Positions 1-64,000 of a DNA stretch of 64,000 bases are shown here, one piece after another. The stretch lies in the IMG/VR virus record IMGVR_UViG_3300027749_000039, positions 124,001 through 188,000 of that record. One strand, given 5' to 3'. Source of the DNA: a virus. The first letter of the stretch is position 1. Each line of letters opens with the position of its first letter. The translations under genes were made by a program, and so were the position numbers. The notes beneath the pieces were generated by a model that made no database searches, had not been told where the DNA came from, and worked only from the letters and a program-made list of their open reading frames with translations.

Positions 1-2
1 TC

Positions 3-878
3 ACGCATGTTATAGAAGATAATATAATTTGCACTGATGGACTAACTATACTAGGAGCTGATAATAAAGCAGGTGTATTAGTTCTTATATACCTTATAAG
101 CAATAATGTCCCTGGGCATTATTGCTTCTTTATTGGTGAAGAACCAATTGAATCTGGTGGACTTTATGGTTCTACTTTATTTGCTAAATATTATAAAGAT
201 ATTAAAAAATTTAAAAGAGCTATTGCTTTTGATAGAAAAGCTACTGGTTCAATTATTACTAGGCAAATGGCTCAAACATGTTGTTCTAATGATTTTGCCC
301 TTGCTCTTTGTAAAGAATTTAATGATTATGGATTATGGATGGAACCAGACGAAACTGGGTATTATACAGATACAGCTGCATTTTTAGAGCTAATACCAGA
401 ATGCACTAATATATCTGTTGGCGTATATGACGAACATTCTACAGAAGAATCCATAGATATAGAATATCTAGAAACAATAGCCAAGACAGCCGTCCTAATA
501 GATTGGGAATATCTACCTACACATAGAACACCAAATTCTTGGATGCCCCTCGAAAATGAGGGTGATGCTATTGTTGCACCTCATATCGAAACGGTGAATC
601 AAACTTTATATAAAGCAGTTAAATCTATTTTATCTAATTTTAATTTCCGGTGCATGAATAAACTAGACTTTAAAAGTGGTAAAACAATGATGTTTAATAA
701 TTGGTTTTATGATCTACCATTAACCGTAATTATTAGAAATGCTATTATTACTATAAATGGTAATAGAATACCTATACATGTTGGGCGGAATCAGTTTATT
801 GATCCACAAGATATACAACATATAATAGAAGGTACAGTAGAAGTAGAGAATATTAACAATTTTGATTGGGATTTTTAA
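3..878 (+). CDS. M20/M42-like metallopeptidase, 5' end missing
   Basis: The frame is open at the left edge, so the start lies outside the window. The visible part aligns with the complete paralogue at 43761-44993: GADNKAG corresponds to GADDKAG (metal-bridging Asp), then GEEPIE (catalytic Glu pair), DRKATGS, and YDEHST with a late metal-ligand His. In M20-type di-zinc aminopeptidases these residues hold the two metals. The amino-terminal HxD motif would be upstream of the window. The stop lies 2 nt before smpB, so the two are probably co-transcribed. A peptidase role is family inference; the substrate is unknown. Confidence 0.75.
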   Translation, partial: THVIEDNIICTDGLTILGADNKAGVLVLIYLISNNVPGHYCFFIGEEPIESGGLYGSTLFAKYYKDIKKFKRAIAFDRKATGSIITRQMAQTCCSNDFALALCKEFNDYGLWMEPDETGYYTDTAAFLELIPECTNISVGVYDEHSTEESIDIEYLETIAKTAVLIDWEYLPTHRTPNSWMPLENEGDAIVAPHIETVNQTLYKAVKSILSNFNFRCMNKLDFKSGKTMMFNNWFYDLPLTVIIRNAIITINGNRIPIHVGRNQFIDPQDIQHIIEGTVEVENINNFDWDF

Positions 879-880
879 AA

Positions 881-1318
881 ATGAGTATAAATAACAAAAA
901 AGCATATTACGAGTATTCTATATTAGAAGAATATGTAGCTGGGCTTAAATTATTAGGTTCAGAAGTTAAAGCATTGCGTGAAGGTAATGGCAATATTAAC
1001 GATACATATGTTCTTATAATGGACGATGAAGTATATGTAAGAGGCATGTATATTGCTAAACATAAAGAGTCATCTTGGATGAATCATGAAGAAGTTCGTG
1101 ATAGGAAACTGCTTTTAACTAAAAAGCAAATCAACGATTTAAAAAAAGATTTGAAAGTTAATGGTATTACCATTGTTCCTATTAGCCTATTTACTATGGG
1201 TGGTAAGTTTAAACTTAAAATAGGTGTAGCAAAGGGCAAAAAGAATTATGATAAGAAACAATCTATCAAAGAAAAGGATATTAAACGTCAAACTGATAGA
1301 GATTTAAATAATTACTAA
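881..1318 (+). CDS. smpB: SmpB, tmRNA-binding trans-translation protein
   Basis: 145 residues. The N-terminal part reads NKKAYYEYSILEEYVAGL then LLGSEVKALREGNGNI, a diagnostic SmpB core, followed by the beta-barrel region with KHKESSWMNHEE and the Lys-rich C-terminal tail that enters the ribosomal decoding site. SmpB delivers tmRNA to stalled ribosomes. ATG 881 is chosen over an upstream TTG because it follows the previous stop closely and begins at the conserved NKKAYYEY block. No tmRNA gene was recognised in the window, so the protein either works with host or distant phage tmRNA or has another role. Confidence 0.95.
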   Translation: MSINNKKAYYEYSILEEYVAGLKLLGSEVKALREGNGNINDTYVLIMDDEVYVRGMYIAKHKESSWMNHEEVRDRKLLLTKKQINDLKKDLKVNGITIVPISLFTMGGKFKLKIGVAKGKKNYDKKQSIKEKDIKRQTDRDLNNY

Positions 1319-1555
1319 ATGAAACATACAGAAAAACTAATCCCATTTGGATGGGATGACTGGGAAGAACATGATATATTACTTAATTCTTATTATAATG
1401 TTGAATTTACAGAAGATTTTGGTGAATTTAAAAAAGGTGAGAAATTTTCCTCAATTACTGTAGATTACATTAAAGGTATAATCGAAGCATTTATTGGTTC
1501 TCCTAGTGATGATTTAAAAATAAAAACAGTTGCCTTTAAAGCAACACCTATTTAA
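1319..1555 (+). CDS. Hypothetical 78-residue protein
   Basis: Starts directly after the smpB stop, so translation is probably coupled. Acidic and aromatic N-terminal half (PFGWDDWEEHD), no signal peptide or membrane segment. No family recognised. It is followed by two structured RNA elements before the LeuRS promoter. Confidence 0.7.
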   Translation: MKHTEKLIPFGWDDWEEHDILLNSYYNVEFTEDFGEFKKGEKFSSITVDYIKGIIEAFIGSPSDDLKIKTVAFKATPI

Positions 1556-1557
1556 AA

Positions 1558-1646
1558 AACGAATGTTAAACCACTTGATCATGGGATAGTAGGATTGGTA
1601 TCAATCCAAGATTAATGGCTTCTCAACCCATTTCTATCTATTCGTT
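1558..1646 (+). ncRNA. Structured RNA element 1 of a tandem pair
   Basis: Outer stem AACGAAT/ATTCGTT closes an 89-nt element. Inside are GATAG/CTATC, a hairpin GGATTG-GTAT-CAATCC, and ATGGG/CCCAT, which crosses GATAG/CTATC and so suggests a pseudoknot. There is no T-arm, so it is not a tRNA. The order of parts matches the element just downstream. Function unknown. Confidence 0.5.
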
Positions 1647-1652
1647 TATAAA

Positions 1653-1729
1653 GCAAATATGACAGTAGGCTAAGCCAAAGTGCCGAGATAATTGGTAAGG
1701 CACACCAATTCTGTCTATTTGCTTTTTTT
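1653..1729 (+). ncRNA. Structured RNA element 2 of a tandem pair, ending in a T-tract
   Basis: Closing stem GCAAATA/TATTTGC stacked near GACAG/CTGTC, hairpin GGC-TAA-GCC, then GTGCC/GGCAC interleaved with AATTGGT/ACCAATT, an H-type pseudoknot pattern. A run of T follows, so it may also end transcription before the LeuRS promoter. Shares the string AGTAGG after the inner stem with element 1. Confidence 0.5.
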
Positions 1730-1732
1730 ATT

Positions 1733-1762
1733 TTGTAAAGTCAAATATTTTTCGTATCTTTG
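1733..1762 (+). promoter_or_regulatory. Bacteroidota-type promoter of leuS
   Basis: TTG at 1733-1735, 19-nt spacer, TATCTTTG at 1755-1762; LeuRS ATG follows at 1777. This matches the -33/-7 consensus of the Bacteroidota primary sigma factor. Confidence 0.85.
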
Positions 1763-1776
1763 TAAAAATTACAAAA

Positions 1777-3045
1777 ATGAACAAATATATTACAGTCATG
1801 TTTCCTTATCCGTCTGGTGACGGGTTGCACATAGGACATGTATATAATTACGCAATAATGGACTCATATTGTCGCTATATGCGATATATGGGCAACGAAG
1901 TATATCAGCCTTTTGGGTTTGATGCCTTTGGTTTGCCTGCAGAAAATTATGCTAAAAAAGTAGGTAGAGATCCAAAAGATGTCACTTATGAAAACATAGA
2001 AAAGTTCCGTATTCAAATGAAACAAATGAATACTAAATTTGAAGAAGTATTGATTACTTCGGATCCTTCCTACCAGAAATGGACACAATGGTTGTTCATG
2101 AAATTGAAAGAACATGGGCTGGCTTATAAGAAAGACGGTGAAGTAAATTACTGTCCTTCTTGTGAAACTGTATTGGCTCGTGAACAAGTAAAAGAAGGTA
2201 AATGCGAAAGGTGTAGTTCTGTTATTGAGATGAAAACTATGAATCAGTGGTATTTTAAGATTACTGATTATAAAGAACGCTTGATTAAAAACTTGGATAA
2301 AATAGATTATCCTACTTCTACTATTAATGCACAACGCATGTGGTTGGAAAACTTGCATGATTGGTGTGTTAGTCGTCAAAGAAGTTGGGGTTGTCCTATA
2401 CCTATTGAAGGCGAAACAGACACAATGGATACATTTGTCGATTCATCTTTTTATTTTATCCGTTATTGTGACCCATTTAATGAAAATGAAATGTGTGCCA
2501 AAGACAAATATAAACAAGTTGATGTTTATGTTGGTGGTAACGAACATGCTTGTATGCACTTGATTTATGCAAGGTTTATTAACATGTTCTTGTATGATAT
2601 TGGTGTAGTTTCAGAAGAAGAACCTTTTCGGAAGTGCATCCATCAGGGAATGATTCTAAACGAAGGCGAGAAGATGTCCAAATCAAAGGGCAATACTATT
2701 AATCCAGATTCTTATGACCAGGACACCTTAAGATTCTATCTTATGTTTATCGGACATTACTTTGATGGTGGTTCATGGTCTGATCAGAATATAGCTGGTA
2801 TTAATCGCTTTATTAATCGTTTTAAAGAGTGGATGTCAAGAGAGGGTGATGATGTTATAGATGTGCCATCTTTTAAAACTAAAATATCTAATTATACAGA
2901 ATCTTTTAAGTTTAATAAGGTTGTATCTGAATTTATGACATTGGTTAATAAAGAACGGATAAAAAACTTGACCGCAGATTCTAAAGAAGAGTTGATTTCC
3001 ATCTTGGAGATTTACATGCCTGGCATAAGAAATAAATTAATTTAA
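1777..3045 (+). CDS. leuS: Leucyl-tRNA synthetase, compact form without CP1 editing domain
   Basis: Class I synthetase. HIGH motif in GDGLHIGHVYNY (about residue 15), a zinc-binding CP insert with CPSC and CERC (about 127-150), the core WCVSRQRSWGCPIP (about 200), DTFVDSSFYFIRYCDP, and KMSKS in GEKMSKSKGN (about 304). Total 422 residues against about 860 for bacterial LeuRS: the CP1 editing domain and most of the C-terminal anticodon-binding and tRNA-elbow domains are absent. It should charge tRNA-Leu without hydrolytic proofreading. It has its own promoter. Leu tRNAs are encoded at 34.0 and 37.2-38.3 kb, most of them without the usual long variable arm. Confidence 0.93.
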   Translation: MNKYITVMFPYPSGDGLHIGHVYNYAIMDSYCRYMRYMGNEVYQPFGFDAFGLPAENYAKKVGRDPKDVTYENIEKFRIQMKQMNTKFEEVLITSDPSYQKWTQWLFMKLKEHGLAYKKDGEVNYCPSCETVLAREQVKEGKCERCSSVIEMKTMNQWYFKITDYKERLIKNLDKIDYPTSTINAQRMWLENLHDWCVSRQRSWGCPIPIEGETDTMDTFVDSSFYFIRYCDPFNENEMCAKDKYKQVDVYVGGNEHACMHLIYARFINMFLYDIGVVSEEEPFRKCIHQGMILNEGEKMSKSKGNTINPDSYDQDTLRFYLMFIGHYFDGGSWSDQNIAGINRFINRFKEWMSREGDDVIDVPSFKTKISNYTESFKFNKVVSEFMTLVNKERIKNLTADSKEELISILEIYMPGIRNKLI

Positions 3046-3046
3046 T

Positions 3047-3355
3047 ATGAAACACAAAGCACATAGAGCGAACCCGCAATATTATTTTGGCGAAGAAACA
3101 CCTTGTCATAAATTAGCAAATGATCTTATGGCTAATTTAGAATATAGCGGAGTGCTATCTGATGCTTTTTTAAGCTATATTTACACTAGTTTATTTAATA
3201 TGATATACTATCACGATCATAATGATTTAGCTAATGGTAAGCAGTTATATAGCGATATAAACGATTTTTTAGATAGGTATTCTCTATTCTCTGATAGTTA
3301 TAAATCAACTGTTAGACGTCCATTTTTATTAATATTAAATTCAATTGAAAATTGA
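3047..3355 (+). CDS. Hypothetical 102-residue protein
   Basis: Follows leuS after 1 nt. Mostly helical-looking with several Tyr and His; no recognised domain, signal or membrane helix. Overlaps the alternative TTG start of the next frame. Confidence 0.65.
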   Translation: MKHKAHRANPQYYFGEETPCHKLANDLMANLEYSGVLSDAFLSYIYTSLFNMIYYHDHNDLANGKQLYSDINDFLDRYSLFSDSYKSTVRRPFLLILNSIEN

Positions 3356-3366
3356 GATTAGATAGA

Positions 3367-3558
3367 ATGCGATGGTTTGGTCCAGCAAGACCCGAAGATA
3401 AACCAGGTGTAGAAGGTTGGCGACATAGCAGATTATTCAAAGTAGTTAGGCATCAGGGTGCTAAAGCTCTTCGTGCTATAAGCAAAAAATTATGTAAGGA
3501 ATCTATATCAGATAATGATATAGATTTTCCTACGTCTAAATATACAAGAAATCACTAA
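3367..3558 (+). CDS. Hypothetical basic 63-residue protein
   Basis: ATG 3367 chosen (MRWFGPARPEDKPG); an in-frame TTG at 3352 would add five residues. Arg/Lys-rich N-terminal half, suggesting nucleic-acid or virion contact, but no family recognised. Stop overlaps the ATG of the next gene. Confidence 0.6.
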   Translation: MRWFGPARPEDKPGVEGWRHSRLFKVVRHQGAKALRAISKKLCKESISDNDIDFPTSKYTRNH

Positions 3559-3803
3559 TGGATATAAAATTAATAGGCATTTGGAATGACTCAGCAAGTG
3601 ATAAACCATTTTTTTGCGGATTACCACTAATTGGTCAAATATATGAAGGACATTTAGATCCTGATACAAACAATTCTTGGCTTGTAGTGACTACCAGTAA
3701 TAAAATTGGATATCGAATATTTCCAAAAGAATTTCTCATGCCACTTGCTGAATGGCGAGATAAACAAATAGATTCAATTTTACAAGATGACGAAGAAAAA
3801 TAA
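3558..3803 (+). CDS. Small protein with the EWRxxQIxxIL C-terminal tail
   Basis: 81 residues, beta-rich N-terminal body, then MPLAEWRDKQIDSILQ near the C-terminus. The same tail ends proteins at 10795, 52723, 52946, 53189 and 54275, whose bodies differ. Possibly an SH3-like body with a shared docking tail; that is inference. Overlaps the next gene by 17 nt. Confidence 0.7.
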   Translation: MDIKLIGIWNDSASDKPFFCGLPLIGQIYEGHLDPDTNNSWLVVTTSNKIGYRIFPKEFLMPLAEWRDKQIDSILQDDEEK

Positions 3804-3963
3804 AAAACCACGAGATATAGTTAAAGAAACTGAAGAATATTTAGTTTTCCTCAAAAAACGCTTAGATTCGGCTAATTATAAAGCGAATGTTTCAAAAGAA
3901 GAATATGATGAAACAAAGGCAAAATATGATAAGGTTAAATTAAGATTAAAATTATTAAAATAG
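3787..3963 (+). CDS. Hypothetical Lys-rich coiled-coil protein, 58 residues
   Basis: ATG lies inside the previous gene and the stop TAG at 3961-3963. Heptad-like charged sequence (RLDSANYKANVSKEEYDET) predicts a single helical coil. No family recognised. Confidence 0.6.
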   Translation: MTKKNKKPRDIVKETEEYLVFLKKRLDSANYKANVSKEEYDETKAKYDKVKLRLKLLK

Positions 3964-3997
3964 TAGTATTATATATATCATGATGTTGACGATCTTT
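3962..3997 (+). repeat. 36-nt exact repeat, copy 1
   Basis: Identical to 57734-57769. Contains an AT-rich TATATATA element, then ATGATGTTGACGATCTTT. Here it supplies the translation start of the gene at 3980; in the other copy the frame stops after six codons. Confidence 0.9.
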
Positions 3998-4258
3998 AAT
4001 AAAAAAACTATGCTGGACATTACCAATAAAGAGGAAATACACATTTCATTTTTAAAAGAATTATTAGAAATGAATGGTTATAAAAAAGATGAATTAGATT
4101 TGACAACTGACGATATTGAAATCGAAGGTAGATATATCAATCTAAACGTAGATAATACAGATTTTTCTATATCACTAGATGAGTATATTGAATATAGAAA
4201 TTGGTGGATTGCATTAGAAAGAGAAGAAAAAATTAATTCTATATTAAATGAAGACTAA
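3980..4258 (+). CDS. Hypothetical 92-residue protein, tail-family relative
   Basis: Start lies in the 36-nt repeat (MMLTIFNKK); a second ATG at 4010 is possible. Acidic, and ends with REEKINSILNED, which resembles the QIxxIL tail of the small-protein family. The last 11 nt overlap the next gene. Confidence 0.65.
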   Translation: MMLTIFNKKTMLDITNKEEIHISFLKELLEMNGYKKDELDLTTDDIEIEGRYINLNVDNTDFSISLDEYIEYRNWWIALEREEKINSILNED

Positions 4259-4793
4259 AATGGACTTACAAAAACAAATAGAAGCATTAAAATTGCAGCG
4301 CATCCAAGAAATAATGGATGACAATAATGTATCAAAGATACAGAAAATAAAATTGTTTGAAAAAGAGCAATTGTTTAACTGTGCGCCTTATATACAACAT
4401 GAATTTCCTGATTGGGAAATAGAAGCTGTTGAATTGGAAAAATTGGAAGCTGAACGTATTTTAAAAGAAGGTTGCGATAATCCGAATGAAATATGTGCTA
4501 AACAATTTTATCAATCAAAAATGACTGATACTATATTCGACCCATCTACTTTTTATTATGAGAAATATGAAACAGTTTCTTATTCCGATTCTTTACAAAA
4601 TTGTTTAGAAAATGCGTTAGAAGATATTTCTGAGGAAGAATATGATGCAGTTGATAAAGATAATCCAATTATTACGGTTATAACAACAAGACATCCACAT
4701 ACAGAGTTGAAAAAACCTTATAATGAAATCATAGATAAGGTTTATGAATTTTGTATAACAAATAAAATATGGGGTTTCAAAAATGATTGGTAA
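4248..4793 (+). CDS. Hypothetical 181-residue protein
   Basis: Helical, charged N-terminal half (QKQIEALKLQRIQEIMDDN) and an acidic centre. Start at 4248 overlaps the previous stop; ATG 4260 is an alternative. No recognised domain. Overlaps the next small zinc-ribbon gene by 11 nt. Confidence 0.7.
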   Translation: MKTKMDLQKQIEALKLQRIQEIMDDNNVSKIQKIKLFEKEQLFNCAPYIQHEFPDWEIEAVELEKLEAERILKEGCDNPNEICAKQFYQSKMTDTIFDPSTFYYEKYETVSYSDSLQNCLENALEDISEEEYDAVDKDNPIITVITTRHPHTELKKPYNEIIDKVYEFCITNKIWGFKNDW

Positions 4794-4956
4794 AGCTATT
4801 TTCAAATTTAACAGTGGTCTTGCCGCTATTTTATGCTCTAAATGTAGAGTTATTATCAAAATTGGTAAAAATTTTACCGATGAAGAAACCATGGCATTTA
4901 AAGGTGAAATAGAATTAGAAGCGCAATTTTGTAAAAAATGTAAATTACAAAAATAA
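4783..4956 (+). CDS. Small zinc-ribbon protein, 57 residues
   Basis: Two CxxC knuckles, LCSKC and FCKKC, about 32 residues apart, form a putative zinc ribbon. Overlaps the upstream gene. Function unknown; such proteins often bind nucleic acid or protein partners. Confidence 0.7.
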   Translation: MIGKAIFKFNSGLAAILCSKCRVIIKIGKNFTDEETMAFKGEIELEAQFCKKCKLQK

Positions 4957-4971
4957 ATATACAATAAAATT

Positions 4972-5001
4972 TTGTTTATTGAATACTTTTTCGTAATTTT
5001 G
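4972..5001 (+). promoter_or_regulatory. Bacteroidota-type promoter
   Basis: TTG 4972-4974, 19-nt spacer, TAATTTTG 4994-5001; gene ATG at 5008, only 6 nt after the -7 element, so the mRNA has almost no leader. Confidence 0.75.
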
Positions 5002-5007
5002 TATCAT

Positions 5008-5232
5008 ATGAATAAAGAGAAATTAGGGCTGATGTTAGCCGAGTCACTAGAATTAAAATATAAAGCTGATAGAGCCGATGCTTTGGCAAGGTTTGCAGTT
5101 TATATGAATAATCCAGTAGCAATTGGTGAACATCCACAGCATACGGAAGAAATGGATAAATTGGTTAGCCAATTTACAGATGCTAACGATAAATTATCGG
5201 CATTAAAAGAAATGGTTGAAGCAATCAAATAA
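5008..5232 (+). CDS. Hypothetical helical protein, 74 residues
   Basis: Begins MNKEKLGLMLAES. Alternating charged and hydrophobic residues suggest a helical bundle or coil. ATG 5008 is preferred because an upstream in-frame start lies in the promoter. No family recognised. Confidence 0.7.
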   Translation: MNKEKLGLMLAESLELKYKADRADALARFAVYMNNPVAIGEHPQHTEEMDKLVSQFTDANDKLSALKEMVEAIK

Positions 5233-5260
5233 AAAATATACGAAAAAGTTTTTAAAAACT

Positions 5261-5290
5261 TTGAAAATTAAAAACTTTTTCGTATTTTTG
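5261..5290 (+). promoter_or_regulatory. Promoter with tRNA-leader-like 5' UTR
   Basis: TTG 5261-5263, spacer 19, TATTTTTG 5283-5290. The sequence after it (AGCACTTTTAGAATATAATA) resembles the UTR before the leader ORFs at 9410 and 47086, but no ATG follows: a possibly vestigial leader unit. Confidence 0.6.
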
Positions 5291-5370
5291 CTTAAAATAA
5301 TAACAAAAAGAAAAAAAAGCACTTTTAGAATATAATATATATAATTATACGAAAAAAACAAAAATAATTT

Positions 5371-5400
5371 TTGTAAATAAAAAACTTTTTCGTATCTTTG
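5371..5400 (+). promoter_or_regulatory. Promoter of tRNA array 1
   Basis: TTG 5371-5373, spacer 19, TATCTTTG 5393-5400. It drives the two Met tRNAs and then the attenuator at 5632-5782. Confidence 0.8.
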
Positions 5401-5433
5401 TTGTATAATAACAAACAATAAGAAATTAAATAT

Positions 5434-5505
5434 AGCGGGATAGAGCAGTGGTAGCTCGCAAGGCTCATAACCTTGAGGTCATTGGTTCGAATCCAGTTCC
5501 TGCTT
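5434..5505 (+). tRNA. tRNA-Met(CAT)
   Basis: Acceptor AGCGGGA/TCCTGCT, anticodon loop CTCATAA, T-loop TTCGAAT. D and anticodon arms are nearly identical to the next tRNA, so the pair is a tandem duplication. Could be elongator, initiator or Ile2. Confidence 0.85.
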
Positions 5506-5520
5506 CAAAAAAAGACATAT

Positions 5521-5592
5521 TGCGGAGTAGAGCAGTGGTAGCTCGCAAGGCTCATAACCTTGAGGTCGTTGGTTCGAATCCAGCCTCCGTTA
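5521..5592 (+). tRNA. tRNA-Met(CAT), 1-72 mismatch
   Basis: TGCGGAG/CTCCGTT leaves T1 opposite T72; an unpaired 1-72 position is a bacterial initiator trait, but the three G-C anticodon-stem pairs of initiators are not present (CAAGG/CCTTG). Loop CTCATAA. Confidence 0.8.
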
Positions 5593-5631
5593 CTAAAAAA
5601 TTAAAAACAATAACAACTTAAAAATTATTTT

Positions 5632-5721
5632 ATGAAACATTTCAGCTCACATAAACATTCGTTTAAATTCTGGTTTAGCAATCAGGGTTCGGTAGAGTTT
5701 TGTTTCAAAAATGCTTCATAA
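5632..5721 (+). CDS. Leader peptide A of tRNA array 1 (His/Phe/Ser/Lys/Trp-rich)
   Basis: 29 codons with 6 Phe, 6 Ser, 4 Lys, 3 His and 1 Trp: 20 of 29 residues belong to isotypes whose tRNAs follow (His x2, Trp x2, Phe, Ser, Lys x3). The peptide starts MKHFSSHKHSFKFWF. Bases 5684-5692 inside the ORF can pair with 5749-5757, the 5' arm of the following terminator, giving a 9-bp antiterminator with two G-U pairs. Predicted role: if charged tRNA is scarce the ribosome stalls early, the antiterminator forms and the array is transcribed. Sequence supports the architecture; regulation is inferred by analogy with amino-acid operon attenuators. Confidence 0.75.
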   Translation: MKHFSSHKHSFKFWFSNQGSVEFCFKNAS

Positions 5722-5743
5722 GAAGTTATTGAAATGAACTAAA

Positions 5744-5782
5744 AATCTCCGAACTTTATATAAAGTTCGGAGATTTTTTTTA
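5744..5782 (+). terminator. Attenuator terminator A
   Basis: Stem AATCTCCGAACTTTA with its complement, followed by a run of T, between leader A and the first tRNA-His. Confidence 0.85.
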
Positions 5783-5785
5783 TAT

Positions 5786-5859
5786 GGTGATATTGGTGTT
5801 AGCGGTTAGCATGGGACCCTGTGAAGGTCTAGGGACGGATTCGAATTCCGTATATCACC
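5786..5859 (+). tRNA. tRNA-His(GTG)
   Basis: Eight-pair acceptor with G-1 encoded opposite C73, loop CTGTGAA, T-loop TTCGAAT. The encoded G-1 is the bacterial His identity element. Confidence 0.85.
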
Positions 5860-5862
5860 CAA

Positions 5863-5981
5863 GAAAAGGTAGATTAAACAAAGAAATTATTTAATTGAAA
5901 CTAGTATAGATTAAATAATCGTATTGATGGTAAAGGTAAGCGGTTAAGCGGAAGATAGTGGTTCGAATCCACTCCTTTTCA
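5863..5981 (+). other. tRNA-like element with large internal hairpin
   Basis: Acceptor GAAAAGG/CCTTTTC and a perfect T-arm (AGTGG-TTCGAAT-CCACT) frame 119 nt. Instead of an anticodon arm there is a 10-bp hairpin ATTATTTAAT/ATTAAATAAT with a 14-nt loop, then a second acceptor-like GTAAAGG and D-loop-like GCGGTTAAGC. May be an interrupted, duplicated or decayed tRNA. Confidence 0.45.
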
Positions 5982-5992
5982 CGAAATAATAT

Positions 5993-6066
5993 GGTGATTG
6001 TAGCTCAATTGGTAGAGCGCAGGTTTGTGGAACCTGAGGTAGCGGGGTCGGAGCTCGTCAATCACC
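5993..6066 (+). tRNA. tRNA-His(GTG), unusual T-loop
   Basis: GGTGATTG/CAATCACC with encoded G-1 and C73, canonical D-arm, loop TTGTGGA. T-loop reads GTCGGAG instead of TTCGAAT. Confidence 0.85.
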
Positions 6067-6069
6067 CAA

Positions 6070-6144
6070 TAAGGTAATCAAGCTAACTTGGTAACGTGGG
6101 AGATTCCAACCCTCCAGTCGTCGGATCGTAACCGGCTGTTCGTG
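6070..6144 (+). pseudogene. Degenerate tRNA-like sequence (Gly TCC or Trp CCA)
   Basis: T-arm GTCGG-ATCGTAA-CCGGC is intact and the anticodon arm around ATTCCAA could give TCC or CCA, but no upstream strand pairs with the 3' acceptor TGTTCGT and the D-stem is poor. The 5' boundary is uncertain. Confidence 0.4.
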
Positions 6145-6155
6145 CAAAATAAAAT

Positions 6156-6228
6156 ACGGGTATGGTGAAAATGGCTATCATTTTTGTCTCCAAAACAAAA
6201 GTTCCGGATTCGAATTCTGGTGCCCGTG
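6156..6228 (+). tRNA. tRNA-Trp(CCA)
   Basis: ACGGGTA/TGCCCGT, G73, anticodon arm TTTGT-CTCCAAA-ACAAA, T-loop TTCGAAT. Confidence 0.85.
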
Positions 6229-6235
6229 CTAAAAT

Positions 6236-6307
6236 GGTGTTGTAACATAGAGGTTTATGTGTTGATCTGAAAAATCAAAAATGCCAGATCGTTACTGGCC
6301 GACACCA
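6236..6307 (+). tRNA. tRNA-Phe(GAA)
   Basis: GGTGTTG/CGACACC, D-stem ACAT/ATGT, anticodon arm TTGAT-CTGAAAA-ATCAA, T-stem GCCAG/CTGGC with T-loop ATCGTTA (A54, T58). All stems are perfect, so the odd T-loop is not decay. Confidence 0.9.
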
Positions 6308-6370
6308 CAAAAATAAATTAAAAAAGGAAGACGCACCCATTTTATATATAAGTAAATAACAAATATAAAA

Positions 6371-7249
6371 ATGGGTGCGAATTCAAAAGAATGGACAGAA
6401 AAGGAAAAAGAAATACTTTTTAAATATTTTCCGAGTATGGGTAGTAATTATTGTTCAGAATTAACAGGAAGAACAAAAAGAGCTTGTCAAGAAATGGCAA
6501 AAAAATTAAAATTGAAGAGAGATTTAGATAAGTATGAAGATAAAGAAAAATTAGAGGAGTTAGTTAAAGGTTGTAAATCATATACAGAATGTGTAATAAA
6601 ATTGGGGTTATCTCCCAGATGTTCTGGTAATTTTCAGACTATCAAAAAATATATCACAATATATAATATAGATATTTCACATTTTGAAAATGGATTTCAA
6701 ATAGGCAACAAACCTCAAAATAAGAAAGAATTATCAGAAGTTTTAATAGAAAACTCTTTTTTTAGCAGAACTCATCTTAAAGAGAGACTATATAAAGAGG
6801 AATTAAAAAAGAAAGAATGTGAGATATGTGGAATTGGTGAAGATTGGTTTAATGGAACTAAAATAGTCCATATTTTAGACCATATAAATGGTGAGCCTTA
6901 TGATAATCGTCTTGAAAATTTAAGAATCGTTTGTCCTAATTGTAATTCAACATTAGAAACAAATTGTGTTGGGAATAAAGTTAATAAAATATATGATTCT
7001 AAAAAAGATGAATATAAAAGTGAAAAAACACATAAAAAATGTAATTGTGGTAAAATAATTTTGAAAGAAAGTAAATTTTGTTCAGAATGCAATGCCAAAA
7101 GTAAAAGAAAAATTATTAATAGACCAACATTTGAAGAATTAGTTAAGTTAATAGAAGAAAATGGTAATACTGGAACAGGTAAAATATACGGCGTTAGCGA
7201 AGCTGTCATAAGAAAATGGTTAAAACAATATAAAAATAAATTAGTATAG
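6371..7249 (+). CDS. HNH homing endonuclease inside tRNA array 1
   Basis: 292 residues. N-terminal Myb/HTH-like segment (EWTEKEKEILFKYFPS), then an HNH core: CEICGIGEDW, HILDHINGEP, NRLENLRIVCPNC. The C-terminus has a zinc ribbon (CNCGK and CSEC) and an HTH tail NRPTFEELVKLIEENGNTGT...IRKWLKQY. This tail is shared with the endonucleases at 34280 and 37300, which have different or diverged cores. It splits array 1 between tRNA-Phe and tRNA-Trp, a typical homing location. Target unknown; a tRNA gene is likely. Confidence 0.88.
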   Translation: MGANSKEWTEKEKEILFKYFPSMGSNYCSELTGRTKRACQEMAKKLKLKRDLDKYEDKEKLEELVKGCKSYTECVIKLGLSPRCSGNFQTIKKYITIYNIDISHFENGFQIGNKPQNKKELSEVLIENSFFSRTHLKERLYKEELKKKECEICGIGEDWFNGTKIVHILDHINGEPYDNRLENLRIVCPNCNSTLETNCVGNKVNKIYDSKKDEYKSEKTHKKCNCGKIILKESKFCSECNAKSKRKIINRPTFEELVKLIEENGNTGTGKIYGVSEAVIRKWLKQYKNKLV

Positions 7250-7262
7250 AATATACTAAAAT

Positions 7263-7337
7263 ACAGACTAGTCTATGGTAGTCGGCGGAACTCCAAATCC
7301 CGTGTGACTCGAGTCAGTTCAATTCTGGCAGTCTGTG
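7263..7337 (+). tRNA. tRNA-Trp(CCA), second copy
   Basis: ACAGACT/AGTCTGT, G73, loop CTCCAAA with one A-C mismatch in the anticodon stem, T-stem GTCAG/CTGGC, T-loop TTCAATT. D-arm is short and the variable region about 10 nt. Confidence 0.65.
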
Positions 7338-7347
7338 CTAATAAATT

Positions 7348-7431
7348 GGAAAGTCCTAATTAGGAGTAGTTAGCCGTTTTGAAAACGGTGAAGGTGTAAT
7401 AGCCGTGGGGGTTCGAGTCCGTCACTTTCCG
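7348..7431 (+). tRNA. tRNA-Ser(TGA)
   Basis: GGAAAGT/ACTTTCC, G73, anticodon arm GCCGT-TTTGAAA-ACGGT, long variable arm, T-loop TTCGAGT. Class II as expected for Ser. Confidence 0.85.
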
Positions 7432-7442
7432 CAAAATAAAAT

Positions 7443-7519
7443 ACGGGTTTCGTCTAATATTTAAGACACCTCCCGGCAAGGGAGTTAATGTTGTAAGGGT
7501 GAAAATCCTACAACCCGTG
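7443..7519 (+). tRNA. tRNA-like, anticodon GCA or GGC, no U33
   Basis: Acceptor ACGGGTT/AACCCGT and D-stem GTCT/AGAC are good. The anticodon loop CGGCAAG has G at position 33. The T-arm has a bulge and loop GTGAAAAT. Cys (GCA) or Ala (GGC) is possible; it may be a pseudo-tRNA. Confidence 0.5.
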
Positions 7520-7535
7520 CAAAAAGATTAAAATT

Positions 7536-7571
7536 ATGAAACAATATAAACAGATTAAACAAAAACAATAA
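7536..7571 (+). CDS. Leader peptide H (MKQYKQIKQKQ) before Lys tRNAs
   Basis: 11 codons with 4 Lys (all AAA) and 4 Gln, 33 nt before three consecutive tRNA-Lys genes. No T-tailed terminator follows. Instead 7585-7609 can form a 9-bp hairpin GGATGCTTA/TAAGCATTC that includes the 5' acceptor strand of the first tRNA-Lys, so it could control tRNA folding or processing. Short, hence less certain than the other leaders. Confidence 0.5.
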   Translation: MKQYKQIKQKQ

Positions 7572-7603
7572 GTTAGGCTCCTATGGATGCTTAACAAATA
7601 TAA

Positions 7604-7675
7604 GCATTCGTAACTCAGAGGCAGAGTATTCGGCTTTTAACCGAAGTGGCGAGATTTCAAAATTCTCCGGATGCA
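7604..7675 (+). tRNA. tRNA-Lys(TTT)
   Basis: GCATTCG/CGGATGC, anticodon arm TTCGG-CTTTTAA-CCGAA, T-loop TTCAAAA; A73 followed by CCA. Confidence 0.88.
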
Positions 7676-7681
7676 CCAAAA

Positions 7682-7753
7682 CCGCTTGTAGCAAACTGGT
7701 GTAGGCAAGAGTCTTTTAAACTCTGGGGCTGGGTTCGACTCCCGGCAGGCGGA
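7682..7753 (+). tRNA. tRNA-Lys(TTT)
   Basis: CCGCTTG/CAGGCGG, anticodon arm AGAGT-CTTTTAA-ACTCT, T-arm CTGGG-TTCGACT-CCCGG. Confidence 0.85.
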
Positions 7754-7758
7754 CAATA

Positions 7759-7830
7759 GATTTTATATGTCAATGGTTAGACTAGCAGACTCTTAATCTG
7801 CGGATCTGAGTTCGAGTCTCAGTGAAATCA
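7759..7830 (+). tRNA. tRNA-Lys(CTT)
   Basis: GATTTTA/TGAAATC, anticodon arm GCAGA-CTCTTAA-TCTGC, T-arm CTGAG-TTCGAGT-CTCAG. Confidence 0.9.
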
Positions 7831-7846
7831 CAAAAAATTTTTAAAA

Positions 7847-9115
7847 ATGTTAGAAATAAAATTATTTAGGCAAAATAAGGACCTAATTATAGAAGGACTT
7901 AAAAAGAAAAATTTTAAGCAACTTAATTTAGTTGATGAAATTATTAAATTGGATGAAGATTTAAGAAAATTAAAACAGGAAACTGAAAATTTAACTTCTG
8001 TTATTAATAAAAATAATAGCGAAATTGCAAGATATATTAAAACAGATGCAGTTAAGGTAGAAAATATTAAAACTCATAATATTATTTTAAATGAAAAAAT
8101 TGAGGAATTAACTAATATACTAAATCAAACTGAAAACGAGTTATTGGATAATTTAATTCAATTACCAAATCTTCCAAATCAAATTGTAGAAATAGACAAT
8201 GGTAATGAAGCAACTAATGGTAATGTTATTATAAGAGAAAACTTAACTCAGTGTACACAAGGTAAACCTCATTGGGAAGTAATTAAAGATTTAAATATAG
8301 TTAGTTTTGAACTAGGAACTAAAATTACTGGTGCTGGGTTTCCTGTTTATATCGGAAAAGGCGCAAGATTACAAAGAGCTTTAATTCAATATTTTTTAGA
8401 TTATAATACTAATGCTGGTTATACAGAATATAATATACCATTAATGGTTAATTATGATTCTGCATATGGTACAGGACAACTCCCTGATAAAGAAGGTCAA
8501 ATGTATTATGCTGAAAAGGATAATTTATACTTAATTCCAACAGCAGAAGTTCCTTTAACTAATATCTTTAGAGATGAAATAGTTAATTTGCCCATAAAAA
8601 TGACAGGACATAGTGCTTGTTTTAGAAGAGAAGCTGGCGCACATGGTAAAGAAGTAAGAGGGTTAAATCGAGTTCATCAATTTGAAAAAGTTGAAATAGT
8701 TCAATTAGTTCAACCTGATAAAAGTTATGAAGTATTGGAAGAAATGGTTTTACATGTTGAGAACTTGATAAAAAGCTTAGAATTACCATATAGAATACTT
8801 AAATTAAGTGGCACAGATATGAGTTTTGCATCTGCTTTAACTTATGACTTTGAAGTATATAGTGCGGCTCAAGACAGATGGTTAGAAGTAAGTTCTGTGA
8901 GTAATTTTGAAACTTTCCAATCTAATCGTATGAAAATTAGATTTAAAGAAGATAAAAAGAACAAATTAGTTCATACTTTAAATGGAAGTTCTTTAGCATT
9001 ACCAAGAATAATGGCTTGCTTATTAGAAAATAATCAAACACATGAAGGTATAAAAATACCAGAAGTATTAATACCGTATTACGGTGACAAATTTTTAACA
9101 AATGGAAAATTATAA
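7847..9115 (+). CDS. serS: Seryl-tRNA synthetase
   Basis: 422 residues, full bacterial length. The N-terminal 110 residues are the antiparallel coiled coil that grips the long variable arm of tRNA-Ser (KLDEDLRKLKQETENLTSV). The class II catalytic domain has TGAGFPVYIGKGARLQRAL (motif 1 region), ACFRREAGAHGKEVRGLNRVHQFEKVE (split here as ACFRREAG and RVHQFEKVE; motif 2) and NGSSLALPRIMACLLENNQ (motif 3). It starts 16 nt after the last tRNA-Lys, so array 1 and serS are probably one transcript. The phage also encodes four Ser-type tRNAs (7348, 9524, 9745, 9837). Confidence 0.96.
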   Translation: MLEIKLFRQNKDLIIEGLKKKNFKQLNLVDEIIKLDEDLRKLKQETENLTSVINKNNSEIARYIKTDAVKVENIKTHNIILNEKIEELTNILNQTENELLDNLIQLPNLPNQIVEIDNGNEATNGNVIIRENLTQCTQGKPHWEVIKDLNIVSFELGTKITGAGFPVYIGKGARLQRALIQYFLDYNTNAGYTEYNIPLMVNYDSAYGTGQLPDKEGQMYYAEKDNLYLIPTAEVPLTNIFRDEIVNLPIKMTGHSACFRREAGAHGKEVRGLNRVHQFEKVEIVQLVQPDKSYEVLEEMVLHVENLIKSLELPYRILKLSGTDMSFASALTYDFEVYSAAQDRWLEVSSVSNFETFQSNRMKIRFKEDKKNKLVHTLNGSSLALPRIMACLLENNQTHEGIKIPEVLIPYYGDKFLTNGKL

Positions 9116-9347
9116 AAAATTAATAGAGAAATATAAAGTTGAAATAGTAGATTATATTATTTCTTCAAAAGACCAATTAGAAGAATACCGTAAAAAGTAT
9201 TTAGGCGCAAATGGAATTATAAAACAAGTTTATAATCAATTAAAACAAGTTCCTGCTGAAAAAAGAAAACAAGCAGGAGAATTGTTAAGAGGATTAAAAG
9301 ATTGTGCTGAAAATAAATATGAAAATTCTTTTGTTAATTCAAAATAA
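9102..9347 (+). CDS. Orphan PheS-type N-terminal tRNA-binding domain
   Basis: 81 residues resembling the coiled-coil N-terminal domain of the PheRS alpha subunit: EEYRKKYLGANGIIKQVYNQ, then VPAEKRKQAGELLRGLKD, corresponding to the family pattern YLGKKG...LPxEERxxxGxxxNxxK. No catalytic class II domain follows and none was found in the window. Overlaps the serS end by 14 nt. Either a remnant of a lost PheRS or a stand-alone tRNA-binding protein; the intact frame favours function. Confidence 0.7.
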   Translation: MENYKKLIEKYKVEIVDYIISSKDQLEEYRKKYLGANGIIKQVYNQLKQVPAEKRKQAGELLRGLKDCAENKYENSFVNSK

Positions 9348-9360
9348 TTTCGTATCTTTG
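9331..9360 (+). promoter_or_regulatory. Promoter of tRNA array 2
   Basis: TTG 9331-9333, 19-nt spacer, TATCTTTG 9353-9360, followed by a UTR (AAAGCATTTTAACAATATAA) shared with the leader unit at 47 kb. Confidence 0.85.
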
Positions 9361-9409
9361 TAAAAGAAAATAAACAAAAAAGCATTTTAACAATATAATA
9401 TATACAATT

Positions 9410-9466
9410 ATGAAAACAATATCATCGTCTAGTCGCAGTAGTTTAACTTTGGAAATCCAGAGATGA
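9410..9466 (+). CDS. Leader peptide B of tRNA array 2 (MKTISSSSRSSLTLEIQR)
   Basis: 18 residues with 6 Ser (TCA, TCG, TCT, AGT x3) and 2 Arg. The array behind it encodes Ser(GCT), Arg(ACG), a Ser-type tRNA and Ser(GGA): the leader is rich in exactly these two amino acids. Bases 9454-9460 near the end of the ORF can pair with 9491-9497 in the terminator stem-loop, giving a competing 7-bp helix. It lies 20 nt upstream of the terminator and within 300 nt of the end of serS. Attenuation by charged Ser/Arg tRNA level is inferred. Confidence 0.82.
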   Translation: MKTISSSSRSSLTLEIQR

Positions 9467-9485
9467 TAGTGTATGTATATACTTG

Positions 9486-9517
9486 AAGCCTTGGATTGTA
9501 AAATTCAAGGCTTTTTT
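9486..9517 (+). terminator. Attenuator terminator B
   Basis: AAGCCTTG/CAAGGCTT stem with T-tract, between leader B and tRNA-Ser(GCT). Confidence 0.88.
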
Positions 9518-9523
9518 AATTTT

Positions 9524-9611
9524 GGTGAGTTACTCAAGTGGTCAAAGAGGCTTGTTTGCTAAACAAGTAGGACGGTAAAACGTTGCGTGGGTTCGAACCC
9601 CACACTCACCG
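9524..9611 (+). tRNA. tRNA-Ser(GCT)
   Basis: GGTGAGT/ACTCACC, G73, anticodon arm CTTGT-TTGCTAA-ACAAG, long variable arm, T-arm GTGGG-TTCGAAC-CCCAC. Confidence 0.9.
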
Positions 9612-9617
9612 CCAAAA

Positions 9618-9653
9618 TATACAGATAATTGCGGGTTCGAGACCCGTTCTGGA
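9618..9653 (+). pseudogene. tRNA 3' fragment (T-arm minihelix)
   Basis: GCGGG-TTCGAGA-CCCGT T-arm flanked by CAGA/TCTG, without D or anticodon arm. Probable remnant of a deleted tRNA. Confidence 0.5.
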
Positions 9654-9664
9654 TACAAAAATAT

Positions 9665-9738
9665 GGTCTCATCGTTCAATGGATTTAGGATACTTGGCTA
9701 CGAACTAAGAGATTGGGGTTCGAATCCCTATGAGACTA
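9665..9738 (+). tRNA. tRNA-Arg(ACG)
   Basis: GGTCTCA/TGAGACT, anticodon arm CTTGG-CTACGAA-CTAAG, T-loop TTCGAAT. A34 would need deamination to inosine to read CGN. Confidence 0.87.
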
Positions 9739-9744
9739 CTAATA

Positions 9745-9832
9745 GGAAAGTTGGCAGAGCGGTTTAATGCGCTGGCACTGAAGCCGGTGACTGGCAAAAG
9801 CCGGTCCGTGAGTTCGAATCTCATACTTTCTT
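9745..9832 (+). tRNA. tRNA-Ser-like (TGA), altered anticodon loop
   Basis: GGAAAGT/ACTTTCT, the same 5' acceptor as Ser(TGA) at 7348. Long variable arm GACTGGC-AAAA-GCCGGTC. The loop is 6 nt (ACTGAA) or 8 nt depending on stem register, with C before TGA in place of U33. T73 is unusual for Ser. Confidence 0.7.
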
Positions 9833-9836
9833 ATAT

Positions 9837-9926
9837 GGAGAAGTAAAACGAAATTGGTATCGTCCCTGATTGGAAATCAGGTTATCGGGTCAAACTGGTA
9901 TGTAGGTTCGAGTCCTATTTTCTCCG
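9837..9926 (+). tRNA. tRNA-Ser(GGA)
   Basis: GGAGAAG/TTTCTCC, G73, anticodon arm CCTGA-TTGGAAA-TCAGG, long variable region, T-loop TTCGAGT. Confidence 0.88.
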
Positions 9927-9970
9927 CAATGTTTCAAAAAAAGAAATATACTTAATAATACACAATTAAA

Positions 9971-10207
9971 ATGGCGAATATAAATGATTACATGATTATA
10001 ATAAAAGAAATTAATAAGGCTTATGATAGTCTTTCGCCTCTTATTGGTCCAAATATCAATGAGGATATACAGACGATTAATAAAAGTATTAAAGCTTTTA
10101 AGTATAATATATTATATGTTAAGTCTAATATACATAAAACGAATAGGATTTTGCGATTAAAAAGGCATAATCGAAAAAAGAAAAATTTTGCAAAGTCAAA
10201 AAAATAG
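9971..10207 (+). CDS. Hypothetical protein, basic C-terminus
   Basis: 78 residues: helical N-terminal two thirds, then a strongly basic tail (RLKRHNRKKKNF) that could bind RNA or DNA. Its 3' end overlaps the promoter of the next gene. No family recognised. Confidence 0.65.
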   Translation: MANINDYMIIIKEINKAYDSLSPLIGPNINEDIQTINKSIKAFKYNILYVKSNIHKTNRILRLKRHNRKKKNFAKSKK

Positions 10208-10217
10208 TGTATATTTG
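10188..10217 (+). promoter_or_regulatory. Bacteroidota-type promoter
   Basis: TTG 10188-10190, spacer 19, TATATTTG 10210-10217; ATG at 10222. Confidence 0.75.
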
Positions 10218-10221
10218 CACA

Positions 10222-10578
10222 ATGAGTAAAGTTCAATCATATATAATAACAAATAAAATAAAACTAATCCGTAGAGTTATTGACCACGGATATGATAAAG
10301 CTTTTGGTTATGCTAATGTTGGTGATGATGAAGATTACACTAAATCATTGCAAAATAAACCCAAAGAAGAATTACTAGCAGTAATTAAAGAATTAAAAGA
10401 TTCGTTATATACACCTGAAACTTCTAATAGAAAAAAATCTCCTTATGAGCCTAAGTTTTGTATAGGTAAATGTCAAAGAGAATTTATACCAAAAGATTCT
10501 AATTTAGAAATATATTGTGCATCATGTGATAGAGTAATAGCGGTTAGACCTATTAAACAAGATTTTAAAGACATATGA
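10222..10578 (+). CDS. Hypothetical zinc-knuckle protein, 118 residues
   Basis: ATG 10222 chosen because the upstream in-frame start is inside the promoter. The C-terminal half has CIGKCQREF and YCASC, a putative zinc ribbon. The N-terminal helices carry no known motif. Stop overlaps the next start. Confidence 0.7.
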   Translation: MSKVQSYIITNKIKLIRRVIDHGYDKAFGYANVGDDEDYTKSLQNKPKEELLAVIKELKDSLYTPETSNRKKSPYEPKFCIGKCQREFIPKDSNLEIYCASCDRVIAVRPIKQDFKDI

Positions 10579-10802
10579 GTAAGAGAAAAGAATTTGACAT
10601 AGAAAGAACGGAATATGATGATAAAGTGGAAGAAATCCGCAAACAAAAAAGAGAATTACGTCATATTCAAGAACCTGGTCTTGTAAAAAAAATTAAAAAA
10701 GATCTTAAACGTGAGCAAAGAGCTGCTAAACGTGGTGATAAAAATAATTTGAAAAAATACATCAAGGATGAGATAGATAATTACGGTGAGGAAGATGATT
10801 AA
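10575..10802 (+). CDS. Hypothetical charged coiled-coil protein
   Basis: 75 residues, highly Lys/Arg/Glu-rich (VEEIRKQKRELRHIQE), ends acidic. Probably a single long helix. No family recognised. Confidence 0.65.
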   Translation: MSKRKEFDIERTEYDDKVEEIRKQKRELRHIQEPGLVKKIKKDLKREQRAAKRGDKNNLKKYIKDEIDNYGEEDD

Positions 10803-11031
10803 ATATATTTGTATAATATCGGAATTATTAGATACAAATGACTTTTGTGATGAAATTAATATAATAACGGGTAAAGTATATTTAATTGAATATGTAAATA
10901 AATATGTATATTATTTATATGATATACATGAGAAATATTTAGGCGAAATATGGGGAACTATAAGCGACCATTTTATAACATTAGCCGATTGGCGTGATCA
11001 GCAAATAGATTCAATTTTAAATAATAAATAA
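10795..11031 (+). CDS. Small protein with the EWRxxQIxxIL-type tail
   Basis: Begins MIKYICIISE; ATG 10795 fits the family better than GTG 10786. Ends ITLADWRDQQIDSILNNK, nearly identical to the tails at 3558 and 52723-54583. Body about 55 residues, beta-rich. Confidence 0.72.
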   Translation: MIKYICIISELLDTNDFCDEINIITGKVYLIEYVNKYVYYLYDIHEKYLGEIWGTISDHFITLADWRDQQIDSILNNK

Positions 11032-11091
11032 CTCTTTATTATAAATAGGACAAATTTTCATTTTAATATATAATATAAAGTATTTAATTAA

Positions 11092-11967
11092 ATGAAATGG
11101 ACAAAAGAAAAATGTAAGGAGATTTCAAATTTATTTGATAATATAAGTGACTTTGAGAAAGAGTATAGAGGGTCTTATATGTCTGCTAGAAGAAATGGTT
11201 GGTTAGAAGAAATAACCAAACATATGAAAAAAAGAGAGACCTTGACCGAGAAAAGGTGTCATGAGATTTCATCAAAATTTGAAACTAAAACAAAATTATG
11301 TGAACATAATAGTTCTGTTTATAAAAAAATTATGAAGAACAAATGGCTATATATGTTTTCTCATATGGAAAATAATAATAGTAGTGAAGATGATAGATGT
11401 ATATACGCATACGAATTTAATGATAACAGTGTTTATGTAGGATTAACAAAAAATGTTAAAACTAGAAATAATTTGCATATGAAACATGGTAGTGTTTTTG
11501 AACATATAAGAATATGCAATGATTTTAAGTTAATAATCTTAACAGATTATTTACCAGTTTATGAATCAAAATTAAAGGAAGATGAATATCTTAATTATTA
11601 TAAAAATAATGGATGGAAAGTCTTAAACAAGATAAAAACTGGTGGTATAGGTAGTTGCGGATATTTGAATAGGACATCATATTGGATAAAAGAAAAATGT
11701 ATTGAAGAAGCATTAAAATATACAAATAGAAGCGAATTTCAATATAATTCGGGAAGTGCATATCGCTCTGCTCAAAAAAATAAATGGTTAGATGAAATAT
11801 GTTCGCATATGCAACCACTCCGAAATTACAAGGGATATTGGACAAAGAAAAAATGTGAAGAAGAATCTTTGAAATATAAAAATAAAAATCAATTTCAAAA
11901 AAATAATAGTGCCGCATATATGTGTTCATACAAAAATGGTTGGCTAAATGAATTTTATAAAAGTTAA
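11092..11967 (+). CDS. GIY-YIG-like protein with repeated KCxE...NGWL modules
   Basis: 291 residues. Four copies of a roughly 35-residue module (for example WTKEKCKEISNLF then ARRNGWLEEITKHM) surround a central GIY-YIG-like domain: CIYAYEFNDNSVYVGLTKN about residue 100, with a late Glu. The modules look like DNA-binding repeats seen in phage homing endonucleases. Preceded by an AT-rich TTTAATATATA element. An isolated single module is encoded at 51469. Homing nuclease is the likely role. Confidence 0.72.
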   Translation: MKWTKEKCKEISNLFDNISDFEKEYRGSYMSARRNGWLEEITKHMKKRETLTEKRCHEISSKFETKTKLCEHNSSVYKKIMKNKWLYMFSHMENNNSSEDDRCIYAYEFNDNSVYVGLTKNVKTRNNLHMKHGSVFEHIRICNDFKLIILTDYLPVYESKLKEDEYLNYYKNNGWKVLNKIKTGGIGSCGYLNRTSYWIKEKCIEEALKYTNRSEFQYNSGSAYRSAQKNKWLDEICSHMQPLRNYKGYWTKKKCEEESLKYKNKNQFQKNNSAAYMCSYKNGWLNEFYKS

Positions 11968-11973
11968 AGTGAA

Positions 11974-12630
11974 ATGAAAAAATACGATAAGATTCCATAT
12001 TGGAATAAAGGATTATTTGACTCTGATTGTATCGGGTTTAATAAAGAAGATGGTTCAAATATGAGATTTGAGTGGTCAAAAAAACGTGGGTTTTATAAGT
12101 TTGGAACTCGTAATGTAATGATTAATGAGAAAGATGAAAACTTTGGAAAAGCTATTCCTTTATTTTTAGAAAAATACGGCGAAGATTTACCAAGAGTATT
12201 TGTTAATAAATATAAAAAAGTAGAAAACTTTGTTGTATTTGGTGAATATGTTGGTGAAAATTCCTTCGCTGGATGGCATGACCCAAATGATAAAATGGAT
12301 ATTATTTTATTTGATGTTAATCAATATAAAAAGGGGTTCATTTCTCCATATGAGTTTTTAGATAATTTTGGACATTTATCAATTCCTTCTGTTATTTATC
12401 AAGGTAAATATACACAAGAATTAATAGACAATGTTAGAAAGAATGTTTTTAACTTAAAAGAAGGTTTAATTACTAAAGGAATTACTTATACTAAAAAAGA
12501 AGGTGAAGCAATTTGGCAAGTAAAAGTTAAGACTAACGACTGGCTTAAAAAAGTAAAAGAAAAGCTAGGTGATAAAGCTTTAGCTGATGAATTAAATGGA
12601 GATAAATCATTAATAGCAGAATACATATAA
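11974..12630 (+). CDS. ATP-dependent RNA ligase (copy 1)
   Basis: 218 residues. Nucleotidyltransferase motif I is KEDGS (Lys about 24, the AMP-accepting Lys), motif III FGEYVG about residue 92, motif IV EGLITKG, motif V WQVKVKT. These match RNA ligases of the Rnl2/RNA_ligase superfamily. Short for the family, with no extra C-terminal domain visible. It lies two genes from a second RNA ligase at 13325. Together with the 5' kinase at 56456 it could repair cleaved tRNAs, as T4 Pnkp and Rnl1 do; that pairing is inference. Confidence 0.85.
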   Translation: MKKYDKIPYWNKGLFDSDCIGFNKEDGSNMRFEWSKKRGFYKFGTRNVMINEKDENFGKAIPLFLEKYGEDLPRVFVNKYKKVENFVVFGEYVGENSFAGWHDPNDKMDIILFDVNQYKKGFISPYEFLDNFGHLSIPSVIYQGKYTQELIDNVRKNVFNLKEGLITKGITYTKKEGEAIWQVKVKTNDWLKKVKEKLGDKALADELNGDKSLIAEYI

Positions 12631-12633
12631 CTT

Positions 12634-13338
12634 ATGGAAAGAGAATATAAAAGAACTGATTGGGATATTATATCCTTCAAAACAAAAGAAGGTGAAATAA
12701 TTGATGAAACACATGCTGAATTTGAAAAACTATGTAAAATGCATGAAGATTGGGAATTTAGTTGTGATACGGTTTCTGATTGTAGAAACCAATTTTATAA
12801 AGAACAAGTCAAGAGCAATGGATTTCCGGTAATATACTCTGTTAGAAATAATGTATTTTGTCCTACTGGAATTGGTTATCAATCCGAGATACTAACAATC
12901 GGTGATGAATATGGAACAACTTTTCGTGGTTCAAATCCAAAAGAAAGAAGTTGGGGTAAAATACTTGCGTTTTATCAAATAAACGAACAAATGTGTATAG
13001 AAGAAAAAAGAGGTGGTCAGCCAGTATCAAATATGATAGCTAAAATTGATCCCAACATACCATGGAAATATAAAACAATTTTTGAAAAATCACTAACTGA
13101 TGATGTTTTACATGAAATAGCTAAATTATCTGGTGTATTTGAAAATGATGAATACTTTTTTGATACATATGATGGTGGCATTAGAGTTATTGATTCTTTG
13201 AGTGAAGTAGGATATAGATTACAAATGTATCCAAATGGTGCGGTAAATTGTATATCAAAACATGATATGTGCCCGGACGAATATAAAGCTAAAGAACTTT
13301 ATAAATTTATTTTAAAAATTTTTGATGAAAAAAATTAG
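12634..13338 (+). CDS. Hypothetical 234-residue protein between two RNA ligases
   Basis: No recognised motif. Contains conserved-looking GYQSEILTIGDEYGTTFRG and a Cys/His scatter, but no clear metal site. Position between the two ligases suggests a functional link with RNA repair, which the sequence alone cannot establish. Its 3' end overlaps the next gene by 14 nt. Confidence 0.65.
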   Translation: MEREYKRTDWDIISFKTKEGEIIDETHAEFEKLCKMHEDWEFSCDTVSDCRNQFYKEQVKSNGFPVIYSVRNNVFCPTGIGYQSEILTIGDEYGTTFRGSNPKERSWGKILAFYQINEQMCIEEKRGGQPVSNMIAKIDPNIPWKYKTIFEKSLTDDVLHEIAKLSGVFENDEYFFDTYDGGIRVIDSLSEVGYRLQMYPNGAVNCISKHDMCPDEYKAKELYKFILKIFDEKN

Positions 13339-14026
13339 TAAAAGGCAGGTAGCCCCAGACTACCATAGAATACCACACTTTAATAAGGAAATTTCCAACA
13401 TGACGCACGATGACATCATATTGGAAACAGATATACAATTTCCTATTGAGTGTTGGATTCAAGAAAAACTCGATGGTGCTAATACTGGAATTGGATGGCT
13501 AAATGATGGTCCTATATTAAGGAATAAAGAACATATTTTAAAGAAAGGATATTCTAAAATTAAAACACCGGCAAAAAAGCAATTTACATCTGCTTGGAAT
13601 TGGGTGCATAAACATAAAGAAGATATTGAGTTTATCCAAGAAATGTGTTATTCACAAATTACTATATTTGGTGAGTGGTTATATGCGCAACATTCGTTGC
13701 ATTATGATAAATTACCTGATTTATTTATAGCATATGATATATGGTCAGTAGAGGATAATTCTTATTTAAGTCCAGAAATAGTGGATACATTATTATCACA
13801 AACTGATATAAAATATATTAAACCTATAAAAACTACTCTTAATTCAATACAAGATATAATTGAATTATCCGAAAAAGAATCAGATTATAGAACTGGCATA
13901 AGAGAAGGTATAGTTATTAAACATGCTGAGGGTAGATTATGTACTCAGATGTATAAAGTGGTAAATAATAAGTTTATTCGCAGAGAAGATTTTAATAAAG
14001 AATTAATAAAAAACACCGTTAAATAA
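13325..14026 (+). CDS. ATP-dependent RNA ligase (copy 2)
   Basis: 233 residues. Motif I EKLDGAN (Lys 48), motif III FGEWLYAQHSLHY, then LPDLFIAYDIW, motif IV EGIVIKH and motif V MYKVVNNKF. The FGEWLYAxHS signature is typical of the RNA_ligase family in phages. ATG 13325 is preferred to TTG 13322. Diverged from the 11974 ligase, so the two probably join different ends or substrates. Followed by a bidirectional terminator. Confidence 0.88.
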   Translation: MKKISKRQVAPDYHRIPHFNKEISNMTHDDIILETDIQFPIECWIQEKLDGANTGIGWLNDGPILRNKEHILKKGYSKIKTPAKKQFTSAWNWVHKHKEDIEFIQEMCYSQITIFGEWLYAQHSLHYDKLPDLFIAYDIWSVEDNSYLSPEIVDTLLSQTDIKYIKPIKTTLNSIQDIIELSEKESDYRTGIREGIVIKHAEGRLCTQMYKVVNNKFIRREDFNKELIKNTVK

Positions 14027-14037
14027 CGGTGTTTTTT
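14011..14037. terminator. Bidirectional terminator
   Basis: AAACACCGTT/AACGGTGTTT with T-tract, between the converging RNA ligase and a minus-strand gene. Confidence 0.85.
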
Positions 14038-14245
14038 ATTCGTCTTTATCATTGTCATCATTTTCTTTAGTACATTTTTCCACTTTGTCAAAATATTCTT
14101 CTTGTTTCTTTTTGATGATTTCTTTTTGTTCTTTACTTTGTTTTGATTTGTAATCCTTCACAACTTCAATATCAGTTCCGCTATCTAGTAATTTATTCAT
14201 AGCTGATTTTTTAGAATGATCTTCAAATAATTTTATGTATTTCAT
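14036..14245 (-). CDS. Small charged protein with CTS-like N-terminus
   Basis: 69 residues beginning MKYIKLFEDHS, a match to the MKxIKxFExF start seen on several proteins here. The rest is Lys/Glu/Asp coil, ending in an acidic tail. T4 internal proteins carry a similar short N-terminal capsid-targeting sequence (MKTYQEF...), so it may be a packaged or scaffold protein (inference). Confidence 0.65.
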   Translation of the reverse strand: MKYIKLFEDHSKKSAMNKLLDSGTDIEVVKDYKSKQSKEQKEIIKKKQEEYFDKVEKCTKENDDNDKDE

Positions 14246-14255
14246 AGTTTATATA

Positions 14256-14984
14256 TTATTTAATAAAATCAGCAAATTTTATTACCGATTCTTTTAGCAT
14301 CATATTAAACTCTTTATCGAAATCTTTTGGATCTTGTTTATATCCAGATTTAGATTCATCTAATGCATCATCAGTCCATTGATAAGACCAGAATAAATCA
14401 TCAGGTATTTTGAAGCCAAAAAAAGTTAAAACTTTCTTTTCTAATTTAACTGCTTCTTCGCCATTCCAGTTATGTCCTACTGATATAACACCTACTTCTA
14501 TATCTTTAATTATATTTTTTTCACCAAGAGTAGCCCATCTATTTTCAAGCCAAGTTAATCTCTCAACTAATTTAGCATAAACAGCATTCATTTTACCCCA
14601 TCTAATTGAACCAAAAAATATAACAGCATCAGATGTTAATAACTCATTAACTACTTTATATAATTCATCATCTTTATTATTAAAAGAAGCCCAACATCTT
14701 AATTCTCCTGTTTTATCTTTACCATCTTTTAGTAATGCTTCTTTAACTCCACAATTATTTCCTGTTTTAGAGCTAACATTTCCTTCACATTGATAGATAT
14801 TTAATTTAGATACGTCTATTATAGTCACAACACTTTTACCTAATTCTTCTTGCATTTTATAAGCTAGTGCGGAAGATTTAGGTGTTTCATCATGTCCTTC
14901 CCAACGATTAGATGTTAAAAGGAAAAGTATTTTTTCTTTTACTTTTAGCTGTTCTATTGTTTTATCATATTTAACTTTTGACAT
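14256..14984 (-). CDS. Flavodoxin-like NAD(P)H/FMN reductase-fold protein
   Basis: 242 residues. KILFLLTSNRWEGHDETPKS followed by SALAYKMQEEL, then SDAVIFFGSIRWGKMNAVYAKLVERL, is the pattern of NADPH-dependent FMN reductases and flavodoxin-fold proteins: a phosphate-binding first loop and a second loop near the flavin. Two Cys (CEG, CGV) might hold a cluster as in iron-sulfur flavoproteins, but spacing is not decisive. Role in a phage unknown. Confidence 0.6.
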   Translation of the reverse strand: MSKVKYDKTIEQLKVKEKILFLLTSNRWEGHDETPKSSALAYKMQEELGKSVVTIIDVSKLNIYQCEGNVSSKTGNNCGVKEALLKDGKDKTGELRCWASFNNKDDELYKVVNELLTSDAVIFFGSIRWGKMNAVYAKLVERLTWLENRWATLGEKNIIKDIEVGVISVGHNWNGEEAVKLEKKVLTFFGFKIPDDLFWSYQWTDDALDESKSGYKQDPKDFDKEFNMMLKESVIKFADFIK

Positions 14985-14985
14985 A

Positions 14986-15375
14986 TTAATAACCGTAACC
15001 TTTATTTATTGGCATATCTGATACAACTTTAACTTCAAACCCGAAACCAGTGTCATCTAATTGTCTATAATTATTATCATAGTGTCTAACATTTCCTCTA
15101 TCAAAAGAATAAGGAGTTGGTTTATTTATTTCTCTCATCCTTTCGAATTCTCTTTGTTGTCTTTCAGCTTTTAATTTATTTTCTTCCATAGCCATCATTT
15201 CGTCAAATGTTAATTCAGCATTTGGATTAACATAAGCAGGTTGTGGTGGAGGTGTATTGTTTGTATTAATTCCGTATTTAAGCATTAGATTATATGCTTC
15301 ACTAGAAGAAATATTTACTTCTTGTGGTTCGGAATATTCTTGTGCCTGTAGGATTCTAACTTCTGGTCTTATCAT
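14986..15375 (-). CDS. Hypothetical 129-residue protein
   Basis: Pro/Gln-rich centre (NNTPPPQPAYVNP) followed by a charged helix (EENKLKAERQQREFERMRE). No known domain; low-complexity composition suggests a structural or linker protein. Confidence 0.6.
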   Translation of the reverse strand: MIRPEVRILQAQEYSEPQEVNISSSEAYNLMLKYGINTNNTPPPQPAYVNPNAELTFDEMMAMEENKLKAERQQREFERMREINKPTPYSFDRGNVRHYDNNYRQLDDTGFGFEVKVVSDMPINKGYGY

Positions 15376-15413
15376 AAAAATTAGTATTTTAAGTATATAT
15401 TAACATTTAGATT

Positions 15414-15444
15414 TTGCTTTTCTAACAAAAATAACGTAATTTTG
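15414..15444 (+). promoter_or_regulatory. Bacteroidota-type promoter
   Basis: TTG 15414-15416, spacer 20, TAATTTTG 15437-15444; ATG 15470. Confidence 0.7.
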
Positions 15445-15469
15445 TCTTTAGAAATTAATATATAATCTT

Positions 15470-15979
15470 ATGAGACTAACAAGAATATCAGAATCTATTG
15501 GAATGATTCCAAGACAAGAGGATTATCCTTCTAAAGCAGAATTGCTTAAAAAATATGGCTATGACGAAAATAGCAAAAATATGGAAGATTATTTTGACGC
15601 TAAGAGACAATTTGAAGAAGAGTGGTTAAGAAAGTATAGAAAAGAAGAATCAGATAGAAGAAGACAAACTGAGGAAGAAATAGAAACTAAAACTCTTACA
15701 CAAGCTGAAAAGTTAGAGAAAGAAAAAGAAGATTTGGAAACTAGGAATAAGCGTCAGCAAGAATTACAATTTTCGGAAGAAGAGGTAAATAAATTGCACA
15801 TTGCAGCTAATAGTAAAGCAGTTTCTAGAGTTTCTCAAATATTAGGAAATGCATTAGCGGAAAAAGATGATAGTTTTTTAAGTGATTTAGTTGAATTAAT
15901 TAACAAATATCCTCAATATCATTCCGGATCTTTATTTGAAAAAAATTCTATTGAAAAGTTTTCAGATTTTAGAAAATAA
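15470..15979 (+). CDS. Hypothetical coiled-coil protein
   Basis: 169 residues, mostly charged heptads (EEEIETKTLTQAEKLEKEKE) with a C-terminal globular-looking part ending KFSDFRK. No family recognised. Confidence 0.7.
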   Translation: MRLTRISESIGMIPRQEDYPSKAELLKKYGYDENSKNMEDYFDAKRQFEEEWLRKYRKEESDRRRQTEEEIETKTLTQAEKLEKEKEDLETRNKRQQELQFSEEEVNKLHIAANSKAVSRVSQILGNALAEKDDSFLSDLVELINKYPQYHSGSLFEKNSIEKFSDFRK

Positions 15980-15982
15980 TAT

Positions 15983-16013
15983 TTGTTGCTTTCGATTAAT
16001 AATCGTATATTTG
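15983..16013 (+). promoter_or_regulatory. Bacteroidota-type promoter
   Basis: TTG 15983-15985, spacer 20, TATATTTG 16006-16013; ATG at 16021. Confidence 0.75.
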
Positions 16014-16020
16014 TAAACAA

Positions 16021-16614
16021 ATGAGATTATACAAGACAGCAATTAATAATAATAACGAAGTTTTATCATATGTGATGCCAGAGCAGGTTGAAAAAATATA
16101 TTCAATCCGAACTGATGAAACATATGATATTTCATTAGAAGCCTTACTTGAATATATTGAACTAACAGGATATGTTATATTTCCATATTTAAATCCTGTT
16201 AATGATATAACATCTATTGTATATGTAGATATAGATTACCAATTTACACCTTGGGATAAACAAGCTATATCATATGTCACTGACCAAATACATAAATGCA
16301 TTAGACAAAAACTTATAGATGTATTCTTTGAAGATTATGAAGAACCGTTTTTAGGTAAATCTGATTTAGAGCAACATGATTTACTTGGTATAACAGGTGA
16401 GGAAAAGATTTTCAAAAATGAAATAACTTATTTATACCATAAATACAAAGGTGGTATTTGGGAATCCTCAAATAAACACGCTGTAGAAATAGATAGATAT
16501 AGTGGTATAATTTCTGGTAATAATATAGGTGAATCCACTATAACGTATCAAGTAGATACTGGAGCTGGAATATTAACATGTTTTAAAACAATAGAAGTAA
16601 TATATGATAAATAA
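16021..16614 (+). CDS. Protein with C-terminal BIG2/Ig-like domain
   Basis: 197 residues. The N-terminal 130 are unrecognised. The last 60 (GGIWESSNKHAVEIDRYSGI, then SGNNIGESTITY) match the pattern of bacterial Ig-like group 2 domains, common in phage virion and adhesion proteins. Early-type promoter upstream. Possibly a decoration protein. Confidence 0.6.
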   Translation: MRLYKTAINNNNEVLSYVMPEQVEKIYSIRTDETYDISLEALLEYIELTGYVIFPYLNPVNDITSIVYVDIDYQFTPWDKQAISYVTDQIHKCIRQKLIDVFFEDYEEPFLGKSDLEQHDLLGITGEEKIFKNEITYLYHKYKGGIWESSNKHAVEIDRYSGIISGNNIGESTITYQVDTGAGILTCFKTIEVIYDK

Positions 16615-16780
16615 AAAATGTAAAATATGCGACAATCAGTTTGTCGCATTAACGGAAGAAAAAGTATTCTGTTCTCCGGAATGCCTTATTACATATGTCA
16701 AATCAGATGAATTTGATAAAGAGATGGAAGACTATTTTAATTCTTCAAATAAGATAGATGAAAAAGGCAATAATATTTGA
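16604..16780 (+). CDS. Small zinc-finger protein, 58 residues
   Basis: CKICDNQF and VFCSPEC form one zinc knuckle pair; acidic C-terminus. Overlaps both neighbours (11 and 23 nt), so it is translationally coupled to the HAD gene. Confidence 0.7.
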   Translation: MINKKCKICDNQFVALTEEKVFCSPECLITYVKSDEFDKEMEDYFNSSNKIDEKGNNI

Positions 16781-17345
16781 TTTATATGATACTCTGCTAA
16801 AAATAGAGAAAAAATCAAAACCATATTTGTATTTATTAAATCATGTAGTTCCAATGGATGTATCTCAAAAAGATATTATAAATCATCTTATGACTAATGA
16901 TTTACCGGCTATACGCTTTATAACACAAATACAGGATATAGGTTTATTAGATGAACAATTTGAACAACACACATTTTTAAAATATCTTGATGCTGAAGTC
17001 GAGTCTACTAGTGTCATATCCGGAACTTTTAGAGTATTAGATAAATTAAAAAATGCCGGTTATAGATTATTCATTTTATCTAATTTAGCAACTCCATATA
17101 AATATCCGTATTATAAATACAACCTGGATAAGTGGATTGAAAAAGCTTTTTTCTCTTGTGATTGTAAGGATAAAAAACCAAATGCTTCTTTTTTTCAACA
17201 AGTAGTAGATTATTCTGGGTTAAATAAAGAAGATTTTATAATGATAGGTGATAATCCTATATCAGATGTAAAAGGAGCTGTTGATTTTGGAATGGAAGCT
17301 TTATTGAAAAATAAAGATTTGTATGTCCTAACCCAATACTTATGA
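16758..17345 (+). CDS. HAD-superfamily hydrolase
   Basis: 195 residues. Motif 1 IIFDLYDTLL (nucleophile Asp and general acid Asp two residues apart), motif 2 LFILSNLA, motif 3 Lys in KDKKPNASFF, motif 4 MIGDNPISDVKGA. A helical cap lies between motifs 1 and 2, as in subclass I HAD phosphatases. Substrate unknown. T4 Pnkp also has a HAD-type phosphatase domain, which the kinase at 56456 lacks, but this protein looks like a generic small-molecule HAD. Confidence 0.85.
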   Translation: MKKAIIFDLYDTLLKIEKKSKPYLYLLNHVVPMDVSQKDIINHLMTNDLPAIRFITQIQDIGLLDEQFEQHTFLKYLDAEVESTSVISGTFRVLDKLKNAGYRLFILSNLATPYKYPYYKYNLDKWIEKAFFSCDCKDKKPNASFFQQVVDYSGLNKEDFIMIGDNPISDVKGAVDFGMEALLKNKDLYVLTQYL

Positions 17346-17404
17346 CCGAATAAAAAGTATATATTAATTAATTAATATATACTTTATTAAATAACAAAAT
17401 TAAT

Positions 17405-17869
17405 ATGAATTGGCACAAATTGCATGAAGAATCAAGAAATTTCGGACAAAAATTAGCAGATAAGGTTGCATCTGGTATGGGCTCTTGGAGATTTATTATA
17501 ATACAATCTATTATTGTTATTATATGGATGATATTTAATGTATTGGGAATATGTTATCATTGGGATCCATATCCTTTTATATTACTTAATTTGTTATTCT
17601 CAACACAAGCGGCTTATGCAGCACCAATAATTATGATGTCTCAAAATAGAGCGGCTGAGAGAGATAGGGCAGAAGCAGAGGCGGATTATAAGGTAAATAT
17701 AGATTCTAAAAAAGAAATAGAGCATATAATTATCCGCTTAAATGCCATTGAAATAGATAAGCTAAATAAAATGATGAAAATTGTTGAAGATATGCAAACA
17801 CATAACCACGAACATTTACATAGTTTAGCCGAAGATATGAAAGAGTTAAAAGAAAATTTAAAAAAATAA
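17405..17869 (+). CDS. DUF1003-type inner-membrane protein
   Basis: 154 residues with two membrane helices (FIIIQSIIVIIWMIFNVLGI, and PFILLNLLFSTQAAYAAPII) separated by WDPY, followed by MMSQNRAAERDRAEAEADY and a coiled C-terminus. This is the DUF1003 signature. In bacteria the family is of unknown function. Confidence 0.85.
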   Translation: MNWHKLHEESRNFGQKLADKVASGMGSWRFIIIQSIIVIIWMIFNVLGICYHWDPYPFILLNLLFSTQAAYAAPIIMMSQNRAAERDRAEAEADYKVNIDSKKEIEHIIIRLNAIEIDKLNKMMKIVEDMQTHNHEHLHSLAEDMKELKENLKK

Positions 17870-17893
17870 CCATCGTAAGATGGTTATTTTTTT
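17868..17893 (+). terminator. Intrinsic terminator
   Basis: AACCATC-GTAA-GATGGTT stem followed by T-rich tract. Confidence 0.8.
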
Positions 17894-17902
17894 ATATAGT
17901 AT

Positions 17903-18127
17903 ATGAATAAAATAATTGATGAGTTTTTTGAGAATAATAAAACAACATATTTACAATGGCGTGAATATGATTCGGAAAAGTTAAAAACTGCTACTGAACA
18001 AAATCCTATTTATTCAGATATACACGAAATTACAATAGATAAGAATAATAATACAATAGTATATTGTGTTCATGATATGAAGGGTTCTATAATTAGAAGG
18101 TCAATTGGAACTATTGAAAATTTATAA
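17903..18127 (+). CDS. Hypothetical 74-residue protein
   Basis: Begins MNKIIDEFFENNKTT; beta strands at the C-terminus (NTIVYCVHDMKGSIIRR). No family recognised. Confidence 0.6.
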   Translation: MNKIIDEFFENNKTTYLQWREYDSEKLKTATEQNPIYSDIHEITIDKNNNTIVYCVHDMKGSIIRRSIGTIENL

Positions 18128-18168
18128 AAAATTTTTCTAAAAAAATTTTTTTATACAGATTTTTTTTG

Positions 18169-18176
18169 TATCTTTG
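18169..18176 (+). promoter_or_regulatory. -7 promoter element TATCTTTG
   Basis: TATCTTTG in a poly-T context, 24 nt before ATG 18200; no clear TTG at the usual distance. Confidence 0.55.
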
Positions 18177-18199
18177 TAAAAGAAAATAAAGATAATAAA

Positions 18200-18535
18200 A
18201 TGAATTACGCAGAAATTAGAGCAATAATACAAGAAGTATTTGATGATATAAACCAAATTGGATATTATTTTCAATATCCAACTTATGGTGAAGAAGAAAT
18301 TATAAAAGAACTAACTGAAAAATTAGGTGAGCATGAAAACGTTCATAATGACGGGTTCTATGATGGATATGATTGTCAATCAGTTCTATATTTCAAAGAT
18401 CACGATGTTTATATTCAGGCTGACGGATTTTATACTTCTTATAATGGGACTGAATGGGACAGGATCAATGAAGTTTTTCCTTATCAAAAAACCATAACTT
18501 GTTATTCTCTTAAAAAAGAAGAAAAGGGAGAATAA
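18200..18535 (+). CDS. Hypothetical 111-residue protein
   Basis: Acidic, aromatic-rich (ADGFYTSYNGTEWDRINEVF). No known domain. Own promoter; lies just before tRNA array 3. Confidence 0.65.
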   Translation: MNYAEIRAIIQEVFDDINQIGYYFQYPTYGEEEIIKELTEKLGEHENVHNDGFYDGYDCQSVLYFKDHDVYIQADGFYTSYNGTEWDRINEVFPYQKTITCYSLKKEEKGE

Positions 18536-18584
18536 AAAATTAATATATACTTTATAAAAATACGAAAAAAGCTTAAAATAATTT

Positions 18585-18614
18585 TTGCTATTTCAAAACT
18601 TTATCGTATATTTG
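18585..18614 (+). promoter_or_regulatory. Promoter of tRNA array 3
   Basis: TTG 18585-18587, spacer 19, TATATTTG 18607-18614. Confidence 0.82.
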
Positions 18615-18661
18615 CAATACAATAATCAACAAACAAACAAAACATTTTAAATAAAAATTTT

Positions 18662-18760
18662 ATGAAAACTACAATAATCACAACACAAGTAATCGGCGCA
18701 TATGAAGCGGGTTATGCCTATGAGGGAACATCTCATGGAGTTGGTAAGTTATGTAGTTAA
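18662..18760 (+). CDS. Leader peptide C of tRNA array 3 (Thr/Gly/Ile/Ala/Tyr/Glu)
   Basis: 32 codons: 5 Thr, 5 Gly, 3 Ile, 3 Ala, 3 Tyr, 2 Glu. The array that follows encodes Tyr x2, Glu x3, Ala x3 and Gly x2, plus two degenerate tRNAs. The block AYEAGYAYEG is made only of these four amino acids. Bases 18738-18744 (GAGTTGG) can pair with 18790-18796 in the terminator, giving a 7-bp antiterminator. Thr and Ile are not matched by intact tRNAs in this array. Confidence 0.78.
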   Translation: MKTTIITTQVIGAYEAGYAYEGTSHGVGKLCS

Positions 18761-18782
18761 TCATAAAAAGATATAATTACTT

Positions 18783-18817
18783 AAAGCATCCAACTCAAAA
18801 AGTTGGATGCTTTTTTT
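18783..18817 (+). terminator. Attenuator terminator C
   Basis: 13-bp stem AAAGCATCCAACT with complement, loop CAAAA, T-tract; between leader C and tRNA-Tyr. Confidence 0.9.
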
Positions 18818-18827
18818 ATGTTAAATT

Positions 18828-18908
18828 GGGAGTGTTGGGCAATTGGCTGGCCCGCCTGACTGTAAATCAGGTTCTTCGGACATGGGGGTTCAAATCCCTC
18901 CACTCTCA
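18828..18908 (+). tRNA. tRNA-Tyr(GTA)
   Basis: GGGAGTG/CACTCTC, anticodon arm CCTGA-CTGTAAA-TCAGG, long variable arm, T-loop TTCAAAT. Confidence 0.9.
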
Positions 18909-18915
18909 CCAAATT

Positions 18916-18995
18916 CGTTCAGTTGTCTAGCGGCAATGACTGGGAGCTGTAACCTCCCCTCTTCGGATTCGTAGGTTCGAGTCCTACCTGAACGA
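18916..18995 (+). tRNA. tRNA-Tyr(GTA)
   Basis: CGTTCAG/CTGAACG, anticodon arm GGGAG-CTGTAAC-CTCCC, variable arm, T-arm GTAGG-TTCGAGT-CCTAC. Confidence 0.88.
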
Positions 18996-19002
18996 CAAAA
19001 AT

Positions 19003-19089
19003 ATACTGGTATTATTAACAGCGGGATAGATTACCAAATAGGAGGTGAAAGTCCTTATGACCGTACAGAGAAAGGCTTTGTGTATATTT
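19003..19089 (+). other. Unassigned structured segment in array 3
   Basis: ATATAC/GTATAT closes about 85 nt containing AGGA-GGTGAAAG-TCCT and CAGAG/CTTTG hairpins. No T-loop or anticodon arm, so not a recognisable tRNA. Confidence 0.35.
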
Positions 19090-19095
19090 TTATCT

Positions 19096-19167
19096 GCTAC
19101 CATAGATTAATCGGTAAATCGTGGCTCTTTCACAGCCAAGTAGGGGGATCGTAACCCCTTGGTAGTA
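19096..19167 (+). tRNA. tRNA-Glu(TTC)
   Basis: GCTACCA/TGGTAGT, D-stem GATT/AATC, anticodon arm TGGCT-CTTTCAC-AGCCA, T-loop ATCGTAA (A54, T58). Confidence 0.88.
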
Positions 19168-19174
19168 CAAACAA

Positions 19175-19246
19175 GGCCCAGTAGATTACTGGCTAAATCG
19201 TTGCACTTTCACTGCAAAGAAGACGGATCGAACCCGTTCTGGGCTG
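19175..19246 (+). tRNA. tRNA-Glu(TTC)
   Basis: GGCCCAG/CTGGGCT, G73, anticodon arm TTGCA-CTTTCAC-TGCAA, T-loop ATCGAAC (A54, A58). Confidence 0.87.
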
Positions 19247-19253
19247 CAAGGGT

Positions 19254-19277
19254 GTTAGTTATTCCGGAATAACTAAC
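19254..19277. repeat. 24-nt perfect palindrome
   Basis: GTTAGTTATTCC followed by its exact complement, then TTT. Lies between tRNA-Glu and a degenerate tRNA; could be a weak terminator or a processing signal. Confidence 0.7.
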
Positions 19278-19280
19278 TTT

Positions 19281-19348
19281 AGTATAGTAGCTCAATTGGT
19301 AGAGCGGTGGTGATTCACAGGCAGTAGGTTCAAAACCTATCTATACAC
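19281..19348 (+). pseudogene. Truncated tRNA (Ile-like), 68 nt
   Basis: D-arm GCTC/GAGC and T-arm GTAGG-TTCAAAA-CCTAT are intact. The acceptor has an A1-A72 mismatch. The anticodon arm plus variable region is about 5 nt too short, leaving a GTG/CAC stem with loop GTGATT. Confidence 0.5.
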
Positions 19349-19354
19349 AAAATT

Positions 19355-19433
19355 AACAAGTCAGGTTTGACAAGCGGCTTAAGTCACCTTCCTCTCAAGA
19401 AGGACATCATGGGTTCGAATCCCATACTTGATT
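19355..19433 (+). tRNA. tRNA-Glu(CTC)
   Basis: AACAAGT/ACTTGAT with one mismatch, anticodon arm CCTTC-CTCTCAA-GAAGG, T-arm ATGGG-TTCGAAT-CCCAT. Long D-region; T73 is atypical for Glu. Confidence 0.72.
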
Positions 19434-19492
19434 CACAGAAAAGGTTATCTGGGTGGATTTTTCAACAGAAAATGAAACTCCGAGCCTTAGAC

Positions 19493-19566
19493 GGGGCGGC
19501 ATGTACCAAGGCTGGCGAAGAACACTTGCAATGTTCCTGTGGTGAGTTCAATTCTCATCCGCTCCA
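19493..19566 (+). tRNA. tRNA-Ala(TGC)
   Basis: GGGGCGG/CCGCTCC, A73, anticodon arm GAACA-CTTGCAA-TGTTC, T-arm GTGAG-TTCAATT-CTCAT. Confidence 0.85.
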
Positions 19567-19615
19567 CGAAGTGAAGGAAAACACGATAAACCCGTCTGCT
19601 AGGACGTAAAATAAC

Positions 19616-19687
19616 GCAGAGATAGTATAACGGTTATTACACTGGCTTGCCAAGCCGGATATGGGAGTTCGATTCTCCTTCTCTGCT
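19616..19687 (+). tRNA. tRNA-Gly(GCC)
   Basis: GCAGAGA/TCTCTGC, T73, loop TTGCCAA, T-arm GGGAG-TTCGATT-CTCCT. Confidence 0.9.
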
Positions 19688-19693
19688 CTAAAA

Positions 19694-19741
19694 ATGGTTC
19701 GACCGCTAAATCGAGTTAGTGAAAATCTACATTCGAACCAT
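19694..19741 (+). other. 48-nt closed hairpin element
   Basis: 9-bp stem ATGGTTCGA/TCGAACCAT enclosing CGCTAA/TTAGTG. tRNA-like closing sequence without arms; function unknown. Confidence 0.4.
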
Positions 19742-19745
19742 ATGA

Positions 19746-19818
19746 GGGGGATTAGTTGTAATTGGCAAAACGTGGGCTTTGCAAGTCTGAGTTGCCGGAT
19801 CGTTGCCGGCATCCTCCA
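19746..19818 (+). tRNA. tRNA-Ala(TGC), second copy
   Basis: GGGGGAT/ATCCTCC, A73, loop TTTGCAA with a wobble-rich stem, T-stem GCCGG/CCGGC with T-loop ATCGTTG (A54, T58). Confidence 0.83.
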
Positions 19819-19874
19819 CAACAAAATAGTGATAGAGCGGCTTTGAACTTTTATATATAAAAATAAAAGTTCAA

Positions 19875-20510
19875 TTGCATCACACAATTTATAAAATAAC
19901 CAATTTAATAAATGGCAAAATTTATATTGGAAAACACTCAACAAATGATATTAAAGATAACTACTACGGTAGTGGGAAATTAATTAAAAGTGCTATAGAA
20001 AAATATGGTATTATTAATTTCACAAAAGAAATTTTGTTTAATTTTCAATCAGAGGAAGAAGCTTATGCCAAGGAAAAGGAAATAGTAAATGAAAGTTTCA
20101 TAAAAAGAAAAGATGTTTATAACCTTATAATAGGGGGTGATACATTTGAAGCTATTAATTCCAATTTAGAATTAAGAAAAGCTAAAAATAAGAAAGCTGC
20201 ATTAATTATGAATTCTGTAAATTGGAATAATCCAGAATTTAGAAAAAGGCAAACTGATAAAATGATATTACAAAATAAAAAATTGCATAAAGAAGGAATT
20301 CTTAAAAGTGTTGATTGGACCGGAAAGAAACATAAGGATGAAAGCAAAGAGAAAATGAGGGAAAAGGCAAAATTGAGAATAGGTGATAAAAACTCTTCAT
20401 TTGGAACTTGTTGGATATATAATGAAAATGAAAGTAAGAAAATAAAAAAAGAAGATTTAGAAAACTACTTATCTATTGGATGGATAAAAGGTAGAAAAAT
20501 TAAATTTTAA
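19875..20510 (+). CDS. GIY-YIG homing endonuclease inside tRNA array 3
   Basis: 211 residues. The GIY-YIG domain starts at once: IYKITNLINGKIYIGKHS, then YYGSGKLIKSAIEKYG and a Glu in EAYAKEKEIV. A NUMOD3-like segment (TGKKHKDESKEKMREKAK) follows, and the C-terminus WIYNENESKKIKKEDLENYL is a DNA-binding tail common in phage GIY-YIG enzymes. The start is taken as TTG 19875 since no suitable ATG exists. It splits array 3 between Ala and Gly tRNAs. Confidence 0.87.
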   Translation: MHHTIYKITNLINGKIYIGKHSTNDIKDNYYGSGKLIKSAIEKYGIINFTKEILFNFQSEEEAYAKEKEIVNESFIKRKDVYNLIIGGDTFEAINSNLELRKAKNKKAALIMNSVNWNNPEFRKRQTDKMILQNKKLHKEGILKSVDWTGKKHKDESKEKMREKAKLRIGDKNSSFGTCWIYNENESKKIKKEDLENYLSIGWIKGRKIKF

Positions 20511-20513
20511 TAA

Positions 20514-20596
20514 GCGAGTATAGTATAACGGAGGCGAAAGCCGTATTATGCTGGTCTTCCAAACCGGATATGAGAGTTCGATTCTCTCTACTCGCT
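20514..20596 (+). tRNA. tRNA-Gly(TCC) with D-loop insertion
   Basis: GCGAGTA/TACTCGC, T73, loop CTTCCAA, T-arm GAGAG-TTCGATT-CTCTC. Relative to Gly(GCC) the D-loop gains about 11 nt that form GGC-GAAA-GCC, a GNRA tetraloop hairpin. Starts 3 nt after the homing endonuclease stop. Confidence 0.83.
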
Positions 20597-20603
20597 CTAA
20601 AAT

Positions 20604-20678
20604 GGGTTGTATATTTTAATGATAGAATGCTGCGGGATTATAAAGCGGCGGTGTGAGACCAATTCTCATTATAACCCC
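20604..20678 (+). pseudogene. tRNA-like with 11-nt anticodon loop
   Basis: GGGTTGT/ATAACCC and D-stem ATTT/GAAT pair. The anticodon stem GCTGC/GCGGC encloses GGGATTATAAA, and the T-loop is ACCAATT. TAT (Ile) would be the best anticodon guess. Probably degenerate. Confidence 0.45.
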
Positions 20679-20719
20679 AAATGAAGGAAATTCTTCATTA
20701 TAAAAATAAAAATTAAAGT

Positions 20720-21019
20720 ATGTCGGATCGAAGATATTATGTCTTTATGAAAAGCGGTAGAAAGTTCTGCGTAGAAGAATATGGTAAGACATATACTGAT
20801 TGGGGTAATTATAACCCAGCTACGAAGAAGATTGAAAAGGTTGCATCTAAATCAAGTGAGATTATTGATGAACATAACACTAAAATAACGAAAGAAAACG
20901 GATATAAGAATATCTGTATGTTAGAAACTGGTACATCACCAATGGCTTATATTGAAGCTATTGATACAAGTGGTGTAGAAAGATTTGAAGGTGTAGATTT
21001 TGTTACATACGAAGATTAA
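20720..21019 (+). CDS. Hypothetical 99-residue protein inside array 3
   Basis: Begins MSDRRYYVFMKSGRKFCVEE; beta-rich, ends with acidic VDFVTYED. No family recognised. One of the few non-nuclease genes inside a tRNA array. Confidence 0.65.
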   Translation: MSDRRYYVFMKSGRKFCVEEYGKTYTDWGNYNPATKKIEKVASKSSEIIDEHNTKITKENGYKNICMLETGTSPMAYIEAIDTSGVERFEGVDFVTYED

Positions 21020-21020
21020 T

Positions 21021-21179
21021 ATGGAATTAAATATTCTAATAGAAAAGATTAAATCTAAAATTGATTTAACAGAAGAGGAAGAAATATATTATTTAGTTAA
21101 TGGCTTAAAAATGAGCGAAAAAGAAGCTAAAAGAATTGTATACCGACCTAAACCTGTAATAGGAAAATTAATAGATTAA
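21021..21179 (+). CDS. Hypothetical 52-residue protein
   Basis: Starts 1 nt after the previous stop. Charged helix with a short basic tail (RIVYRPKPVIGKL). No family recognised. Confidence 0.6.
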   Translation: MELNILIEKIKSKIDLTEEEEIYYLVNGLKMSEKEAKRIVYRPKPVIGKLID

Positions 21180-21186
21180 TTAGAAA

Positions 21187-21194
21187 TATATTTG
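21187..21194 (+). promoter_or_regulatory. -7 element TATATTTG before tRNA-Ala and alaS
   Basis: TATATTTG about 70 nt before tRNA-Ala(GGC); no clear -33 TTG. Confidence 0.5.
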
Positions 21195-21217
21195 TAAAAA
21201 GATATATTTCTACTACA

Positions 21218-21262
21218 TGCCGGTTCAAGGAACGCACACCCTGGCGAGGGTGCCTACCGGCT
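21218..21262 (+). other. Two-hairpin RNA before tRNA-Ala
   Basis: GCCGGT/ACCGGC closes a GTTC-AAG-GAAC hairpin and GCACaCCCT-GGCG-AGGGTGC. The second hairpin mimics an Ala (GGC) anticodon arm with a 6-nt loop. Possibly an armless tRNA remnant or a regulatory element. Confidence 0.4.
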
Positions 21263-21265
21263 CCA

Positions 21266-21338
21266 GGGGGATTAGCTCATTTGGTAGAGCATTTGTATGG
21301 CATACAAAAGGCGACCGGTTCGATTCCGGTATCCTCCA
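21266..21338 (+). tRNA. tRNA-Ala(GGC)
   Basis: GGGGGAT/ATCCTCC, A73, anticodon arm TTTGT-ATGGCAT-ACAAA, T-arm ACCGG-TTCGATT-CCGGT. Directly upstream of the AlaRS gene. Confidence 0.9.
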
Positions 21339-21365
21339 CTAAAAAATATAAAACAAATAAATAGA

Positions 21366-21416
21366 ATGAAAACTAAAAACATGGGCGGAAAGACGCTGGA
21401 CGCATTAATGTCGTAG
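21366..21416 (+). CDS. Short ORF before AlaRS (MKTKNMGGKTLDALMS)
   Basis: 16 codons starting ATGAAAAC like the tRNA leaders, with one Ala codon near the end. A 10-bp hairpin GTCGTAGAAG/CTTTCTGCGAC begins at its stop. Two readings are possible: a leader peptide controlling alaS, or the true alaS start joined by a -1 frameshift, because the alaS frame stays open upstream to 21377. Confidence 0.5.
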   Translation: MKTKNMGGKTLDALMS

Positions 21417-21460
21417 AAGAGTATAAAACTTTCTGCGACGGTAAACAAATAAACTTCAAA

Positions 21461-22240
21461 ATGGACGATAACGTCCGCTCCTATGACGAAACAACTCTGT
21501 TTTGTCCTGCAGGAATGTCCCAATACAAATCCTTATTTAAGGATATTAACCACAAGGGAACAATAAGTAATATACAATCTTGCCTTCGTTTAAACGATAT
21601 GGAAGAAATAGGTGATGGGAGCCACCTATTGTATTTTAACATGATTGGATTATTCTCGTTTAGAGAAATGACTATACAAGAAGCTATTGACTTTTGGATG
21701 GAATTTCTCTATAAAATCAATTGTATTCCTGATTACATTACTATTCATCCTGATAAACCTGAATGGCGAGATTTCTATTCTAATTATAATGTTGAAATAC
21801 GTTATGATGAAGGGTGTATATGGAGTGACGGAGGTATCGGTGGCTACTGCACTGAATTTTACAAGGATGATATTGAAATAGGTAATATAGTTAATCCGTT
21901 AGGTACTTGTATTGACGCAGGGTGGGGTTTGGAACGTATAGAAATGGTTTTATATAATGAGAGAAAAACAAAAGAAGAAACCTTAATTAATACAATTATG
22001 AAAATGATTGAAAGCGGATTTACACCTACTTACAATAAACAAGGTTCTCTTTTGCGAAAACTTTTAAGAATTTGTTATTTAGAAAAAATAGAAGTTCCGC
22101 ATCAATTTTACCAAGATGAAATTTTGAGACAACAAAAAATTATAGAAAAATATAATAGAATGAAAGAGAAACCTAAGTTTAAAAATATGTCTAAGGAGTT
22201 TTGGTTTAATACTCTTGGTATTGATATAGATTTAATGTGA
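21461..22240 (+). CDS. alaS: Minimal alanyl-tRNA synthetase (catalytic domain only)
   Basis: 259 residues from ATG 21461. DETTLFCPAGMSQYKSLF matches the AlaRS DPTLLFTNAGMNQFK block. Next come QSCLRLNDMEEIG, HLLYFNMIGLFSFREMTI (motif 2 region), NIVNPLGTCIDAGWGLERIE (motif 3; AlaRS has DTGMGLERL). Bacterial AlaRS is about 875 residues; the editing and C-terminal domains are absent and only part of the tRNA-binding helices remains. The frame is open 84 nt further upstream and encodes VVEEYKTFC...NFK, which resembles the normal AlaRS N-terminus, so the real product may be longer. It follows tRNA-Ala(GGC). Confidence 0.85.
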   Translation: MDDNVRSYDETTLFCPAGMSQYKSLFKDINHKGTISNIQSCLRLNDMEEIGDGSHLLYFNMIGLFSFREMTIQEAIDFWMEFLYKINCIPDYITIHPDKPEWRDFYSNYNVEIRYDEGCIWSDGGIGGYCTEFYKDDIEIGNIVNPLGTCIDAGWGLERIEMVLYNERKTKEETLINTIMKMIESGFTPTYNKQGSLLRKLLRICYLEKIEVPHQFYQDEILRQQKIIEKYNRMKEKPKFKNMSKEFWFNTLGIDIDLM

Positions 22241-22322
22241 TTTAACTGACTTAGATTTATTATTAGATAGTTCAAACTTACTTCTTTTCTCTTATATAAA
22301 AAAGAAAAGAAAAGAATAAATT

Positions 22323-23051
22323 ATGAAAGAAAAAGAGTTATACAAAACCATTGATATAATTGATGATTCTCGTTTGGAAATAATAATTGAAGTTAAAAAT
22401 GGTATAGAAGGTATGGTGATACATCCTGATTTGGCTATACATAAGTGTATAGAAATGATATCTAAATATGCCATAATCAAAGTTTTGTCCGGAAAAAATG
22501 GAATAAAACTTATAGATGGTGAGGAAAATAGATATCCTGATATACCAATAATTGTGGATTTATTTAATAATAAAATTGCTATTGATGTTAAGTCAAGCAA
22601 TTCCACTAGTGGTAAAGGATTATCAGGTAATGATGCTTTTTCGTTTATTAATTTCGAAACTTCTAGATATAATATATTTGGAGAAGAATTTATTATAGGT
22701 GTTGTTTATGAAGTTATAAATGGTAGATTATATCCACAAGATGTGATTTTTGATAAATTACATTTTTTAGTGGCTAAAAGGAAAAAAGATGGATTTATGT
22801 CTCATGGTGGTGATAAATTTAATTCTAGGATGTTATCTATTAATAGGTATAATAATGGTGATTATGATTATTTAAGTAGAGAAGAATTATTAGAAGGATG
22901 TAAAAAAACTTACAAATTCTTATTAGAAAATCCTAAATTTCGTAATTTAGTTAATGATGTTAAGATTAAAAAACCAAAGAAAAATAGTAATATATATGAT
23001 CCAGTTGGTGATTATACGAAATTGCTATTAGAAAAATTAGAAATGTTATAA
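22323..23051 (+). CDS. EcoRV-like restriction endonuclease
   Basis: 242 residues. The PD-(D/E)xK core is NRYPDIPIIV with KIAIDVKSS: EcoRV has NHYPDFTLY with KIAIDIKTT. Further matches in order: AFSFINF (EcoRV YTSFIRN), FIIGVVYE (WIIGYVYT), a FLVAKRKKDGFMSHGGDKFN block (FLQDKWVIAGDLAGSGNTTN). Length matches EcoRV (about 245). No methylase adjoins; a Dam-type enzyme lies at 53433. In a phage it may degrade host or rival DNA. The relation rests on motif order read by eye; specificity is not claimed. Confidence 0.72.
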   Translation: MKEKELYKTIDIIDDSRLEIIIEVKNGIEGMVIHPDLAIHKCIEMISKYAIIKVLSGKNGIKLIDGEENRYPDIPIIVDLFNNKIAIDVKSSNSTSGKGLSGNDAFSFINFETSRYNIFGEEFIIGVVYEVINGRLYPQDVIFDKLHFLVAKRKKDGFMSHGGDKFNSRMLSINRYNNGDYDYLSREELLEGCKKTYKFLLENPKFRNLVNDVKIKKPKKNSNIYDPVGDYTKLLLEKLEML

Positions 23052-23060
23052 TTTAAATTA

Positions 23061-23093
23061 GAAACGGAATAGTTATCCGTTTCTTTTTTTTTT
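23061..23093 (+). terminator. Intrinsic terminator
   Basis: GAAACGGA/TCCGTTTC stem and long T-tract. Confidence 0.85.
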
Positions 23094-23119
23094 ATATATA
23101 ATAAAAAATATATATTTTA

Positions 23120-23560
23120 ATGAAATTTGTGAAAACATTTGAAACCTTTAATTATACTCCAAATAATTATGAATATGATTATACCGAAGCTAATGAAGAT
23201 GATATAGAAATTGCGGAACGTGAAGGATATTTAAAATCAATGAGTAATGATTTATTTAAAAGATTAGTAAATGTAGTTTCTTCTAATTCTGGTGATACTG
23301 AAACTAATAATTATAAATTGGAACATGACGGGTATTATTCATATTTTAATTATAATTTTAGAAAAGATGATATAACTGGTCAAGGTAAAATAAATGATTG
23401 GTATTTTTCAATCTATCTTATAATGGATGATTCATTTATTTTATCTTATAAAGACGAAGAAACCGATGAAATTAAATGTTTTCACTGCTCTAATTATTTA
23501 AGCTTAATTAAGTGTATGAAGGATAAACAAGATGAAACAAGAGGTATTTATATTAAATAA
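23120..23560 (+). CDS. Hypothetical protein with CTS-like N-terminus
   Basis: 146 residues beginning MKFVKTFETFNY. The body is acidic with many Tyr and Asn. An AT-rich TATATATTTTA element directly upstream resembles T4-type late promoters rather than the TAnnTTTG class. Candidate virion-associated protein (inference). Confidence 0.68.
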   Translation: MKFVKTFETFNYTPNNYEYDYTEANEDDIEIAEREGYLKSMSNDLFKRLVNVVSSNSGDTETNNYKLEHDGYYSYFNYNFRKDDITGQGKINDWYFSIYLIMDDSFILSYKDEETDEIKCFHCSNYLSLIKCMKDKQDETRGIYIK

Positions 23561-23589
23561 TTAATATATAATAAAAAATATAATATATT

Positions 23590-23973
23590 ATGAAAAATAT
23601 AAAAAACTTTGGTGATTTTGTAAATGAATCTTATTCTATTTTAGAAGGAAAAGACCATAAATTTGCGGATGAAGCATTTAGTAGAAAAATTACTGATAAA
23701 TTTTTATCTGATTCTTATGATGTAAGTGATGAATTTTATAATAAAATTATAACATTAGCACATGCTTATTTTAAGAAAAATAGCGATGGAGATGTTGATA
23801 AATTTATATCTTCGGAAAAAGATAAATTAGATAAATTAATAGCAGGTGAAAAAAAGAAAGGTGAAAAACAAAAAAATAAAGAATTAAAATCATCTAAAAA
23901 GAAGGATTATGAAAATGAAGAAATAACTGATGATGATATGAAAGATTTAGAAGATGACGAAGAAGAAGATTAA
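23590..23973 (+). CDS. Hypothetical protein with CTS-like N-terminus, highly charged
   Basis: 127 residues beginning MKNIKNFGDFVNESYSI; the rest is Lys/Asp/Glu-rich with a very acidic C-terminus. AATATATTA precedes the ATG. Resembles internal or scaffold proteins of T4-like phages in design. Confidence 0.68.
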   Translation: MKNIKNFGDFVNESYSILEGKDHKFADEAFSRKITDKFLSDSYDVSDEFYNKIITLAHAYFKKNSDGDVDKFISSEKDKLDKLIAGEKKKGEKQKNKELKSSKKKDYENEEITDDDMKDLEDDEEED

Positions 23974-23974
23974 T

Positions 23975-24004
23975 AAAAAGCGGATAAAATTATCCGCTTT
24001 TTTT
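23975..24004 (+). terminator. Intrinsic terminator
   Basis: AAAGCGGATAA with its complement, then T-tract. Confidence 0.85.
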
Positions 24005-24038
24005 ATTAAACTTTTTATTTTTTATTCATAAATAACTT

Positions 24039-24191
24039 ATGACTAAAACAATAAGATTAGATTACGATGATAATCCAAATGATGTAGCTGACAAATTTGC
24101 TTATATATTAGAAAAATTTGGCATCTCGGTTGAATATATTGATAATGATGGTTATCAAGATTATGTAGAATTAGAAATAAAAAAAATATAA
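24039..24191 (+). CDS. Hypothetical 50-residue protein
   Basis: Begins MTKTIRLDYDDNPNDVADKF; acidic. Four nt before the next ATG. No family recognised. Confidence 0.6.
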   Translation: MTKTIRLDYDDNPNDVADKFAYILEKFGISVEYIDNDGYQDYVELEIKKI

Positions 24192-24194
24192 AAT

Positions 24195-24428
24195 ATGGGC
24201 TGGAAATCAACAATAGCGGTATCAAGACAACACGCACTTCACTTAATTTATGAACGAGCGGTTAGAGCTTCTAATCAAGAATTAGAAGAATTATTAGAAT
24301 CAGTAGGGTATGGTGACGATACTAGTTTATCTTTATACGGTCATAATTTTACCGTTTTGGATTCAAATGATGAAGTAGAAGAGTATAATAAATCGGATTA
24401 CGAAGAAGAAGATGAAGAAGATTGTTAA
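24195..24428 (+). CDS. Hypothetical 77-residue protein
   Basis: Begins MGWKSTIAVSRQHALHLIYE; ends in a run of Asp and Glu. Overlaps the next gene by 17 nt. Confidence 0.62.
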   Translation: MGWKSTIAVSRQHALHLIYERAVRASNQELEELLESVGYGDDTSLSLYGHNFTVLDSNDEVEEYNKSDYEEEDEEDC

Positions 24429-24678
24429 GTTAATTAATTTACACCGTAGGTTAATTAACATTTATAAGTATGATAAATCAGTTGCCATACTTAATACCAT
24501 AATTAGATTAGAAGATAAATTATCTTTACCTTTATTAATAATTTTAGTTTTATTAAATGGAACCGAAAATCGTTATTGGTTAATAGATATGCAGAAAAAC
24601 ATAAGTGTGAGCAACCTGAAAGATTCTAAAAAGAATATAAAATTATTCACTTATGACATAGTGGCTGACCCAGGATGA
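24412..24678 (+). CDS. Hypothetical 88-residue protein
   Basis: Basic N-terminus (MKKIVKLINLHRRLINIYK), hydrophobic centre LSLPLLIILVLLNG too short to be a confident membrane helix. Overlaps both neighbours. Confidence 0.58.
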   Translation: MKKIVKLINLHRRLINIYKYDKSVAILNTIIRLEDKLSLPLLIILVLLNGTENRYWLIDMQKNISVSNLKDSKKNIKLFTYDIVADPG

Positions 24679-24833
24679 AAGTTAAAGATTTAATAGCTAT
24701 GCTTCAAAAACTTAATCCAGAAGCGGAAATTATACTTGAGCCAACTGATGGTATGAAACTAAAACAACAATTTAATTATTATGATGAGGGTTGGAAAGAA
24801 GAAGATATAACAGAAAATGGTGATATAATCTAA
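24675..24833 (+). CDS. Small MKVKDLIAxLQ family protein
   Basis: 52 residues, MKVKDLIAMLQKLNPEAEII: a pattern seen in many small phage proteins and similar to the gene at 27849. Function unknown. Confidence 0.65.
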   Translation: MKVKDLIAMLQKLNPEAEIILEPTDGMKLKQQFNYYDEGWKEEDITENGDII

Positions 24834-24862
24834 ACTTTAAAAAAAATATTACTATATAAATT

Positions 24863-25171
24863 ATGAATTTATATGAAGCACAAAAGTTTTTTTGGAATGA
24901 ATTGAAAGATGTTATTAAAAATAATAATATGGAATCTATATATGTAAATGTGTATATAGGAACAGCAATACAAGATTGTTATGATTATGTATGGGAAAAA
25001 AGAACAGAGACAATAAGATTGTCCGACGGACCATTTTTAGACGGCACTTTTGATGGTGCAAAAGTTTTTATTGATGCGAATAAAAAATATAGCGATCAAA
25101 AATTATATGATAAAGAAGGTAATATAATTCATGATTTCAGTATAAATTTTGGTCATTTATGTTTAATATGA
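24863..25171 (+). CDS. Hypothetical 102-residue protein
   Basis: Begins MNLYEAQKFFWNELKDVIK; mixed alpha/beta. Overlaps the next gene by 13 nt. No family recognised. Confidence 0.62.
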   Translation: MNLYEAQKFFWNELKDVIKNNNMESIYVNVYIGTAIQDCYDYVWEKRTETIRLSDGPFLDGTFDGAKVFIDANKKYSDQKLYDKEGNIIHDFSINFGHLCLI

Positions 25172-25416
25172 GATGGCAAGAAATAGAAAATGATTTTGAT
25201 AGGTTTGATTTAGATAGATCTTTCATTAGCAAAAATCTTTTATCAAGAGAAAAAGTAAGAATAGTCAAATATCCACATTTGGATATTCCAATAGTATATT
25301 ACATAAAGATGTATAAAATATTTTCTTTTAAAAGTGATTTTAAACCAAAATATCCTATATTAAGTAGATTTTTTACACTACTTGGTATTAGAGATATAAA
25401 TTATAATGAAAAATGA
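25159..25416 (+). CDS. Hypothetical 85-residue protein
   Basis: Begins MFNMRWQEIENDFDRFDLD; basic aromatic C-terminal half. No family recognised. Confidence 0.6.
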   Translation: MFNMRWQEIENDFDRFDLDRSFISKNLLSREKVRIVKYPHLDIPIVYYIKMYKIFSFKSDFKPKYPILSRFFTLLGIRDINYNEK

Positions 25417-25460
25417 ATATAGAATTTTTTGAGAAAAAATTTAATATAAAATTATAGTTA

Positions 25461-25534
25461 GCAAGATTCGCCTAGTTGGTATGGCATCACACTTCCAATG
25501 TGAAATAGGGCCGGTTCGAGACCGGCATCTTGCT
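25461..25534 (+). tRNA. tRNA-Gly(TCC), isolated
   Basis: GCAAGAT/ATCTTGC, T73, anticodon arm TCACA-CTTCCAA-TGTGA, T-arm GCCGG-TTCGAGA-CCGGC. Only clear tRNA outside an array; it precedes tyrS. Confidence 0.92.
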
Positions 25535-25559
25535 CAACACATATAATACGAAAATCTAT

Positions 25560-25590
25560 TTGTTAATTCAAATAGATTTTCGTATTTTTG
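25560..25590 (+). promoter_or_regulatory. Promoter of tyrS
   Basis: TTG 25560-25562, spacer 20, TATTTTTG 25583-25590; ATG 25609. Confidence 0.78.
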
Positions 25591-25608
25591 CTTATTAAAA
25601 GAAATTCT

Positions 25609-26682
25609 ATGAAATTTAACACATTTCCCGAAAATATAAATCCTTTCCAGAAAAAAGGTATAGTAAAGTTTGGTATCGATCCAACTGGCTCTGAGATGCA
25701 TTTAGGACACCTCTTACCTTTGAGAATTGTGAAAAAATTCAAAGCCGAAGGTTTCCCTATACATATTATACTAGGCACATTTACAGCTCAAATTGGAGAC
25801 GCTACTGGTAGAGATGCTACCCGTCCAATCTTAACAGAGCTAGAAACTATTGAAAATGGTGAAAAATTACTTCAACAAGTAAAAAGAATACTTGGTGATG
25901 ATATAATAATTCACAAAAATACAACTTGGCATAATGCAATGCAACTACCAGAGTTTATGAAGGTTATATCTAATTTTTCAGTTCAAAAGCTATTAAATAG
26001 AGATAATTTTGCTAAACGTATGGAAGCTCATGTGCCTATCGCTATGCACGAGTTGATGGGTCCAATACTACAAGGTATAGATTCATTTCAGTTAAATACT
26101 ACCGTAGAAGTTGGTGGTTCTGATCAATTATTTAATTTTGTAATTACAAGAGAAGTACAAGAATTATTGGGACAAACACCAGAAGTTTGTGTGCTATCTC
26201 CTGTTATTAACGGATTAGATGGACGTAAAATGTCTAAATCATTTGGTAATTGTATTTTTATTAATGATACCCCAGAAGATGTATTTGGTAAAGTTATGTC
26301 TATTTCAGATGAAACTATGAGAGAGTGGCTTCCTATATTTTTTGACGAAATAGATGCTACAAAACATCCAATGGTTCAAAAGAAAGAATTAGCATTTCGA
26401 ATAACACAGGAAATATGGAGTTTAGAAGCGGCGGAAACGGGTAAAGCACACTTCCAATCTGTTATACAAAGTAGGGAACTACCTGAAAATATGCCTGAAT
26501 TTGAAATAGGTAATTTAACTGAAATAGTTAGTAAAATTATTAATGGTTCTAAAACAGAAGCAAGAAGATTATTAACTTCAAATGCTGTTAAAATTAATGG
26601 TGAAAAAGTAGCAGAAGGGTTTGAAGTAAAGTCTGGTGATATAGTTAAAGTAGGTAAAAGAAATTTCGCAAAAATTATATGA
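25609..26682 (+). CDS. tyrS: Tyrosyl-tRNA synthetase
   Basis: 357 residues. Class I: HLGH in SEMHLGHLLPL, the nucleotide-binding GTFTAQIGDATGRDATRP, substrate loop GGSDQLFN, KMSKS in GLDGRKMSKSFGN. The last 60 residues (EARRLLTSNAVKINGEKV, SGDIVKVGKRNFAKI) are the S4 RNA-binding domain. Normal length for this TyrRS branch. ATG 25609 was chosen since the upstream TTG start falls in the promoter. Two tRNA-Tyr genes lie in array 3. Confidence 0.95.
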   Translation: MKFNTFPENINPFQKKGIVKFGIDPTGSEMHLGHLLPLRIVKKFKAEGFPIHIILGTFTAQIGDATGRDATRPILTELETIENGEKLLQQVKRILGDDIIIHKNTTWHNAMQLPEFMKVISNFSVQKLLNRDNFAKRMEAHVPIAMHELMGPILQGIDSFQLNTTVEVGGSDQLFNFVITREVQELLGQTPEVCVLSPVINGLDGRKMSKSFGNCIFINDTPEDVFGKVMSISDETMREWLPIFFDEIDATKHPMVQKKELAFRITQEIWSLEAAETGKAHFQSVIQSRELPENMPEFEIGNLTEIVSKIINGSKTEARRLLTSNAVKINGEKVAEGFEVKSGDIVKVGKRNFAKII

Positions 26683-26942
26683 TGTTAATAAATATAGGAA
26701 TTGAAAAAATTGGCACTTTTGAAGTAAAATACTCTTTATACCAAAAAAATTTTGAAGGACATAAACTTTATGACGTTATTGTAGACGATATTTTAGTTGG
26801 TGATATAAGTGTTAAAGATGATTTAAATAATTGTTTTAATACCTATAAATCTTCTTTTTGTCGCACATTGCAATATGCAATACAAAAGAAGGAAAATATA
26901 TATTTAAATATAACAGGTGGATTAAATGGATATTATGAATAA
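26679..26942 (+). CDS. Hypothetical 87-residue protein
   Basis: Start overlaps the tyrS stop. Mixed beta strands (FEVKYSLYQKNFEGHKLYDV). No family recognised. Confidence 0.6.
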   Translation: MMLINIGIEKIGTFEVKYSLYQKNFEGHKLYDVIVDDILVGDISVKDDLNNCFNTYKSSFCRTLQYAIQKKENIYLNITGGLNGYYE

Positions 26943-26948
26943 GAAAAT

Positions 26949-27728
26949 ATGAATTTAACAGACTTAATTAAGCAACGAAAAAAGAAGGAAACTCTAAAAG
27001 ATAAATTAGGGCATTGGTGGAGTTATACCAAAACATATAAGATAGAAATACCTTATTATGAGTTTAAGAAAGGTATTTTTAATGTGATTAAATGGGCTAA
27101 AGTTATTTGGAAAGATACTGATTATGGTTATCACGATATAATGAAAATATGGCAATTTAAGCTTGATAAAATAGCTGATAATTTTGATAAAAAATACCAA
27201 AAAGCTAATAAAAATGGTAATTGCTATTATAATGATTTACCAGAACAAGTTAAATATATGCGTATAGCAAGCCGTTTAATTGATAGATTATATGGAGAAG
27301 GTGAATTTTATGACAATACATATGAAGAAGAGTGGCGTAAATATCATAAGAAAGAATATGTATGGAAACCAAGTGAAAAAGATTTAGAAGAAGTTAGAAA
27401 AATAGCTATTGCTATAAATCGTGAGCGAAGGATTGATTCTATATTAGGAGATACTGATATAGAAGAAATAGATTTAGACGATGATGTAGAATTAGATTTT
27501 CTTGATATAGAGGCAAATAAACCTTATCATTTAGAGGCAAAAATTATTAATGAAAATTTTGACGAGTATTTTATTAAAAATAAATTATCTTTGAAAAAAG
27601 CAATTAAAAAAACTGGCTCAACTGATAAAGAATTATTAGCACAAGCTATTAGCGAAATGAAACATAAAAAGGCTAAAAAGTTATTTTTTAAAATAATAAA
27701 AGACAAGTTAGAGACTTGGATTGACTAA
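26949..27728 (+). CDS. Hypothetical 259-residue protein
   Basis: Trp/Tyr/Lys-rich N-terminal half (GHWWSYTKTYKIEIPYYEFK), then NRERRIDSILGD, which resembles the QIxxIL tail motif but internal, an acidic stretch, and a Lys-rich helical C-terminus. Similar Trp/Tyr-rich sequences occur in T4-like phage proteins of unknown function. Confidence 0.65.
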   Translation: MNLTDLIKQRKKKETLKDKLGHWWSYTKTYKIEIPYYEFKKGIFNVIKWAKVIWKDTDYGYHDIMKIWQFKLDKIADNFDKKYQKANKNGNCYYNDLPEQVKYMRIASRLIDRLYGEGEFYDNTYEEEWRKYHKKEYVWKPSEKDLEEVRKIAIAINRERRIDSILGDTDIEEIDLDDDVELDFLDIEANKPYHLEAKIINENFDEYFIKNKLSLKKAIKKTGSTDKELLAQAISEMKHKKAKKLFFKIIKDKLETWID

Positions 27729-27729
27729 T

Positions 27730-27849
27730 ATGGCACGAACATCTAAAAAAATTGCCTCAAAGGCATCAAAATTACTAAAAGAATCTACTAGTAAAATAAT
27801 AAAGGCTGTTGCCGCATCAGCTTTAAGACAAAGAAAAAAAGGTAAATAA
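27730..27849 (+). CDS. Very basic 39-residue peptide
   Basis: Lys/Ser/Ala-rich (MARTSKKIASKASKLLKEST), histone-H1-like composition, no acidic cluster. Stop overlaps the next ATG. Possible DNA- or RNA-binding peptide; no family recognised. Confidence 0.62.
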   Translation: MARTSKKIASKASKLLKESTSKIIKAVAASALRQRKKGK

Positions 27850-28109
27850 TGAAAGCAGTAAAATTAATAAAATTACTACAAGAACAAATAGATAAACACG
27901 GTGAAGATATTGAAGTTTTCATCGAAGCACCAGGTTTTAATAGTGAAGAAACTTTTTCGACAGAAGATTATATCAATGACGAGATTTCCATCGATGAAGA
28001 TTTAGATACTTATCCAAAACATCTAATCATGGAAAAACATGGTGATAATAGAGGCATTATTTATGGTGTAGAAATAATTGGTAGTTCTTCTGTTAATTTT
28101 AGCGGATAA
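27849..28109 (+). CDS. Small MKxxKLIxLLQ family protein
   Basis: 86 residues: MKAVKLIKLLQEQIDKHGED, then EVFIEAPGFNSEE. Related in pattern to 24675. Function unknown. Confidence 0.65.
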   Translation: MKAVKLIKLLQEQIDKHGEDIEVFIEAPGFNSEETFSTEDYINDEISIDEDLDTYPKHLIMEKHGDNRGIIYGVEIIGSSSVNFSG

Positions 28110-28119
28110 AAATAGATAG

Positions 28120-28314
28120 ATGAAAATTAGAAAAAATTATATACTTTTTATGAATCCTATGCTAAAAACTGCTTATTATGGTGGGTATAAATTTAGTAAA
28201 AGGATTTCAAAAGCAACATTAGGGCATATTTATGATTGCTCTTTTAGTGAATTAAAACATAATATTAAAATCCTTGAAAATAGAGGATATACAATATCAA
28301 AAAGAAATTATTAA
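28120..28314 (+). CDS. Hypothetical basic 64-residue protein
   Basis: Begins MKIRKNYILFMNPMLKTAYY; Lys-rich with predicted helix ELKHNIKILENRG. No family recognised. Confidence 0.58.
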   Translation: MKIRKNYILFMNPMLKTAYYGGYKFSKRISKATLGHIYDCSFSELKHNIKILENRGYTISKRNY

Positions 28315-28316
28315 AT

Positions 28317-28613
28317 ATGAGTATAAATGTAAATATAGATATAGATGATATTTTATATTCTATGGGTAGGCGTGATATGGAAAGATTGCTATCCGAATTA
28401 TTAGAAGATATGGATTCCTCTTCCATAAGAGCAGCAATAGACCGTATGAAAGATGAGAATAAAAAACTTATTTGTGTTGGTTTAGTTAATACAAAAAATA
28501 CAACTTTTTTGGAGGAAGATTTTAATGATAGTTTAGCAAAATTATCGGCAAATTACATCTCTCTTAAAAAAGAGGATCAAGAAATAATTGAAGCAATAGC
28601 AGAAAAATACTAA
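28317..28613 (+). CDS. Hypothetical helical protein, 98 residues
   Basis: Begins MSINVNIDIDDILYSMGRRD; several amphipathic helices. Stop adjoins the next ATG. Confidence 0.65.
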   Translation: MSINVNIDIDDILYSMGRRDMERLLSELLEDMDSSSIRAAIDRMKDENKKLICVGLVNTKNTTFLEEDFNDSLAKLSANYISLKKEDQEIIEAIAEKY

Positions 28614-29201
28614 ATGACAACATTAAAAGAAATAAAAATACATATGATTAATTATCTATCCGAATTTGGATTAGATGATGATGACTATTATGATGAAGAT
28701 GGACATTGTGGTGGACAGCTTTTAGTAGAAATAAAAAGTTTTTGGAAACATTTTTCCACTGATACAGATAAAGATTTTATCTATGTTGTTAGTGGTAAGT
28801 ATATGAGTGATGATATAGATTTAGATGGTGCTCGTGATTATTTTTTTAGTAGTTCAGGAGTTATTCCTATGTTATTTGATTATCTTACTAATACACTCAA
28901 ATACTCTTTAGAGGAATATAGAAGTTGTATATGGAATAGTGTTGGATTAACAGATGACATATGGTCAATGTATGATGAACTTGAAGCTAAAGATGAACCA
29001 AATGTAGAAGATAATACTACTATTAACACTGAAAGTTTTTCTATACTTAAATATCCTAAACATATGAAAGCAGAATTAGACGCTAATCCTCTGTTAAAAT
29101 TTGTGGGGTTATCTAAAGTAGATGGTGAAAGTCCTATTTATTCAATTAATATACCACAAGGTTATACAATTGTTCCAGAATTTAAAGAAGCATTAAAATG
29201 A
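28614..29201 (+). CDS. Hypothetical 195-residue protein
   Basis: Acidic (LDDDDYYDEDGHCGGQ). Ends with IPQGYTIVPEFKEALK. No catalytic motif found; overlaps the next gene by 4 nt. Confidence 0.65.
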   Translation: MTTLKEIKIHMINYLSEFGLDDDDYYDEDGHCGGQLLVEIKSFWKHFSTDTDKDFIYVVSGKYMSDDIDLDGARDYFFSSSGVIPMLFDYLTNTLKYSLEEYRSCIWNSVGLTDDIWSMYDELEAKDEPNVEDNTTINTESFSILKYPKHMKAELDANPLLKFVGLSKVDGESPIYSINIPQGYTIVPEFKEALK

Positions 29202-29593
29202 TAGTAAAAAGTAAAATAGAAAAAAAATATACCAATCCTGATTGGAGTCATTTTCCAGAATATAGAATAGATTTTATTTATTCTTCAAATACATATTCTG
29301 GATATTTAGAAGGTATGCCGTCTATTGAAAATAGACACAATGAAAGGGTCACAGATAGGATGATTAAACAAGCCAAATTATTATATCCACACTTAGAACC
29401 TTTTGTTTATACAGGTAATTTAGATATAACTAAAGTTTATCCATATAGATGTAATATAGCATGGATTAATAATCTGGAAAATCATATGTTAGTTATATGG
29501 TTTGATGAAGGTAAAACGGATATTATAGCAAGTTTAGAAACTATAATTGATGATATAAATTTTGATAAAAATTCCGAAGATTTTGGATTTTAA
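29198..29593 (+). CDS. Hypothetical 131-residue protein
   Basis: Contains YRIDFIYSSNTYSGYLEG and an acidic C-terminus. No family recognised. Confidence 0.62.
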   Translation: MIVKSKIEKKYTNPDWSHFPEYRIDFIYSSNTYSGYLEGMPSIENRHNERVTDRMIKQAKLLYPHLEPFVYTGNLDITKVYPYRCNIAWINNLENHMLVIWFDEGKTDIIASLETIIDDINFDKNSEDFGF

Positions 29594-29602
29594 AAATATA
29601 AA

Positions 29603-30082
29603 ATGATAGTAAGAGTATTAAGTAAAGGACATTTTGATACGCTTCTTCCTAGAATGCGTATAGACAATTCCAATGTTGAAGAACATGTGGATAAAGCTTT
29701 TATTTCTATTACTGATGGTGATAGAGAAGATGCTCATTACTTTGATAAGGATTATTCAAATGTTCTTAACTTAGAATTTGATGATGCTACTGACGAAGAA
29801 AATGAACGTAGACGAAAATTTGGACAAATAGAATATATTCTATTCACAAAAGAACAAGGTGAAAAAATACTCGAATTTATTGAACAAAATAAACATGTTG
29901 AAACTTTTTATGTTCATTGTTTAGCAGGCGTTTCTAGAAGCGGAGCTGTAGGTCTCTTTATAAATGATCTACATGGTGAAGAATCTTATTTTGAATTTGC
30001 TAATAGCAATCCAATAATAAAGCCAAATTATTTTATTTTGGCTATGTTGAGAAGATTACAAAATGGTTTAATAGAAGAATAA
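29603..30082 (+). CDS. Dual-specificity/tyrosine phosphatase-like protein
   Basis: 159 residues. Signature HCLAGVSRSGAVG contains the CX5R loop (Cys nucleophile, Arg phosphate binder) and the following Ser. DREDAHYFDKDYSNVLNLEF precedes and may hold the general acid. In phages such enzymes may reset host signalling or remove RNA 5' phosphates; the substrate here is unknown. Confidence 0.85.
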   Translation: MIVRVLSKGHFDTLLPRMRIDNSNVEEHVDKAFISITDGDREDAHYFDKDYSNVLNLEFDDATDEENERRRKFGQIEYILFTKEQGEKILEFIEQNKHVETFYVHCLAGVSRSGAVGLFINDLHGEESYFEFANSNPIIKPNYFILAMLRRLQNGLIEE

Positions 30083-30109
30083 ATTAAAATTATCTATAAT
30101 ATATAGATA

Positions 30110-30295
30110 ATGGAAAATATATTTAACTTTGAAGAATTTTTAACAGAAGCTTATAATAAGCCAAGAGGTAAGATGAAATCTCGCTGGTCTGTTAAGTATA
30201 AAAAATCTATTAACTGCTCGAATCCCAAAGGTTTTTCTCAAAAGAATTATTGTAAGAGGAAAAAAAGAGGTGGGAAATATAAAACTAAAAGTTAA
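30110..30295 (+). CDS. Small basic protein with CTS-like N-terminus
   Basis: 61 residues. MENIFNFEEFLTEAYN matches the CTS-like pattern. The rest (SRWSVKYKKSINCSNPKGFS, then KNYCKRKKRGGK) resembles short conserved proteins of T4-like marine phages with two Cys. ATATATAGATA directly precedes the ATG, a late-type element. Confidence 0.7.
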   Translation: MENIFNFEEFLTEAYNKPRGKMKSRWSVKYKKSINCSNPKGFSQKNYCKRKKRGGKYKTKS

Positions 30296-30317
30296 TTAAC
30301 TTTTAGTTTTATATTTC
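30274..30317. terminator. 44-nt perfect palindrome
   Basis: Two 22-nt exact arms meet at GTTAATTAAC. It covers the end of the preceding gene and its stop. Probably a terminator or mRNA stabiliser before the Thg1 promoter. Confidence 0.75.
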
Positions 30318-30355
30318 ATATGAAAAAAATAATATGCTTTCTCTACTAACTTTTT

Positions 30356-30386
30356 TTGTTTTTGTTAGATTATTTTCGTAATTTTG
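30356..30386 (+). promoter_or_regulatory. Promoter of the Thg1-like gene
   Basis: TTG 30356-30358, spacer 20, TAATTTTG 30379-30386; ATG 30408. Confidence 0.75.
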
Positions 30387-30407
30387 TATAAATTGAAAGA
30401 TAAAAAT

Positions 30408-31346
30408 ATGAAAGATTCATTAGGTGATAGGATAAAAGAATACGAATCACAAACATGTGGAACTCGTTTAATGGGCAGACTGCCCGTGATATGCCGGCTC
30501 GACGGAAAGAATTTTAGCCGCTTTACTAAAGGTTTAAAGCGTCCATATGATGAACGTTTATCTAATCTTATGGTTGAAACTACTAAGTATTTAGTTAAAG
30601 AAACTAATGCTAATTGTGGCTATCATCAATCAGATGAAATTACTTTAGTATGGTATTCTGACTCATATGAATCTAAAATTTATTTTGATGGACGCTTATT
30701 CAAAATGATTTCTGATTTAGCCGCCATGGCTTCTGTATTTTTCAATAGAGAATTACCAAGCTATTTACCAGAAAAAGCACACTTGATGCCTCGTTTTGAT
30801 TGTAGAGTATTTAGCATACCTACAATTCACGAAGCTGCTAACTGCTTTCTGTGGCGCGAATTAGATGCTACTAAGAACTCAATTAGTATGGCTGCACAAC
30901 ACTATTATTCTCACAAAGAATTAGAAGGTAAAAATGGTTCGGAAAAACAAGAAATGCTTTTCCAAAAAGGCGTAAATTGGAATGACTACCCAGCCTCATT
31001 TAAAAGAGGAACCTATATTCAAAGGAAAAGAGTTCTAACAAAGTTTTCTACTGAAGAATTAGAGAATTTACCTGTTAAACACCAAGCTAGGCAAAATCCT
31101 GACTTGATGATTGAGAGATGGGTAATAGATAGGATAGATTTACCGCCTTTGATGACTATACAGAATAGAGAAGAAGTAATTCTTTTTGGAGCTGAGCCAA
31201 ATGACGTGCGTGTAGTAGGTTATACTATTGAAGATATGTTAGAAGCTTTCTATGCAAAAGGTGATAAAGTTGATATGACAGAATTTAAATTCTGGGTAGA
31301 TTCAGTATTACCTTTGCTAAAAACAAAAGAAAAAGAATTAATATGA
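30408..31346 (+). CDS. tRNA-His guanylyltransferase-like (Thg1) 3'-5' polymerase
   Basis: 312 residues. Catalytic carboxylates in ICRLDGKNFSRFTKGL and GYHQSDEITLVWY match the Thg1 metal-binding DGRxF and SDE motifs; the middle TCGTRLMGRLPV is the usual N-terminal Thg1 block. Thg1 adds G-1 to tRNA-His; bacterial and archaeal Thg1-like proteins repair 5'-truncated tRNAs. Both phage tRNA-His genes already encode G-1, which favours 5'-end repair. ATG 30408 chosen as the first after the promoter. Confidence 0.93.
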   Translation: MKDSLGDRIKEYESQTCGTRLMGRLPVICRLDGKNFSRFTKGLKRPYDERLSNLMVETTKYLVKETNANCGYHQSDEITLVWYSDSYESKIYFDGRLFKMISDLAAMASVFFNRELPSYLPEKAHLMPRFDCRVFSIPTIHEAANCFLWRELDATKNSISMAAQHYYSHKELEGKNGSEKQEMLFQKGVNWNDYPASFKRGTYIQRKRVLTKFSTEELENLPVKHQARQNPDLMIERWVIDRIDLPPLMTIQNREEVILFGAEPNDVRVVGYTIEDMLEAFYAKGDKVDMTEFKFWVDSVLPLLKTKEKELI

Positions 31347-31603
31347 GTTTAAATTGGTTTCCTAGTTTTGATTACGCAACATTATATTCACCACGTAAAT
31401 TTGATTTAGATTTATTTCAAATGAATTGTATATGCATATATATGCCTTTAGGCGGTAGCCAATTTAAAGAAAATGATTTGTGTCATTTTTACTTAGATGG
31501 TGAATGGGTTAGAGTAACTAAAGTAGGTAATAAAAAAATGAGTGCGCCGGAAGTATCTACATATGCATTTTCCGAATTTAAAAAATATTTCAAAGTTAAT
31601 TAA
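31343..31603 (+). CDS. Hypothetical 86-residue protein
   Basis: Overlaps the Thg1-like stop by 4 nt. Contains HFYLDGEWVRVTKVGNKKM, suggesting a small beta barrel. No family recognised. Confidence 0.6.
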   Translation: MSLNWFPSFDYATLYSPRKFDLDLFQMNCICIYMPLGGSQFKENDLCHFYLDGEWVRVTKVGNKKMSAPEVSTYAFSEFKKYFKVN

Positions 31604-31605
31604 TT

Positions 31606-31845
31606 ATGAAAATGATAGTTGAAGAGTGGGGAGACGGGTATGAAAATAGTGGCGTATCTGTAACACTTATTAAATCAGATGGCAAAGAAATGAACGTTAC
31701 ATTTAGAGATGGCGAACGTGAGGATATGGTTATAGCTAGGGATTTAAGCGATGCAACATATATAGCATCGCTTATTAAAACTGCATATGATGCTGGTAAA
31801 ACAGGTGAAGAATTGATAATTGAATATAAAGATATAGAAGAATAA
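31606..31845 (+). CDS. Hypothetical 79-residue protein
   Basis: Begins MKMIVEEWGDGYENSGVSV; alpha/beta, acidic. Stop overlaps the next ATG. Confidence 0.62.
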   Translation: MKMIVEEWGDGYENSGVSVTLIKSDGKEMNVTFRDGEREDMVIARDLSDATYIASLIKTAYDAGKTGEELIIEYKDIEE

Positions 31846-32591
31846 TGAAACAAGTTGTGTATCTAGGCGATATTCACGGCAACTTTGATTGGTTGAAACG
31901 TGAGATAAAAAGAGTTGGCATAGGTGAAAATGAAGAAGTAGCTTATATAATCCAAGTTGGAGATTTTGGAATCGGATTTAATAATAAATCCGATTTAGAT
32001 ACTTTAAACTTATTAAATGAGTTTCTTAAATTGAGGAATATAATAATGATTGCTATTCGTGGTAATCATGACGACCCTTCATTTTTTCAAGGTAATCATA
32101 TTTATTCTAATTTGATGTTAGTGCCTGATTATACTACTATGGAAATAGATGGTAGAAACCATTTATTCGTGGGTGGTGCTATATCAATAGATAGAAAGTA
32201 TAGGCTACATAAAGATCAGATAGCTGCATCTTATGGCTCTTCACAGAAGTCATATTGGTATGATGAACTATTCTTATTAAATGAAGAAAAGTTAAAAGAT
32301 ATAACTGGTATTGATGTAGTTATATCACATACTGCTCCTGAGTGGTGCTATCCTGATAATAGAAATGGGTTTGGTCCATTTGTTGATGAATTTGCTTATG
32401 ATGATGATAAGTTATACACTGATTTGGATAAAGAACGTAAAGATGTGACTAAAATGTTCCAAATTTTAGAAAAAAATGGTAATACTATTCAGTATCATGC
32501 ATATGGTCATTTTCATTCAAGTCAAATAACTATGAATAGATATTGCAATCATTATTTATTAGGTATAAATGAGTTTAGGGAATTATATTAA
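31845..32591 (+). CDS. Calcineurin-like metallophosphoesterase
   Basis: 248 residues with all five family motifs: GDIHGNFDWL, VGDFGIGF, RGNHDDPSF, SHTAPEW and GHFHSSQ, which bind two metals. Substrate could be phosphoprotein, cyclic nucleotide or nucleic-acid ends; the sequence does not decide. Terminates in a hairpin shared with a converging homing endonuclease. Confidence 0.9.
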   Translation: MKQVVYLGDIHGNFDWLKREIKRVGIGENEEVAYIIQVGDFGIGFNNKSDLDTLNLLNEFLKLRNIIMIAIRGNHDDPSFFQGNHIYSNLMLVPDYTTMEIDGRNHLFVGGAISIDRKYRLHKDQIAASYGSSQKSYWYDELFLLNEEKLKDITGIDVVISHTAPEWCYPDNRNGFGPFVDEFAYDDDKLYTDLDKERKDVTKMFQILEKNGNTIQYHAYGHFHSSQITMNRYCNHYLLGINEFRELY

Positions 32592-32608
32592 TTCCCTAAA
32601 CTCATTTT
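32569..32608. terminator. Bidirectional terminator
   Basis: 17-bp stem around GAGTTTAGGGAATTA with T-tract on the plus side; encodes the last residues of both converging genes. Confidence 0.85.
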
Positions 32609-33370
32609 TATTTCTATATATTTGTTATACTTTCTTTTAAGACCAAAAGTAAAGTCGGAATATAACCAATTTAAAAATTTAATAGAATTTTTTCTACCAC
32701 CTATATATAGAATAGAATGTTTATTATTACCATTTATAATTCTTCTGATAGAATATTTAATACCTAAATTAATAGATATATCTTCTAAATATTTCCAATC
32801 TTGTCCGTATGTGCTTGCAAAATATATTTGAGGTGATTTATTACTGAAGTTTATACACCCATCGCCGTCCATTATTCCTCTTAGAAAATATTTAATATCT
32901 TCCTGTTTAATCTTCATTAAATTAAAATCTGGCGAGGCTGTACTTTTATTTTCATAATTAAATGACCTAAATATATTTACAATATCTTTAGAACAGTATT
33001 GGATACACGCAGATGTTTTTGTTCTGCCCTTTCTTAATCTTTCATTATAATAAAAATTTCCTAATTTTTCAAATATTGGTTTGATATCGTCTAAATCTTC
33101 TTTTAGTATTTCTATACCTATATTATTACCGACTAAATATCCATCAGACCATAATAATCCCATTATATAGGACACATAAGGATTATCAACTTTTTCAAAT
33201 GTATCTAAACTTGGGTAAATATATTTTTTATTATAACTCAATTTTAATTTTTTAGCTTTGTTTTTAACCATATCAATAGTAAAATTACTCAATATTTCAT
33301 TTATTTTAGTTGGTCCAATTTTGTGGTAGTTTTCTACCATGAATTTTATTTCGTGTTCTTTCCATTCCAT
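32588..33370 (-). CDS. LAGLIDADG homing endonuclease
   Basis: 260 residues. Two LAGLIDADG helices, YIMGLLWSDGYL (about residue 70) and FLRGIMDGDGCI (about 165), each ending in the metal-binding Asp. N-terminal HTH-like segment (MEWKEHEIKFMVENYHKIG). It is on the minus strand, opposite to its neighbours, and not in a tRNA array; free-standing mobile gene. Confidence 0.9.
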   Translation of the reverse strand: MEWKEHEIKFMVENYHKIGPTKINEILSNFTIDMVKNKAKKLKLSYNKKYIYPSLDTFEKVDNPYVSYIMGLLWSDGYLVGNNIGIEILKEDLDDIKPIFEKLGNFYYNERLRKGRTKTSACIQYCSKDIVNIFRSFNYENKSTASPDFNLMKIKQEDIKYFLRGIMDGDGCINFSNKSPQIYFASTYGQDWKYLEDISINLGIKYSIRRIINGNNKHSILYIGGRKNSIKFLNWLYSDFTFGLKRKYNKYIEIKMSLGN

Positions 33371-33441
33371 AATTTATATATTATTTATGATATAGCCCCT
33401 AATAATGTTTACACGCAAATAAAATAAATATGAAAATAATT

Positions 33442-33471
33442 TTGTCAATTCAAAACTTTTTCGTACTTTTG
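33442..33471 (+). promoter_or_regulatory. Promoter of a putative noncoding RNA
   Basis: TTG 33442-33444, spacer 19, TACTTTTG 33464-33471. No ORF follows. Confidence 0.7.
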
Positions 33472-33477
33472 TAATCT

Positions 33478-33694
33478 AATTAAGAACATAGAAACTAGCA
33501 TAGTGTAATAAACTATGTAAAAACTTTACATGCTCACAGAACGTTAAAATTTTATCATTATAACAGGTTACTTAATCGAAAGAAGATAATTGGTATAATG
33601 TATATCTATAAGATATAATAAAATTATAACCTTTCAATCCGAAAGGCATAGACTTAGAGTGTAAAGAGTTTCAAAAATAAATCTGAAAATAATT
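33478..33694 (+). ncRNA. Putative noncoding RNA of about 220 nt
   Basis: Between two good promoters and without an ORF. Contains hairpins CATAGT/ACTATG, TGTAAA/TTTACA, AGGTTA/TAACCT enclosing TATATC/GATATA, and CTTTC-AATCC-GAAAG. The density of stems in noncoding sequence suggests a structured transcript; identity unknown. The rest of 33371-33441 shows nothing else. Confidence 0.5.
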
Positions 33695-33724
33695 TTGCAA
33701 ATTAAAAACTTTATTGTATCTTTG
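33695..33724 (+). promoter_or_regulatory. Promoter of tRNA array 4
   Basis: TTG 33695-33697, spacer 19, TATCTTTG 33717-33724. Confidence 0.85.
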
Positions 33725-33808
33725 CAATACAATAATCAATAAAGAAACAAATAACGATAAAAAGTCCATAGAGGAAAAAAGTAGTTTAAAAATTAAATAT
33801 ATAATATA

Positions 33809-33910
33809 ATGAAAAACATTAATAGAAATAATAATACCATAAATTTAGTCATAAATAACGTGAATACGTTATGCGTGATTAGAGGAGTTATGGGGTTAAG
33901 TCTATTATGA
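33809..33910 (+). CDS. Leader peptide D of tRNA array 4 (Asn/Leu/Ile/Val-rich)
   Basis: 33 codons: 9 Asn, 5 Leu, 4 Ile, 4 Val, 2 Arg, 2 Thr, 1 Cys, so 27 of 33 residues. The array encodes Leu, Ile x3, Arg, Val x2, Asn x2, Thr x2 and Cys: the same seven isotypes. Unlike the other leaders, no strong antiterminator helix with the terminator was found; only two 5-bp options (GATTA/TAATC, GAGTT/AACTC). Confidence 0.8.
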   Translation: MKNINRNNNTINLVINNVNTLCVIRGVMGLSLL

Positions 33911-33937
33911 TAATATTTCAAATATATTATAATATTT

Positions 33938-33971
33938 AATCTCAAACTCAAAAAGTTTGAGATTTTTTTTT
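33938..33971 (+). terminator. Attenuator terminator D
   Basis: AATCTCAAACT-CAAA-AGTTTGAGATT stem and T-tract, between leader D and tRNA-Leu(TAA). Confidence 0.9.
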
Positions 33972-33981
33972 ATGTTAAAAT

Positions 33982-34069
33982 GGCGCAGTGATGAAACTGG
34001 TTAGTACATGCAGGACTTAAAATCCTGTGGACAGAAATGTCCGTGTCGGTTCGACTCCGACCTGCGCTA
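33982..34069 (+). tRNA. tRNA-Leu(TAA)
   Basis: GGCGCAG/CTGCGCT, anticodon arm CAGGA-CTTAAAA-TCCTG, classic long variable arm GGACA-GAAA-TGTCC, T-arm GTCGG-TTCGACT-CCGAC. Confidence 0.92.
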
Positions 34070-34076
34070 CAAAACT

Positions 34077-34150
34077 CGGCGGGTAGCTTAGACGGTAAAA
34101 GCACGAATCTTATAAATTCGAGATAGTGGGATCGTTACCCACCCCTCCGA
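34077..34150 (+). tRNA. tRNA-Ile(TAT)
   Basis: CGGCGGG/CCCTCCG with one mismatch, anticodon arm CGAAT-CTTATAA-ATTCG, T-stem GTGGG/CCCAC with T-loop ATCGTTA. A TAT anticodon is rare in bacteria, which normally use CAT modified by TilS. Confidence 0.85.
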
Positions 34151-34155
34151 CAAAT

Positions 34156-34228
34156 GGTTCTATCGTACAATGGATTAGTACAAGGCTCTTCTAAAGCCTT
34201 TATGTGGGTTCGAATCCCGCTGGAACTA
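34156..34228 (+). tRNA. tRNA-Arg(TCT)
   Basis: GGTTCTA/TGGAACT, anticodon arm AGGCT-CTTCTAA-AGCCT, T-loop TTCGAAT. Reads AGA/AGG, frequent in this genome. Confidence 0.88.
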
Positions 34229-34279
34229 CAATCGTTATTAATTTTTATTAGGGAGTTCGGTTTATATAATATATAATTT

Positions 34280-35086
34280 ATGAGACATAAACAAACAGAA
34301 CAAACTAAAAAGAAGTTATCAGAAATAAGAAAAAAATGGTTAGCAGATAATCCAGAAAAACATCCATGGAAAAGAAAAGATAAATTCTTATCTAAGCCTT
34401 GTGAATTTTTCAAAAAGAAATTATTGGAAAATAATTTAACTTTTTCGGAAGAACAAAACTTACTTGAAGGAAGAGCATATTCGGTAGATGTAGTTTTTTA
34501 TGATAAAATGATTGGATTTAAAATAAATGGAAATCAACATTATAATTCAGATAAAACTCTTAAAGATTATTATAAAAAAAGGAAAGAAGAGATTGAAATT
34601 TTAGGATGGAAATTATATGATATACATTATACAAAAGTTTATAATGAAAAATTTATAGAGGAAATAATAAAATTCATAAAAGAGCAAAAGGAAATTCCAA
34701 ATTTTAATTTTGAATTTTTTATAAAAAAGGTTAAAAAAATATGTAAAGATTGTGGTAAAGAAATATCATATAATAGCATAGAAAGATGTTTAAAATGTCA
34801 TAATATATCCAGAAGAACAGAAAAATATGAAGTTAATTTAAAATATAAAATAGGTGCTAATAAAAAAGAAAAATTTATAAAAAATTGTAATTGTGGTGAA
34901 ATAATATCCATAAATTCAAATAATTGTAAGGAATGTTTTGATAAAATACAAAGAAAAATAGTTGATAGACCAAGTTTAGAAATTTTATTAGAAGAGGTTA
35001 AAGATATAGGATATAGTGCGGTTGGTAGAAAATATGGAGTTAGTGATAATTCTATAAGAAAGTGGATAAAAAATTATCAAAAATAA
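34280..35086 (+). CDS. Vsr/PD-(D/E)xK-type homing endonuclease, active site altered
   Basis: 268 residues. NUMOD3-like N-terminus (KKLSEIRKKWLADNPEKHPW), a nuclease-like core SVDVVFYDKMIGFKINGNQHY, two zinc ribbons (CKDC/CLKC and CNCG/CKEC) and the shared HTH tail DRPSLEILLEEVKDIGYSAV...IRKWIKNY. The related enzyme at 47640 has LEIDGKQH where this has FKINGNQH: the E and D of the catalytic ExD are K and N. It may be inactive or use other residues. Splits array 4 after tRNA-Arg. Confidence 0.78.
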   Translation: MRHKQTEQTKKKLSEIRKKWLADNPEKHPWKRKDKFLSKPCEFFKKKLLENNLTFSEEQNLLEGRAYSVDVVFYDKMIGFKINGNQHYNSDKTLKDYYKKRKEEIEILGWKLYDIHYTKVYNEKFIEEIIKFIKEQKEIPNFNFEFFIKKVKKICKDCGKEISYNSIERCLKCHNISRRTEKYEVNLKYKIGANKKEKFIKNCNCGEIISINSNNCKECFDKIQRKIVDRPSLEILLEEVKDIGYSAVGRKYGVSDNSIRKWIKNYQK

Positions 35087-35090
35087 AAAT

Positions 35091-35162
35091 TGTCGTATAG
35101 CTTAGTGGGGAAGCGTCAGCAGAAGTAGCTGAAGGGCATAGGTTCAATTCCTGTTGCGACTA
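35091..35162 (+). tRNA. tRNA, isotype uncertain (loop AGAAGTA)
   Basis: All arms pair well (D GCTT/AAGC, anticodon TCAGC/GCTGA, T ATAGG/CCTGT), but the loop AGAAGTA has G at position 33. Nominal anticodon AAG would mean Leu without a long variable arm. T1-T72 mismatch. Confidence 0.6.
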
Positions 35163-35169
35163 CAAATAA

Positions 35170-35241
35170 GGTTCCTTAACTCAGAGGCAGAGTGCTACTT
35201 TTACATGGTAGAAGTCGGGATTTCAAAATTCCCAGGAACCA
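35170..35241 (+). tRNA. tRNA-Val(TAC)
   Basis: GGTTCCT/AGGAACC, anticodon arm CTACT-TTTACAT-GGTAG, T-loop TTCAAAA. Confidence 0.87.
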
Positions 35242-35248
35242 CAAAAAT

Positions 35249-35320
35249 TGGAATGTAGCTCAGAGGCAGAGCAGGATCCTGTTAAGATCAAGGTCGAGAT
35301 ATCGTAATTCTCCATTCCAG
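35249..35320 (+). tRNA. tRNA-Asn(GTT)
   Basis: TGGAATG/CATTCCA, G73, loop CTGTTAA, T-arm GAGAT-ATCGTAA-TTCTC (A54, T58). Confidence 0.87.
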
Positions 35321-35325
35321 CAAAT

Positions 35326-35397
35326 AGTCTTATAGCTCAAAGGCAGAGTGCCTGTTCGACATACAGGAGGTTGCGATATCGTAATTCGCTAAGACTA
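35326..35397 (+). tRNA. tRNA-Val(GAC), C33
   Basis: AGTCTTA/TAAGACT, anticodon arm CCTGT-TCGACAT-ACAGG: position 33 is C. T-arm GCGAT-ATCGTAA-TTCGC. Confidence 0.82.
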
Positions 35398-35406
35398 CAA
35401 ATAAAG

Positions 35407-35480
35407 GGGCGTATGGTGAAATTGGTTTATCACGTCTGACTGTTAATCAGTTATTATAGGTTCGAGTCCTATTGTGCCCG
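35407..35480 (+). tRNA. tRNA-Asn(GTT)
   Basis: GGGCGTA/TGTGCCC, G73, CTGA-CTGTTAA-TCAG, T-arm ATAGG-TTCGAGT-CCTAT. Confidence 0.85.
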
Positions 35481-35507
35481 CTAATTAAATAAAAAAAGTA
35501 AATAATA

Positions 35508-35586
35508 CGGAACGTACCGAGTCACACTGATAATGTGGATATTCGTAAAGGTGTTGAAAATGAGATTTCAAGATTCTCCGTTCCGA
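35508..35586 (+). tRNA. tRNA-Ile(GAT) without a D-arm
   Basis: CGGAACG/CGTTCCG and anticodon arm TCACA-CTGATAA-TGTGG are clear. Only about 7 nt separate acceptor and anticodon stems, so no D-arm fits, while the variable region is about 23 nt. T-arm GAGAT-TTCAAGA-TTCTC. Confidence 0.65.
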
Positions 35587-35592
35587 CAAAAT

Positions 35593-35665
35593 GCCAAATT
35601 AGTATAGCGGCGATTATACCAACCTTGTAAGTTGCGAGACACCAGTTCGAGTCTGGTATTTGGCT
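35593..35665 (+). tRNA. tRNA-Thr(TGT)
   Basis: GCCAAAT/ATTTGGC, loop CTTGTAA, T-arm ACCAG-TTCGAGT-CTGGT. Confidence 0.86.
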
Positions 35666-35702
35666 CCACTACTGATCAGAATCCAGTGATTCAGATCTAA
35701 AA

Positions 35703-35778
35703 CGGACTATAGCTCATTATTGGTTAGAGCGTCACGCTGATAACGTGAAGGTGGTTGGATCGAAGCCAGCTAGTCCGA
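35703..35778 (+). tRNA. tRNA-Ile(GAT)
   Basis: CGGACTA/TAGTCCG, A73, TCACG-CTGATAA-CGTGA, T-arm GTTGG-ATCGAAG-CCAGC. Confidence 0.88.
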
Positions 35779-35784
35779 CAAAAT

Positions 35785-35857
35785 GCTAAAGTGTCTGAAT
35801 GGTTGAGGAACTTTCTTGGTATGAAAGATAATATCGGTTCGAATCCGTTCTTTAGCT
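35785..35857 (+). tRNA. tRNA-Thr(GGT)
   Basis: GCTAAAG/CTTTAGC, anticodon arm CTTTC-TTGGTAT-GAAAG, T-loop TTCGAAT. Confidence 0.87.
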
Positions 35858-35863
35858 CTTAAT

Positions 35864-35936
35864 GGCGCCTTGGTCGAGTGGTTATAGGCGCAGGTCTGCA
35901 AAACCTGATACATTGGTTCAATTCCAGTAGGCGCCT
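35864..35936 (+). tRNA. tRNA-Cys(GCA)
   Basis: GGCGCCT/AGGCGCC, T73, CAGGT-CTGCAAA-ACCTG, T-arm ATTGG-TTCAATT-CCAGT. Confidence 0.92.
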
Positions 35937-35949
35937 CAAATTAAATAAA

Positions 35950-36225
35950 ATGAAACCGATTAAAAAAACATTTCTCTTTCTTCGCCAATTAACAAAAAAT
36001 AAAGGCTTAGAGATACAACTAACTTTAGGTAAATTTATGTTTGGTGGAAGACCAAACTGGTTTGTAGTAGCATTTGAAACACGTTCAAAATGTGACCATG
36101 CTGGTGTTGAGTTTCGTTTAGAATTATTAAAAATATTTTATTTTCATATTAATATCTACGATTTTAGACATTGGAATTATACAACAGATACTTATTGTGA
36201 TCACGGTGATATATCCTATAGTTAG
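35950..36225 (+). CDS. Hypothetical 91-residue protein
   Basis: ATG 35950 avoids overlap with tRNA-Cys. Basic N-terminus (MKPIKKTFLFLRQLTKNKGL), then His/Asp-rich C-terminal part (DFRHWNYTTDTYCDHGD). No family recognised. Confidence 0.62.
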   Translation: MKPIKKTFLFLRQLTKNKGLEIQLTLGKFMFGGRPNWFVVAFETRSKCDHAGVEFRLELLKIFYFHINIYDFRHWNYTTDTYCDHGDISYS

Positions 36226-36242
36226 TATTTAATATATACTAA

Positions 36243-36944
36243 ATGAAATGGATAAAATCATTTAGTGAAAGTTCAAAATATAAAGAGAAGGAAAGAACTG
36301 ATTACGCTTATAAATTAAAGAAAAAATTATTACAATTTAATTTAAATTGGCAAGAACTTATTTTCTTTTTGGAAGATAATGGATTTGATACATCAAAATT
36401 AGAAGAACTAAATGTTCCATCAAATTCATTTTTAAATAAAGGTTCATTTGGTATGGTTTTTTCTTATGGTAATGATAAAGTAATTAAAGTTAGTTTTAAT
36501 AAATTTGATTATGAATTTGCTAGAAAATTAATTGGGAAAGATAATGAACACTTACCAAATGTTTATGATATAAAAAGTATTTCTAATAATGTTTTAACTA
36601 TGTTTATTATAGTTATGGAAAAATGTAAACCATTGCCTCAAAGTATAAAGACATATATAAATATCGAATATAAAAATATAGGTGAGTTTTTTAGAACACA
36701 AGATCCAGAGTATCTAATACCTACAGAAGAAGAAGATTTGGAAACTTATAGAAAATATGATTTAGGAAATCAATTTTTAAGTATGATGGAGGAGATAAGA
36801 GAATTATTTGGATTAAATAAAGACTTAGATATACATTCAGCAAATTTTATGATGAAAGAAAATAACCTTTGTTTTATAGATATTTTTGTTCCAAAGTATC
36901 TTACAAAATTAGAACTTTCTAAAAGAAAATCAAAAACAAAATAA
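36243..36944 (+). CDS. Protein-kinase-fold protein with CTS-like N-terminus
   Basis: 233 residues. After MKWIKSFSES comes an ATP-grasping Gly loop LNKGSFGMVFSYGNDKVIKVSF with the Lys in VIKV, a hinge-like VMEKCKPLP, a catalytic-loop-like LDIHSANFMM (H..N) and CFIDIF (metal Asp). This is the protein-kinase/aminoglycoside kinase order, though compact. TTTAATATATA precedes the ATG. If the N-terminus is a capsid-targeting sequence, the kinase could be packaged and injected, like T4 Alt; that is inference. Confidence 0.68.
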   Translation: MKWIKSFSESSKYKEKERTDYAYKLKKKLLQFNLNWQELIFFLEDNGFDTSKLEELNVPSNSFLNKGSFGMVFSYGNDKVIKVSFNKFDYEFARKLIGKDNEHLPNVYDIKSISNNVLTMFIIVMEKCKPLPQSIKTYINIEYKNIGEFFRTQDPEYLIPTEEEDLETYRKYDLGNQFLSMMEEIRELFGLNKDLDIHSANFMMKENNLCFIDIFVPKYLTKLELSKRKSKTK

Positions 36945-36951
36945 ATATTTT

Positions 36952-36981
36952 TTGTAGTTTCAAAACTTTATTGTATCTTTG
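36952..36981 (+). promoter_or_regulatory. Promoter of tRNA array 5
   Basis: TTG 36952-36954, spacer 19, TATCTTTG 36974-36981. Confidence 0.85.
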
Positions 36982-37033
36982 TGTTATAATTAAAAATAGA
37001 AAACAGACAAACAGAATTTAATATATAAATAAT

Positions 37034-37102
37034 ATGAAAAACATCAATCTAAATATGAATTTGCTTAATCTAATGGAAACATTGGACAGGATTCTTATAT
37101 AG
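37034..37102 (+). CDS. Leader peptide E of tRNA array 5 (Leu/Asn/Met/Ile-rich)
   Basis: 22 codons: 6 Leu (CTA, TTG, CTT), 5 Asn, 2 internal Met, 3 Ile. The array encodes Leu(TAG), Leu(AAG), Leu(CAA) and a CAT tRNA. The best antiterminator of the set: 37083-37093 (TGGACAGGATT) is an almost exact copy of the terminator 3' arm and can pair with 37129-37139 over 11 bp. An extra hairpin AACTTTA/TAAAGTT sits between stop and terminator. A ribosome reaching the stop would cover the segment and permit termination. Confidence 0.83.
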   Translation: MKNINLNMNLLNLMETLDRILI

Positions 37103-37126
37103 ATAACTTTATCATAAAGTTTTTAT

Positions 37127-37160
37127 AAAATCCTGTTCACAATCTGAACAGGATTTTTTT
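37127..37160 (+). terminator. Attenuator terminator E
   Basis: AATCCTGTTCA-CAATC-TGAACAGGATT and T-tract before tRNA-Leu(TAG). Confidence 0.92.
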
Positions 37161-37163
37161 ATT

Positions 37164-37239
37164 GGCACTCTATCCCAACAAGAGCAGAGGACTCAGCTTT
37201 AGAACCTGAGAGTTGTGGGTTCAAATCCCACGAGTGTCA
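37164..37239 (+). tRNA. tRNA-Leu(TAG), short variable loop
   Basis: GGCACTC/GAGTGTC, loop TTTAGAA with C31-C39 mismatch, T-arm GTGGG-TTCAAAT-CCCAC. No long variable arm, unlike bacterial tRNA-Leu. Confidence 0.75.
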
Positions 37240-37299
37240 CACAACTCGAACTCTGGTAGATAAAAAATAAGGGACTGTTATGTATATAATATATACATA

Positions 37300-38133
37300 A
37301 TGGAAAATAAAAAATTTATTGAAATATGCCAAACAGCCGTAAGTATGGCTGAGGCAGCTAGAATTATAGGAATTGGATTTAATTCTTTTAAGAAAAAAGC
37401 ATTAATATTAAATTGTTATAAAACTAATCAAAATTGGAGAAAAGGTAAAACTGTTTTAAATGATGATAGAATAGAAAGTAAACATACTTTATTTTGTGAA
37501 AATTCTTCCGCAAGAAGAGAATATATTAAAGGTTTAATTATTAAACATAATTTAATTGAATATAAATGTTTTGATTGTGGATTAAAAAATGAATGGAATG
37601 GGAAAATTTTAAACTTACAGTTAGACCATATAAATGGTGTAAAAAATGATAATAGACTTGAAAATTTAAGATTTATGTGCCCTAATTGTCATTCACAAAC
37701 AGAAACATGGTGTAAAAGTAAAGGTAATTCAATAAATAATTTAGATATAGAAATCTTAATTAATACTATAAATAAGTCATTTTCTATGACTAAATTAATT
37801 GATAAATTAGGAATCTATGATACACAAAATAATAGAAAGAAAATCAAAAAAATAATGATAGAAAATAATCTATCTTTTGAATTTGATAAACAGGAAAAGA
37901 ATAAAATAAATAGTTGTAAGTGTGGTAAATCTATTAAAAAATCAAGTAAAATGTGTTCTAAATGTTGGCAGATAGAACAAAGAAAAGTTAATAGACCTAC
38001 ATATGAGCAGTTAAAAAAAGAAGTAGAAGAAATTGGATATTCAGCAACAGGTAGAAAATATAATGTTTCTGATAATTGCATAAGAAAATGGTTAAAAGCA
38101 TATGTACCCCAATTGGCAGAGGGACACCGTTAA
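37300..38133 (+). CDS. HNH homing endonuclease inside tRNA array 5
   Basis: 277 residues. N-terminal HTH (AVSMAEAARIIGIGFNSFKK), HNH core with CFDCGLKNEW, LQLDHINGVKNDNRLENLRF and MCPNCHSQ, then zinc ribbon CKCGK/CSKC and the shared tail NRPTYEQLKKEVEEIGYSAT...IRKWLKAY. The last 12 codons run into tRNA-Leu(AAG): 36 nt are both coding sequence and tRNA. Confidence 0.88.
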   Translation: MENKKFIEICQTAVSMAEAARIIGIGFNSFKKKALILNCYKTNQNWRKGKTVLNDDRIESKHTLFCENSSARREYIKGLIIKHNLIEYKCFDCGLKNEWNGKILNLQLDHINGVKNDNRLENLRFMCPNCHSQTETWCKSKGNSINNLDIEILINTINKSFSMTKLIDKLGIYDTQNNRKKIKKIMIENNLSFEFDKQEKNKINSCKCGKSIKKSSKMCSKCWQIEQRKVNRPTYEQLKKEVEEIGYSATGRKYNVSDNCIRKWLKAYVPQLAEGHR

Positions 38134-38172
38134 GAGCGGTGATAGGTGTCGGATCGTTGCCGACTATATGCA
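38098..38172 (+). tRNA. tRNA-Leu(AAG), short variable loop
   Basis: GCATATG/TATATGC, anticodon arm CACCG-TTAAGAG-CGGTG, T-arm GTCGG-ATCGTTG-CCGAC. Its first 36 nt overlap the endonuclease ORF. Confidence 0.82.
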
Positions 38173-38240
38173 CAAAGATTGCGCTGATGAGAATTGTAGG
38201 TGCAATTTCTAGTTGTAGAGTATTTCACAATACTCTCTCT

Positions 38241-38314
38241 ACCGAAGTGATGTAATTGGTAAACATCTTATTTTCAAAAAATAAGTTTTGAGGGATCGTA
38301 GCCCTTCTTCGGTA
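38241..38314 (+). tRNA. tRNA-Leu(CAA), short variable loop
   Basis: ACCGAAG/CTTCGGT, loop TTCAAAA on stem TTATT/AATAA, T-arm GAGGG-ATCGTAG-CCCTT. No long variable arm. The 38175-38240 stretch holds a GAGTATT/AATACTC hairpin only. Confidence 0.8.
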
Positions 38315-38372
38315 CTATCATTGAAATAGTTGTATATTATGATAAATGGTATAGTTATGATATAATTAATAA

Positions 38373-38457
38373 GCCGCTATGAGCAGATGTGGTAATTGCG
38401 ACGGACTCATAATCCGTTTTCTGTAAGATAGTGTTGGTTCGAGTCCAACTAGCGGTA
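38373..38457 (+). tRNA. tRNA(CAT) with long variable arm: Met, or Ile2
   Basis: GCCGCTA/TAGCGGT, anticodon arm ACGGA-CTCATAA-TCCGT, about 15-nt variable arm, T-arm GTTGG-TTCGAGT-CCAAC. A class II shape is odd for a CAT tRNA. Confidence 0.78.
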
Positions 38458-38512
38458 CAGACATAATAAATATAAAAAGTTATTATGATCACATAAAAGA
38501 AAATTTATTAAA

Positions 38513-38773
38513 ATGGAAAATTTGAAAGATGTAAAGGTCGCAGACCTTGTTAGAAACGCTAAGGCAAAAATTGCTTATGTTCAAAGTGGTATAATTTATT
38601 ACCAAATTGAAAATGATACGCATGTAACTATGCTTCCGATTGATCTTAATAATGAAGATATTAAACAAGATATAGGAACTTCAAGATTAGATGCGGAATA
38701 TAGTGGTATTACTTTAATGCGTTATATTAACAAAGCAATAAAATTAGGTACATTAGCGTATTATAAAAAGTAA
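38513..38773 (+). CDS. Hypothetical 86-residue protein
   Basis: Begins MENLKDVKVADLVRNAKAKI; small alpha/beta. Precedes the AsnRS leader by 5 nt. No family recognised. Confidence 0.65.
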   Translation: MENLKDVKVADLVRNAKAKIAYVQSGIIYYQIENDTHVTMLPIDLNNEDIKQDIGTSRLDAEYSGITLMRYINKAIKLGTLAYYKK

Positions 38774-38778
38774 ATAAA

Positions 38779-38850
38779 ATGGAAACTATAAAAATAAAAA
38801 CTGCGGGCGTCTATGGTGCAGTAATTGCACCATTCGCCTTCTATAATTAG
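38779..38850 (+). CDS. Putative leader peptide before AsnRS
   Basis: 23 codons ending in an Asn codon directly before the stop (PFAFYN). A stem GGCG/CGCC with GGTGCA/TGCACC lies in the ORF, and a 16-bp hairpin AATTAGTA.../...TACTAATT begins at the last sense codon and ends 24 nt before asnS. No T-tract follows the hairpin. Could regulate asnS by translation rather than transcription. Confidence 0.5.
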   Translation: METIKIKTAGVYGAVIAPFAFYN

Positions 38851-38907
38851 TAATTTTTAATCGAATAAAAATTAAAAATACTAATTATAAAAATAAAAGC
38901 AGTTAAA

Positions 38908-40098
38908 ATGAAAAAAAAACAAGGATGGATTAAATCCATAAGACAATCCAAAGGATTAATATTTGTAGCAGTTACAGACGGAGCAAAAGATTTCCAAGTA
39001 ACAATAGTAGAAGCCGAATGTAAAATATACGGCGAACTAAAAGTAGGAGCTTCTTTTGAAGCACAAGGTAAAGATTCAACAACCCCAAAAGGATTATTTG
39101 AATTTAAAGCATCTGAGTTTAAGATAATAGGTAGTTCCGATGACAGCTACCCTATACAGCCCAAGTCCCATGGTATGGATTTTCTACGTTCTATTTTAGA
39201 ATATAGAGGAAAAACTAAACAATTTCAAGCAATTTGGAAAATTAGGCATCATTTAACACAGGCTATACATCAATTTTTTGATAGTGAAGGATTTTATCTC
39301 TACCAAATTCCTATCATTATAGACAGCGATTGTGAGGGTGCCGGTGAAACTTTCCAAGTAAAAACTGAATGGTTAGATAGAGTTTTAACCGTATCAGGTC
39401 AGCTACATGGTGAAGTGGGTGCCATGAGTCTTGGTAAAATTTATTCATTTAGTCCATCTTTTAGAGCAGAAAAATCAGCCACCAAAAAACACTTAAGTGA
39501 GTTTTGGCATCTTGAACCAGAAATAGGATGGTATAGCATGGAAGATACTATGAGATTAGCAGAAAAATCTATAAAATTCTTTATCACATATGTATTAGAA
39601 AAATGTGAATATGAATTTAAACAATTAGGTATAACTACTGAACATCTAACAGATGTTATAGAAAAAGAATGGAAAACTATTAAATACGAAGAAATAGTTA
39701 AACTATTTGGTGTTAAATATGGTGAGGATATAAACTCGGAAACAGAACAGAAAATTGTAACACATTTTGGTTGCCCTGTGTTTATAACACATTATCCTGA
39801 ATCATTAAAGCCCTTTTACATGAAGAAAATAGGAGGTGTTGCTTTTTGTTTTGATTTGATTTTTGAATCAATAGGGGAATTAATTGGAGGTTCTGAGCGA
39901 GAAGATTCTTATGATAAATTAAAACAGTCTATGATAGATTCTGGTTTAGATTTAGATAAAATGGATTGGTATTTAAACACCAGAAAACACGGTTCAATTC
40001 CACATAGTGGATATGGAATGGGATTTGAACGTCTGTTGATGTTTATTACAAAAGTTCCAAAAATACATGATGTTATACCTTTTCCTGTATCTTATTAA
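38908..40098 (+). CDS. asnS: Asparaginyl-tRNA synthetase
   Basis: 396 residues. OB-fold anticodon domain at the N-terminus (GWIKSIRQSKGLIFVAVTDG), then class II core: IPIIIDSDCEGAGETFQV, motif 2 SPSFRAEKSATKKHLSEFWH and LEPEIGWY, motif 3 HSGYGMGFERLLMFIT. Bacterial AsnRS is about 465, so inserts are trimmed. The GAGETFQV block is AsnRS rather than AspRS type. Two tRNA-Asn genes lie in array 4. Confidence 0.94.
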   Translation: MKKKQGWIKSIRQSKGLIFVAVTDGAKDFQVTIVEAECKIYGELKVGASFEAQGKDSTTPKGLFEFKASEFKIIGSSDDSYPIQPKSHGMDFLRSILEYRGKTKQFQAIWKIRHHLTQAIHQFFDSEGFYLYQIPIIIDSDCEGAGETFQVKTEWLDRVLTVSGQLHGEVGAMSLGKIYSFSPSFRAEKSATKKHLSEFWHLEPEIGWYSMEDTMRLAEKSIKFFITYVLEKCEYEFKQLGITTEHLTDVIEKEWKTIKYEEIVKLFGVKYGEDINSETEQKIVTHFGCPVFITHYPESLKPFYMKKIGGVAFCFDLIFESIGELIGGSEREDSYDKLKQSMIDSGLDLDKMDWYLNTRKHGSIPHSGYGMGFERLLMFITKVPKIHDVIPFPVSY

Positions 40099-40100
40099 AA

Positions 40101-40134
40101 AATGGAGCGTATTTAGATACGCTCCATTTTTTTT
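40101..40134. terminator. Bidirectional terminator
   Basis: AATGGAGCGTAT/ATACGCTCCATT plus T-tract, between asnS and a converging HNH gene whose last codons lie in the stem. Confidence 0.88.
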
Positions 40135-40778
40135 GCATATTTTTTTGTTATCAAATCAGATAAATTCCTATTTTTTAACCTCTTGGTTAAGGTAGTATAA
40201 CAAATACCTAATTTTTTCGCAGTGGTTCCTATTGAATAATTATTACACATTTCAACTAATTTATCATTTTCGGGCCAATCTATTTTTGTATTTTTATCCA
40301 TTAGAGTTTTATTACCATATCTATCATCTTTAAACTTATCTAACGACTTTGTTATCAATTTATGAGGACAAATACCATTATTTTGTGCTTTGCCACAATT
40401 ACAATTAAAACACATAACTTGTAAATCTTCTCTTATTGGATTTTTTCGTAAAACATAATAAAATGATTTGTTTTTATCTTCGTCTTTATAACCATCGTTG
40501 TTTATATGGTCTATGGTTAAAAACATAATTTCTTTTTCGCCGCAGCAAGAACATTGTCCACCATATTTTTTAATAACTTCGTGTTTAAGTGAAAATTGAT
40601 ATTGACTTCTTTTTTCTTTTGCGAAAGGCATACTCTTATTATAATATTTCTTTTTATCTAAGCAAACACGACATCCTTTTTTATTTTCTTCTGGTTCTAT
40701 ATTACCACAATAAATACATAAGCCATTTTCTTCTCTTATTTTCTTCTTTTTATTTCTTGTTTCGTTAGGGCTATACAT
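40113..40778 (-). CDS. HNH endonuclease
   Basis: 221 residues. N-terminal zinc ribbon (CIYCGNIEP, CRVC), HNH core CSCCGEKEIMFLTIDHINND with DLQVMCFNCN, C-terminal HTH (NYSIGTTAKKLGICYTTLTK). Minus strand, against the local direction; free-standing homing-type gene. Confidence 0.86.
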   Translation of the reverse strand: MYSPNETRNKKKKIREENGLCIYCGNIEPEENKKGCRVCLDKKKYYNKSMPFAKEKRSQYQFSLKHEVIKKYGGQCSCCGEKEIMFLTIDHINNDGYKDEDKNKSFYYVLRKNPIREDLQVMCFNCNCGKAQNNGICPHKLITKSLDKFKDDRYGNKTLMDKNTKIDWPENDKLVEMCNNYSIGTTAKKLGICYTTLTKRLKNRNLSDLITKKYAKKMERI

Positions 40779-40900
40779 AATTTCTTTTTTATTCTTTGTT
40801 TATATTTTAATTCATTTCTTTTACACTTGATACAGCAGAACTTTTTGTTAGGTCGTCCTGTTATTTCATTTAAGCAGTTACGATAATTACATTTTCTCAT
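40736..40900 (-). CDS. Small zinc-finger protein before the HNH gene
   Basis: 54 residues; MRKCNYRNCLNEITGRPNKK then FCCIKCKRNE: one C4 zinc finger and a basic helix. Overlaps the HNH start by 43 nt in another frame. Resembles the zinc-finger modules found inside other phage HNH proteins. Confidence 0.62.
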   Translation of the reverse strand: MRKCNYRNCLNEITGRPNKKFCCIKCKRNELKYKQRIKKKLCIALTKQEIKRRK

Positions 40901-40942
40901 AAGGTATATATTAAAAATCTGTCCTTCCTTTTAAAGATAATT

Positions 40943-40972
40943 TTGTAATGTCAAAACTTTATCGTATCTTTG
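40943..40972 (+). promoter_or_regulatory. Bacteroidota-type promoter
   Basis: TTG 40943-40945, spacer 19, TATCTTTG 40965-40972. Confidence 0.8.
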
Positions 40973-40990
40973 TTCTATAAGTTTTTAATT

Positions 40991-41395
40991 ATGATGTGTA
41001 TATGTTGCGATAAGAAGATTTCTCTATTATATCCAGAGATAGATTTACCTAATGGTAAATTAGAAGAAGATGTAGTTTTCAATACTAAAGAGAAAATACA
41101 AATTGATGGCTCTCATGACGAAGAAATAACATTAGACGCTGGTTCAAAAATGTGGAATAACGGGATTGTTAATAAAGTATCAGCTGGATATGGTAGCTGT
41201 CATGATGGTGATGAGTTTATTATCGCAATATGTGATGATTGTATTACTACAAAGAAGAGAACAGGCAATATAGCTTATATTAATAATTATATGGGTTACT
41301 CTTTACCAGGTGATGAAGATTATGAAAAATCAAGAATTGCTTGGAGACGATATAATAGGATAGACGATATATTAAATGATGAAGAAACCCAGTAA
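40991..41395 (+). CDS. Zinc-binding protein with tail-family C-terminus
   Basis: 134 residues; ATG 40991 is the first after the promoter. MCICCDKKI and ICDDCI look like a zinc site. The end RRYNRIDDILNDEE resembles the QIxxIL tail. Function unknown. Confidence 0.68.
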   Translation: MMCICCDKKISLLYPEIDLPNGKLEEDVVFNTKEKIQIDGSHDEEITLDAGSKMWNNGIVNKVSAGYGSCHDGDEFIIAICDDCITTKKRTGNIAYINNYMGYSLPGDEDYEKSRIAWRRYNRIDDILNDEETQ

Positions 41396-41412
41396 AAACT
41401 GGGTTTCTTTTT
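41383..41412. terminator. Bidirectional terminator
   Basis: AGAAACCCAGT/ACTGGGTTTCT stem with T-tract between converging genes. Confidence 0.88.
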
Positions 41413-43669
41413 ATTTATCTAAACCGGTTCCTCTTCTAATTTTACTAAAATCTACTTTACTATCTGGATTAAATGGTAAATTAGCATCTTGATTTGCATT
41501 ATCAGTAAATATAATATATTTATAATCTGTTCCTATAATTGATAGGTTAAGTATTTTATTATGTTCTTTTTCAGGTATTATATTATTGAATAATCTAATA
41601 TTAGTTATCTTAATATCTGAAGCAGGTATTGATGCATGTGTTTTTGGAGCTATATCAATAATAGTTGGTTGTATCGGTAATTCTATTTTGTATAACTGGT
41701 TTAATTTAGAAGATGTTAATTCTTCTGCATCTTCTTCGTATTCCACATTTCTCTTATAAAGATAAGCTGTTAATTTATGTAAGCGTTGATCAATATTTAT
41801 AACTAAACTATACCAAACATTTTCGGATAGAACATTTGATGTTTTGTTAGATAATTCTAATTGATATGTAGTTTCATTTATTATTGCAAATAAAGTATTA
41901 CCTATCATATAAAAAACGAACCCATTATTAATATCATCAATATAATTAAAGAAAATATATGGTTCATTCATTGATATATTATTTATACTAAACCAACAAT
42001 AAAATCCCATATTATCAGATGTTTTGTAGAAGAATTTAAAATTCCTATAAACAACACCTGGTGAATTAAATTGAACACTTGACATATCATAATGTGTTTT
42101 AGCTACCGTCACACTAGCATTTTCTATATTTTCTTTTTCTATATTAGCATATAATTCAACTCTTAGTGTTTCTTGTGCTTTATTAGCTACTCTTAATTGT
42201 TCTTGGTTAGCAGTAGATTTCTTATCTTGCATATTTTCAAGACCCATTAATTCTTCTAATGTAGTATTCTTAGTAAGATTATCAATAACATCTTGTATTT
42301 CTTGATTTGCGCCAATGATATTTGCTTTTTTGTTGAATTTCTTAAGTATTATTTTATAATAAACAGAATAGTTATTAAAATTTCTAATTGCCTGTGAATG
42401 CTCTATTGTATATAATTTATTTATATTACAAAACCAAATTACGTCATTTAAACCTGGTCTGCTTTGCACACCAAATGCTGATTTGAATGCATCTTTAGTT
42501 ATATTAATTTCAAAAGATTCAAATAAGGTTAAGTCAAAATTATTTAATGAACCTGTATTATCTGGAAATTGATTATTATCCACACTAGCTTTTATTTTAG
42601 CATCACATATATAATTTTGTACTTGATGTTCGTGGAATGTATAATCTATACCCTTTTGATCAGCGTCAGTTAATACATAAATAATATCATGTCCAAACAA
42701 ATTCGATACATCATTACTCATTTTATTAAATAAAGTTAAAGCTTGTGCTTGTTGATATGGTTGATAAAATTTAGCAATAGAATCGGCATTTGATATAGGT
42801 AAATTAGTTGATTCAGTCGAATAATTTGGCATCAACATACTTGATTGTCCACCAGGTGGCATATTTTCTAAAGTTGTTGTATCTCCTATTATGTTTAACA
42901 AAAGGCAATTACAATTTTCTCTAACACCATATAAATTAGACTTTTGTCCATCTAATGATACATTTTGAAAATCACCAATTAAATTAATATCAAATATAGA
43001 AACACCAGTTGACCCATTATATTTTACATAATATTCAATTTGGAAAAACCGAATTGGATTAATTCTTTCACCTATTACATTTGCTTTGGTAAATTCGGTC
43101 CAGTTATTAATTGTTCTACCATAATCTTGTGAATAACGATAGTAAATAGTTGTATTCTCAATATCGCCTTTACTTAATATTTCTATATCAGTTAATTTGA
43201 ATACTTTATAAATATAAGGCGGTTTTATTACAACTTCGGTATTAGTTGACGATAATTTAATTGTGCTTAACCCATCGCTTATATTCCTATCTAAACTACC
43301 TTCTAGATTATAATCTAATAAAGTAATAACACCTGTATTTGAATCACCTTCTCTTATCCATTTTATATCAATGAACATTTTATATTTTGGATCAAACGGT
43401 ATAAAATTGTCAATTTCATTGTTAAGTTCTAACCAGTCTGTCCATTTTATAGCGTCTTTAGAAACTCTATATTGTGTTGTTAAATATCTATAATTATCAG
43501 ATCCGGTTATGCTGTAAGTAAATGATTTAAAGTATTTAACATTTTCCAAATTAATAAAAGATAATGAATATGAATCACCTATTTTATTAAATATAGGCGC
43601 ATTAGTTGTATTATAATTATCTGTTATGGTAATACTTCCAAGTATAGAATCTGATGATATAGTAAACAT
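41411..43669 (-). CDS. Large virion protein with C-terminal LamG-like domain
   Basis: 752 residues, beta-rich and Asn/Ser/Thr-rich. Repeated segments of the type ITGSDNYRYLTTQYRVSKDA and WTDWLELNN (twice) suggest duplicated discoidin-like modules in the first third. The last third (FYCWFSINNISMNEPYIFFN, then VWYSLVINIDQRLHKLTAYL) has the pattern of concanavalin/LamG sandwich folds. Likely a tail or baseplate component. AT-rich late-type element upstream. Confidence 0.72.
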   Translation of the reverse strand: MFTISSDSILGSITITDNYNTTNAPIFNKIGDSYSLSFINLENVKYFKSFTYSITGSDNYRYLTTQYRVSKDAIKWTDWLELNNEIDNFIPFDPKYKMFIDIKWIREGDSNTGVITLLDYNLEGSLDRNISDGLSTIKLSSTNTEVVIKPPYIYKVFKLTDIEILSKGDIENTTIYYRYSQDYGRTINNWTEFTKANVIGERINPIRFFQIEYYVKYNGSTGVSIFDINLIGDFQNVSLDGQKSNLYGVRENCNCLLLNIIGDTTTLENMPPGGQSSMLMPNYSTESTNLPISNADSIAKFYQPYQQAQALTLFNKMSNDVSNLFGHDIIYVLTDADQKGIDYTFHEHQVQNYICDAKIKASVDNNQFPDNTGSLNNFDLTLFESFEINITKDAFKSAFGVQSRPGLNDVIWFCNINKLYTIEHSQAIRNFNNYSVYYKIILKKFNKKANIIGANQEIQDVIDNLTKNTTLEELMGLENMQDKKSTANQEQLRVANKAQETLRVELYANIEKENIENASVTVAKTHYDMSSVQFNSPGVVYRNFKFFYKTSDNMGFYCWFSINNISMNEPYIFFNYIDDINNGFVFYMIGNTLFAIINETTYQLELSNKTSNVLSENVWYSLVINIDQRLHKLTAYLYKRNVEYEEDAEELTSSKLNQLYKIELPIQPTIIDIAPKTHASIPASDIKITNIRLFNNIIPEKEHNKILNLSIIGTDYKYIIFTDNANQDANLPFNPDSKVDFSKIRRGTGLDK

Positions 43670-43714
43670 ATCATATATATTAAAAACTTATGTTTGAAAC
43701 TTTTAACAAAAATT

Positions 43715-43744
43715 TTGCATTTTAACAAAAATTTAGTATCTTTG
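43715..43744 (+). promoter_or_regulatory. Promoter of the peptidase gene
   Basis: TTG 43715-43717, spacer 19, TATCTTTG 43737-43744; ATG 43761. Confidence 0.82.
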
Positions 43745-43760
43745 TATAAATAAAGTATAA

Positions 43761-44993
43761 ATGAACGTTAAAGAAAAATTCTTAGAACTTACAAGTAGAA
43801 CCTATCCTCACGAAACAGAACATGAGTTATATCCTCTACTACCAGATAATTTATTGACAGATGATTTTGGTAATAAATATATCCAAATAGGTGATACAAC
43901 TACAATGTTTACATCACACCTAGATACCGCCACCAAAGCTAACACTAATATAACACACGTTATAGACGGTGATATTATTAAGACTGATGGTAAAACAATT
44001 CTCGGTGCCGATGACAAAGCAGGTGTTGTTATCATGCTTAACATGATTGAGAATAACGTTCCTGGTTTATATTACTTCTTTCTTGGTGAAGAAGTTGGAT
44101 GTATTGGTAGCTCAAAATTAGCAGAAAGCTTTAAAAAATCACAAAAATTAGAACACATAAACAAAGTTATATCTTTTGATAGGCGAGATACAGATTCTAT
44201 AATTACGCATCAATCTTCTGCTAGAAGTTGCTCTGACGCTTTTGCGGAAGCATTAGCTGAACAGTTAAATCGTTTCTCTAAAGAAGTATATGATAATGAT
44301 ACAGTATTTGAATACAAGAAAGACCATACTGGTATATGCACTGACTCAATTCAATTTACTTCACTTTATTCGGAATGCACCAATATATCTGTTGGCTATT
44401 ATGAAGAACATACTTTTAGAGAAAGACAGAATATTAAACACTTAGATAAATTAGCTAAAACTTGTTGCTTACTTGATTGGGAGTCATTACCAGTTGAAAG
44501 AGATTTTACTAAGAAAGAATATTATAGTTATGGGCAAAGCTATCAGAGTCACTATGGTAGTAGATGGAGTGAAGAAGATTATGAATATAGTAATAGAAGT
44601 TATAGTAGATATGGAAGCTCTTATAACAACTACAGCACTGCGTTAAAAGATGAGAAAAAATATTTTATTGATAGATCATTTGGTTCAGCATATTCTTCTT
44701 CAATAACTGTTGAAAATGGAAGTAATAAAGTAAAAGCAGTTAATTTATCTTATGATAGATTAAATTATGAAAAATCTTTAATAGAAGAATTATTCTATTA
44801 TTTAGAAGTTCAATATAAAGCATTGACTTGGTCAGGTGAGAAAGCTATTGTATGTTATGATAATAGTCATGTATTTACTAATGTAAGTAGAGATGAGTTA
44901 TCGGAATTTCTACCAGAATTAAACTTCTGGGAAATTGAATATGAAAGACAAATTCATGAAGACTTATGGGATTCTCCAGATTGGATGTGGTAA
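43761..44993 (+). CDS. M20/M42-like metallopeptidase, complete paralogue
   Basis: 410 residues. Metal ligands: TSHLDTATK (HxD), GADDKAG (bridging Asp), GEEVGC (Glu pair), FDRRDTDS and YEEHTF (His). The order fits M20/M42 aminopeptidases. The lid or dimerisation domain is very short. The C-terminal 150 residues are Tyr/Ser-rich (SRYGSSYNNYSTALK) and unlike known members. Paralogue of the truncated gene at 3-878. A phage peptidase of this type is unusual; role unknown. Confidence 0.8.
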   Translation: MNVKEKFLELTSRTYPHETEHELYPLLPDNLLTDDFGNKYIQIGDTTTMFTSHLDTATKANTNITHVIDGDIIKTDGKTILGADDKAGVVIMLNMIENNVPGLYYFFLGEEVGCIGSSKLAESFKKSQKLEHINKVISFDRRDTDSIITHQSSARSCSDAFAEALAEQLNRFSKEVYDNDTVFEYKKDHTGICTDSIQFTSLYSECTNISVGYYEEHTFRERQNIKHLDKLAKTCCLLDWESLPVERDFTKKEYYSYGQSYQSHYGSRWSEEDYEYSNRSYSRYGSSYNNYSTALKDEKKYFIDRSFGSAYSSSITVENGSNKVKAVNLSYDRLNYEKSLIEELFYYLEVQYKALTWSGEKAIVCYDNSHVFTNVSRDELSEFLPELNFWEIEYERQIHEDLWDSPDWMW

Positions 44994-45008
44994 TAAAAAT
45001 AAATAATT

Positions 45009-45473
45009 ATGAAACAAAAAATAGGTATTTTTGCAGGATCTTTTAATCCATTTACAATTGCACATAAAAACATTTTAGAAAAAGCCGAAAGAATACTTGG
45101 TATTGGAAACGTTGTAGTTGCGATTGGTTGTAATCCAGCCAAAGGTTCTATTGCCGATAAAAGTCGGGAAGCTAATTCGTTAGCTTCCCGACTAGAAACA
45201 CCAGTTATATCTTATACAACTTTTCTACATGAATTGATTCTTCAAAAAGAAGAAGAAGGTTATGATGTTGTATTAGTTCGTGGATTAAGAAATGGCGAAG
45301 ATTTAGCTTATGAAGAAAATCAATTAAAATTCATAAGAGAGTTCTTACCAGAAGACTATTTACTTAATACAATATTCTTAATTTCAGATGAAGAATATAA
45401 ACATATTAGTTCATCAGCGGTAAGACAATTAGAATCATTCAGAGAGGGTAGTGCTAAACAATATGTAATATGA
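45009..45473 (+). CDS. CoaD-like phosphopantetheine adenylyltransferase
   Basis: 154 residues, the usual CoaD length. IGIFAGSFNPFTIAHKNIL contains the (H/T)xGH-type nucleotide-binding site (here TIAH, with the second His), VVLVRGLRNGEDLAYEENQL matches the CoaD IRGLR...FEYE block, and YKHISSSAVRQL matches the WSFISSSLVKEV block. It would make dephospho-CoA from phosphopantetheine and ATP. A related NMN adenylyltransferase role cannot be excluded. Confidence 0.82.
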   Translation: MKQKIGIFAGSFNPFTIAHKNILEKAERILGIGNVVVAIGCNPAKGSIADKSREANSLASRLETPVISYTTFLHELILQKEEEGYDVVLVRGLRNGEDLAYEENQLKFIREFLPEDYLLNTIFLISDEEYKHISSSAVRQLESFREGSAKQYVI

Positions 45474-45568
45474 TTATAATAGATAAGCGTTATACAATAA
45501 AATTCAGTAAAAATGGTATACTTCAATATGCCGACTTTAGTGAGAAAGATGGTGAAGAAATCCAATGA
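45470..45568 (+). CDS. Hypothetical 32-residue peptide
   Basis: ATG overlaps the previous stop and its stop overlaps the next ATG: tight translational coupling supports a real gene. MIIIDKRYTIKFSKNGILQY; no family recognised. Confidence 0.55.
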   Translation: MIIIDKRYTIKFSKNGILQYADFSEKDGEEIQ

Positions 45569-45906
45569 CAAATATGAAAAATTTTACACAAAAAAAGACT
45601 AACTTAAATACCAAAGTGGATTTTAGTAAAGAAAAATTAGAAGAACCATTTATAGCAATGGAACCAAAACATGTGCCTGTTGATAACCAAACAACTTTTG
45701 AAAAAATGTTTAATCGCACCATTGACCAGAAGTATATCTGCACCTGCGAGTATTATGGTTCCTATTTTGTAGGCTCAATTAAAGAAATTGAACTATGGAT
45801 ACATCAAGAAGGTATCAAACCCGATGAGGATACTATAGAAATATATGAATTGAAGTCAGATAAACCATTGTCGTTCAACATAAAAACTACTATTGAGATA
45901 ATCTAA
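45565..45906 (+). CDS. Hypothetical 113-residue protein
   Basis: Contains YICTCEYYGSYFVGSIKEIE; mixed fold. Coupled to both neighbours by overlap. No family recognised. Confidence 0.63.
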   Translation: MTNMKNFTQKKTNLNTKVDFSKEKLEEPFIAMEPKHVPVDNQTTFEKMFNRTIDQKYICTCEYYGSYFVGSIKEIELWIHQEGIKPDEDTIEIYELKSDKPLSFNIKTTIEII

Positions 45907-46349
45907 TGAAAGCAAATTTTAATTTTAATTTATCAGATATTGATGGTAATCAAATAATTGATTATCTTAATAAAAACTATGATGGCAGCATCGAACTTGT
46001 AAGACAAGAAATTATCAAAAAGCCAAACGGTACATTTTATCGTTTATTCTTTTCAAGAGAATGGTATCGTGGTGATATTTACTATGAAAATTATCTAGCA
46101 ATAGATAAGGATGGTATTAATGTATATTCTGATGAGCCATGGGAGGGCAATGAAGATGACGAGGAAATGGAAACTTTATTATCTGAATGGTTAAAAACTT
46201 ATACTTTTGAAAAAATTGATTATAAATCAAAATTTTATCTTTTAATGTTAGATGTTGAGGCTGATATTTCTGGAATCATTAATGAACCTAAACAGGAAAC
46301 TATTGATGCTATGATTGAAAAGCTAAAATTAGCTAAAACTTATTTATGA
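45906..46349 (+). CDS. Hypothetical 147-residue protein
   Basis: Begins MKANFNFNLSDIDGNQIIDY; RLFFSREWYRGDIYYENYLA in the middle; helical acidic C-terminus. No family recognised. Confidence 0.65.
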   Translation: MKANFNFNLSDIDGNQIIDYLNKNYDGSIELVRQEIIKKPNGTFYRLFFSREWYRGDIYYENYLAIDKDGINVYSDEPWEGNEDDEEMETLLSEWLKTYTFEKIDYKSKFYLLMLDVEADISGIINEPKQETIDAMIEKLKLAKTYL

Positions 46350-46609
46350 GAAAATTAAAAAGAACTCATAAAAATTTAATGATAATTGAAGCAGGATTTA
46401 TTTATTGCAAACGGAATAATATAGAATTTGATGCGGATTATTTTATAGATAATATCTTTATGACGGATGAATTTCATGACGACAACAATAATAAATTTGA
46501 TTCTATTTGTGAAGATTTAAGATGCTACCGCTATTATGAGAAGTATAAATTAAAAGAAATTACCGAAGAAGAATACGAAACATGTGTTGATATGTTCGGT
46601 GAGATATAA
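46346..46609 (+). CDS. Hypothetical 87-residue protein
   Basis: Basic N-terminus, acidic C-terminus, no motif. Overlaps the previous gene by 4 nt and ends just before a 45-nt palindrome. Confidence 0.62.
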   Translation: MRKLKRTHKNLMIIEAGFIYCKRNNIEFDADYFIDNIFMTDEFHDDNNNKFDSICEDLRCYRYYEKYKLKEITEEEYETCVDMFGEI

Positions 46610-46611
46610 AC

Positions 46612-46656
46612 TTTAATCCAATTTATCATATAAGTTATATGATAAATTGGATTAAA
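46612..46656. repeat. 45-nt near-perfect palindrome covering a start codon
   Basis: Two 22-nt arms (TTTAATCCAATTTATCATAT...) around a single G. The ATG of the next gene is inside the 3' arm, so the hairpin could end upstream transcripts and hide the start codon. Confidence 0.85.
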
Positions 46657-46962
46657 AAATTATTTAAGAAAAAAGAAGAAATCCCTGCTTCTGTGTCGTC
46701 CATCACAGAATGGGTCGATGAAAAAGGTGTTCCGCACAAAAAATTTGTAATAGCAGTTGGTAATTCTTCAAAAGAAAAAGCCGAAGAACAAATTGGAAAA
46801 TTAATTGCTTCTTATAAAGAAGATGTAGAATGGGATGATTCTATAGGCGAACTAAAAATCAATGGTGAAAAAAACTTACCTTATAACAAAACTATTTGGT
46901 TTCCTTCACCTGATACCGATAGTGGTGTAAAAATTGAAGAAATTAAATCAGATAAAAAATAA
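46639..46962 (+). CDS. Hypothetical 107-residue protein
   Basis: Basic N-terminus MINWIKKLFKKKEEIPASVS, then FVIAVGNSSKEKAEEQIGKL and a motif NKTIWFPSPDTDSGVKIEEI. Could be virion-associated; no family recognised. The start lies in a palindrome. Confidence 0.63.
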   Translation: MINWIKKLFKKKEEIPASVSSITEWVDEKGVPHKKFVIAVGNSSKEKAEEQIGKLIASYKEDVEWDDSIGELKINGEKNLPYNKTIWFPSPDTDSGVKIEEIKSDKK

Positions 46963-46981
46963 AAATATCTGTAAAATTATT

Positions 46982-47011
46982 TTGTATAATCACAAATACT
47001 TCGTATCTTTG
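46982..47011 (+). promoter_or_regulatory. Promoter of tRNA array 6
   Basis: TTG 46982-46984, spacer 19, TATCTTTG 47004-47011, followed by the leader-type UTR (AAAAAGCATTTTTAAAATA). Confidence 0.87.
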
Positions 47012-47085
47012 TGTAACAAAAGCAAAGAATAAATACTTAATTAAAGACAACAAAAAAGCATTTTTAAAATACAATATATACTATT

Positions 47086-47181
47086 ATGAAAAACATTCTA
47101 AACATACAAAACCCTCAACAACCGCAAGTTGATGTCGATCAGGATCCTGATACGATGAGGACTAACCATGTTAGAATGTAA
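47086..47181 (+). CDS. Leader peptide F of tRNA array 6 (Gln/Asp/Pro-rich)
   Basis: 31 codons: 5 Gln, 4 Asp, 3 Pro, concentrated in the block NPQQPQVDVDQDPD. The array encodes Asp x3, Pro, Gln x3, and GlnRS. Bases 47160-47166 (GACTAAC), near the end of the ORF, can pair with 47210-47216 in the terminator 5' arm. Same architecture as leaders A, B, C and E. Confidence 0.84.
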   Translation: MKNILNIQNPQQPQVDVDQDPDTMRTNHVRM

Positions 47182-47206
47182 ATGAATTATATTACATTTT
47201 TAATAG

Positions 47207-47237
47207 CCAGTTAGTCGAAAGATTAACTGGTTTTTTT
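47207..47237 (+). terminator. Attenuator terminator F
   Basis: CCAGTTAGTC-GAAA-GATTAACTGG and T-tract before the Asp tRNAs. Confidence 0.9.
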
Positions 47238-47261
47238 GTTTTATATAGCGAGAATTAGTAA

Positions 47262-47350
47262 GGTTACGGCGAATAATGGCTGGTTCGCTACTCTGTCACA
47301 GTAGTAAGTAGGTTAAAACCGAAAAGAGGGTTCGATTCCCTTCGTAACCG
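47262..47350 (+). tRNA. tRNA-Asp(GTC) with long variable region
   Basis: GGTTACG/CGTAACC, G73, CTACT-CTGTCAC-AGTAG, T-arm GAGGG-TTCGATT-CCCTT. The variable region is about 20 nt and contains GGTT-AAA-ACC, unusual for Asp. Confidence 0.82.
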
Positions 47351-47355
47351 CAAAA

Positions 47356-47429
47356 GGCACCATATATCAATTGGTTAGATTTTCCGCCTGTCACATGGAA
47401 GGCTACGGGTTCGAGCCCCGTTGGTGTCG
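47356..47429 (+). tRNA. tRNA-Asp(GTC)
   Basis: GGCACCA/TGGTGTC, G73, loop CTGTCAC with a C-A mismatch in the anticodon stem, T-arm ACGGG-TTCGAGC-CCCGT. Confidence 0.83.
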
Positions 47430-47434
47430 CAAAA

Positions 47435-47508
47435 GGTCTGTTAGTAGAAATGGATACAATATCTCCCTGTCACGGAGAAGGTTGCCGGATCGTACCCGGT
47501 ACAGACCG
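47435..47508 (+). tRNA. tRNA-Asp(GTC)
   Basis: GGTCTGT/ACAGACC, G73, TCTCC-CTGTCAC-GGAGA, T-arm GCCGG-ATCGTAC-CCGGT (A54, T58). Confidence 0.87.
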
Positions 47509-47513
47509 CTAAA

Positions 47514-47586
47514 CGAGTATGAAGTGTAACCAGGTTGCACACGAATTTTGGGAATTCGTAGAGACGTTCGAATCGTACATGCTCGA
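47514..47586 (+). tRNA. tRNA-Pro(TGG)
   Basis: CGAGTAT/ATGCTCG, anticodon arm CGAAT-TTTGGGA-ATTCG, T-loop TTCGAAT on a weak T-stem. Confidence 0.8.
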
Positions 47587-47639
47587 CAAAAAATCACTGC
47601 TTCGATTAAACTTTCTCCGACAATTTTAATATATATCTT

Positions 47640-48569
47640 ATGGATATAATTAAAATTATAAATGAAAGTTTTTCCATTAATGATTTAGCCAAAAAATTAT
47701 ATGGTTATTCTAATGGCAAGAGCAATAAAAAAGCAATAGAAGTTTTAAAACAAAACGGATTTGATATATCTTTTTTTGACGGAAAAAGTAAAAATAGAAA
47801 ATATCAAAAAATAAAAATTATTTGTCCTATTTGTTTTGTGGAATTTGAAACAACTGAAAATGGTAAAAAAACATGTTCTTCTTCATGTTCTAATTCTTAT
47901 TTTCAACACGGGAAAAATAATCCTGATTTTGATCAAGAAAAATATGAGGAAAGATATAAAAAAGTATCTAATACATTAAAAACTAATATTCCTTGGAATA
48001 AAGGCAAAAATGATAAGGCAAAAATAAAAACATGTCTAAATTGTAAAATTGAATTTGAACCTAAAACACACACACAGAAATATTGTTGCAAAAAATGCCA
48101 ATTTTCATGTAAAGAGTATAGAAAATTATTAAGTGACAATGTTAAAGAAAGAATAAAAAATGGAACACATAAAGGTTGGCAATCAAGAAATATTGAGAGT
48201 TATCCTGAAAAATTCTTTAAAAAAGTATTAAAAAATAATGGTATTGAATATATACCAAATAAAACAATAATAAAAAAAGACTATAATATAGAAGGCAATG
48301 GTAATTATTTTTTAGATTTTTATATAAAAGAAGGAAATATAGATTTAGAAATAGACGGCAAGCAACATGATTATAGGGTCGAACATGATAATGAACGAGA
48401 TAACAATTTATCAAAGCATTTCAACATTTATAGAATAAAATGGCAGTCAATAAATAGCGAAACAGGAAAACAATATATAAAAAAAGAAATTAAAAAATTT
48501 ATAAAATATTATAACAAAATGAAAAACTTAACTTTACAACAACAGCAACAAATGATTAAACTAGATTGA
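47640..48569 (+). CDS. Zinc-finger PD-(D/E)xK homing endonuclease in array 6
   Basis: 309 residues. HTH-like N-terminus, two zinc fingers (CPICFVEF/CSSSC and CLNCKIEF/CCKKC), then a Vsr/DUF559-like nuclease: YFLDFYIKEGNIDLEIDGKQ with the ExD pair. Its last 16 codons are the Gln leader peptide G read in frame. It separates Asp/Pro from Gln tRNAs. Free-standing homing is the likely role. Confidence 0.82.
   Translation: MDIIKIINESFSINDLAKKLYGYSNGKSNKKAIEVLKQNGFDISFFDGKSKNRKYQKIKIICPICFVEFETTENGKKTCSSSCSNSYFQHGKNNPDFDQEKYEERYKKVSNTLKTNIPWNKGKNDKAKIKTCLNCKIEFEPKTHTQKYCCKKCQFSCKEYRKLLSDNVKERIKNGTHKGWQSRNIESYPEKFFKKVLKNNGIEYIPNKTIIKKDYNIEGNGNYFLDFYIKEGNIDLEIDGKQHDYRVEHDNERDNNLSKHFNIYRIKWQSINSETGKQYIKKEIKKFIKYYNKMKNLTLQQQQQMIKLD
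48519..48569 (+). CDS. Leader peptide G (MKNLTLQQQQQMIKLD) before Gln tRNAs and GlnRS
   Basis: 16 codons with five consecutive Gln codons (CAA, CAA, CAG, CAA, CAA), beginning ATGAAAAAC like leaders D-F. A terminator follows at 48591, then Gln(TTG) x2, Gln(CTG) and glnS. Bases 48567-48573, overlapping the stop, can pair with 48593-48600 with one bulge, competing with the terminator. The homing endonuclease frame runs in frame into it, so the peptide can be made from its own ATG or as the endonuclease C-terminus. Confidence 0.85.
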   Translation: MKNLTLQQQQQMIKLD

Positions 48570-48590
48570 TGGTATTGTATAGTTATGTAT

Positions 48591-48622
48591 AAACCTATCA
48601 GTCTAAACTGATAGGTTTTTTT
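48591..48622 (+). terminator. Attenuator terminator G
   Basis: AAACCTATCAGT-CTAA-ACTGATAGGTTT and T-tract between leader G and tRNA-Gln. Confidence 0.92.
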
Positions 48623-48624
48623 AT

Positions 48625-48710
48625 GCTCCTCTGGTGTAATTGGTTAACATACTTGATTTTGAGTCAAGGGACAGGTAATGCAAGTCAGGGTTCGAATCCT
48701 TGGAGGAGTA
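48625..48710 (+). tRNA. tRNA-Gln(TTG) with long variable region
   Basis: GCTCCTC/GAGGAGT, CTTGA-TTTTGAG-TCAAG, about 17-nt variable region (unusual for Gln), T-arm CAGGG-TTCGAAT-CCTTG. Confidence 0.84.
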
Positions 48711-48715
48711 CAAAT

Positions 48716-48787
48716 AGTCCAATAGTGTAACGGTTAGCACAACTCTCTTTGACAGAGTTAGTCTTGGTTCGAATCCAGGTTGAACTA
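48716..48787 (+). tRNA. tRNA-Gln(TTG)
   Basis: AGTCCAA/TTGAACT with one mismatch, ACTCT-CTTTGAC-AGAGT, T-arm CTTGG-TTCGAAT-CCAGG. Confidence 0.87.
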
Positions 48788-48793
48788 CTACAA

Positions 48794-48864
48794 TGTTCTA
48801 TGATGTAATGGTAGCATAAGAGCTTCTGATTCTCTTTGTATTGGTTCGAGTCCAATTAGAACAA
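48794..48864 (+). tRNA. tRNA-Gln(CTG)
   Basis: TGTTCTA/TAGAACA, loop TTCTGAT within AGAGC/TCTCT, T-arm ATTGG-TTCGAGT-CCAAT. 18 nt before glnS. Confidence 0.84.
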
Positions 48865-48881
48865 CTAAAAATAATAATTTT

Positions 48882-50471
48882 ATGAATTTTATAGAAGAAA
48901 AAATTATTGAAAAAGTAAATCGTGGAATTAAGCCGGTGCTTCGCTTTCCGCCCGAACCAAACGGAAAATCATTGCACTTGGGGCATGCCAAGTCAATGTG
49001 TTTAAATTTTGGATTGGCAGAGAAATATAATGGTGAATGTAATTTAAGGTTTGATGATACAAATCCTTCTGCTGAAAAAGCGGAATATGTAGATGCAATC
49101 ATTAATGATATAAAGTGGCTTGGATTTACTCCAACACGTATAGAACACACATCTAATTATTTTGAAATAATATTTGAATATGCGGTTAGATTAATTGAAA
49201 AAGGGTTAGCATATGTTGATGATTCTACATCAGAAGAAATTGCTAGTATGAAAGGAACTCTTAATGCACCTGGTATTGATTCACCATATAAATCAAGAAC
49301 TATTTCCGAAAACTTAGATTTATTTTATCGTATGAGAAATGGTGAATTTAATAATGGTAAAAAAACATTAAGATTAAATATTGACATGACTTCACCTAAT
49401 ATGATATTAAGAGATCCAGTTATATATCGGATTATGCATGAAACACATCATAATACAGGTGATAAATGGTGTATATATCCTTTATATGATTTTGCGCATC
49501 CGATATCTGATTATATTGAAAGTATATCTGATTCATTATGTACCTTGGAGTTTGAAGTTCATAGACCATTGTATAATTGGATATTAGAAAATTTAGATTT
49601 AAAATATCCGTTACCTGAGGAAACTGAGTTTGCTCGTTTAAATGTTTCTTATAATGTAATGAGTAAGAGGAAGTTAAAAACATTAGTAGATGAAAATTAT
49701 GTAACAGATTGGGATGATCCAAGATTATTAACATTATCTGGATTAAGAAGAAAAGGATATACACCGACATCAATTAAATCATTTTGTGAAACAGTTGGTT
49801 ACACTAAAAGAGATTCTTTGATTGATTTTAGACTATTAGAAGAGTGTTTACGTTCTGACTTAAATAAGTTAGCATTAAGATATATGGTCGTTTTAAATCC
49901 ACTTAAAATTACTATTATTAATTATAGTGGTGAAGAAAAATGTGTTATTGAAAATAATCCTGAAAATGTAGAAGATGGAATAAGAGAAGTTATTTTTACT
50001 AAGGAATTATTTATTGAAGCAGATGATTTTAGAGAAATCGCTAATAACAAATATCATAGATTAAAAATAGGTGGTGAAGTTAGATTAAAGGGAGCTTATA
50101 TTATAAAAGCAGAAGAAGTAGTAAAAGATGAATTAGGTAATATAATTGAAGTTAAATGTATTTATGATCCTACTACTAAATCAGGTGAATCTGATAGAAA
50201 AGTAAAGGGCACTATACATTGGGTATCTACTTCTTATAATAAAGAAATTATTGTAAATGAGTATGAAAATTTATTTACAGAAGAAATACCAGAAACTTTT
50301 GATATTATCAAAAGTTTAATAATAAGTAAACCTGCAATAGCAGAATTAGCAATAGAAAATACTGTTATTAACAAAGCAGTTCAATTTATGAGGAATGGCT
50401 ACTTTACTTTAGATAAAGATGGTAGTTTTATAAAAACAGTGTCATTAAAAGATGGATTTAAAGAAAAATAA
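48882..50471 (+). CDS. glnS: Glutaminyl-tRNA synthetase
   Basis: 529 residues, near the bacterial length of about 550. Class I: FPPEPNGKSLHLGHAKSMCL (HIGH), NLRFDDTNPSAEK, and MSKRKLKTLV (KMSKS variant). The C-terminal half forms the beta-barrel anticodon-binding domains. The first motif FPPEPNG distinguishes GlnRS from GluRS. It follows three tRNA-Gln genes and sits behind attenuators F and G, so enzyme and tRNAs are probably co-regulated by Gln charging. Confidence 0.96.
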   Translation: MNFIEEKIIEKVNRGIKPVLRFPPEPNGKSLHLGHAKSMCLNFGLAEKYNGECNLRFDDTNPSAEKAEYVDAIINDIKWLGFTPTRIEHTSNYFEIIFEYAVRLIEKGLAYVDDSTSEEIASMKGTLNAPGIDSPYKSRTISENLDLFYRMRNGEFNNGKKTLRLNIDMTSPNMILRDPVIYRIMHETHHNTGDKWCIYPLYDFAHPISDYIESISDSLCTLEFEVHRPLYNWILENLDLKYPLPEETEFARLNVSYNVMSKRKLKTLVDENYVTDWDDPRLLTLSGLRRKGYTPTSIKSFCETVGYTKRDSLIDFRLLEECLRSDLNKLALRYMVVLNPLKITIINYSGEEKCVIENNPENVEDGIREVIFTKELFIEADDFREIANNKYHRLKIGGEVRLKGAYIIKAEEVVKDELGNIIEVKCIYDPTTKSGESDRKVKGTIHWVSTSYNKEIIVNEYENLFTEEIPETFDIIKSLIISKPAIAELAIENTVINKAVQFMRNGYFTLDKDGSFIKTVSLKDGFKEK

Positions 50472-50483
50472 AACAATTAAATT

Positions 50484-50837
50484 ATGAGAGAGTATAGAAA
50501 TGGAAATGTATATAAGTTGCACGATTCTATGTTTATAATAACTGGAGAAAGAACTATTAATGGTAAAAAAATAACTGATTGGGTTTCATTTGAACATGAA
50601 GCTATGAGTGGATGCACACCAAATGAAACAGAATTAGTAAGTGAAATGTGTTGGGAGTGTGATACTAACGATTCTGAATATCCTGATTATGAGTGTGAGA
50701 ATTGTAAAGGCACTGGATATTATAAGAAAGAGAGATTGGGAATGGATAGGGCAACTTATTTAGCATCTAGTGTTAAAAAGTATATTATAGATAAGATGTT
50801 GGGTAATTTTGACTTTAATGTATATTTGTCTATGTAA
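50484..50837 (+). CDS. Protein with DnaJ-like zinc motif
   Basis: 117 residues. CWECDTNDSEYPDYECENCK then GTGYY: two CxxC knuckles, the second CxxCxGxG as in DnaJ zinc centres. No J-domain. Function unknown. Confidence 0.66.
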   Translation: MREYRNGNVYKLHDSMFIITGERTINGKKITDWVSFEHEAMSGCTPNETELVSEMCWECDTNDSEYPDYECENCKGTGYYKKERLGMDRATYLASSVKKYIIDKMLGNFDFNVYLSM

Positions 50838-50847
50838 TATATACATT

Positions 50848-51111
50848 ATGGCAAGAAAGAAAAAAATACCGGCAAAAAATGATAAAAAACTTAGAGTAGG
50901 TATGAGAGTTCTTTTGAAAAAAAACTATAAATTAGCTGTAGTAGAAAAAATTCATCCAAAATATTCGGATGAATTTGTTGTTTCTTATTATGGTGATCAT
51001 AATAGATTATGTTATGATATAATTACTGAACGTGATGTATTACCTGCCGCTGATTATGAGATAATAAAAAATCGAAATAATCGGATTAATGATATTTTTA
51101 GAGACGATTAA
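50848..51111 (+). CDS. Small basic protein, tail-family relative
   Basis: 87 residues; MARKKKIPAKNDKKLRVGMR, beta-rich body (SH3-like VLLKKNYKLAVVEKI), ends RNNRINDIFRDD. TATATTTG at 50821-50828 may be its promoter; ATG 50848 chosen for that reason. Confidence 0.66.
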   Translation: MARKKKIPAKNDKKLRVGMRVLLKKNYKLAVVEKIHPKYSDEFVVSYYGDHNRLCYDIITERDVLPAADYEIIKNRNNRINDIFRDD

Positions 51112-51416
51112 TCGTCATAACCATAATTATCATCTTCATGTGGTAAAAATGCTAAAGGTATAATATCATCTCTCATTTCTTCTCTACGTTTAAATATATC
51201 TTCTCCAGGAAATTTTTGTTTCATATATGCAAAATACTGACCTTCTGTTATTTCTTGTAATGTTGATTTCCCACATGCTAGACACGCATCAGCAGTTCCA
51301 ACAACTGGGAATGCTTCTTTACAACTTTTACATACATAATATTTTGCGAATAAATGTGCTGGTGCTAACGGTGCGGTTGGTCCGGCAAAAGCTTCAAAAT
51401 GTTTTAGATATTTCAT
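51108..51416 (-). CDS. Zinc-ribbon protein with CTS-like N-terminus
   Basis: 102 residues from ATG 51416: MKYLKHFEAFAGPTAPLAPA, zinc ribbon CKSCKEAF/CLACGKS, helical acidic tail. A TTTAAATATATACTTT element precedes the start on the minus strand. Candidate packaged protein by its N-terminus (inference). Confidence 0.68.
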   Translation of the reverse strand: MKYLKHFEAFAGPTAPLAPAHLFAKYYVCKSCKEAFPVVGTADACLACGKSTLQEITEGQYFAYMKQKFPGEDIFKRREEMRDDIIPLAFLPHEDDNYGYDD

Positions 51417-51468
51417 AAAGTATATATTTAAATATATAAACAAAATTTTACTTTAGAATAAAAAGTCT

Positions 51469-51627
51469 ATGACTGATTTTATATTTATACAAATTGAAGC
51501 ATTAAAATATAATAGCAAAACAGAATTTAGAAAAAATTGTGGTGGTGCTTATATGGCATCGTTAAGAAATGGATGGCTAAATGAAATAACAAACCATATG
51601 AAAAAATATTCAAAAAATGAAGATTAA
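51469..51627 (+). CDS. Single-repeat relative of the 11092 protein
   Basis: 52 residues: QIEALKYNSKTEFRKNCGGA then ASLRNGWLNEITNHM is one copy of the module repeated in the GIY-YIG-like protein at 11092. Either a stand-alone DNA-binding module or a remnant of a homing gene. Overlaps the next start. Confidence 0.62.
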   Translation: MTDFIFIQIEALKYNSKTEFRKNCGGAYMASLRNGWLNEITNHMKKYSKNED

Positions 51628-52723
51628 TAAATCGGGAGCAAAATTTAGCTCTATAGTTAGTATAGGTGAGAAAATTAAGAAAATAGAAAAAGAAACAGGT
51701 GAAGAATACCTCTATTTGAATAGAGGCGTTACTGATGTTTGTCAAATGGATTTAACAAATATTGTATCTAAAATTGATTTTAATAGCAAAGAAATACAAC
51801 ATTATCCACCTAATTTAGGTATTAATTCGTTAAGGGAAAATATATCAAAAGAATATTTCCCTAATATAATTGATGTAGAAAAAAATATAAGTATAATTAA
51901 CGGTGGTATGCCATCATTAGATTTATGTATCCAAATTTTGGATACTAAAAAAATATGGTTTCCAAAATTTTACTGGGGTAGCTATCAAAAAATGGCTCAG
52001 ATTCGTAAAAAATCTTATGATTTTTATGAATCATTATCCGATTTTAATTTATCCTTATTGAGTGAAGATGATTGTATATTCATTTGCTCACCATCAAATC
52101 CAACAGGGTTATTAATAGAAAATGATTATTTATTAGAGATGATTAAAAAAATAACTGATACTGGTGCTATAATAATTTTTGATTCACCATACTATAAGTT
52201 ATTTTACAATGATAATTTTTTTGAAAGAGCATTACAAACAGGTGGCGATAATATTATATTATGTGAAAGTTTTTCTAAATGTTATGGATTAAGTGGTATT
52301 AGATTAGGATTTATATGTTCTTTGCATAAGGAATTTAATGAGGAATTAAATATAAGGATGTTATATGAATTTAATGGGATATCAACAATACCACAATTAT
52401 TAATTAATAATTTAATTTCTACTGATGAAGGTAAAAAAATAATTAATAATTTTCAATCAGAAACAAAAAAACACATATTTGAAAATATAAATTATTTAAA
52501 AGAAAATAATTTATTAGCAGATGAAATATATAATGGTGAAATTCCGGTTGGTATATTTGCTATTATAAATAAAACGGAATTAGAACTTCTAAATAAAAAA
52601 ATAGGCTCCATTGGATTAGACAAGTTCGTTTATCACGACAAAGATACATGGTCATCTTATAGTAGAATATGTGTATCGGTAAATCATGATAGATTCGTAG
52701 CATTTATGTTAGGTATTTTATAA
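51617..52723 (+). CDS. PLP-dependent aminotransferase (fold type I)
   Basis: 368 residues. Class I/II aminotransferase hallmarks in order: INGGMPSLDLC (phosphate loop region), SPSNPTGLL (substrate-side Asn), IIFDSPYYKLF (Asp pairing the PLP ring nitrogen and Tyr), ESFSKCYGLSGIRLGF (Schiff-base Lys) and SRICVSV (carboxylate Arg). Looks intact. Substrate unknown; an amino-acid or modified-nucleotide pathway is possible. Stop overlaps the next ATG. Confidence 0.88.
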   Translation: MKINKSGAKFSSIVSIGEKIKKIEKETGEEYLYLNRGVTDVCQMDLTNIVSKIDFNSKEIQHYPPNLGINSLRENISKEYFPNIIDVEKNISIINGGMPSLDLCIQILDTKKIWFPKFYWGSYQKMAQIRKKSYDFYESLSDFNLSLLSEDDCIFICSPSNPTGLLIENDYLLEMIKKITDTGAIIIFDSPYYKLFYNDNFFERALQTGGDNIILCESFSKCYGLSGIRLGFICSLHKEFNEELNIRMLYEFNGISTIPQLLINNLISTDEGKKIINNFQSETKKHIFENINYLKENNLLADEIYNGEIPVGIFAIINKTELELLNKKIGSIGLDKFVYHDKDTWSSYSRICVSVNHDRFVAFMLGIL

Positions 52724-52953
52724 TGAAAGTAGTTTGTATTAAAGAATATAAAGTAGCTGGTGAAATAAAAATTAATAAAGAAAATGTTTATACTTTGAAA
52801 TATAGTGTAAACACAGTAGCCGGAACCATCTATAGAATAGAAGGTGTTTGGTTTACTGAAGAAAATGATGGAAGTAATGAATACTTCTATGATTATTTTA
52901 TACCATTATCCGAATGGAGAGATAAACAGATAGATAGTATATTAAATGAGTAA
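52723..52953 (+). CDS. Small protein with EWRxxQIxxIL tail
   Basis: 76 residues, MKVVCIKEYKVAGEI..., beta-barrel-like body, tail FIPLSEWRDKQIDSILNE. First of three consecutive family members. Confidence 0.75.
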   Translation: MKVVCIKEYKVAGEIKINKENVYTLKYSVNTVAGTIYRIEGVWFTEENDGSNEYFYDYFIPLSEWRDKQIDSILNE

Positions 52954-53158
52954 AATGATGGTGTGTATAAGGAGTTTACGTTCCGAAGAACATAAAATAA
53001 TTTATGAAGAAACCCATTTTTATAAAGAAGATGAGATATTGTTTGTAACTACTCGTCTTGAAAATGGTTCTGGTATATTCACCGCACAGTATTTTAATGA
53101 AAGTTTTATTTCATTATCGGAATGGAGAGAAAGACAAATTGATGATATACTAAATTAA
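52946..53158 (+). CDS. Small protein with EWRxxQIxxIL tail
   Basis: 70 residues; tail FISLSEWRERQIDDILN. Overlaps the previous gene by 8 nt. Body diverged from its neighbours while the tail is conserved. Confidence 0.75.
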   Translation: MSKMMVCIRSLRSEEHKIIYEETHFYKEDEILFVTTRLENGSGIFTAQYFNESFISLSEWRERQIDDILN

Positions 53159-53168
53159 ACATTATTGG

Positions 53169-53193
53169 ATTTCATATCTAAAATAGATATGAA
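53169..53193 (+). promoter_or_regulatory. Hairpin over a start codon
   Basis: TTTCATATCTA-AAA-TAGATATGAAA, perfect 11-bp stem; the ATG at 53189 of the next gene lies in its 3' arm. Confidence 0.75.
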
Positions 53194-53440
53194 ATTAGTA
53201 TTTGTTAATCCTGTATGGACAGATAGTGAAAAAAAATTCACATTAAATAAAATATATGATATATTTCTCGAAGGTAATGTTTGGAAAATAACTTGCGATA
53301 ATGGTGAAACAGCTATATATGGCGTCAATAAAACAATTGAAGATATTATACAACGAATAAGAACAAAAAAAAATCCACCATTTATTACACTTGCGGAATG
53401 GAGAGAAAAACAAATAGATAATATATTAAGCGATGAGTAA
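53189..53440 (+). CDS. Small protein with EWRxxQIxxIL tail
   Basis: 83 residues from ATG 53189 (MKLVFVNPVW, in line with the paralogues); a TTG 53165 start is possible. Tail FITLAEWREKQIDNILSDE. The start is inside a perfect hairpin. Confidence 0.72.
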   Translation: MKLVFVNPVWTDSEKKFTLNKIYDIFLEGNVWKITCDNGETAIYGVNKTIEDIIQRIRTKKNPPFITLAEWREKQIDNILSDE

Positions 53441-54272
53441 TTTAATTAAATGGTCGGGAAGCAAAAGTTCACAAGCTAAAAATATAATCAGTTTTTTTCC
53501 AAAAGAATTTAAAGTATATTACGAGCCTTTTGCTGGTGGTGGTTCTATTTTTATGGAATTATTACAAAGTGATATAAAGATAGAGCGTTATATTATTAGT
53601 GATGTGAATAAAGAGTTAATTGAGGTTTATTTAACGATAAAGGAAAACCCTTATTATCTTATTCATACTTATAAGAAACACTACGATAATTTCAATAGTG
53701 GTGATATTCAGTATAGGAAAGATTACTTTGACAAAGTAAGAAATGAGTTTAATATATCAAAAAAACCAGAAGACTTTTATTGGATAATGAGAACTACCAC
53801 AAATGGTATGCCACGTTATAATAAAAAAGGTGAATTTAATAATTCTTGCCATTTTTCAAGACCTGGTATGAATCCAACTGAAGTTGAAAATAATGTAATG
53901 AAGTGGAGTCAAATTTTTTTTGAAAAAAGTGTTGAGTTTTATAACATAAGTTATGAACTATTATCATCTGGATTTTTAGTTGATAATGAAATTAGACAAG
54001 ATGATTTAATATATTGCGATCCACCATATGAAAATACCAAAGGTATGTATTTTGGTAATTTTAATAATCAAGACTTTATAAAATGGTTAAATACTATAAA
54101 ATCTAAATGGATATTATCTTATGATGGTAAAGTAAATGAAGATAAGGTAAACCATATAGCACCAAATTACAAAAGACATGAGTATTTAATATCGGGTAAT
54201 TCTTCATTTAGAAGAGTTATTGGTAATAGTAATGATTCGATAATAAGTGAATCATTATATTTAAATTTCTAA
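53433..54272 (+). CDS. Dam-type (D12 class) adenine-N6 DNA methyltransferase
   Basis: 279 residues. SAM-binding motif I is YYEPFAGGGSIFMEL, catalytic motif IV is IYCDPPYENT, N-terminal KWSGSKS matches the D12 KWAGGK start. D12 enzymes methylate adenine in short sites; Dam (GATC) and M.EcoRV (GATATC) are members. It could protect phage DNA from host or self nucleases, including the EcoRV-like enzyme at 22323 (inference). Confidence 0.92.
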   Translation: MSNLIKWSGSKSSQAKNIISFFPKEFKVYYEPFAGGGSIFMELLQSDIKIERYIISDVNKELIEVYLTIKENPYYLIHTYKKHYDNFNSGDIQYRKDYFDKVRNEFNISKKPEDFYWIMRTTTNGMPRYNKKGEFNNSCHFSRPGMNPTEVENNVMKWSQIFFEKSVEFYNISYELLSSGFLVDNEIRQDDLIYCDPPYENTKGMYFGNFNNQDFIKWLNTIKSKWILSYDGKVNEDKVNHIAPNYKRHEYLISGNSSFRRVIGNSNDSIISESLYLNF

Positions 54273-54274
54273 CT

Positions 54275-54583
54275 ATGAAAAAAGGACAAAAAGTTATAGC
54301 TAAAACTAATATAGATATTAAAAATTGTTGGTTCATGGAAGATTGTTTAATCAAAAAAGATAACTTCTACATAATAGAAAATATATATTCTTCTGATATC
54401 TTAGATAAAGGTGAAGGTATTTTTTATTTAGGTAAAAAAATGGATATAATTAGAATTAATGGTTGTAATTTTCCACATGGAAAGAAACAAATAAATGAAA
54501 AGGATATTACAATTTTTTTTGAAGATTATTTTATATCATTAGCCGAGTGGCGTGATATACAAATAAACTCTATATTAGATTAA
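54275..54583 (+). CDS. Small protein with EWRxxQIxxIL tail
   Basis: 102 residues; body MKKGQKVIAKTNIDIKNCWF, tail FISLAEWRDIQINSILD. Two nt after the methyltransferase stop. Confidence 0.74.
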   Translation: MKKGQKVIAKTNIDIKNCWFMEDCLIKKDNFYIIENIYSSDILDKGEGIFYLGKKMDIIRINGCNFPHGKKQINEKDITIFFEDYFISLAEWRDIQINSILD

Positions 54584-54627
54584 TTTGTTAATTTCAATTT
54601 TTATTCTTATCTTTACAAAAAAATATT

Positions 54628-54732
54628 ATGAAATTAATTTTCTTCATTTTAGTTGCTATATTTGCTGGTATTAAAACAGCTCTTATTTGTTTATTTATTT
54701 ATTGGATTTTGCGTTTTTTTAGAATTATCTAA
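54628..54732 (+). CDS. Single-span membrane peptide, 34 residues
   Basis: Almost entirely hydrophobic (MKLIFFILVAIFAGIKTALI, then CLFIYWIL) with a short basic end. Its stop overlaps the next ATG. TATCTTTA upstream (54608-54615) may be its promoter. No family recognised. Confidence 0.6.
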   Translation: MKLIFFILVAIFAGIKTALICLFIYWILRFFRII

Positions 54733-55286
54733 TGATTTTATATACCTTACAAGAGGAATTTAAGTTTCTTGAGTTTCAAGAAACAGGTGTGTTAAAAGCA
54801 CATCCTGACATTATATGCGATGATAGTTTCAATAGAGCCTATGAGTGGATAGAAAGTAAGATGAATACATTACTACCTGTATCTGACATGTTATGTAAAC
54901 ATCCTATGTGGGCATGGTATAAATATGGTGGTAAAAGAAAACCAGATTTACGAAAAAAACACCTTAACAAATGTGATATATTCTATCGAATTGAGATTGA
55001 AATTGATGATAGCAAAGTTCTTTTAACAGATTTTGATAATTGGCATTTAGTTTTAAATGCTGATAAAAGGGATATTAAAGAAGAACATACTATATTTGAT
55101 ATAGAAGAAGGTGATGATATATCATCTTATATTAAGGAAGGTTTCTTTGTCGAAGACAATAAATTAAAGTATGATTGGAATAATATAATTTTAGATAAAA
55201 ATTCTAATAAGAAATATATTCAAGCTACATTTTGGTATGTTACATTTGATCAAGTAAAATCTTATACAAAACATAAAAGCCGCTAA
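54732..55286 (+). CDS. DUF3841-like protein
   Basis: 184 residues. Starts MILYTLQEEFKFLEFQETG; has HPMWAWYKYGGKRKPDLRKK and LTDFDNWHLVLN, the characteristic blocks of DUF3841, found in bacteria and phages. Biochemical role unknown. Confidence 0.8.
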   Translation: MILYTLQEEFKFLEFQETGVLKAHPDIICDDSFNRAYEWIESKMNTLLPVSDMLCKHPMWAWYKYGGKRKPDLRKKHLNKCDIFYRIEIEIDDSKVLLTDFDNWHLVLNADKRDIKEEHTIFDIEEGDDISSYIKEGFFVEDNKLKYDWNNIILDKNSNKKYIQATFWYVTFDQVKSYTKHKSR

Positions 55287-55303
55287 AATTAGCGGCTTTT
55301 ATG
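55275..55303. terminator. Bidirectional terminator
   Basis: AAAAGCCGCTAA/TTAGCGGCTTTT between converging genes. Confidence 0.87.
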
Positions 55304-55894
55304 TTATATTCTAACGTTTGCTGTGACTGTTGAACTAACACCTACTCCATTTGAAGCATTAACGCTTACTGAGTAAGTTGAACCGGGTGAACAGTTTGCT
55401 AATGTTAATGTATATGTGTTATTTAAAGTTCTTATATTAGTATTTTGATAAGGATTATATTGATTACTTCCAGCATCTTGCGTATTATATATTGGTGAAC
55501 TATCTTTAGTAGACGTTACGTTATATCTCGAAGAACCAGTAGCTGCTGTCCATGTGTAAGTTATATTAAAAGAACCAACTCCATTCGATGCTGATATGCC
55601 TGTAATTGTTATATTGGAAGGTGTTGCAAAATAAAAACTTCTATTAGTCCAAGAAGATTCAAATGCACCCGGTATGTTATTTGACCAATCAACATATTGG
55701 ACATTACCTATATAATACTGTTTTTTTATTGAAAAAGCATTTGTAGTATCGGAAGTTCCGGGTGTAGAATATCCATAATACGATATTGTAGTTCCGATTC
55801 CCAATGAACCACCAGCACCTGCGGCAGTACCAGACGCATCGTATCTGGTATATAGTGTATTTAAATCAAAATAAATTTGTGTTTGTGAAGGCAT
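55304..55894 (-). CDS. Virion protein with fibronectin/Ig-like C-terminus
   Basis: 196 residues. Gly/Ser/Thr/Asn-rich; last 100 residues (GISASNGVGSFNITYTWTAA, then YTLTLANCSPGSTYSVSVNA) have the strand pattern of fibronectin type III domains. No catalytic motif. An AT-rich late-type element precedes the start. Likely a tail or capsid decoration protein. Confidence 0.72.
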   Translation of the reverse strand: MPSQTQIYFDLNTLYTRYDASGTAAGAGGSLGIGTTISYYGYSTPGTSDTTNAFSIKKQYYIGNVQYVDWSNNIPGAFESSWTNRSFYFATPSNITITGISASNGVGSFNITYTWTAATGSSRYNVTSTKDSSPIYNTQDAGSNQYNPYQNTNIRTLNNTYTLTLANCSPGSTYSVSVNASNGVGVSSTVTANVRI

Positions 55895-55954
55895 ATATAA
55901 TATGTTTTTATTATATATTAAATTGTTATAAATAATTTTTTTAATATATAATTT

Positions 55955-56401
55955 ATGCTAAATAACTCCTTATCTGTTTACAAAATATCTTTTAAAAATT
56001 CATACCAAGTAGTTTCGGATTTAGACCTAGACAAGATTTCTAATTTAGATATAGAATCATCCTTTGATTATAAAGTGGGTGATTCTTTCTATTTTTATGT
56101 AATTACTACAAAAATAGAAATTAATAAATATATAAAAATACTAGAAAAAAACTTAATAGCTTTTACCTTTGAGGATTTGTCAGATTCTATTATTAATTAC
56201 CAACATGATTTATCTTATAGTAAACAATATCTAGATGACGAGAATACATATATTTACGAAATATTCATGGAAGATTTAAATAGATGGATTTATAGTAAGT
56301 TAGATTTAGATATAGTATTAGATATAATTTCTACAAAAGGTATTGAATCATTAAGAGAGGTTGATAAAAAATTCTTAAAGGACAATTATGAAACAAAATA
56401 A
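55955..56401 (+). CDS. Hypothetical 148-residue protein
   Basis: Begins MLNNSLSVYKISFKNSYQVV; acidic, helical C-terminal half. No family recognised. TTTAATATATA element before the ATG. Confidence 0.65.
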   Translation: MLNNSLSVYKISFKNSYQVVSDLDLDKISNLDIESSFDYKVGDSFYFYVITTKIEINKYIKILEKNLIAFTFEDLSDSIINYQHDLSYSKQYLDDENTYIYEIFMEDLNRWIYSKLDLDIVLDIISTKGIESLREVDKKFLKDNYETK

Positions 56402-56419
56402 AAAATATACGCTATTATT

Positions 56420-56449
56420 TTGTAAATTCGCTGATAAGTCGTATATTTG
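56420..56449 (+). promoter_or_regulatory. Promoter of the polynucleotide kinase gene
   Basis: TTG 56420-56422, spacer 19, TATATTTG 56442-56449; ATG follows after only 6 nt, so the mRNA may be nearly leaderless. Confidence 0.8.
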
Positions 56450-56455
56450 TAGTGT

Positions 56456-56971
56456 ATGAAAAACAAATTCCTTTTAAAAACACTTAAAGAACCTTTTGTA
56501 TTATTAATGGTTGGTCCACCATTGACTGGGAAATCCACTGCTATTAAATCTTGGTTAGAAAACTATAATGGTAAAGTTGAAGTTATTTCACGTGATGCAA
56601 TTTTATTAGAAGAACATGGTTCGGATGACTATTCAGCGGCGTTTAATGCGCCTGGTATACAGAAAAAAGCTGATAAGATACTTATTTCTAAATTAGAAGA
56701 TGCAAATGCCAACAGAAGTAATGTAATAATTGATATGACTAATCTTAATCCAAAAAGAAGAGGGTATAACTTATCTTTTTTTGATGAAGATTATTATAAA
56801 GTTGCGGTTTTATTTCCTATATTATCTTGGGATGAATTTTCCGCTAGAAATGAAAAAAGAAAAATAGAAGAAAATAAGTTTATACCTGAGCATGTTATAA
56901 AAAATATGGTTAATTCTTATTCCTCTATAAAAGATGACGAAGAAATTGATAAGGTTATAAGTTATGATTGA
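56456..56971 (+). CDS. T4 Pnkp-like polynucleotide 5'-kinase (kinase domain only)
   Basis: 171 residues. P-loop GPPLTGKST, then VISRDAILLEEHG, IIDMTNLNPKRRGYNLSFF and SARNEKRKIEENKFIPEHVI. T4 Pnkp has TNLNPERR and a matching RN.KR...P..V block, so this is the same kinase module. The C-terminal HAD phosphatase domain of Pnkp (which removes 3' phosphates) is absent. It would rephosphorylate 5'-OH RNA ends for the RNA ligases at 11974 and 13325. Confidence 0.87.
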   Translation: MKNKFLLKTLKEPFVLLMVGPPLTGKSTAIKSWLENYNGKVEVISRDAILLEEHGSDDYSAAFNAPGIQKKADKILISKLEDANANRSNVIIDMTNLNPKRRGYNLSFFDEDYYKVAVLFPILSWDEFSARNEKRKIEENKFIPEHVIKNMVNSYSSIKDDEEIDKVISYD

Positions 56972-57185
56972 TAATTTTCCATTCCCATTTAAGGGATTAT
57001 GCAAAAGTTTAGCAATAAAACGGTTTAGTCAGCAACATTTCAAAACTGCTATTAGATTGAGTGCTAAATTATCCGCAAAAGAATTTGCCACTAAAGAAGA
57101 AAGAACTAGAGTAGAGCATCTTATATTTGTGCATCTTAATGCCGCTAGAAGAGCTTTTAAATTAAAAAAGAAAAAGAAAAAATGA
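56964..57185 (+). CDS. Hypothetical very basic 73-residue protein
   Basis: FPFPFKGLCKSLAIKRFSQQ with a C-terminal run of nine Lys broken once by Leu. Lys-rich tail suggests RNA or DNA binding. Overlaps the kinase and DHFR genes by 8 and 4 nt. Confidence 0.65.
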   Translation: MIDNFPFPFKGLCKSLAIKRFSQQHFKTAIRLSAKLSAKEFATKEERTRVEHLIFVHLNAARRAFKLKKKKKK

Positions 57186-57718
57186 TAACACTAATAGCTG
57201 CCTGTTCTAAAAATAGAGTTATAGGCAAAGATAATACTTTAATTTGGAAAGTCCCAGGTGACTTAAAAAGATTCAAAGAAATAACTACCGGACATACCGT
57301 TCTTATGGGTAGAAAGACTTTTGAATCTATAGGTAAACCTTTACCTAATAGAAGAAATGTGATCTTATCAAGAGTTCATAATCTTAAAATAGAAGGATGT
57401 TTAGTGTATTCCAATCTAAAAGAAGTATTAGAATTATTTGGTAATGACCTATTTATAATAGGTGGTGAGGAAATCTATAGGCAAACTATAGGCTATGCTG
57501 ATTATATTGATTTAACTTTTATTCATAAAGAATATGAAGGTGACGCTTATTTTCCAGAAATACCTTCCCATTTTTTGGAGATTAAATCAAAGAGACAAAA
57601 TTTGGAATGCGAGGATTTTAAGTATTCATTTATTACTTATGAACACATTAAGCACCTAAACCACAGACTAAATACAATAGATTTAACACATTTTCCAGAT
57701 ACGTTATTTGACAATTAA
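57182..57718 (+). CDS. folA: Dihydrofolate reductase
   Basis: 178 residues. IAACSKNRVIGKDNTLIWKV (substrate loop), LKRFKEITTGHTVLMGRKTF (NADPH and folate contacts), IGKPLPNRRNVILSR, IGGEEIYRQTI and YFPEI. The active-site acid normally in the DLxxF block is the Asp of PGDLKRFK. Standard length plus a short tail. Maintains tetrahydrofolate during phage DNA synthesis; common in large phages. Confidence 0.95.
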   Translation: MITLIAACSKNRVIGKDNTLIWKVPGDLKRFKEITTGHTVLMGRKTFESIGKPLPNRRNVILSRVHNLKIEGCLVYSNLKEVLELFGNDLFIIGGEEIYRQTIGYADYIDLTFIHKEYEGDAYFPEIPSHFLEIKSKRQNLECEDFKYSFITYEHIKHLNHRLNTIDLTHFPDTLFDN

Positions 57719-57733
57719 TAATTATAGTATATA

Positions 57734-57769
57734 AGTAGTATTATATATATCATGATGTTGACGATCTTT
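57734..57769 (+). repeat. 36-nt exact repeat, copy 2
   Basis: Identical to 3962-3997. Here ATGATGTTGACGATCTTT is followed at once by TAG, giving a six-codon ORF, and a strong terminator lies 45 nt downstream. Could be a short regulatory transcript or a relic of duplication. Confidence 0.9.
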
Positions 57770-57813
57770 TAGAATATCTAGTTATAATCAACCTAACGAT
57801 AGATTCTTCTTAA

Positions 57814-57858
57814 AAAAGAACCTTTATTAACGAAACACTTGTTAATAAAGGTTCTTTT
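57814..57858 (+). terminator. Intrinsic terminator
   Basis: 17-bp stem AAAGAACCTTTATTAAC with complement; T-rich tail. The following 57859-58050 is AT-rich with a doubled AAATATTTTA and one AAGATTTTAAG/CTTAAAATTTT hairpin, and shows no gene. Confidence 0.87.
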
Positions 57859-58050
57859 GTTTTTTCTTACTACCACTAAAAATATTTTAAAAATATTTTA
57901 AAAATATGTAAACTTTTGCATAAAAACTGCTTAAAAGATATATCAATATGAATTACAGAAGATTTTAAGAATAAAAAAATCTTAAAATTTTTGAAAAAAC
58001 TTTAAAACTTTTGATTTAGATTGAATATAAATTAAAAAAGAAAAAATCGT

Positions 58051-58341
58051 ATGAACAAAGCAGATTTAATCAACCACGTATCCGCTAAGGTGGATTTAAC
58101 AAAAACAAAGACTTCCGAAGTAATTGACGCTATCGTTGAAGCAGTAAAAGCATCTTTGAATGCAGGTGAAAAAGTAACTCTTGTAGGTTTTGGTACATTC
58201 CAAACTGCACAAAGAGCTGAAAGAAAGGGTCGTAACCCAAAGAACGGTGCTGAAATACTTATCCCAGCTAAGACTGTTGCTAAGTTTAAGCCAGGTTCTT
58301 CTTTACAAGCTTCTGTAAATGGTGAAACTGAAAACGCTTAA
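58051..58341 (+). CDS. HU-family DNA-binding protein
   Basis: 96 residues. MNKADLINHVSAKVDLTKTK, VGFGTFQTAQRAERKGRNPK, then FKPGSSLQASVNG: complete HU/IHF fold with the beta-arm RxGRNPxxG. HU bends and compacts DNA; phage copies often shape the nucleoid or replication complex. Codon choice is richer in G and C than the neighbours, compatible with high expression or later acquisition. Confidence 0.96.
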   Translation: MNKADLINHVSAKVDLTKTKTSEVIDAIVEAVKASLNAGEKVTLVGFGTFQTAQRAERKGRNPKNGAEILIPAKTVAKFKPGSSLQASVNGETENA

Positions 58342-58364
58342 TTCACTTTAAGTTTTTAAACTAT

Positions 58365-58397
58365 AAGACTTACTAAGAAATTAGTAAGTCTTTTTTT
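58365..58397 (+). terminator. Intrinsic terminator
   Basis: AAGACTTACTAA-GAAA-TTAGTAAGTCTT and T-tract after the HU gene. Confidence 0.9.
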
Positions 58398-58481
58398 ATT
58401 AACCATATGTTATTATTTATAATGTGTTAATTTTTTTAACAAAATTTTTGTTTTGTTAAAATTTTGTTGTATCTTTATAAC

Positions 58482-59006
58482 ATGAAAAAAGAGATAGAAA
58501 GAAGATTTTTACTACGAGATATTCCTATTGTAACTGAAGGTTATTCTTTATTAGAAATAGAAAATATTAATCAATACTATTATCTAGTAGATGGTGTTTG
58601 GAAAAGAATTAGAAAGATTGAATCTAATTTATTTGGCGAACAATATTTACATACAATTAAAACTTATAAAGACGGTATAACTTATGAAGATGAAAAATTC
58701 TTATCATTTGAAGAGTTTAAAACATTAATTGATGATATACATGGTGGTAAATACGAAACAAAGTATATTTCAAAAACGAGATATAAGTTTCCGACAGGAG
58801 AAGATGCTGACTTTGAAGGTGAAATAAGAAATATAAAATGGGAGGTAGATGTATTTAACTTTCATCTTATTATTGCTGAAATAGAAATACCTGATTTAAA
58901 ATACGAATTTGAAATACCTGACTTTATAAAAACTCAAATAATTTGTGAAGTCACAAATATACAAGAATTATCAAACCGTAGTTTAGCAAGACCATTACCA
59001 TTTTAA
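58482..59006 (+). CDS. CYTH-domain triphosphate tunnel protein
   Basis: 174 residues. Starts MKKEIERRFLLRDI: the ExExK-type signature (EIERR) of CYTH enzymes, followed by alternating charged strands with KRIRKIE, HTIKTYKDGITYEDE, EVDVFN and AEIEI, as in the eight-strand tunnel. CYTH proteins hydrolyse triphosphates, including RNA 5' triphosphates, or make cAMP. ATG 58482 is used; TATCTTTA at 58469-58476 may be the promoter. Confidence 0.84.
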   Translation: MKKEIERRFLLRDIPIVTEGYSLLEIENINQYYYLVDGVWKRIRKIESNLFGEQYLHTIKTYKDGITYEDEKFLSFEEFKTLIDDIHGGKYETKYISKTRYKFPTGEDADFEGEIRNIKWEVDVFNFHLIIAEIEIPDLKYEFEIPDFIKTQIICEVTNIQELSNRSLARPLPF

Positions 59007-59061
59007 ATATTTTTAAACTTTCAATTTTTTAAAACTATATTAATTATTAAAACAAATAAAT

Positions 59062-61227
59062 ATGAATAAAAACCCAAACATTGATTCTGCTACGCAGGTA
59101 AAAGTAATGGCATCATTAGATGATTACGATGATGATGAGGATTCAAAGCCTTTCAAAGGGAAGAAAGAAAATAAGTCTTCTAGAACACCAGTTTTAGACT
59201 CTTTTAGTAAAGATTTAACTAAAATGGCTGAAGAAGGTAAGATTGATCCTATTGTTGGACGTGAAAAAGAAATACTCCGTGTATCTCAAATCCTTTCTCG
59301 TAGAAAGAAGAATAATCCTATCTTAATTGGTGAGCCTGGTGTTGGTAAATCTTCTATTGCTGAAGGTCTTGCATTGCGTATAGTTCAGAGGAAAGTTAGT
59401 CGTGTTCTTTTTAATAAAAGAATTGTTACTTTAGATTTAGCTTCTATGGTTGCCGGTACAAAGTACCGTGGACAATTTGAAGAAAGAATCAAAGCTTTAA
59501 TGGCTGAACTTGAAAAAGAACCAAATGTAATTCTTTTCATCGATGAAATACATACTATGATTGGTGCTGGTGGTGCTTCTGGTTCATTAGACGCTTCTAA
59601 TATGTTTAAACCCGCTTTATCAAGAGGTGAATTGCAAATTATAGGTGCAACAACATTAGACGAATATCGTAAGCATATTGAAAAAGATGGTGCATTAGAA
59701 AGAAGATTCCAAAAAGTATTGGTTGAACCAGCTACCGAAGAAGAATCTATACAAATCCTTAATAATATTAAGGATAACTATGAAAATCACCACTCGGTTA
59801 CATATACACCAGAAGCTATTAAAGCTTGTGTTGAATTGACGGCTAGATATGTTCAGGACAGGTTTTTGCCTGACAAGGCTATTGATGCATTAGACGAAGC
59901 TGGTTCTTACGTGCATATATCTAACATTAATGTTCCAAAAGAAATATTGGACATAGAAGCTGAGATTGCTAAGGTTAAGGAAGAAAAACAATCAGTAGTA
60001 AAGAGCCAGCGTTATGAAGATGCAGCTAAACTTAGAGATAAGGAAAAGCAACTTAATGATGCTTTAGATAAAGCTAGATTGATTTGGGAAGCTGATCAGA
60101 AAAAACATAGACAAACTGTGACAGAAGAAAATATTGCACAAGTTGTATCTATGATAACTGGTATTCCTTTACAAAAGATAAATACTAATGAAAATTCTAA
60201 ATTGGCTAAAATGGGTCCTGCATTAAAAGGTTCTGTTATAGGTCAAGACGAAGCAGTAAATAAAGTAGTTCGTTCTATACAAAGAAGTCGTATTGGCTTA
60301 GCAGATCCAAATAAGCCAATATTTGTAGGTATGTTAATTGGTAATTCTGGTGTTGGTAAAACAGAATTTGCTAAACAATTAACGAAGTATATGTTTGAGT
60401 CCGAAGATTCACTTATTCGTTTGGATATGAGTGAGTATATGGATAAAATATCTTCTACTAAATTAATTGGTTCTTCTGCTGGTTATGTTGGTTACGAAGA
60501 AGGTTCTGCTTTCTTAAATAAAGTAAGAACAAAGCCATATTCTGTTATACTTTTAGATGAAATAGAAAAAGCACACGCAGATATATATAATATGTTCTTA
60601 CAAGTATTTGATGATGGACATATGACTGATTCTCATGGTAGAAAAGTGAGCTTTAAGAATACGGTTATTCTAATGACATCTAATGTTGGTACTAAAGAAG
60701 TAAAAGATTTTGGTTCTGGTGTTGGATTTAATACAAAGAATAAAGAAGATAAGAAAGCTGATAATATCAAGGATAAACTTGAAAAGGAATTAAAGAAGAA
60801 ATTTCCACCAGAATTCATCAACCGTATTGACGATATTATCTACTTCAAGGATTTGGGCAAAGAAGAAATCTTACAAATCATCGATTTGGAATTAGTTAAA
60901 ATTATCGGTAGAGTTAAGACTATTGGCTTTGAAATTACTGTTGATAGTAAATTGAAAGAACATTTAGTAACAGTTGGATACGATCCTCAATATGGCGCAA
61001 GACCTATGAAGAGAGCTATTCAAAGATGGATTGATGATTATTTAACAGATTACATTTTGGAAAATGCACCTGTGGAAGGTACAAAACTTGATTTAAGTTA
61101 TGATTCGGATAAAGAAGTAACGACAATTAGTGATACTAAACCAGAGGTTACGACTGAAATTAAAACAGATATTGAAATTGAGGTTGAAGAAAAACCAAAA
61201 AAATCAAGAAAGAAAAAATCAGAATAA
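59062..61227 (+). CDS. ClpC-like AAA+ unfoldase without the Clp N-domain
   Basis: 721 residues. D1: Walker [10 protein letters not shown], Walker [10 protein letters not shown], pore loop [12 protein letters not shown] short middle domain with a UVR-like helix pair ([20 protein letters not shown]) marks ClpC rather than ClpB. D2: [20 protein letters not shown], sensor [13 protein letters not shown] in the D2 loop is the ClpP-docking motif. The double Clp N-domain is replaced by about 50 low-complexity residues, and the C-terminus is a Lys/Glu-rich extension. It probably feeds proteins to host ClpP with altered adaptor use. Confidence 0.94.
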
Positions 61228-61228
61228 A

Positions 61229-61258
61229 AAAAAGCCACTCATTGAGTGGCTTTTTTTT
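61229..61258. terminator. Bidirectional terminator
   Basis: AAAAGCCACTC/GAGTGGCTTTT and T-tract between the Clp gene and a converging virion gene. Confidence 0.87.
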
Positions 61259-64000
61259 ATTGTATATAACTTAATGACCAGTCAGTTACATTTATAAATC
61301 CGGTATTACCATCGCAATCTAAATAAACTTCCCAAGTATCATTATTTACTGCGGTTATTGTTGTGCCTGTTATTTTCTCCCATGCTCCATTTGAAGCTGA
61401 AGTAGTAGTTGTAAGCACAGTATCTGAAGTTATATTTAATGATGAATTTTGTGCTAATATTAATCTAATTTCAGCACCGTTATAAGTTGCTGAATCACCT
61501 GTGCTAGATTTTCTAACCCATACGGATATAATGGTTCTTTTGCCAATTGCTGCTGGTATATATTTATACATACCAGCAAATTTTGTTGTTGGAAATAATG
61601 AATATGTTATAACTTGTGGAACGATAGCTGTTGAATAACTAGCGGATAAATAATAATTACTATCACGATATGTATATCCATTTTTATAATAGCTACTATA
61701 AGTTAATCCATTTAAATAGTTAAACTTAATAGCCGAATCTAATGTTAATCTATTAGCACCAGATATTAAATTTAGATTATTTGTTTTACAATTGTTAAAA
61801 TTCCAATTACAAAAATAATTTAGATATTGAGAAGTACCACCTGATAATAAAAAACTATCAAATGGAATTAAGCTATAAGTGCTATTATTAATAAAATTAA
61901 CATTATCAAAAATAATATGACTATAATCTGCGGGTGATGCACTAAGCATAGTTTCATATGAATAAAAAATTGGCGATAAAGCAGTATTTGATATAGTTGA
62001 ATTTATTATTTTAATGTTAAATGTTTTATTAATGATAAGTGTATTACCAGTGCTACTACTCGTAGCACTTTTGCCGGTATTATAAATATTTAAATTTTCA
62101 AATACGCTGTCATACGAAGTTATTGATAATCCAACATTATTATTCCATATGTTTATATTTTTAAATGTTTTGCCGTTTTTAAATTGTTTTCCTCTAAAAT
62201 TCACTCCATCAACGCCTGAAGAATAACATGAGTGAAATATTAAATTATTTATATCACCTATTATATAATTTGATGTGTTAATATTAAATCCAAAATAAGG
62301 ACTACCATAAAGACCCGCAAAATTATTATTAATAAATGCAAAGTTGGATAAAAAGAAATCGGAACTATTAGAACAATAAACAAATAAACTATTGGAAAAT
62401 GTTCCACTATTTGAGGTATAAGAATATGGTTGATAAACCGGCCAGCTATTATTTGTAAATCCAGGTTCAAATAATTGAACAGGTGAAGCTAATGGTACAT
62501 TAAATATAACATTATTGTCCATCAATATATTATTTAATTGATGCGCAGTATATGCGCCATAACCTGACGTACTTCTAAGGGCGGTCAGCTTATTATTAAA
62601 ATAATTATTAATTTTATTAAAACTACAACCAATAAAACTTCTACTTTTACTATATGTAAGTCCAGTACTACCCGGATTAATTGCACAAATTGTATTTGTT
62701 TCTAATCCAGAACTGAATTCGGTGTTTAATCCTATACCATATGGGTTTATCCAATTTCCATTTGACGAAAGCACAGGACCACTGCCGGGATTTGAATTGG
62801 CACCTATATTTTTAAACTCTACATATTGTATATTTGCCTGCCCACCACGCATTTCGATATACATATTATTAGTTGGATCACCAATTATTTTAATATTTCT
62901 ACTTAAATTGGCAATTTCTCCAATATAAGGACTATCACCCGAATGCAAATAAGTTAAAGGTGTTGTTGCGGTTATATTAGTGCCAGAAATAGAAGAAATA
63001 GTAGCTAAATCATATTCCGAATATGAAAATCCAGTTGGTGTTAATAATATAGAATCACCACTTTTCCAACCAGTAGCTATTGATGTTGTGATAGAAATTG
63101 ATCCAGTAGCACTTGTGTTTGATAAATAAGTCCAAGGTGTCACAGTTGCACCAATTATTTCAATAACTCCATATGAATTTACAAAAATTCCAGAGCCAAC
63201 ACTGATAGAAGCTCCAAAAGCTAATGTGGCTGTTGAACTAGTTGCAAATCTATTTGCTAAACTACCTATTGAAAAATATCCACCACTATTAACAACTAGA
63301 TCGCCTGATAGTTTAAGATAATAATCAGTATTAGAAGCTGTACCAAAGACTAAAGAACCACCATATGATATTTCTATACCATTAGAAGCTGTCGCTGATG
63401 AAGTTCCAAGCATAGATATAGTGCATGAATTATATGTATTTTGGCTCCATACTCCTGCTTGATTTACTATTTCACCTTGAATAAATATTTGATCATTTGA
63501 TGTTGCTGTTTGTGTTGCGGATGTAATAAATGCTTTCATTATATTAGAAAGTGCATATTGGGAGCTAGATACCGTAAAAATATTACTATCATAATTGCTA
63601 CTTGAACAAATATAAGCAACGGCACCGCTAACATTTGAAGCTTTTAAAGATACCGCATATGTAGCTGTTGTTGAAAATGTAACTGGATTAACAAACTTGA
63701 AAAACTCCCAACTATAGTGTTGTGAATAATATGTGCTGCCCGCAACATCAACTGGATATAAATTATATGAACCTGCTGTACTAAATGTTATGGTTGTACC
63801 AGCAACATCCATTGAATTTGTAATATCACTAATTTTTATAGATATGGTTGCTGTTTGTAGCCAACGATTAACTTTTAATCCAATATGTGTAATTGAGCCT
63901 GTTGTACCAAAATTAAATCCAGCTGATGTTGTTGATAATACGGTTCCAACTGCGGTTGGAAACCATAACCTACTAGCTATATTATTAAATAGATTATATC
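61257..64000 (-). CDS. Large beta-helix-like tail fibre/spike protein, 5' end outside window
   Basis: The frame stays open past the first internal ATG (63812) to the window edge, so the start is beyond 64000. At least 910 residues. Asn/Ser/Thr/Gly-rich; the central region has many repeats of the type NNVIFNVPLASPVQLFEPGF and FINNNFAGLYGSPYF, N-rich ladder turns typical of right-handed parallel beta-helices. The C-terminal domain (SVWVRKSSTGDSATYNGAEI) is a carbohydrate-binding-like jelly roll. Probably receptor-binding. Confidence 0.75.
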   Translation of the reverse strand, partial: YNLFNNIASRLWFPTAVGTVLSTTSAGFNFGTTGSITHIGLKVNRWLQTATISIKISDITNSMDVAGTTITFSTAGSYNLYPVDVAGSTYYSQHYSWEFFKFVNPVTFSTTATYAVSLKASNVSGAVAYICSSSNYDSNIFTVSSSQYALSNIMKAFITSATQTATSNDQIFIQGEIVNQAGVWSQNTYNSCTISMLGTSSATASNGIEISYGGSLVFGTASNTDYYLKLSGDLVVNSGGYFSIGSLANRFATSSTATLAFGASISVGSGIFVNSYGVIEIIGATVTPWTYLSNTSATGSISITTSIATGWKSGDSILLTPTGFSYSEYDLATISSISGTNITATTPLTYLHSGDSPYIGEIANLSRNIKIIGDPTNNMYIEMRGGQANIQYVEFKNIGANSNPGSGPVLSSNGNWINPYGIGLNTEFSSGLETNTICAINPGSTGLTYSKSRSFIGCSFNKINNYFNNKLTALRSTSGYGAYTAHQLNNILMDNNVIFNVPLASPVQLFEPGFTNNSWPVYQPYSYTSNSGTFSNSLFVYCSNSSDFFLSNFAFINNNFAGLYGSPYFGFNINTSNYIIGDINNLIFHSCYSSGVDGVNFRGKQFKNGKTFKNINIWNNNVGLSITSYDSVFENLNIYNTGKSATSSSTGNTLIINKTFNIKIINSTISNTALSPIFYSYETMLSASPADYSHIIFDNVNFINNSTYSLIPFDSFLLSGGTSQYLNYFCNWNFNNCKTNNLNLISGANRLTLDSAIKFNYLNGLTYSSYYKNGYTYRDSNYYLSASYSTAIVPQVITYSLFPTTKFAGMYKYIPAAIGKRTIISVWVRKSSTGDSATYNGAEIRLILAQNSSLNITSDTVLTTTTSASNGAWEKITGTTITAVNNDTWEVYLDCDGNTGFINVTDWSLSYIQ

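What the first reader, a model, noticed from the sequence alone, without database searches (positions are those of the whole stretch)
37083..37139. Mutually exclusive antiterminator helix in the Leu leader, and equivalents in five others
37083-37093 near the end of leader E copies the terminator 3' arm and can pair over 11 bp with the terminator 5' arm at 37129-37139. Comparable pairs: 5684-5692 with 5749-5757, 9454-9460 with 9491-9497, 18738-18744 with 18790-18796, 47160-47166 with 47210-47216, 48567-48573 with 48593-48600. A ribosome finishing the leader would cover the first segment; one stalled at upstream codons would leave it free. Only leader D lacks a strong pair.
Basis: partly seen in the sequence, partly recalled or inferred. 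Interest (0 to 1): 0.92.

Follow-up and report, generated by a model that had tools for sequence, protein, structure and literature searches.

The report
Phage tRNA operons controlled by attenuation
A large virus of Bacteroidetes bacteria has put each of its regulated transfer-RNA gene clusters behind a tiny 'test gene' rich in exactly the codons those tRNAs read, so that the sequence predicts the cluster is switched on only when ribosomes run short of those tRNAs; together the seven switches cover all 20 amino acids, and related giant phages have the same design.

Summary
The finding is real and larger than stated. Seven tRNA operons of this window (part of a 190.6 kb virus record) are each preceded by a leader ORF of 16-33 codons rich in codons for the amino acids of the tRNAs that follow, then an intrinsic terminator. 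A segment near the leader's end is complementary to the terminator's 5' arm. The Leu helix is exactly as described (11 bp).

I found 61 such leaders in 13 viral records. Leader composition follows the downstream tRNAs: in the window the true assignment is the best of 5,040. Leader segment and terminator arm coevolve (P<5e-5). Cognate codons reach 82-90% in a zone 13-27 nt upstream of the segment, only in the leader frame, then fall to background, matching the distance from ribosomal A site to leading edge. E. coli thrL, leuL and ilvL show a similar layout.

Best explanation: ribosome-mediated transcription attenuation of phage tRNA genes: shortage of a charged tRNA stalls the ribosome, the antiterminator forms and the operon is transcribed. 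No published precedent was found. Corrections: leader D does have a pair; B, C and F pairs are individually weak; in leader A a ribosome at the stop codon would not cover the segment. Nothing is shown experimentally.

The parts
5632..5721 (+). Leader A, MKHFSSHKHSFKFWFSNQGSVEFCFKNAS; senses His, Lys, Phe, Trp
5684..5696 (+). Antiterminator segment of leader A, dG -14.0
5742..5777 (+). Terminator A, followed by T run
5787..7831 (+). tRNA operon A: His, His, Trp, Phe, Trp, Lys, Lys, Lys (SerRS gene follows at 7847-9115)
9353..9360 (+). TATCTTTG, Bacteroidetes-type -7 element upstream of leader B
9410..9466 (+). Leader B, MKTISSSSRSSLTLEIQR; senses Ser, Arg
9454..9460 (+). Antiterminator segment of leader B (7 bp; individually not beyond chance, p=0.44)
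9486..9513 (+). Terminator B
9524..9927 (+). tRNA operon B: Ser(gct), Arg(acg), a tRNA of unclear anticodon (probably Ser), Ser(gga)
18662..18760 (+). Leader C, MKTTIITTQVIGAYEAGYAYEGTSHGVGKLCS; senses Tyr, Glu, Gly, Ala
18738..18750 (+). Antiterminator segment of leader C, dG -11.6 (p=0.09)
18783..18813 (+). Terminator C
18828..21339 (+). tRNA operon C: Tyr, Tyr, Glu x3, Gly, Ala, Ala
33809..33910 (+). Leader D, MKNINRNNNTINLVINNVNTLCVIRGVMGLSLL; senses Asn, Ile, Arg, Thr, Leu, Val, Cys
33885..33897 (+).
33938..33964 (+). Terminator D
33982..35937 (+). tRNA operon D: Leu, Ile, Arg, Leu, Val, Asn, Val, Asn, Thr, Ile, Thr, Cys
36974..36981 (+). TATCTTTG, -7 element of leader E
37034..37102 (+). 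Leader E, MKNINLNMNLLNLMETLDRILI; senses Leu (CTA, TTG, CTT) and Met
37083..37093 (+). Antiterminator segment of leader E, 11 bp with 37129-37139
37127..37157 (+). Terminator E; its 5' arm (37129-37139) is shared between terminator and antiterminator
37164..38458 (+). tRNA operon E: Leu(tag), Leu(aag), Leu(caa), Met(cat), interrupted by an endonuclease-like ORF
47086..47181 (+). Leader F, MKNILNIQNPQQPQVDVDQDPDTMRTNHVRM; Pro, Asp (and Gln) codons
47160..47166 (+). Antiterminator segment of leader F (7 bp, p=0.19; conserved in homologues)
47205..47232 (+). Terminator F
47262..47585 (+). tRNA operon F: Asp, Asp, Asp and a fourth tRNA at 47515-47585 (Pro by its TGG anticodon), missed by ARAGORN
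48519..48569 (+). Leader G, MKNLTLQQQQQMIKLD; senses Gln
48562..48573 (+). Antiterminator segment of leader G, overlaps the stop codon, dG -13.2
48591..48618 (+). Terminator G
48625..50471 (+). Operon G: tRNA-Gln x3 (48625-48865) and GlnRS (48882-50471)

Best explanation
Each of these tRNA operons is controlled by ribosome-mediated transcription attenuation. A ribosome translates a short leader ORF whose codons are those read by the operon's own tRNAs. If all those charged tRNAs are plentiful, the ribosome runs on to the end of the leader and covers the antiterminator segment, or sits between its two halves. The terminator then forms and transcription stops before the tRNA genes. If any of the tRNAs is short, the ribosome stalls about 13 nt or more upstream of the segment and leaves it free. 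The segment pairs with the terminator's 5' arm while the 3' arm is still being made, and RNA polymerase reads on into the tRNA genes (and GlnRS in operon G). This is a negative-feedback supply controller for tRNAs. Shown by sequence: the architecture, the match of codons to tRNAs, the coevolving mutually exclusive helices, the spacing and the reading frame. Inferred: translation of the leaders, stalling, kinetic competition, the direction of the response and the physiological trigger.
For: Seven tRNA operons lie behind such a leader and terminator, and the true leader-operon assignment is the best of all 5,040 permutations (P=0.0002; likewise the best in G1, LR745206, G3, LR756502, V25 and V37). 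Homologues: 61 leaders in 13 records. V37 has a quite different grouping of tRNAs into operons and its leaders follow it ({Thr Tyr Gln Pro Lys Gly}, {Val Leu Cys}, {Phe Asp Ala Glu}, {Met His Ile Ser Asn Trp Arg}). The relative's leader E has two AGG codons and its operon a tRNA-Arg(cct); the window has neither. Pairing beyond shuffles and coevolution by swap test. Ruler: 84-90% cognate codons at -24 to -13 nt from the segment, 52% at -12, 23% at -9, 11% at 0; frame-specific, 82% against 13% and 12%; the last sensing codon tracks the segment position, r=0.90, median spacing 13 nt. E. coli thrL, leuL and ilvL show a similar layout. A Bacteroidetes -7 element lies upstream of 49 of 60 leaders, 7% expected. 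Two relatives with GlnRS but no adjacent tRNA have no leader either.
Against: At equilibrium the terminator is predicted to win in 52 of 61 leaders even with the segment free, so the switch must be kinetic; real E. coli attenuators behave the same in this calculation. B, C and F of the window are individually weak. There is no conserved protecting (1:2) hairpin (z -0.11), so an untranslated leader should default to read-through. Family F does not covary. In V27 two of four leaders lack a start codon. Nothing was measured.
Confidence: 0.88

Rival explanations
1. The same attenuators act mainly as detectors of host attack on tRNAs (anticodon nucleases, tRNA-cleaving toxins) or of host shut-off, and replace only the tRNA that has been destroyed.
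For: All 20 amino acids are represented among the sensing codons of the window, and the operons encode tRNAs rather than biosynthetic enzymes, so the output fits tRNA loss better than amino-acid shortage (inference). [quoted passage not shown]
Against: Nothing here ties the system to a particular nuclease. Ordinary codon demand would trigger it equally. This concerns the trigger, not the switch, so it can hold together with the best explanation.
Confidence: 0.25
2. The leader peptides themselves act (nascent-chain arrest or a functional peptide), and the codon bias is secondary.
For: Leaders of close homologues resemble one another.
Against: Order and sequence differ between phage groups while composition follows the tRNA set. 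Enrichment stops sharply 12 nt before the pairing segment, whose place relative to the stop codon varies.
Confidence: 0.04
3. Plain constitutive terminators behind small ORFs that match the tRNAs by chance.
For: Individual helices in B, C and F are no better than shuffled.
Against: Permutation, swap, frame and spacing tests.
Confidence: 0.01
4. The logic is reversed: stalling promotes termination, shutting off tRNA synthesis when translation fails.
For: Without a protecting hairpin, an untranslated leader is predicted to read through, so the system cannot be a simple copy of trp.
Against: The spacing places a stalled ribosome just short of the antiterminator segment, leaving it free, as in E. 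coli thr, leu and ilv.
Confidence: 0.05

Closest known systems
E. coli thr, ilvGMEDA and leu leader-peptide attenuators
   Same: Leader ORF with regulatory codons; antiterminator segment inside or at the end of the ORF; mutually exclusive intrinsic terminator; similar codon-to-segment spacing (compared directly).
   Different: Those control amino-acid biosynthesis enzymes in a bacterium. Here the targets are tRNA genes of a phage, one leader senses up to seven amino acids, and the set covers all 20.
E. coli trp attenuator (trpL)
   Same: Ribosome-mediated antitermination by regulatory codons.
   Different: In trpL the pairing segment lies beyond the ORF and a protecting 1:2 hairpin exists (general knowledge; my duplex search did not recover the classical trpL segment). 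No 1:2 hairpin is conserved here.
pheST (pheM) attenuation of phenylalanyl-tRNA synthetase in E. coli
   Same: Attenuation by leader codons acting on the tRNA-charging machinery (general knowledge, not tested here).
   Different: It controls a synthetase; here tRNA genes themselves, with GlnRS riding along in operon G.
T-box riboswitches
   Same: Sense the charging state of a named tRNA and control transcription (general knowledge).
   Different: They bind uncharged tRNA directly and need no leader translation; no Rfam T-box match in the window.
Leader-peptide attenuators reported upstream of amino-acid biosynthesis operons in Flavobacterium psychrophilum (PMC9723704)
   Same: Same mechanism in the phylum of the likely host, so the host machinery can probably support it.
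   Different: Chromosomal biosynthesis operons, not tRNA genes, not phage.
tRNA arrays of huge phages (PMC7162821)
   Same: Up to 67 tRNAs plus synthetases; genomes over 634 kb were predicted to infect Bacteroidetes (Mahaphage clade); LR745206 and LR756502 fit by size only.
   Different: The main text of that paper does not contain the words 'leader' or 'terminator'; regulation of the arrays is not described there.

Membership tests
Ribosome-mediated (leader-peptide) transcription attenuation, general | Short ORF upstream with a run of regulatory codons | tested here: met
   61 leaders; 82% cognate codons in the sensing zone against 12-13% in the other frames
Ribosome-mediated (leader-peptide) transcription attenuation, general | Regulatory codons cognate to the function of the downstream operon | tested here: met
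   True assignment best of 5,040 permutations in the window, best in most other genomes
Ribosome-mediated (leader-peptide) transcription attenuation, general | Intrinsic terminator between leader and first gene | tested here: met
Ribosome-mediated (leader-peptide) transcription attenuation, general | Alternative antiterminator helix that excludes the terminator | tested here: met
   dG beyond shuffles (Fisher P 9e-7 in window) and coevolution
Ribosome-mediated (leader-peptide) transcription attenuation, general | Spacing lets a ribosome stalled at the codons leave the antiterminator segment free | tested here: met
   Median 13 nt from last sensing codon to segment, r=0.90; similar in E. coli thrL, leuL, ilvL
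Ribosome-mediated (leader-peptide) transcription attenuation, general | Leader translated, and termination responds to shortage of the cognate charged tRNA | not testable with these tools
   Needs expression experiments
trp/his-type attenuator with protecting 1:2 hairpin | Upstream segment pairing with the antiterminator segment | tested here: not met
   z mean -0.11 over 61 leaders
T-box riboswitch | T-box covariance model match | tested here: not met
   No T-box among Rfam gathering-threshold matches
Rfam amino-acid leader families (Thr_leader and others) | Match at the curated score | tested here: not met
   Leader E region scores 24.3 bits for Thr_leader against a gathering score of 55

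The most novel reading that the evidence does not exclude
Huge Bacteroidetes phages run a feedback-controlled tRNA supply in which every regulated operon is switched on by ribosomes stalling for want of its own tRNAs. The leaders jointly represent all 20 amino acids. When operons are regrouped in evolution the leaders are rewritten to match, so the virus measures and repairs the host's decoding capacity tRNA by tRNA, possibly as a defence against tRNA-destroying immunity.
Probability: 0.65. Interest if true: 0.94.

Novelty: new variant of a known kind. Interest (0 to 1): 0.9.

Why it matters
Why phages carry dozens of tRNAs, and whether their expression is regulated at all, is an open question. 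Here the sequence itself predicts that each of these tRNA clusters is made only on demand, and which codons are sensed. I know of no earlier case of leader-peptide attenuation acting on tRNA genes, and the searches found none (open-access library only). It gives direct tests of tRNA sensing during infection, a natural set of single- and multi-codon stall sensors for all 20 amino acids, and a way to find such systems in other viruses.

Tried and rejected
Equilibrium folding with the ribosome as a mask does not separate the two states in 52 of 61 leaders, but real E. coli attenuators fail it too, so it was dropped as a test. MAFFT alignments of families G, A and D were too gappy for column-wise pair counting; replaced by the alignment-free swap test. 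Longest uninterrupted helix is a weak measure. The codon-box match for Leu, Arg and Ser (35 in-box, 13 out-of-box) is blurred by tRNAs that ARAGORN misses, so no strong claim is made. SerRS and the class II Asp/Lys/Asn-type synthetase found no relatives in viral contigs. DNA similarity of the region to annotated phages gave mostly endonuclease matches. Bacterial GlnRS loci and more distant phage GlnRS and SerRS loci gave no further leaders; the T4 tRNA operon has none. A chance explanation and a peptide-function explanation were considered and rejected. Two E. coli stretches did not help: one search missed hisL, and the trpL run did not recover its classical segment.

Full report
WHAT WAS CHECKED. 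The window is bases 124001-188000 of a 190,602-base virus record. It carries about 47 tRNA genes, all on the + strand; the rest of the record has none apart from one doubtful ARAGORN call. It also encodes Met-type, Ser, class II Asp/Lys/Asn-type and Gln tRNA synthetases. Promoter-like TAnnTTTG elements, typical of Bacteroidetes, lie upstream of most leaders, so a Bacteroidetes host is likely (inference).

THE OBSERVATION. Against 1000 dinucleotide shuffles, A, D, E and G are individually significant (p 0.002-0.009) while C (0.09), F (0.19) and B (0.44) are not. Fisher's combined P for the seven is 9e-7.

THE LEADERS MATCH THEIR tRNAs. In the window each leader ORF is rich in codons of the amino acids whose tRNAs follow: A His/Lys/Phe/Trp; B Ser/Arg; C Tyr/Glu/Gly/Ala; D Asn/Ile/Arg/Thr/Leu/Val/Cys; E Leu/Met; F Pro/Asp; G Gln. 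Of all 5,040 ways to assign leaders to operons, the true one scores best. The sensing zones of the seven leaders together represent all 20 amino acids.

HOMOLOGUES. GlnRS led to relatives in IMG/VR and to two huge-phage records, LR745206 (634,780 bases) and LR756502 (642,428 bases). Taking the tRNA regions of these records gave 61 leaders in 13 records. The most telling case is V37 (a 362-kb contig), whose tRNAs are grouped quite differently: its four leaders read T/Y/Q/P/K/G, V/L/C, F/D/A/E and M/H/I/S/N/W/R, in step with the tRNAs behind them. The relative closest to the window has two AGG codons in leader E and a tRNA-Arg(cct) in operon E; the window has neither. A GlnRS tree places leader-bearing phages in three separate spots, which may reflect separate acquisition of GlnRS rather than separate origins of the leaders.

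COEVOLUTION. For each family I paired every leader with every other genome's terminator of the same family. Own pairs are stronger than swapped ones for A, B, C, D and G (P 0.0006-0.008); families E, V and U have only two members each but agree; F and I show no clear difference. Over all families the observed total is below all 20,000 permutations. Leader-to-terminator pairing is also specific within a genome: own mean -12.5, other-family mean -7.9 kcal/mol.

THE RULER. Measured from the first base of the antiterminator segment, which was located by base pairing alone, cognate codons make up 84-90% of positions from -24 to -13, 52% at -12, 23% at -9 and 11% at 0. In the two other reading frames of the -27 to -13 zone the figures are 13% and 12%, against 82% in frame. 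The last sensing codon lies a median of 13 nt upstream of the segment, and the two positions correlate at r=0.90 across leaders and rho=0.90 across 12 families. From general knowledge, a bacterial ribosome reaches about 12-13 nt beyond the first base of its A-site codon. E. coli thrL, ilvL and leuL run through the same script show a similar layout.

MECHANISM. The most economical reading is ribosome-mediated attenuation. A stall on any sensing codon leaves the segment free, and it pairs with the terminator's 5' arm before the 3' arm is made; predicted energies before the 3' arm exists are -7 to -28 kcal/mol with the segment free against 0 to -11 without it. A ribosome that moves on blocks the pairing and the terminator forms. 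At equilibrium the terminator wins in most cases, as it does for the E. coli controls, so the choice must be kinetic. I found no conserved protecting hairpin, which predicts read-through when the leader is not translated at all. A multi-codon leader works as an OR gate: any one shortage opens the whole operon (inference).

WHAT IS NOT SHOWN. Translation of the leaders, stalling, termination efficiency, direction of response and physiological trigger are all inferred. Two of four leaders in V27 lack a start codon. Not every tRNA-bearing phage has the system: the tRNA region of G012 and the T4 tRNA operon have none. Two tRNA-Met genes of the window (5434-5593) lie ahead of leader A and are not behind any leader.

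COMPARISON WITH WHAT IS KNOWN. The mechanism belongs with leader-peptide attenuators of the thr/ilv/leu kind; all defining features testable by sequence were met. Attenuators of biosynthetic operons are reported in a flavobacterium (PMC9723704). The paper on huge phages describes their tRNAs and synthetases but its main text does not contain the words leader or terminator (PMC7162821). Literature searches found no attenuation of tRNA genes; the library holds open-access papers only. I therefore rate it a new variant of a known kind.

Noticed in passing
window 47640-48569: A 309-aa ORF with a DUF559 match runs in frame into leader G and shares its stop codon, so in this genome the Gln sensor is also the C-terminus of the upstream protein; no -7 element was found near leader G.
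   Followed up: partly
window 37300-38133: An endonuclease-like ORF sits inside the Leu tRNA operon, similar at DNA level to annotated HNH endonuclease genes of unrelated phages.
   Followed up: partly
L142:1180-1345 and L139:8650-8911: In the 353-kb phage V27 two of four leaders have no start codon: a promoter-like element abuts the middle of the leader in both.
   Followed up: partly
window 1777-3045, 7847-9115, 38908-40098, 48882-50471: Four tRNA synthetase genes lie among the tRNA operons: Met-type, Ser, a class II Asp/Lys/Asn-type and Gln. GlnRS directly follows the Gln tRNAs behind leader G.
   Followed up: partly
window 47515-47585: A fourth tRNA of operon F (anticodon TGG, Pro) is found by Rfam but missed by ARAGORN.
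   Followed up: yes
window 9744-9833: A tRNA that ARAGORN reads with a four-base anticodon (ctga), probably a Ser tRNA with an unusual anticodon loop.
   Followed up: no
L005 and L007: Two related phages keep GlnRS but have neither Gln tRNA genes nor a Gln leader next to it.
   Followed up: yes
L046 / L148: A GlnRS-divergent phage contig has a leader with six Gln codons (FQQQQQQ) and a long terminator before two Gln tRNAs, a possible separate origin.
   Followed up: partly
L017:3978-4115, L022:26082-26214, L023:34657-34789: Relatives have an eighth leader type (Ile/Gly/Ala) inside what is one operon in the window.
   Followed up: yes
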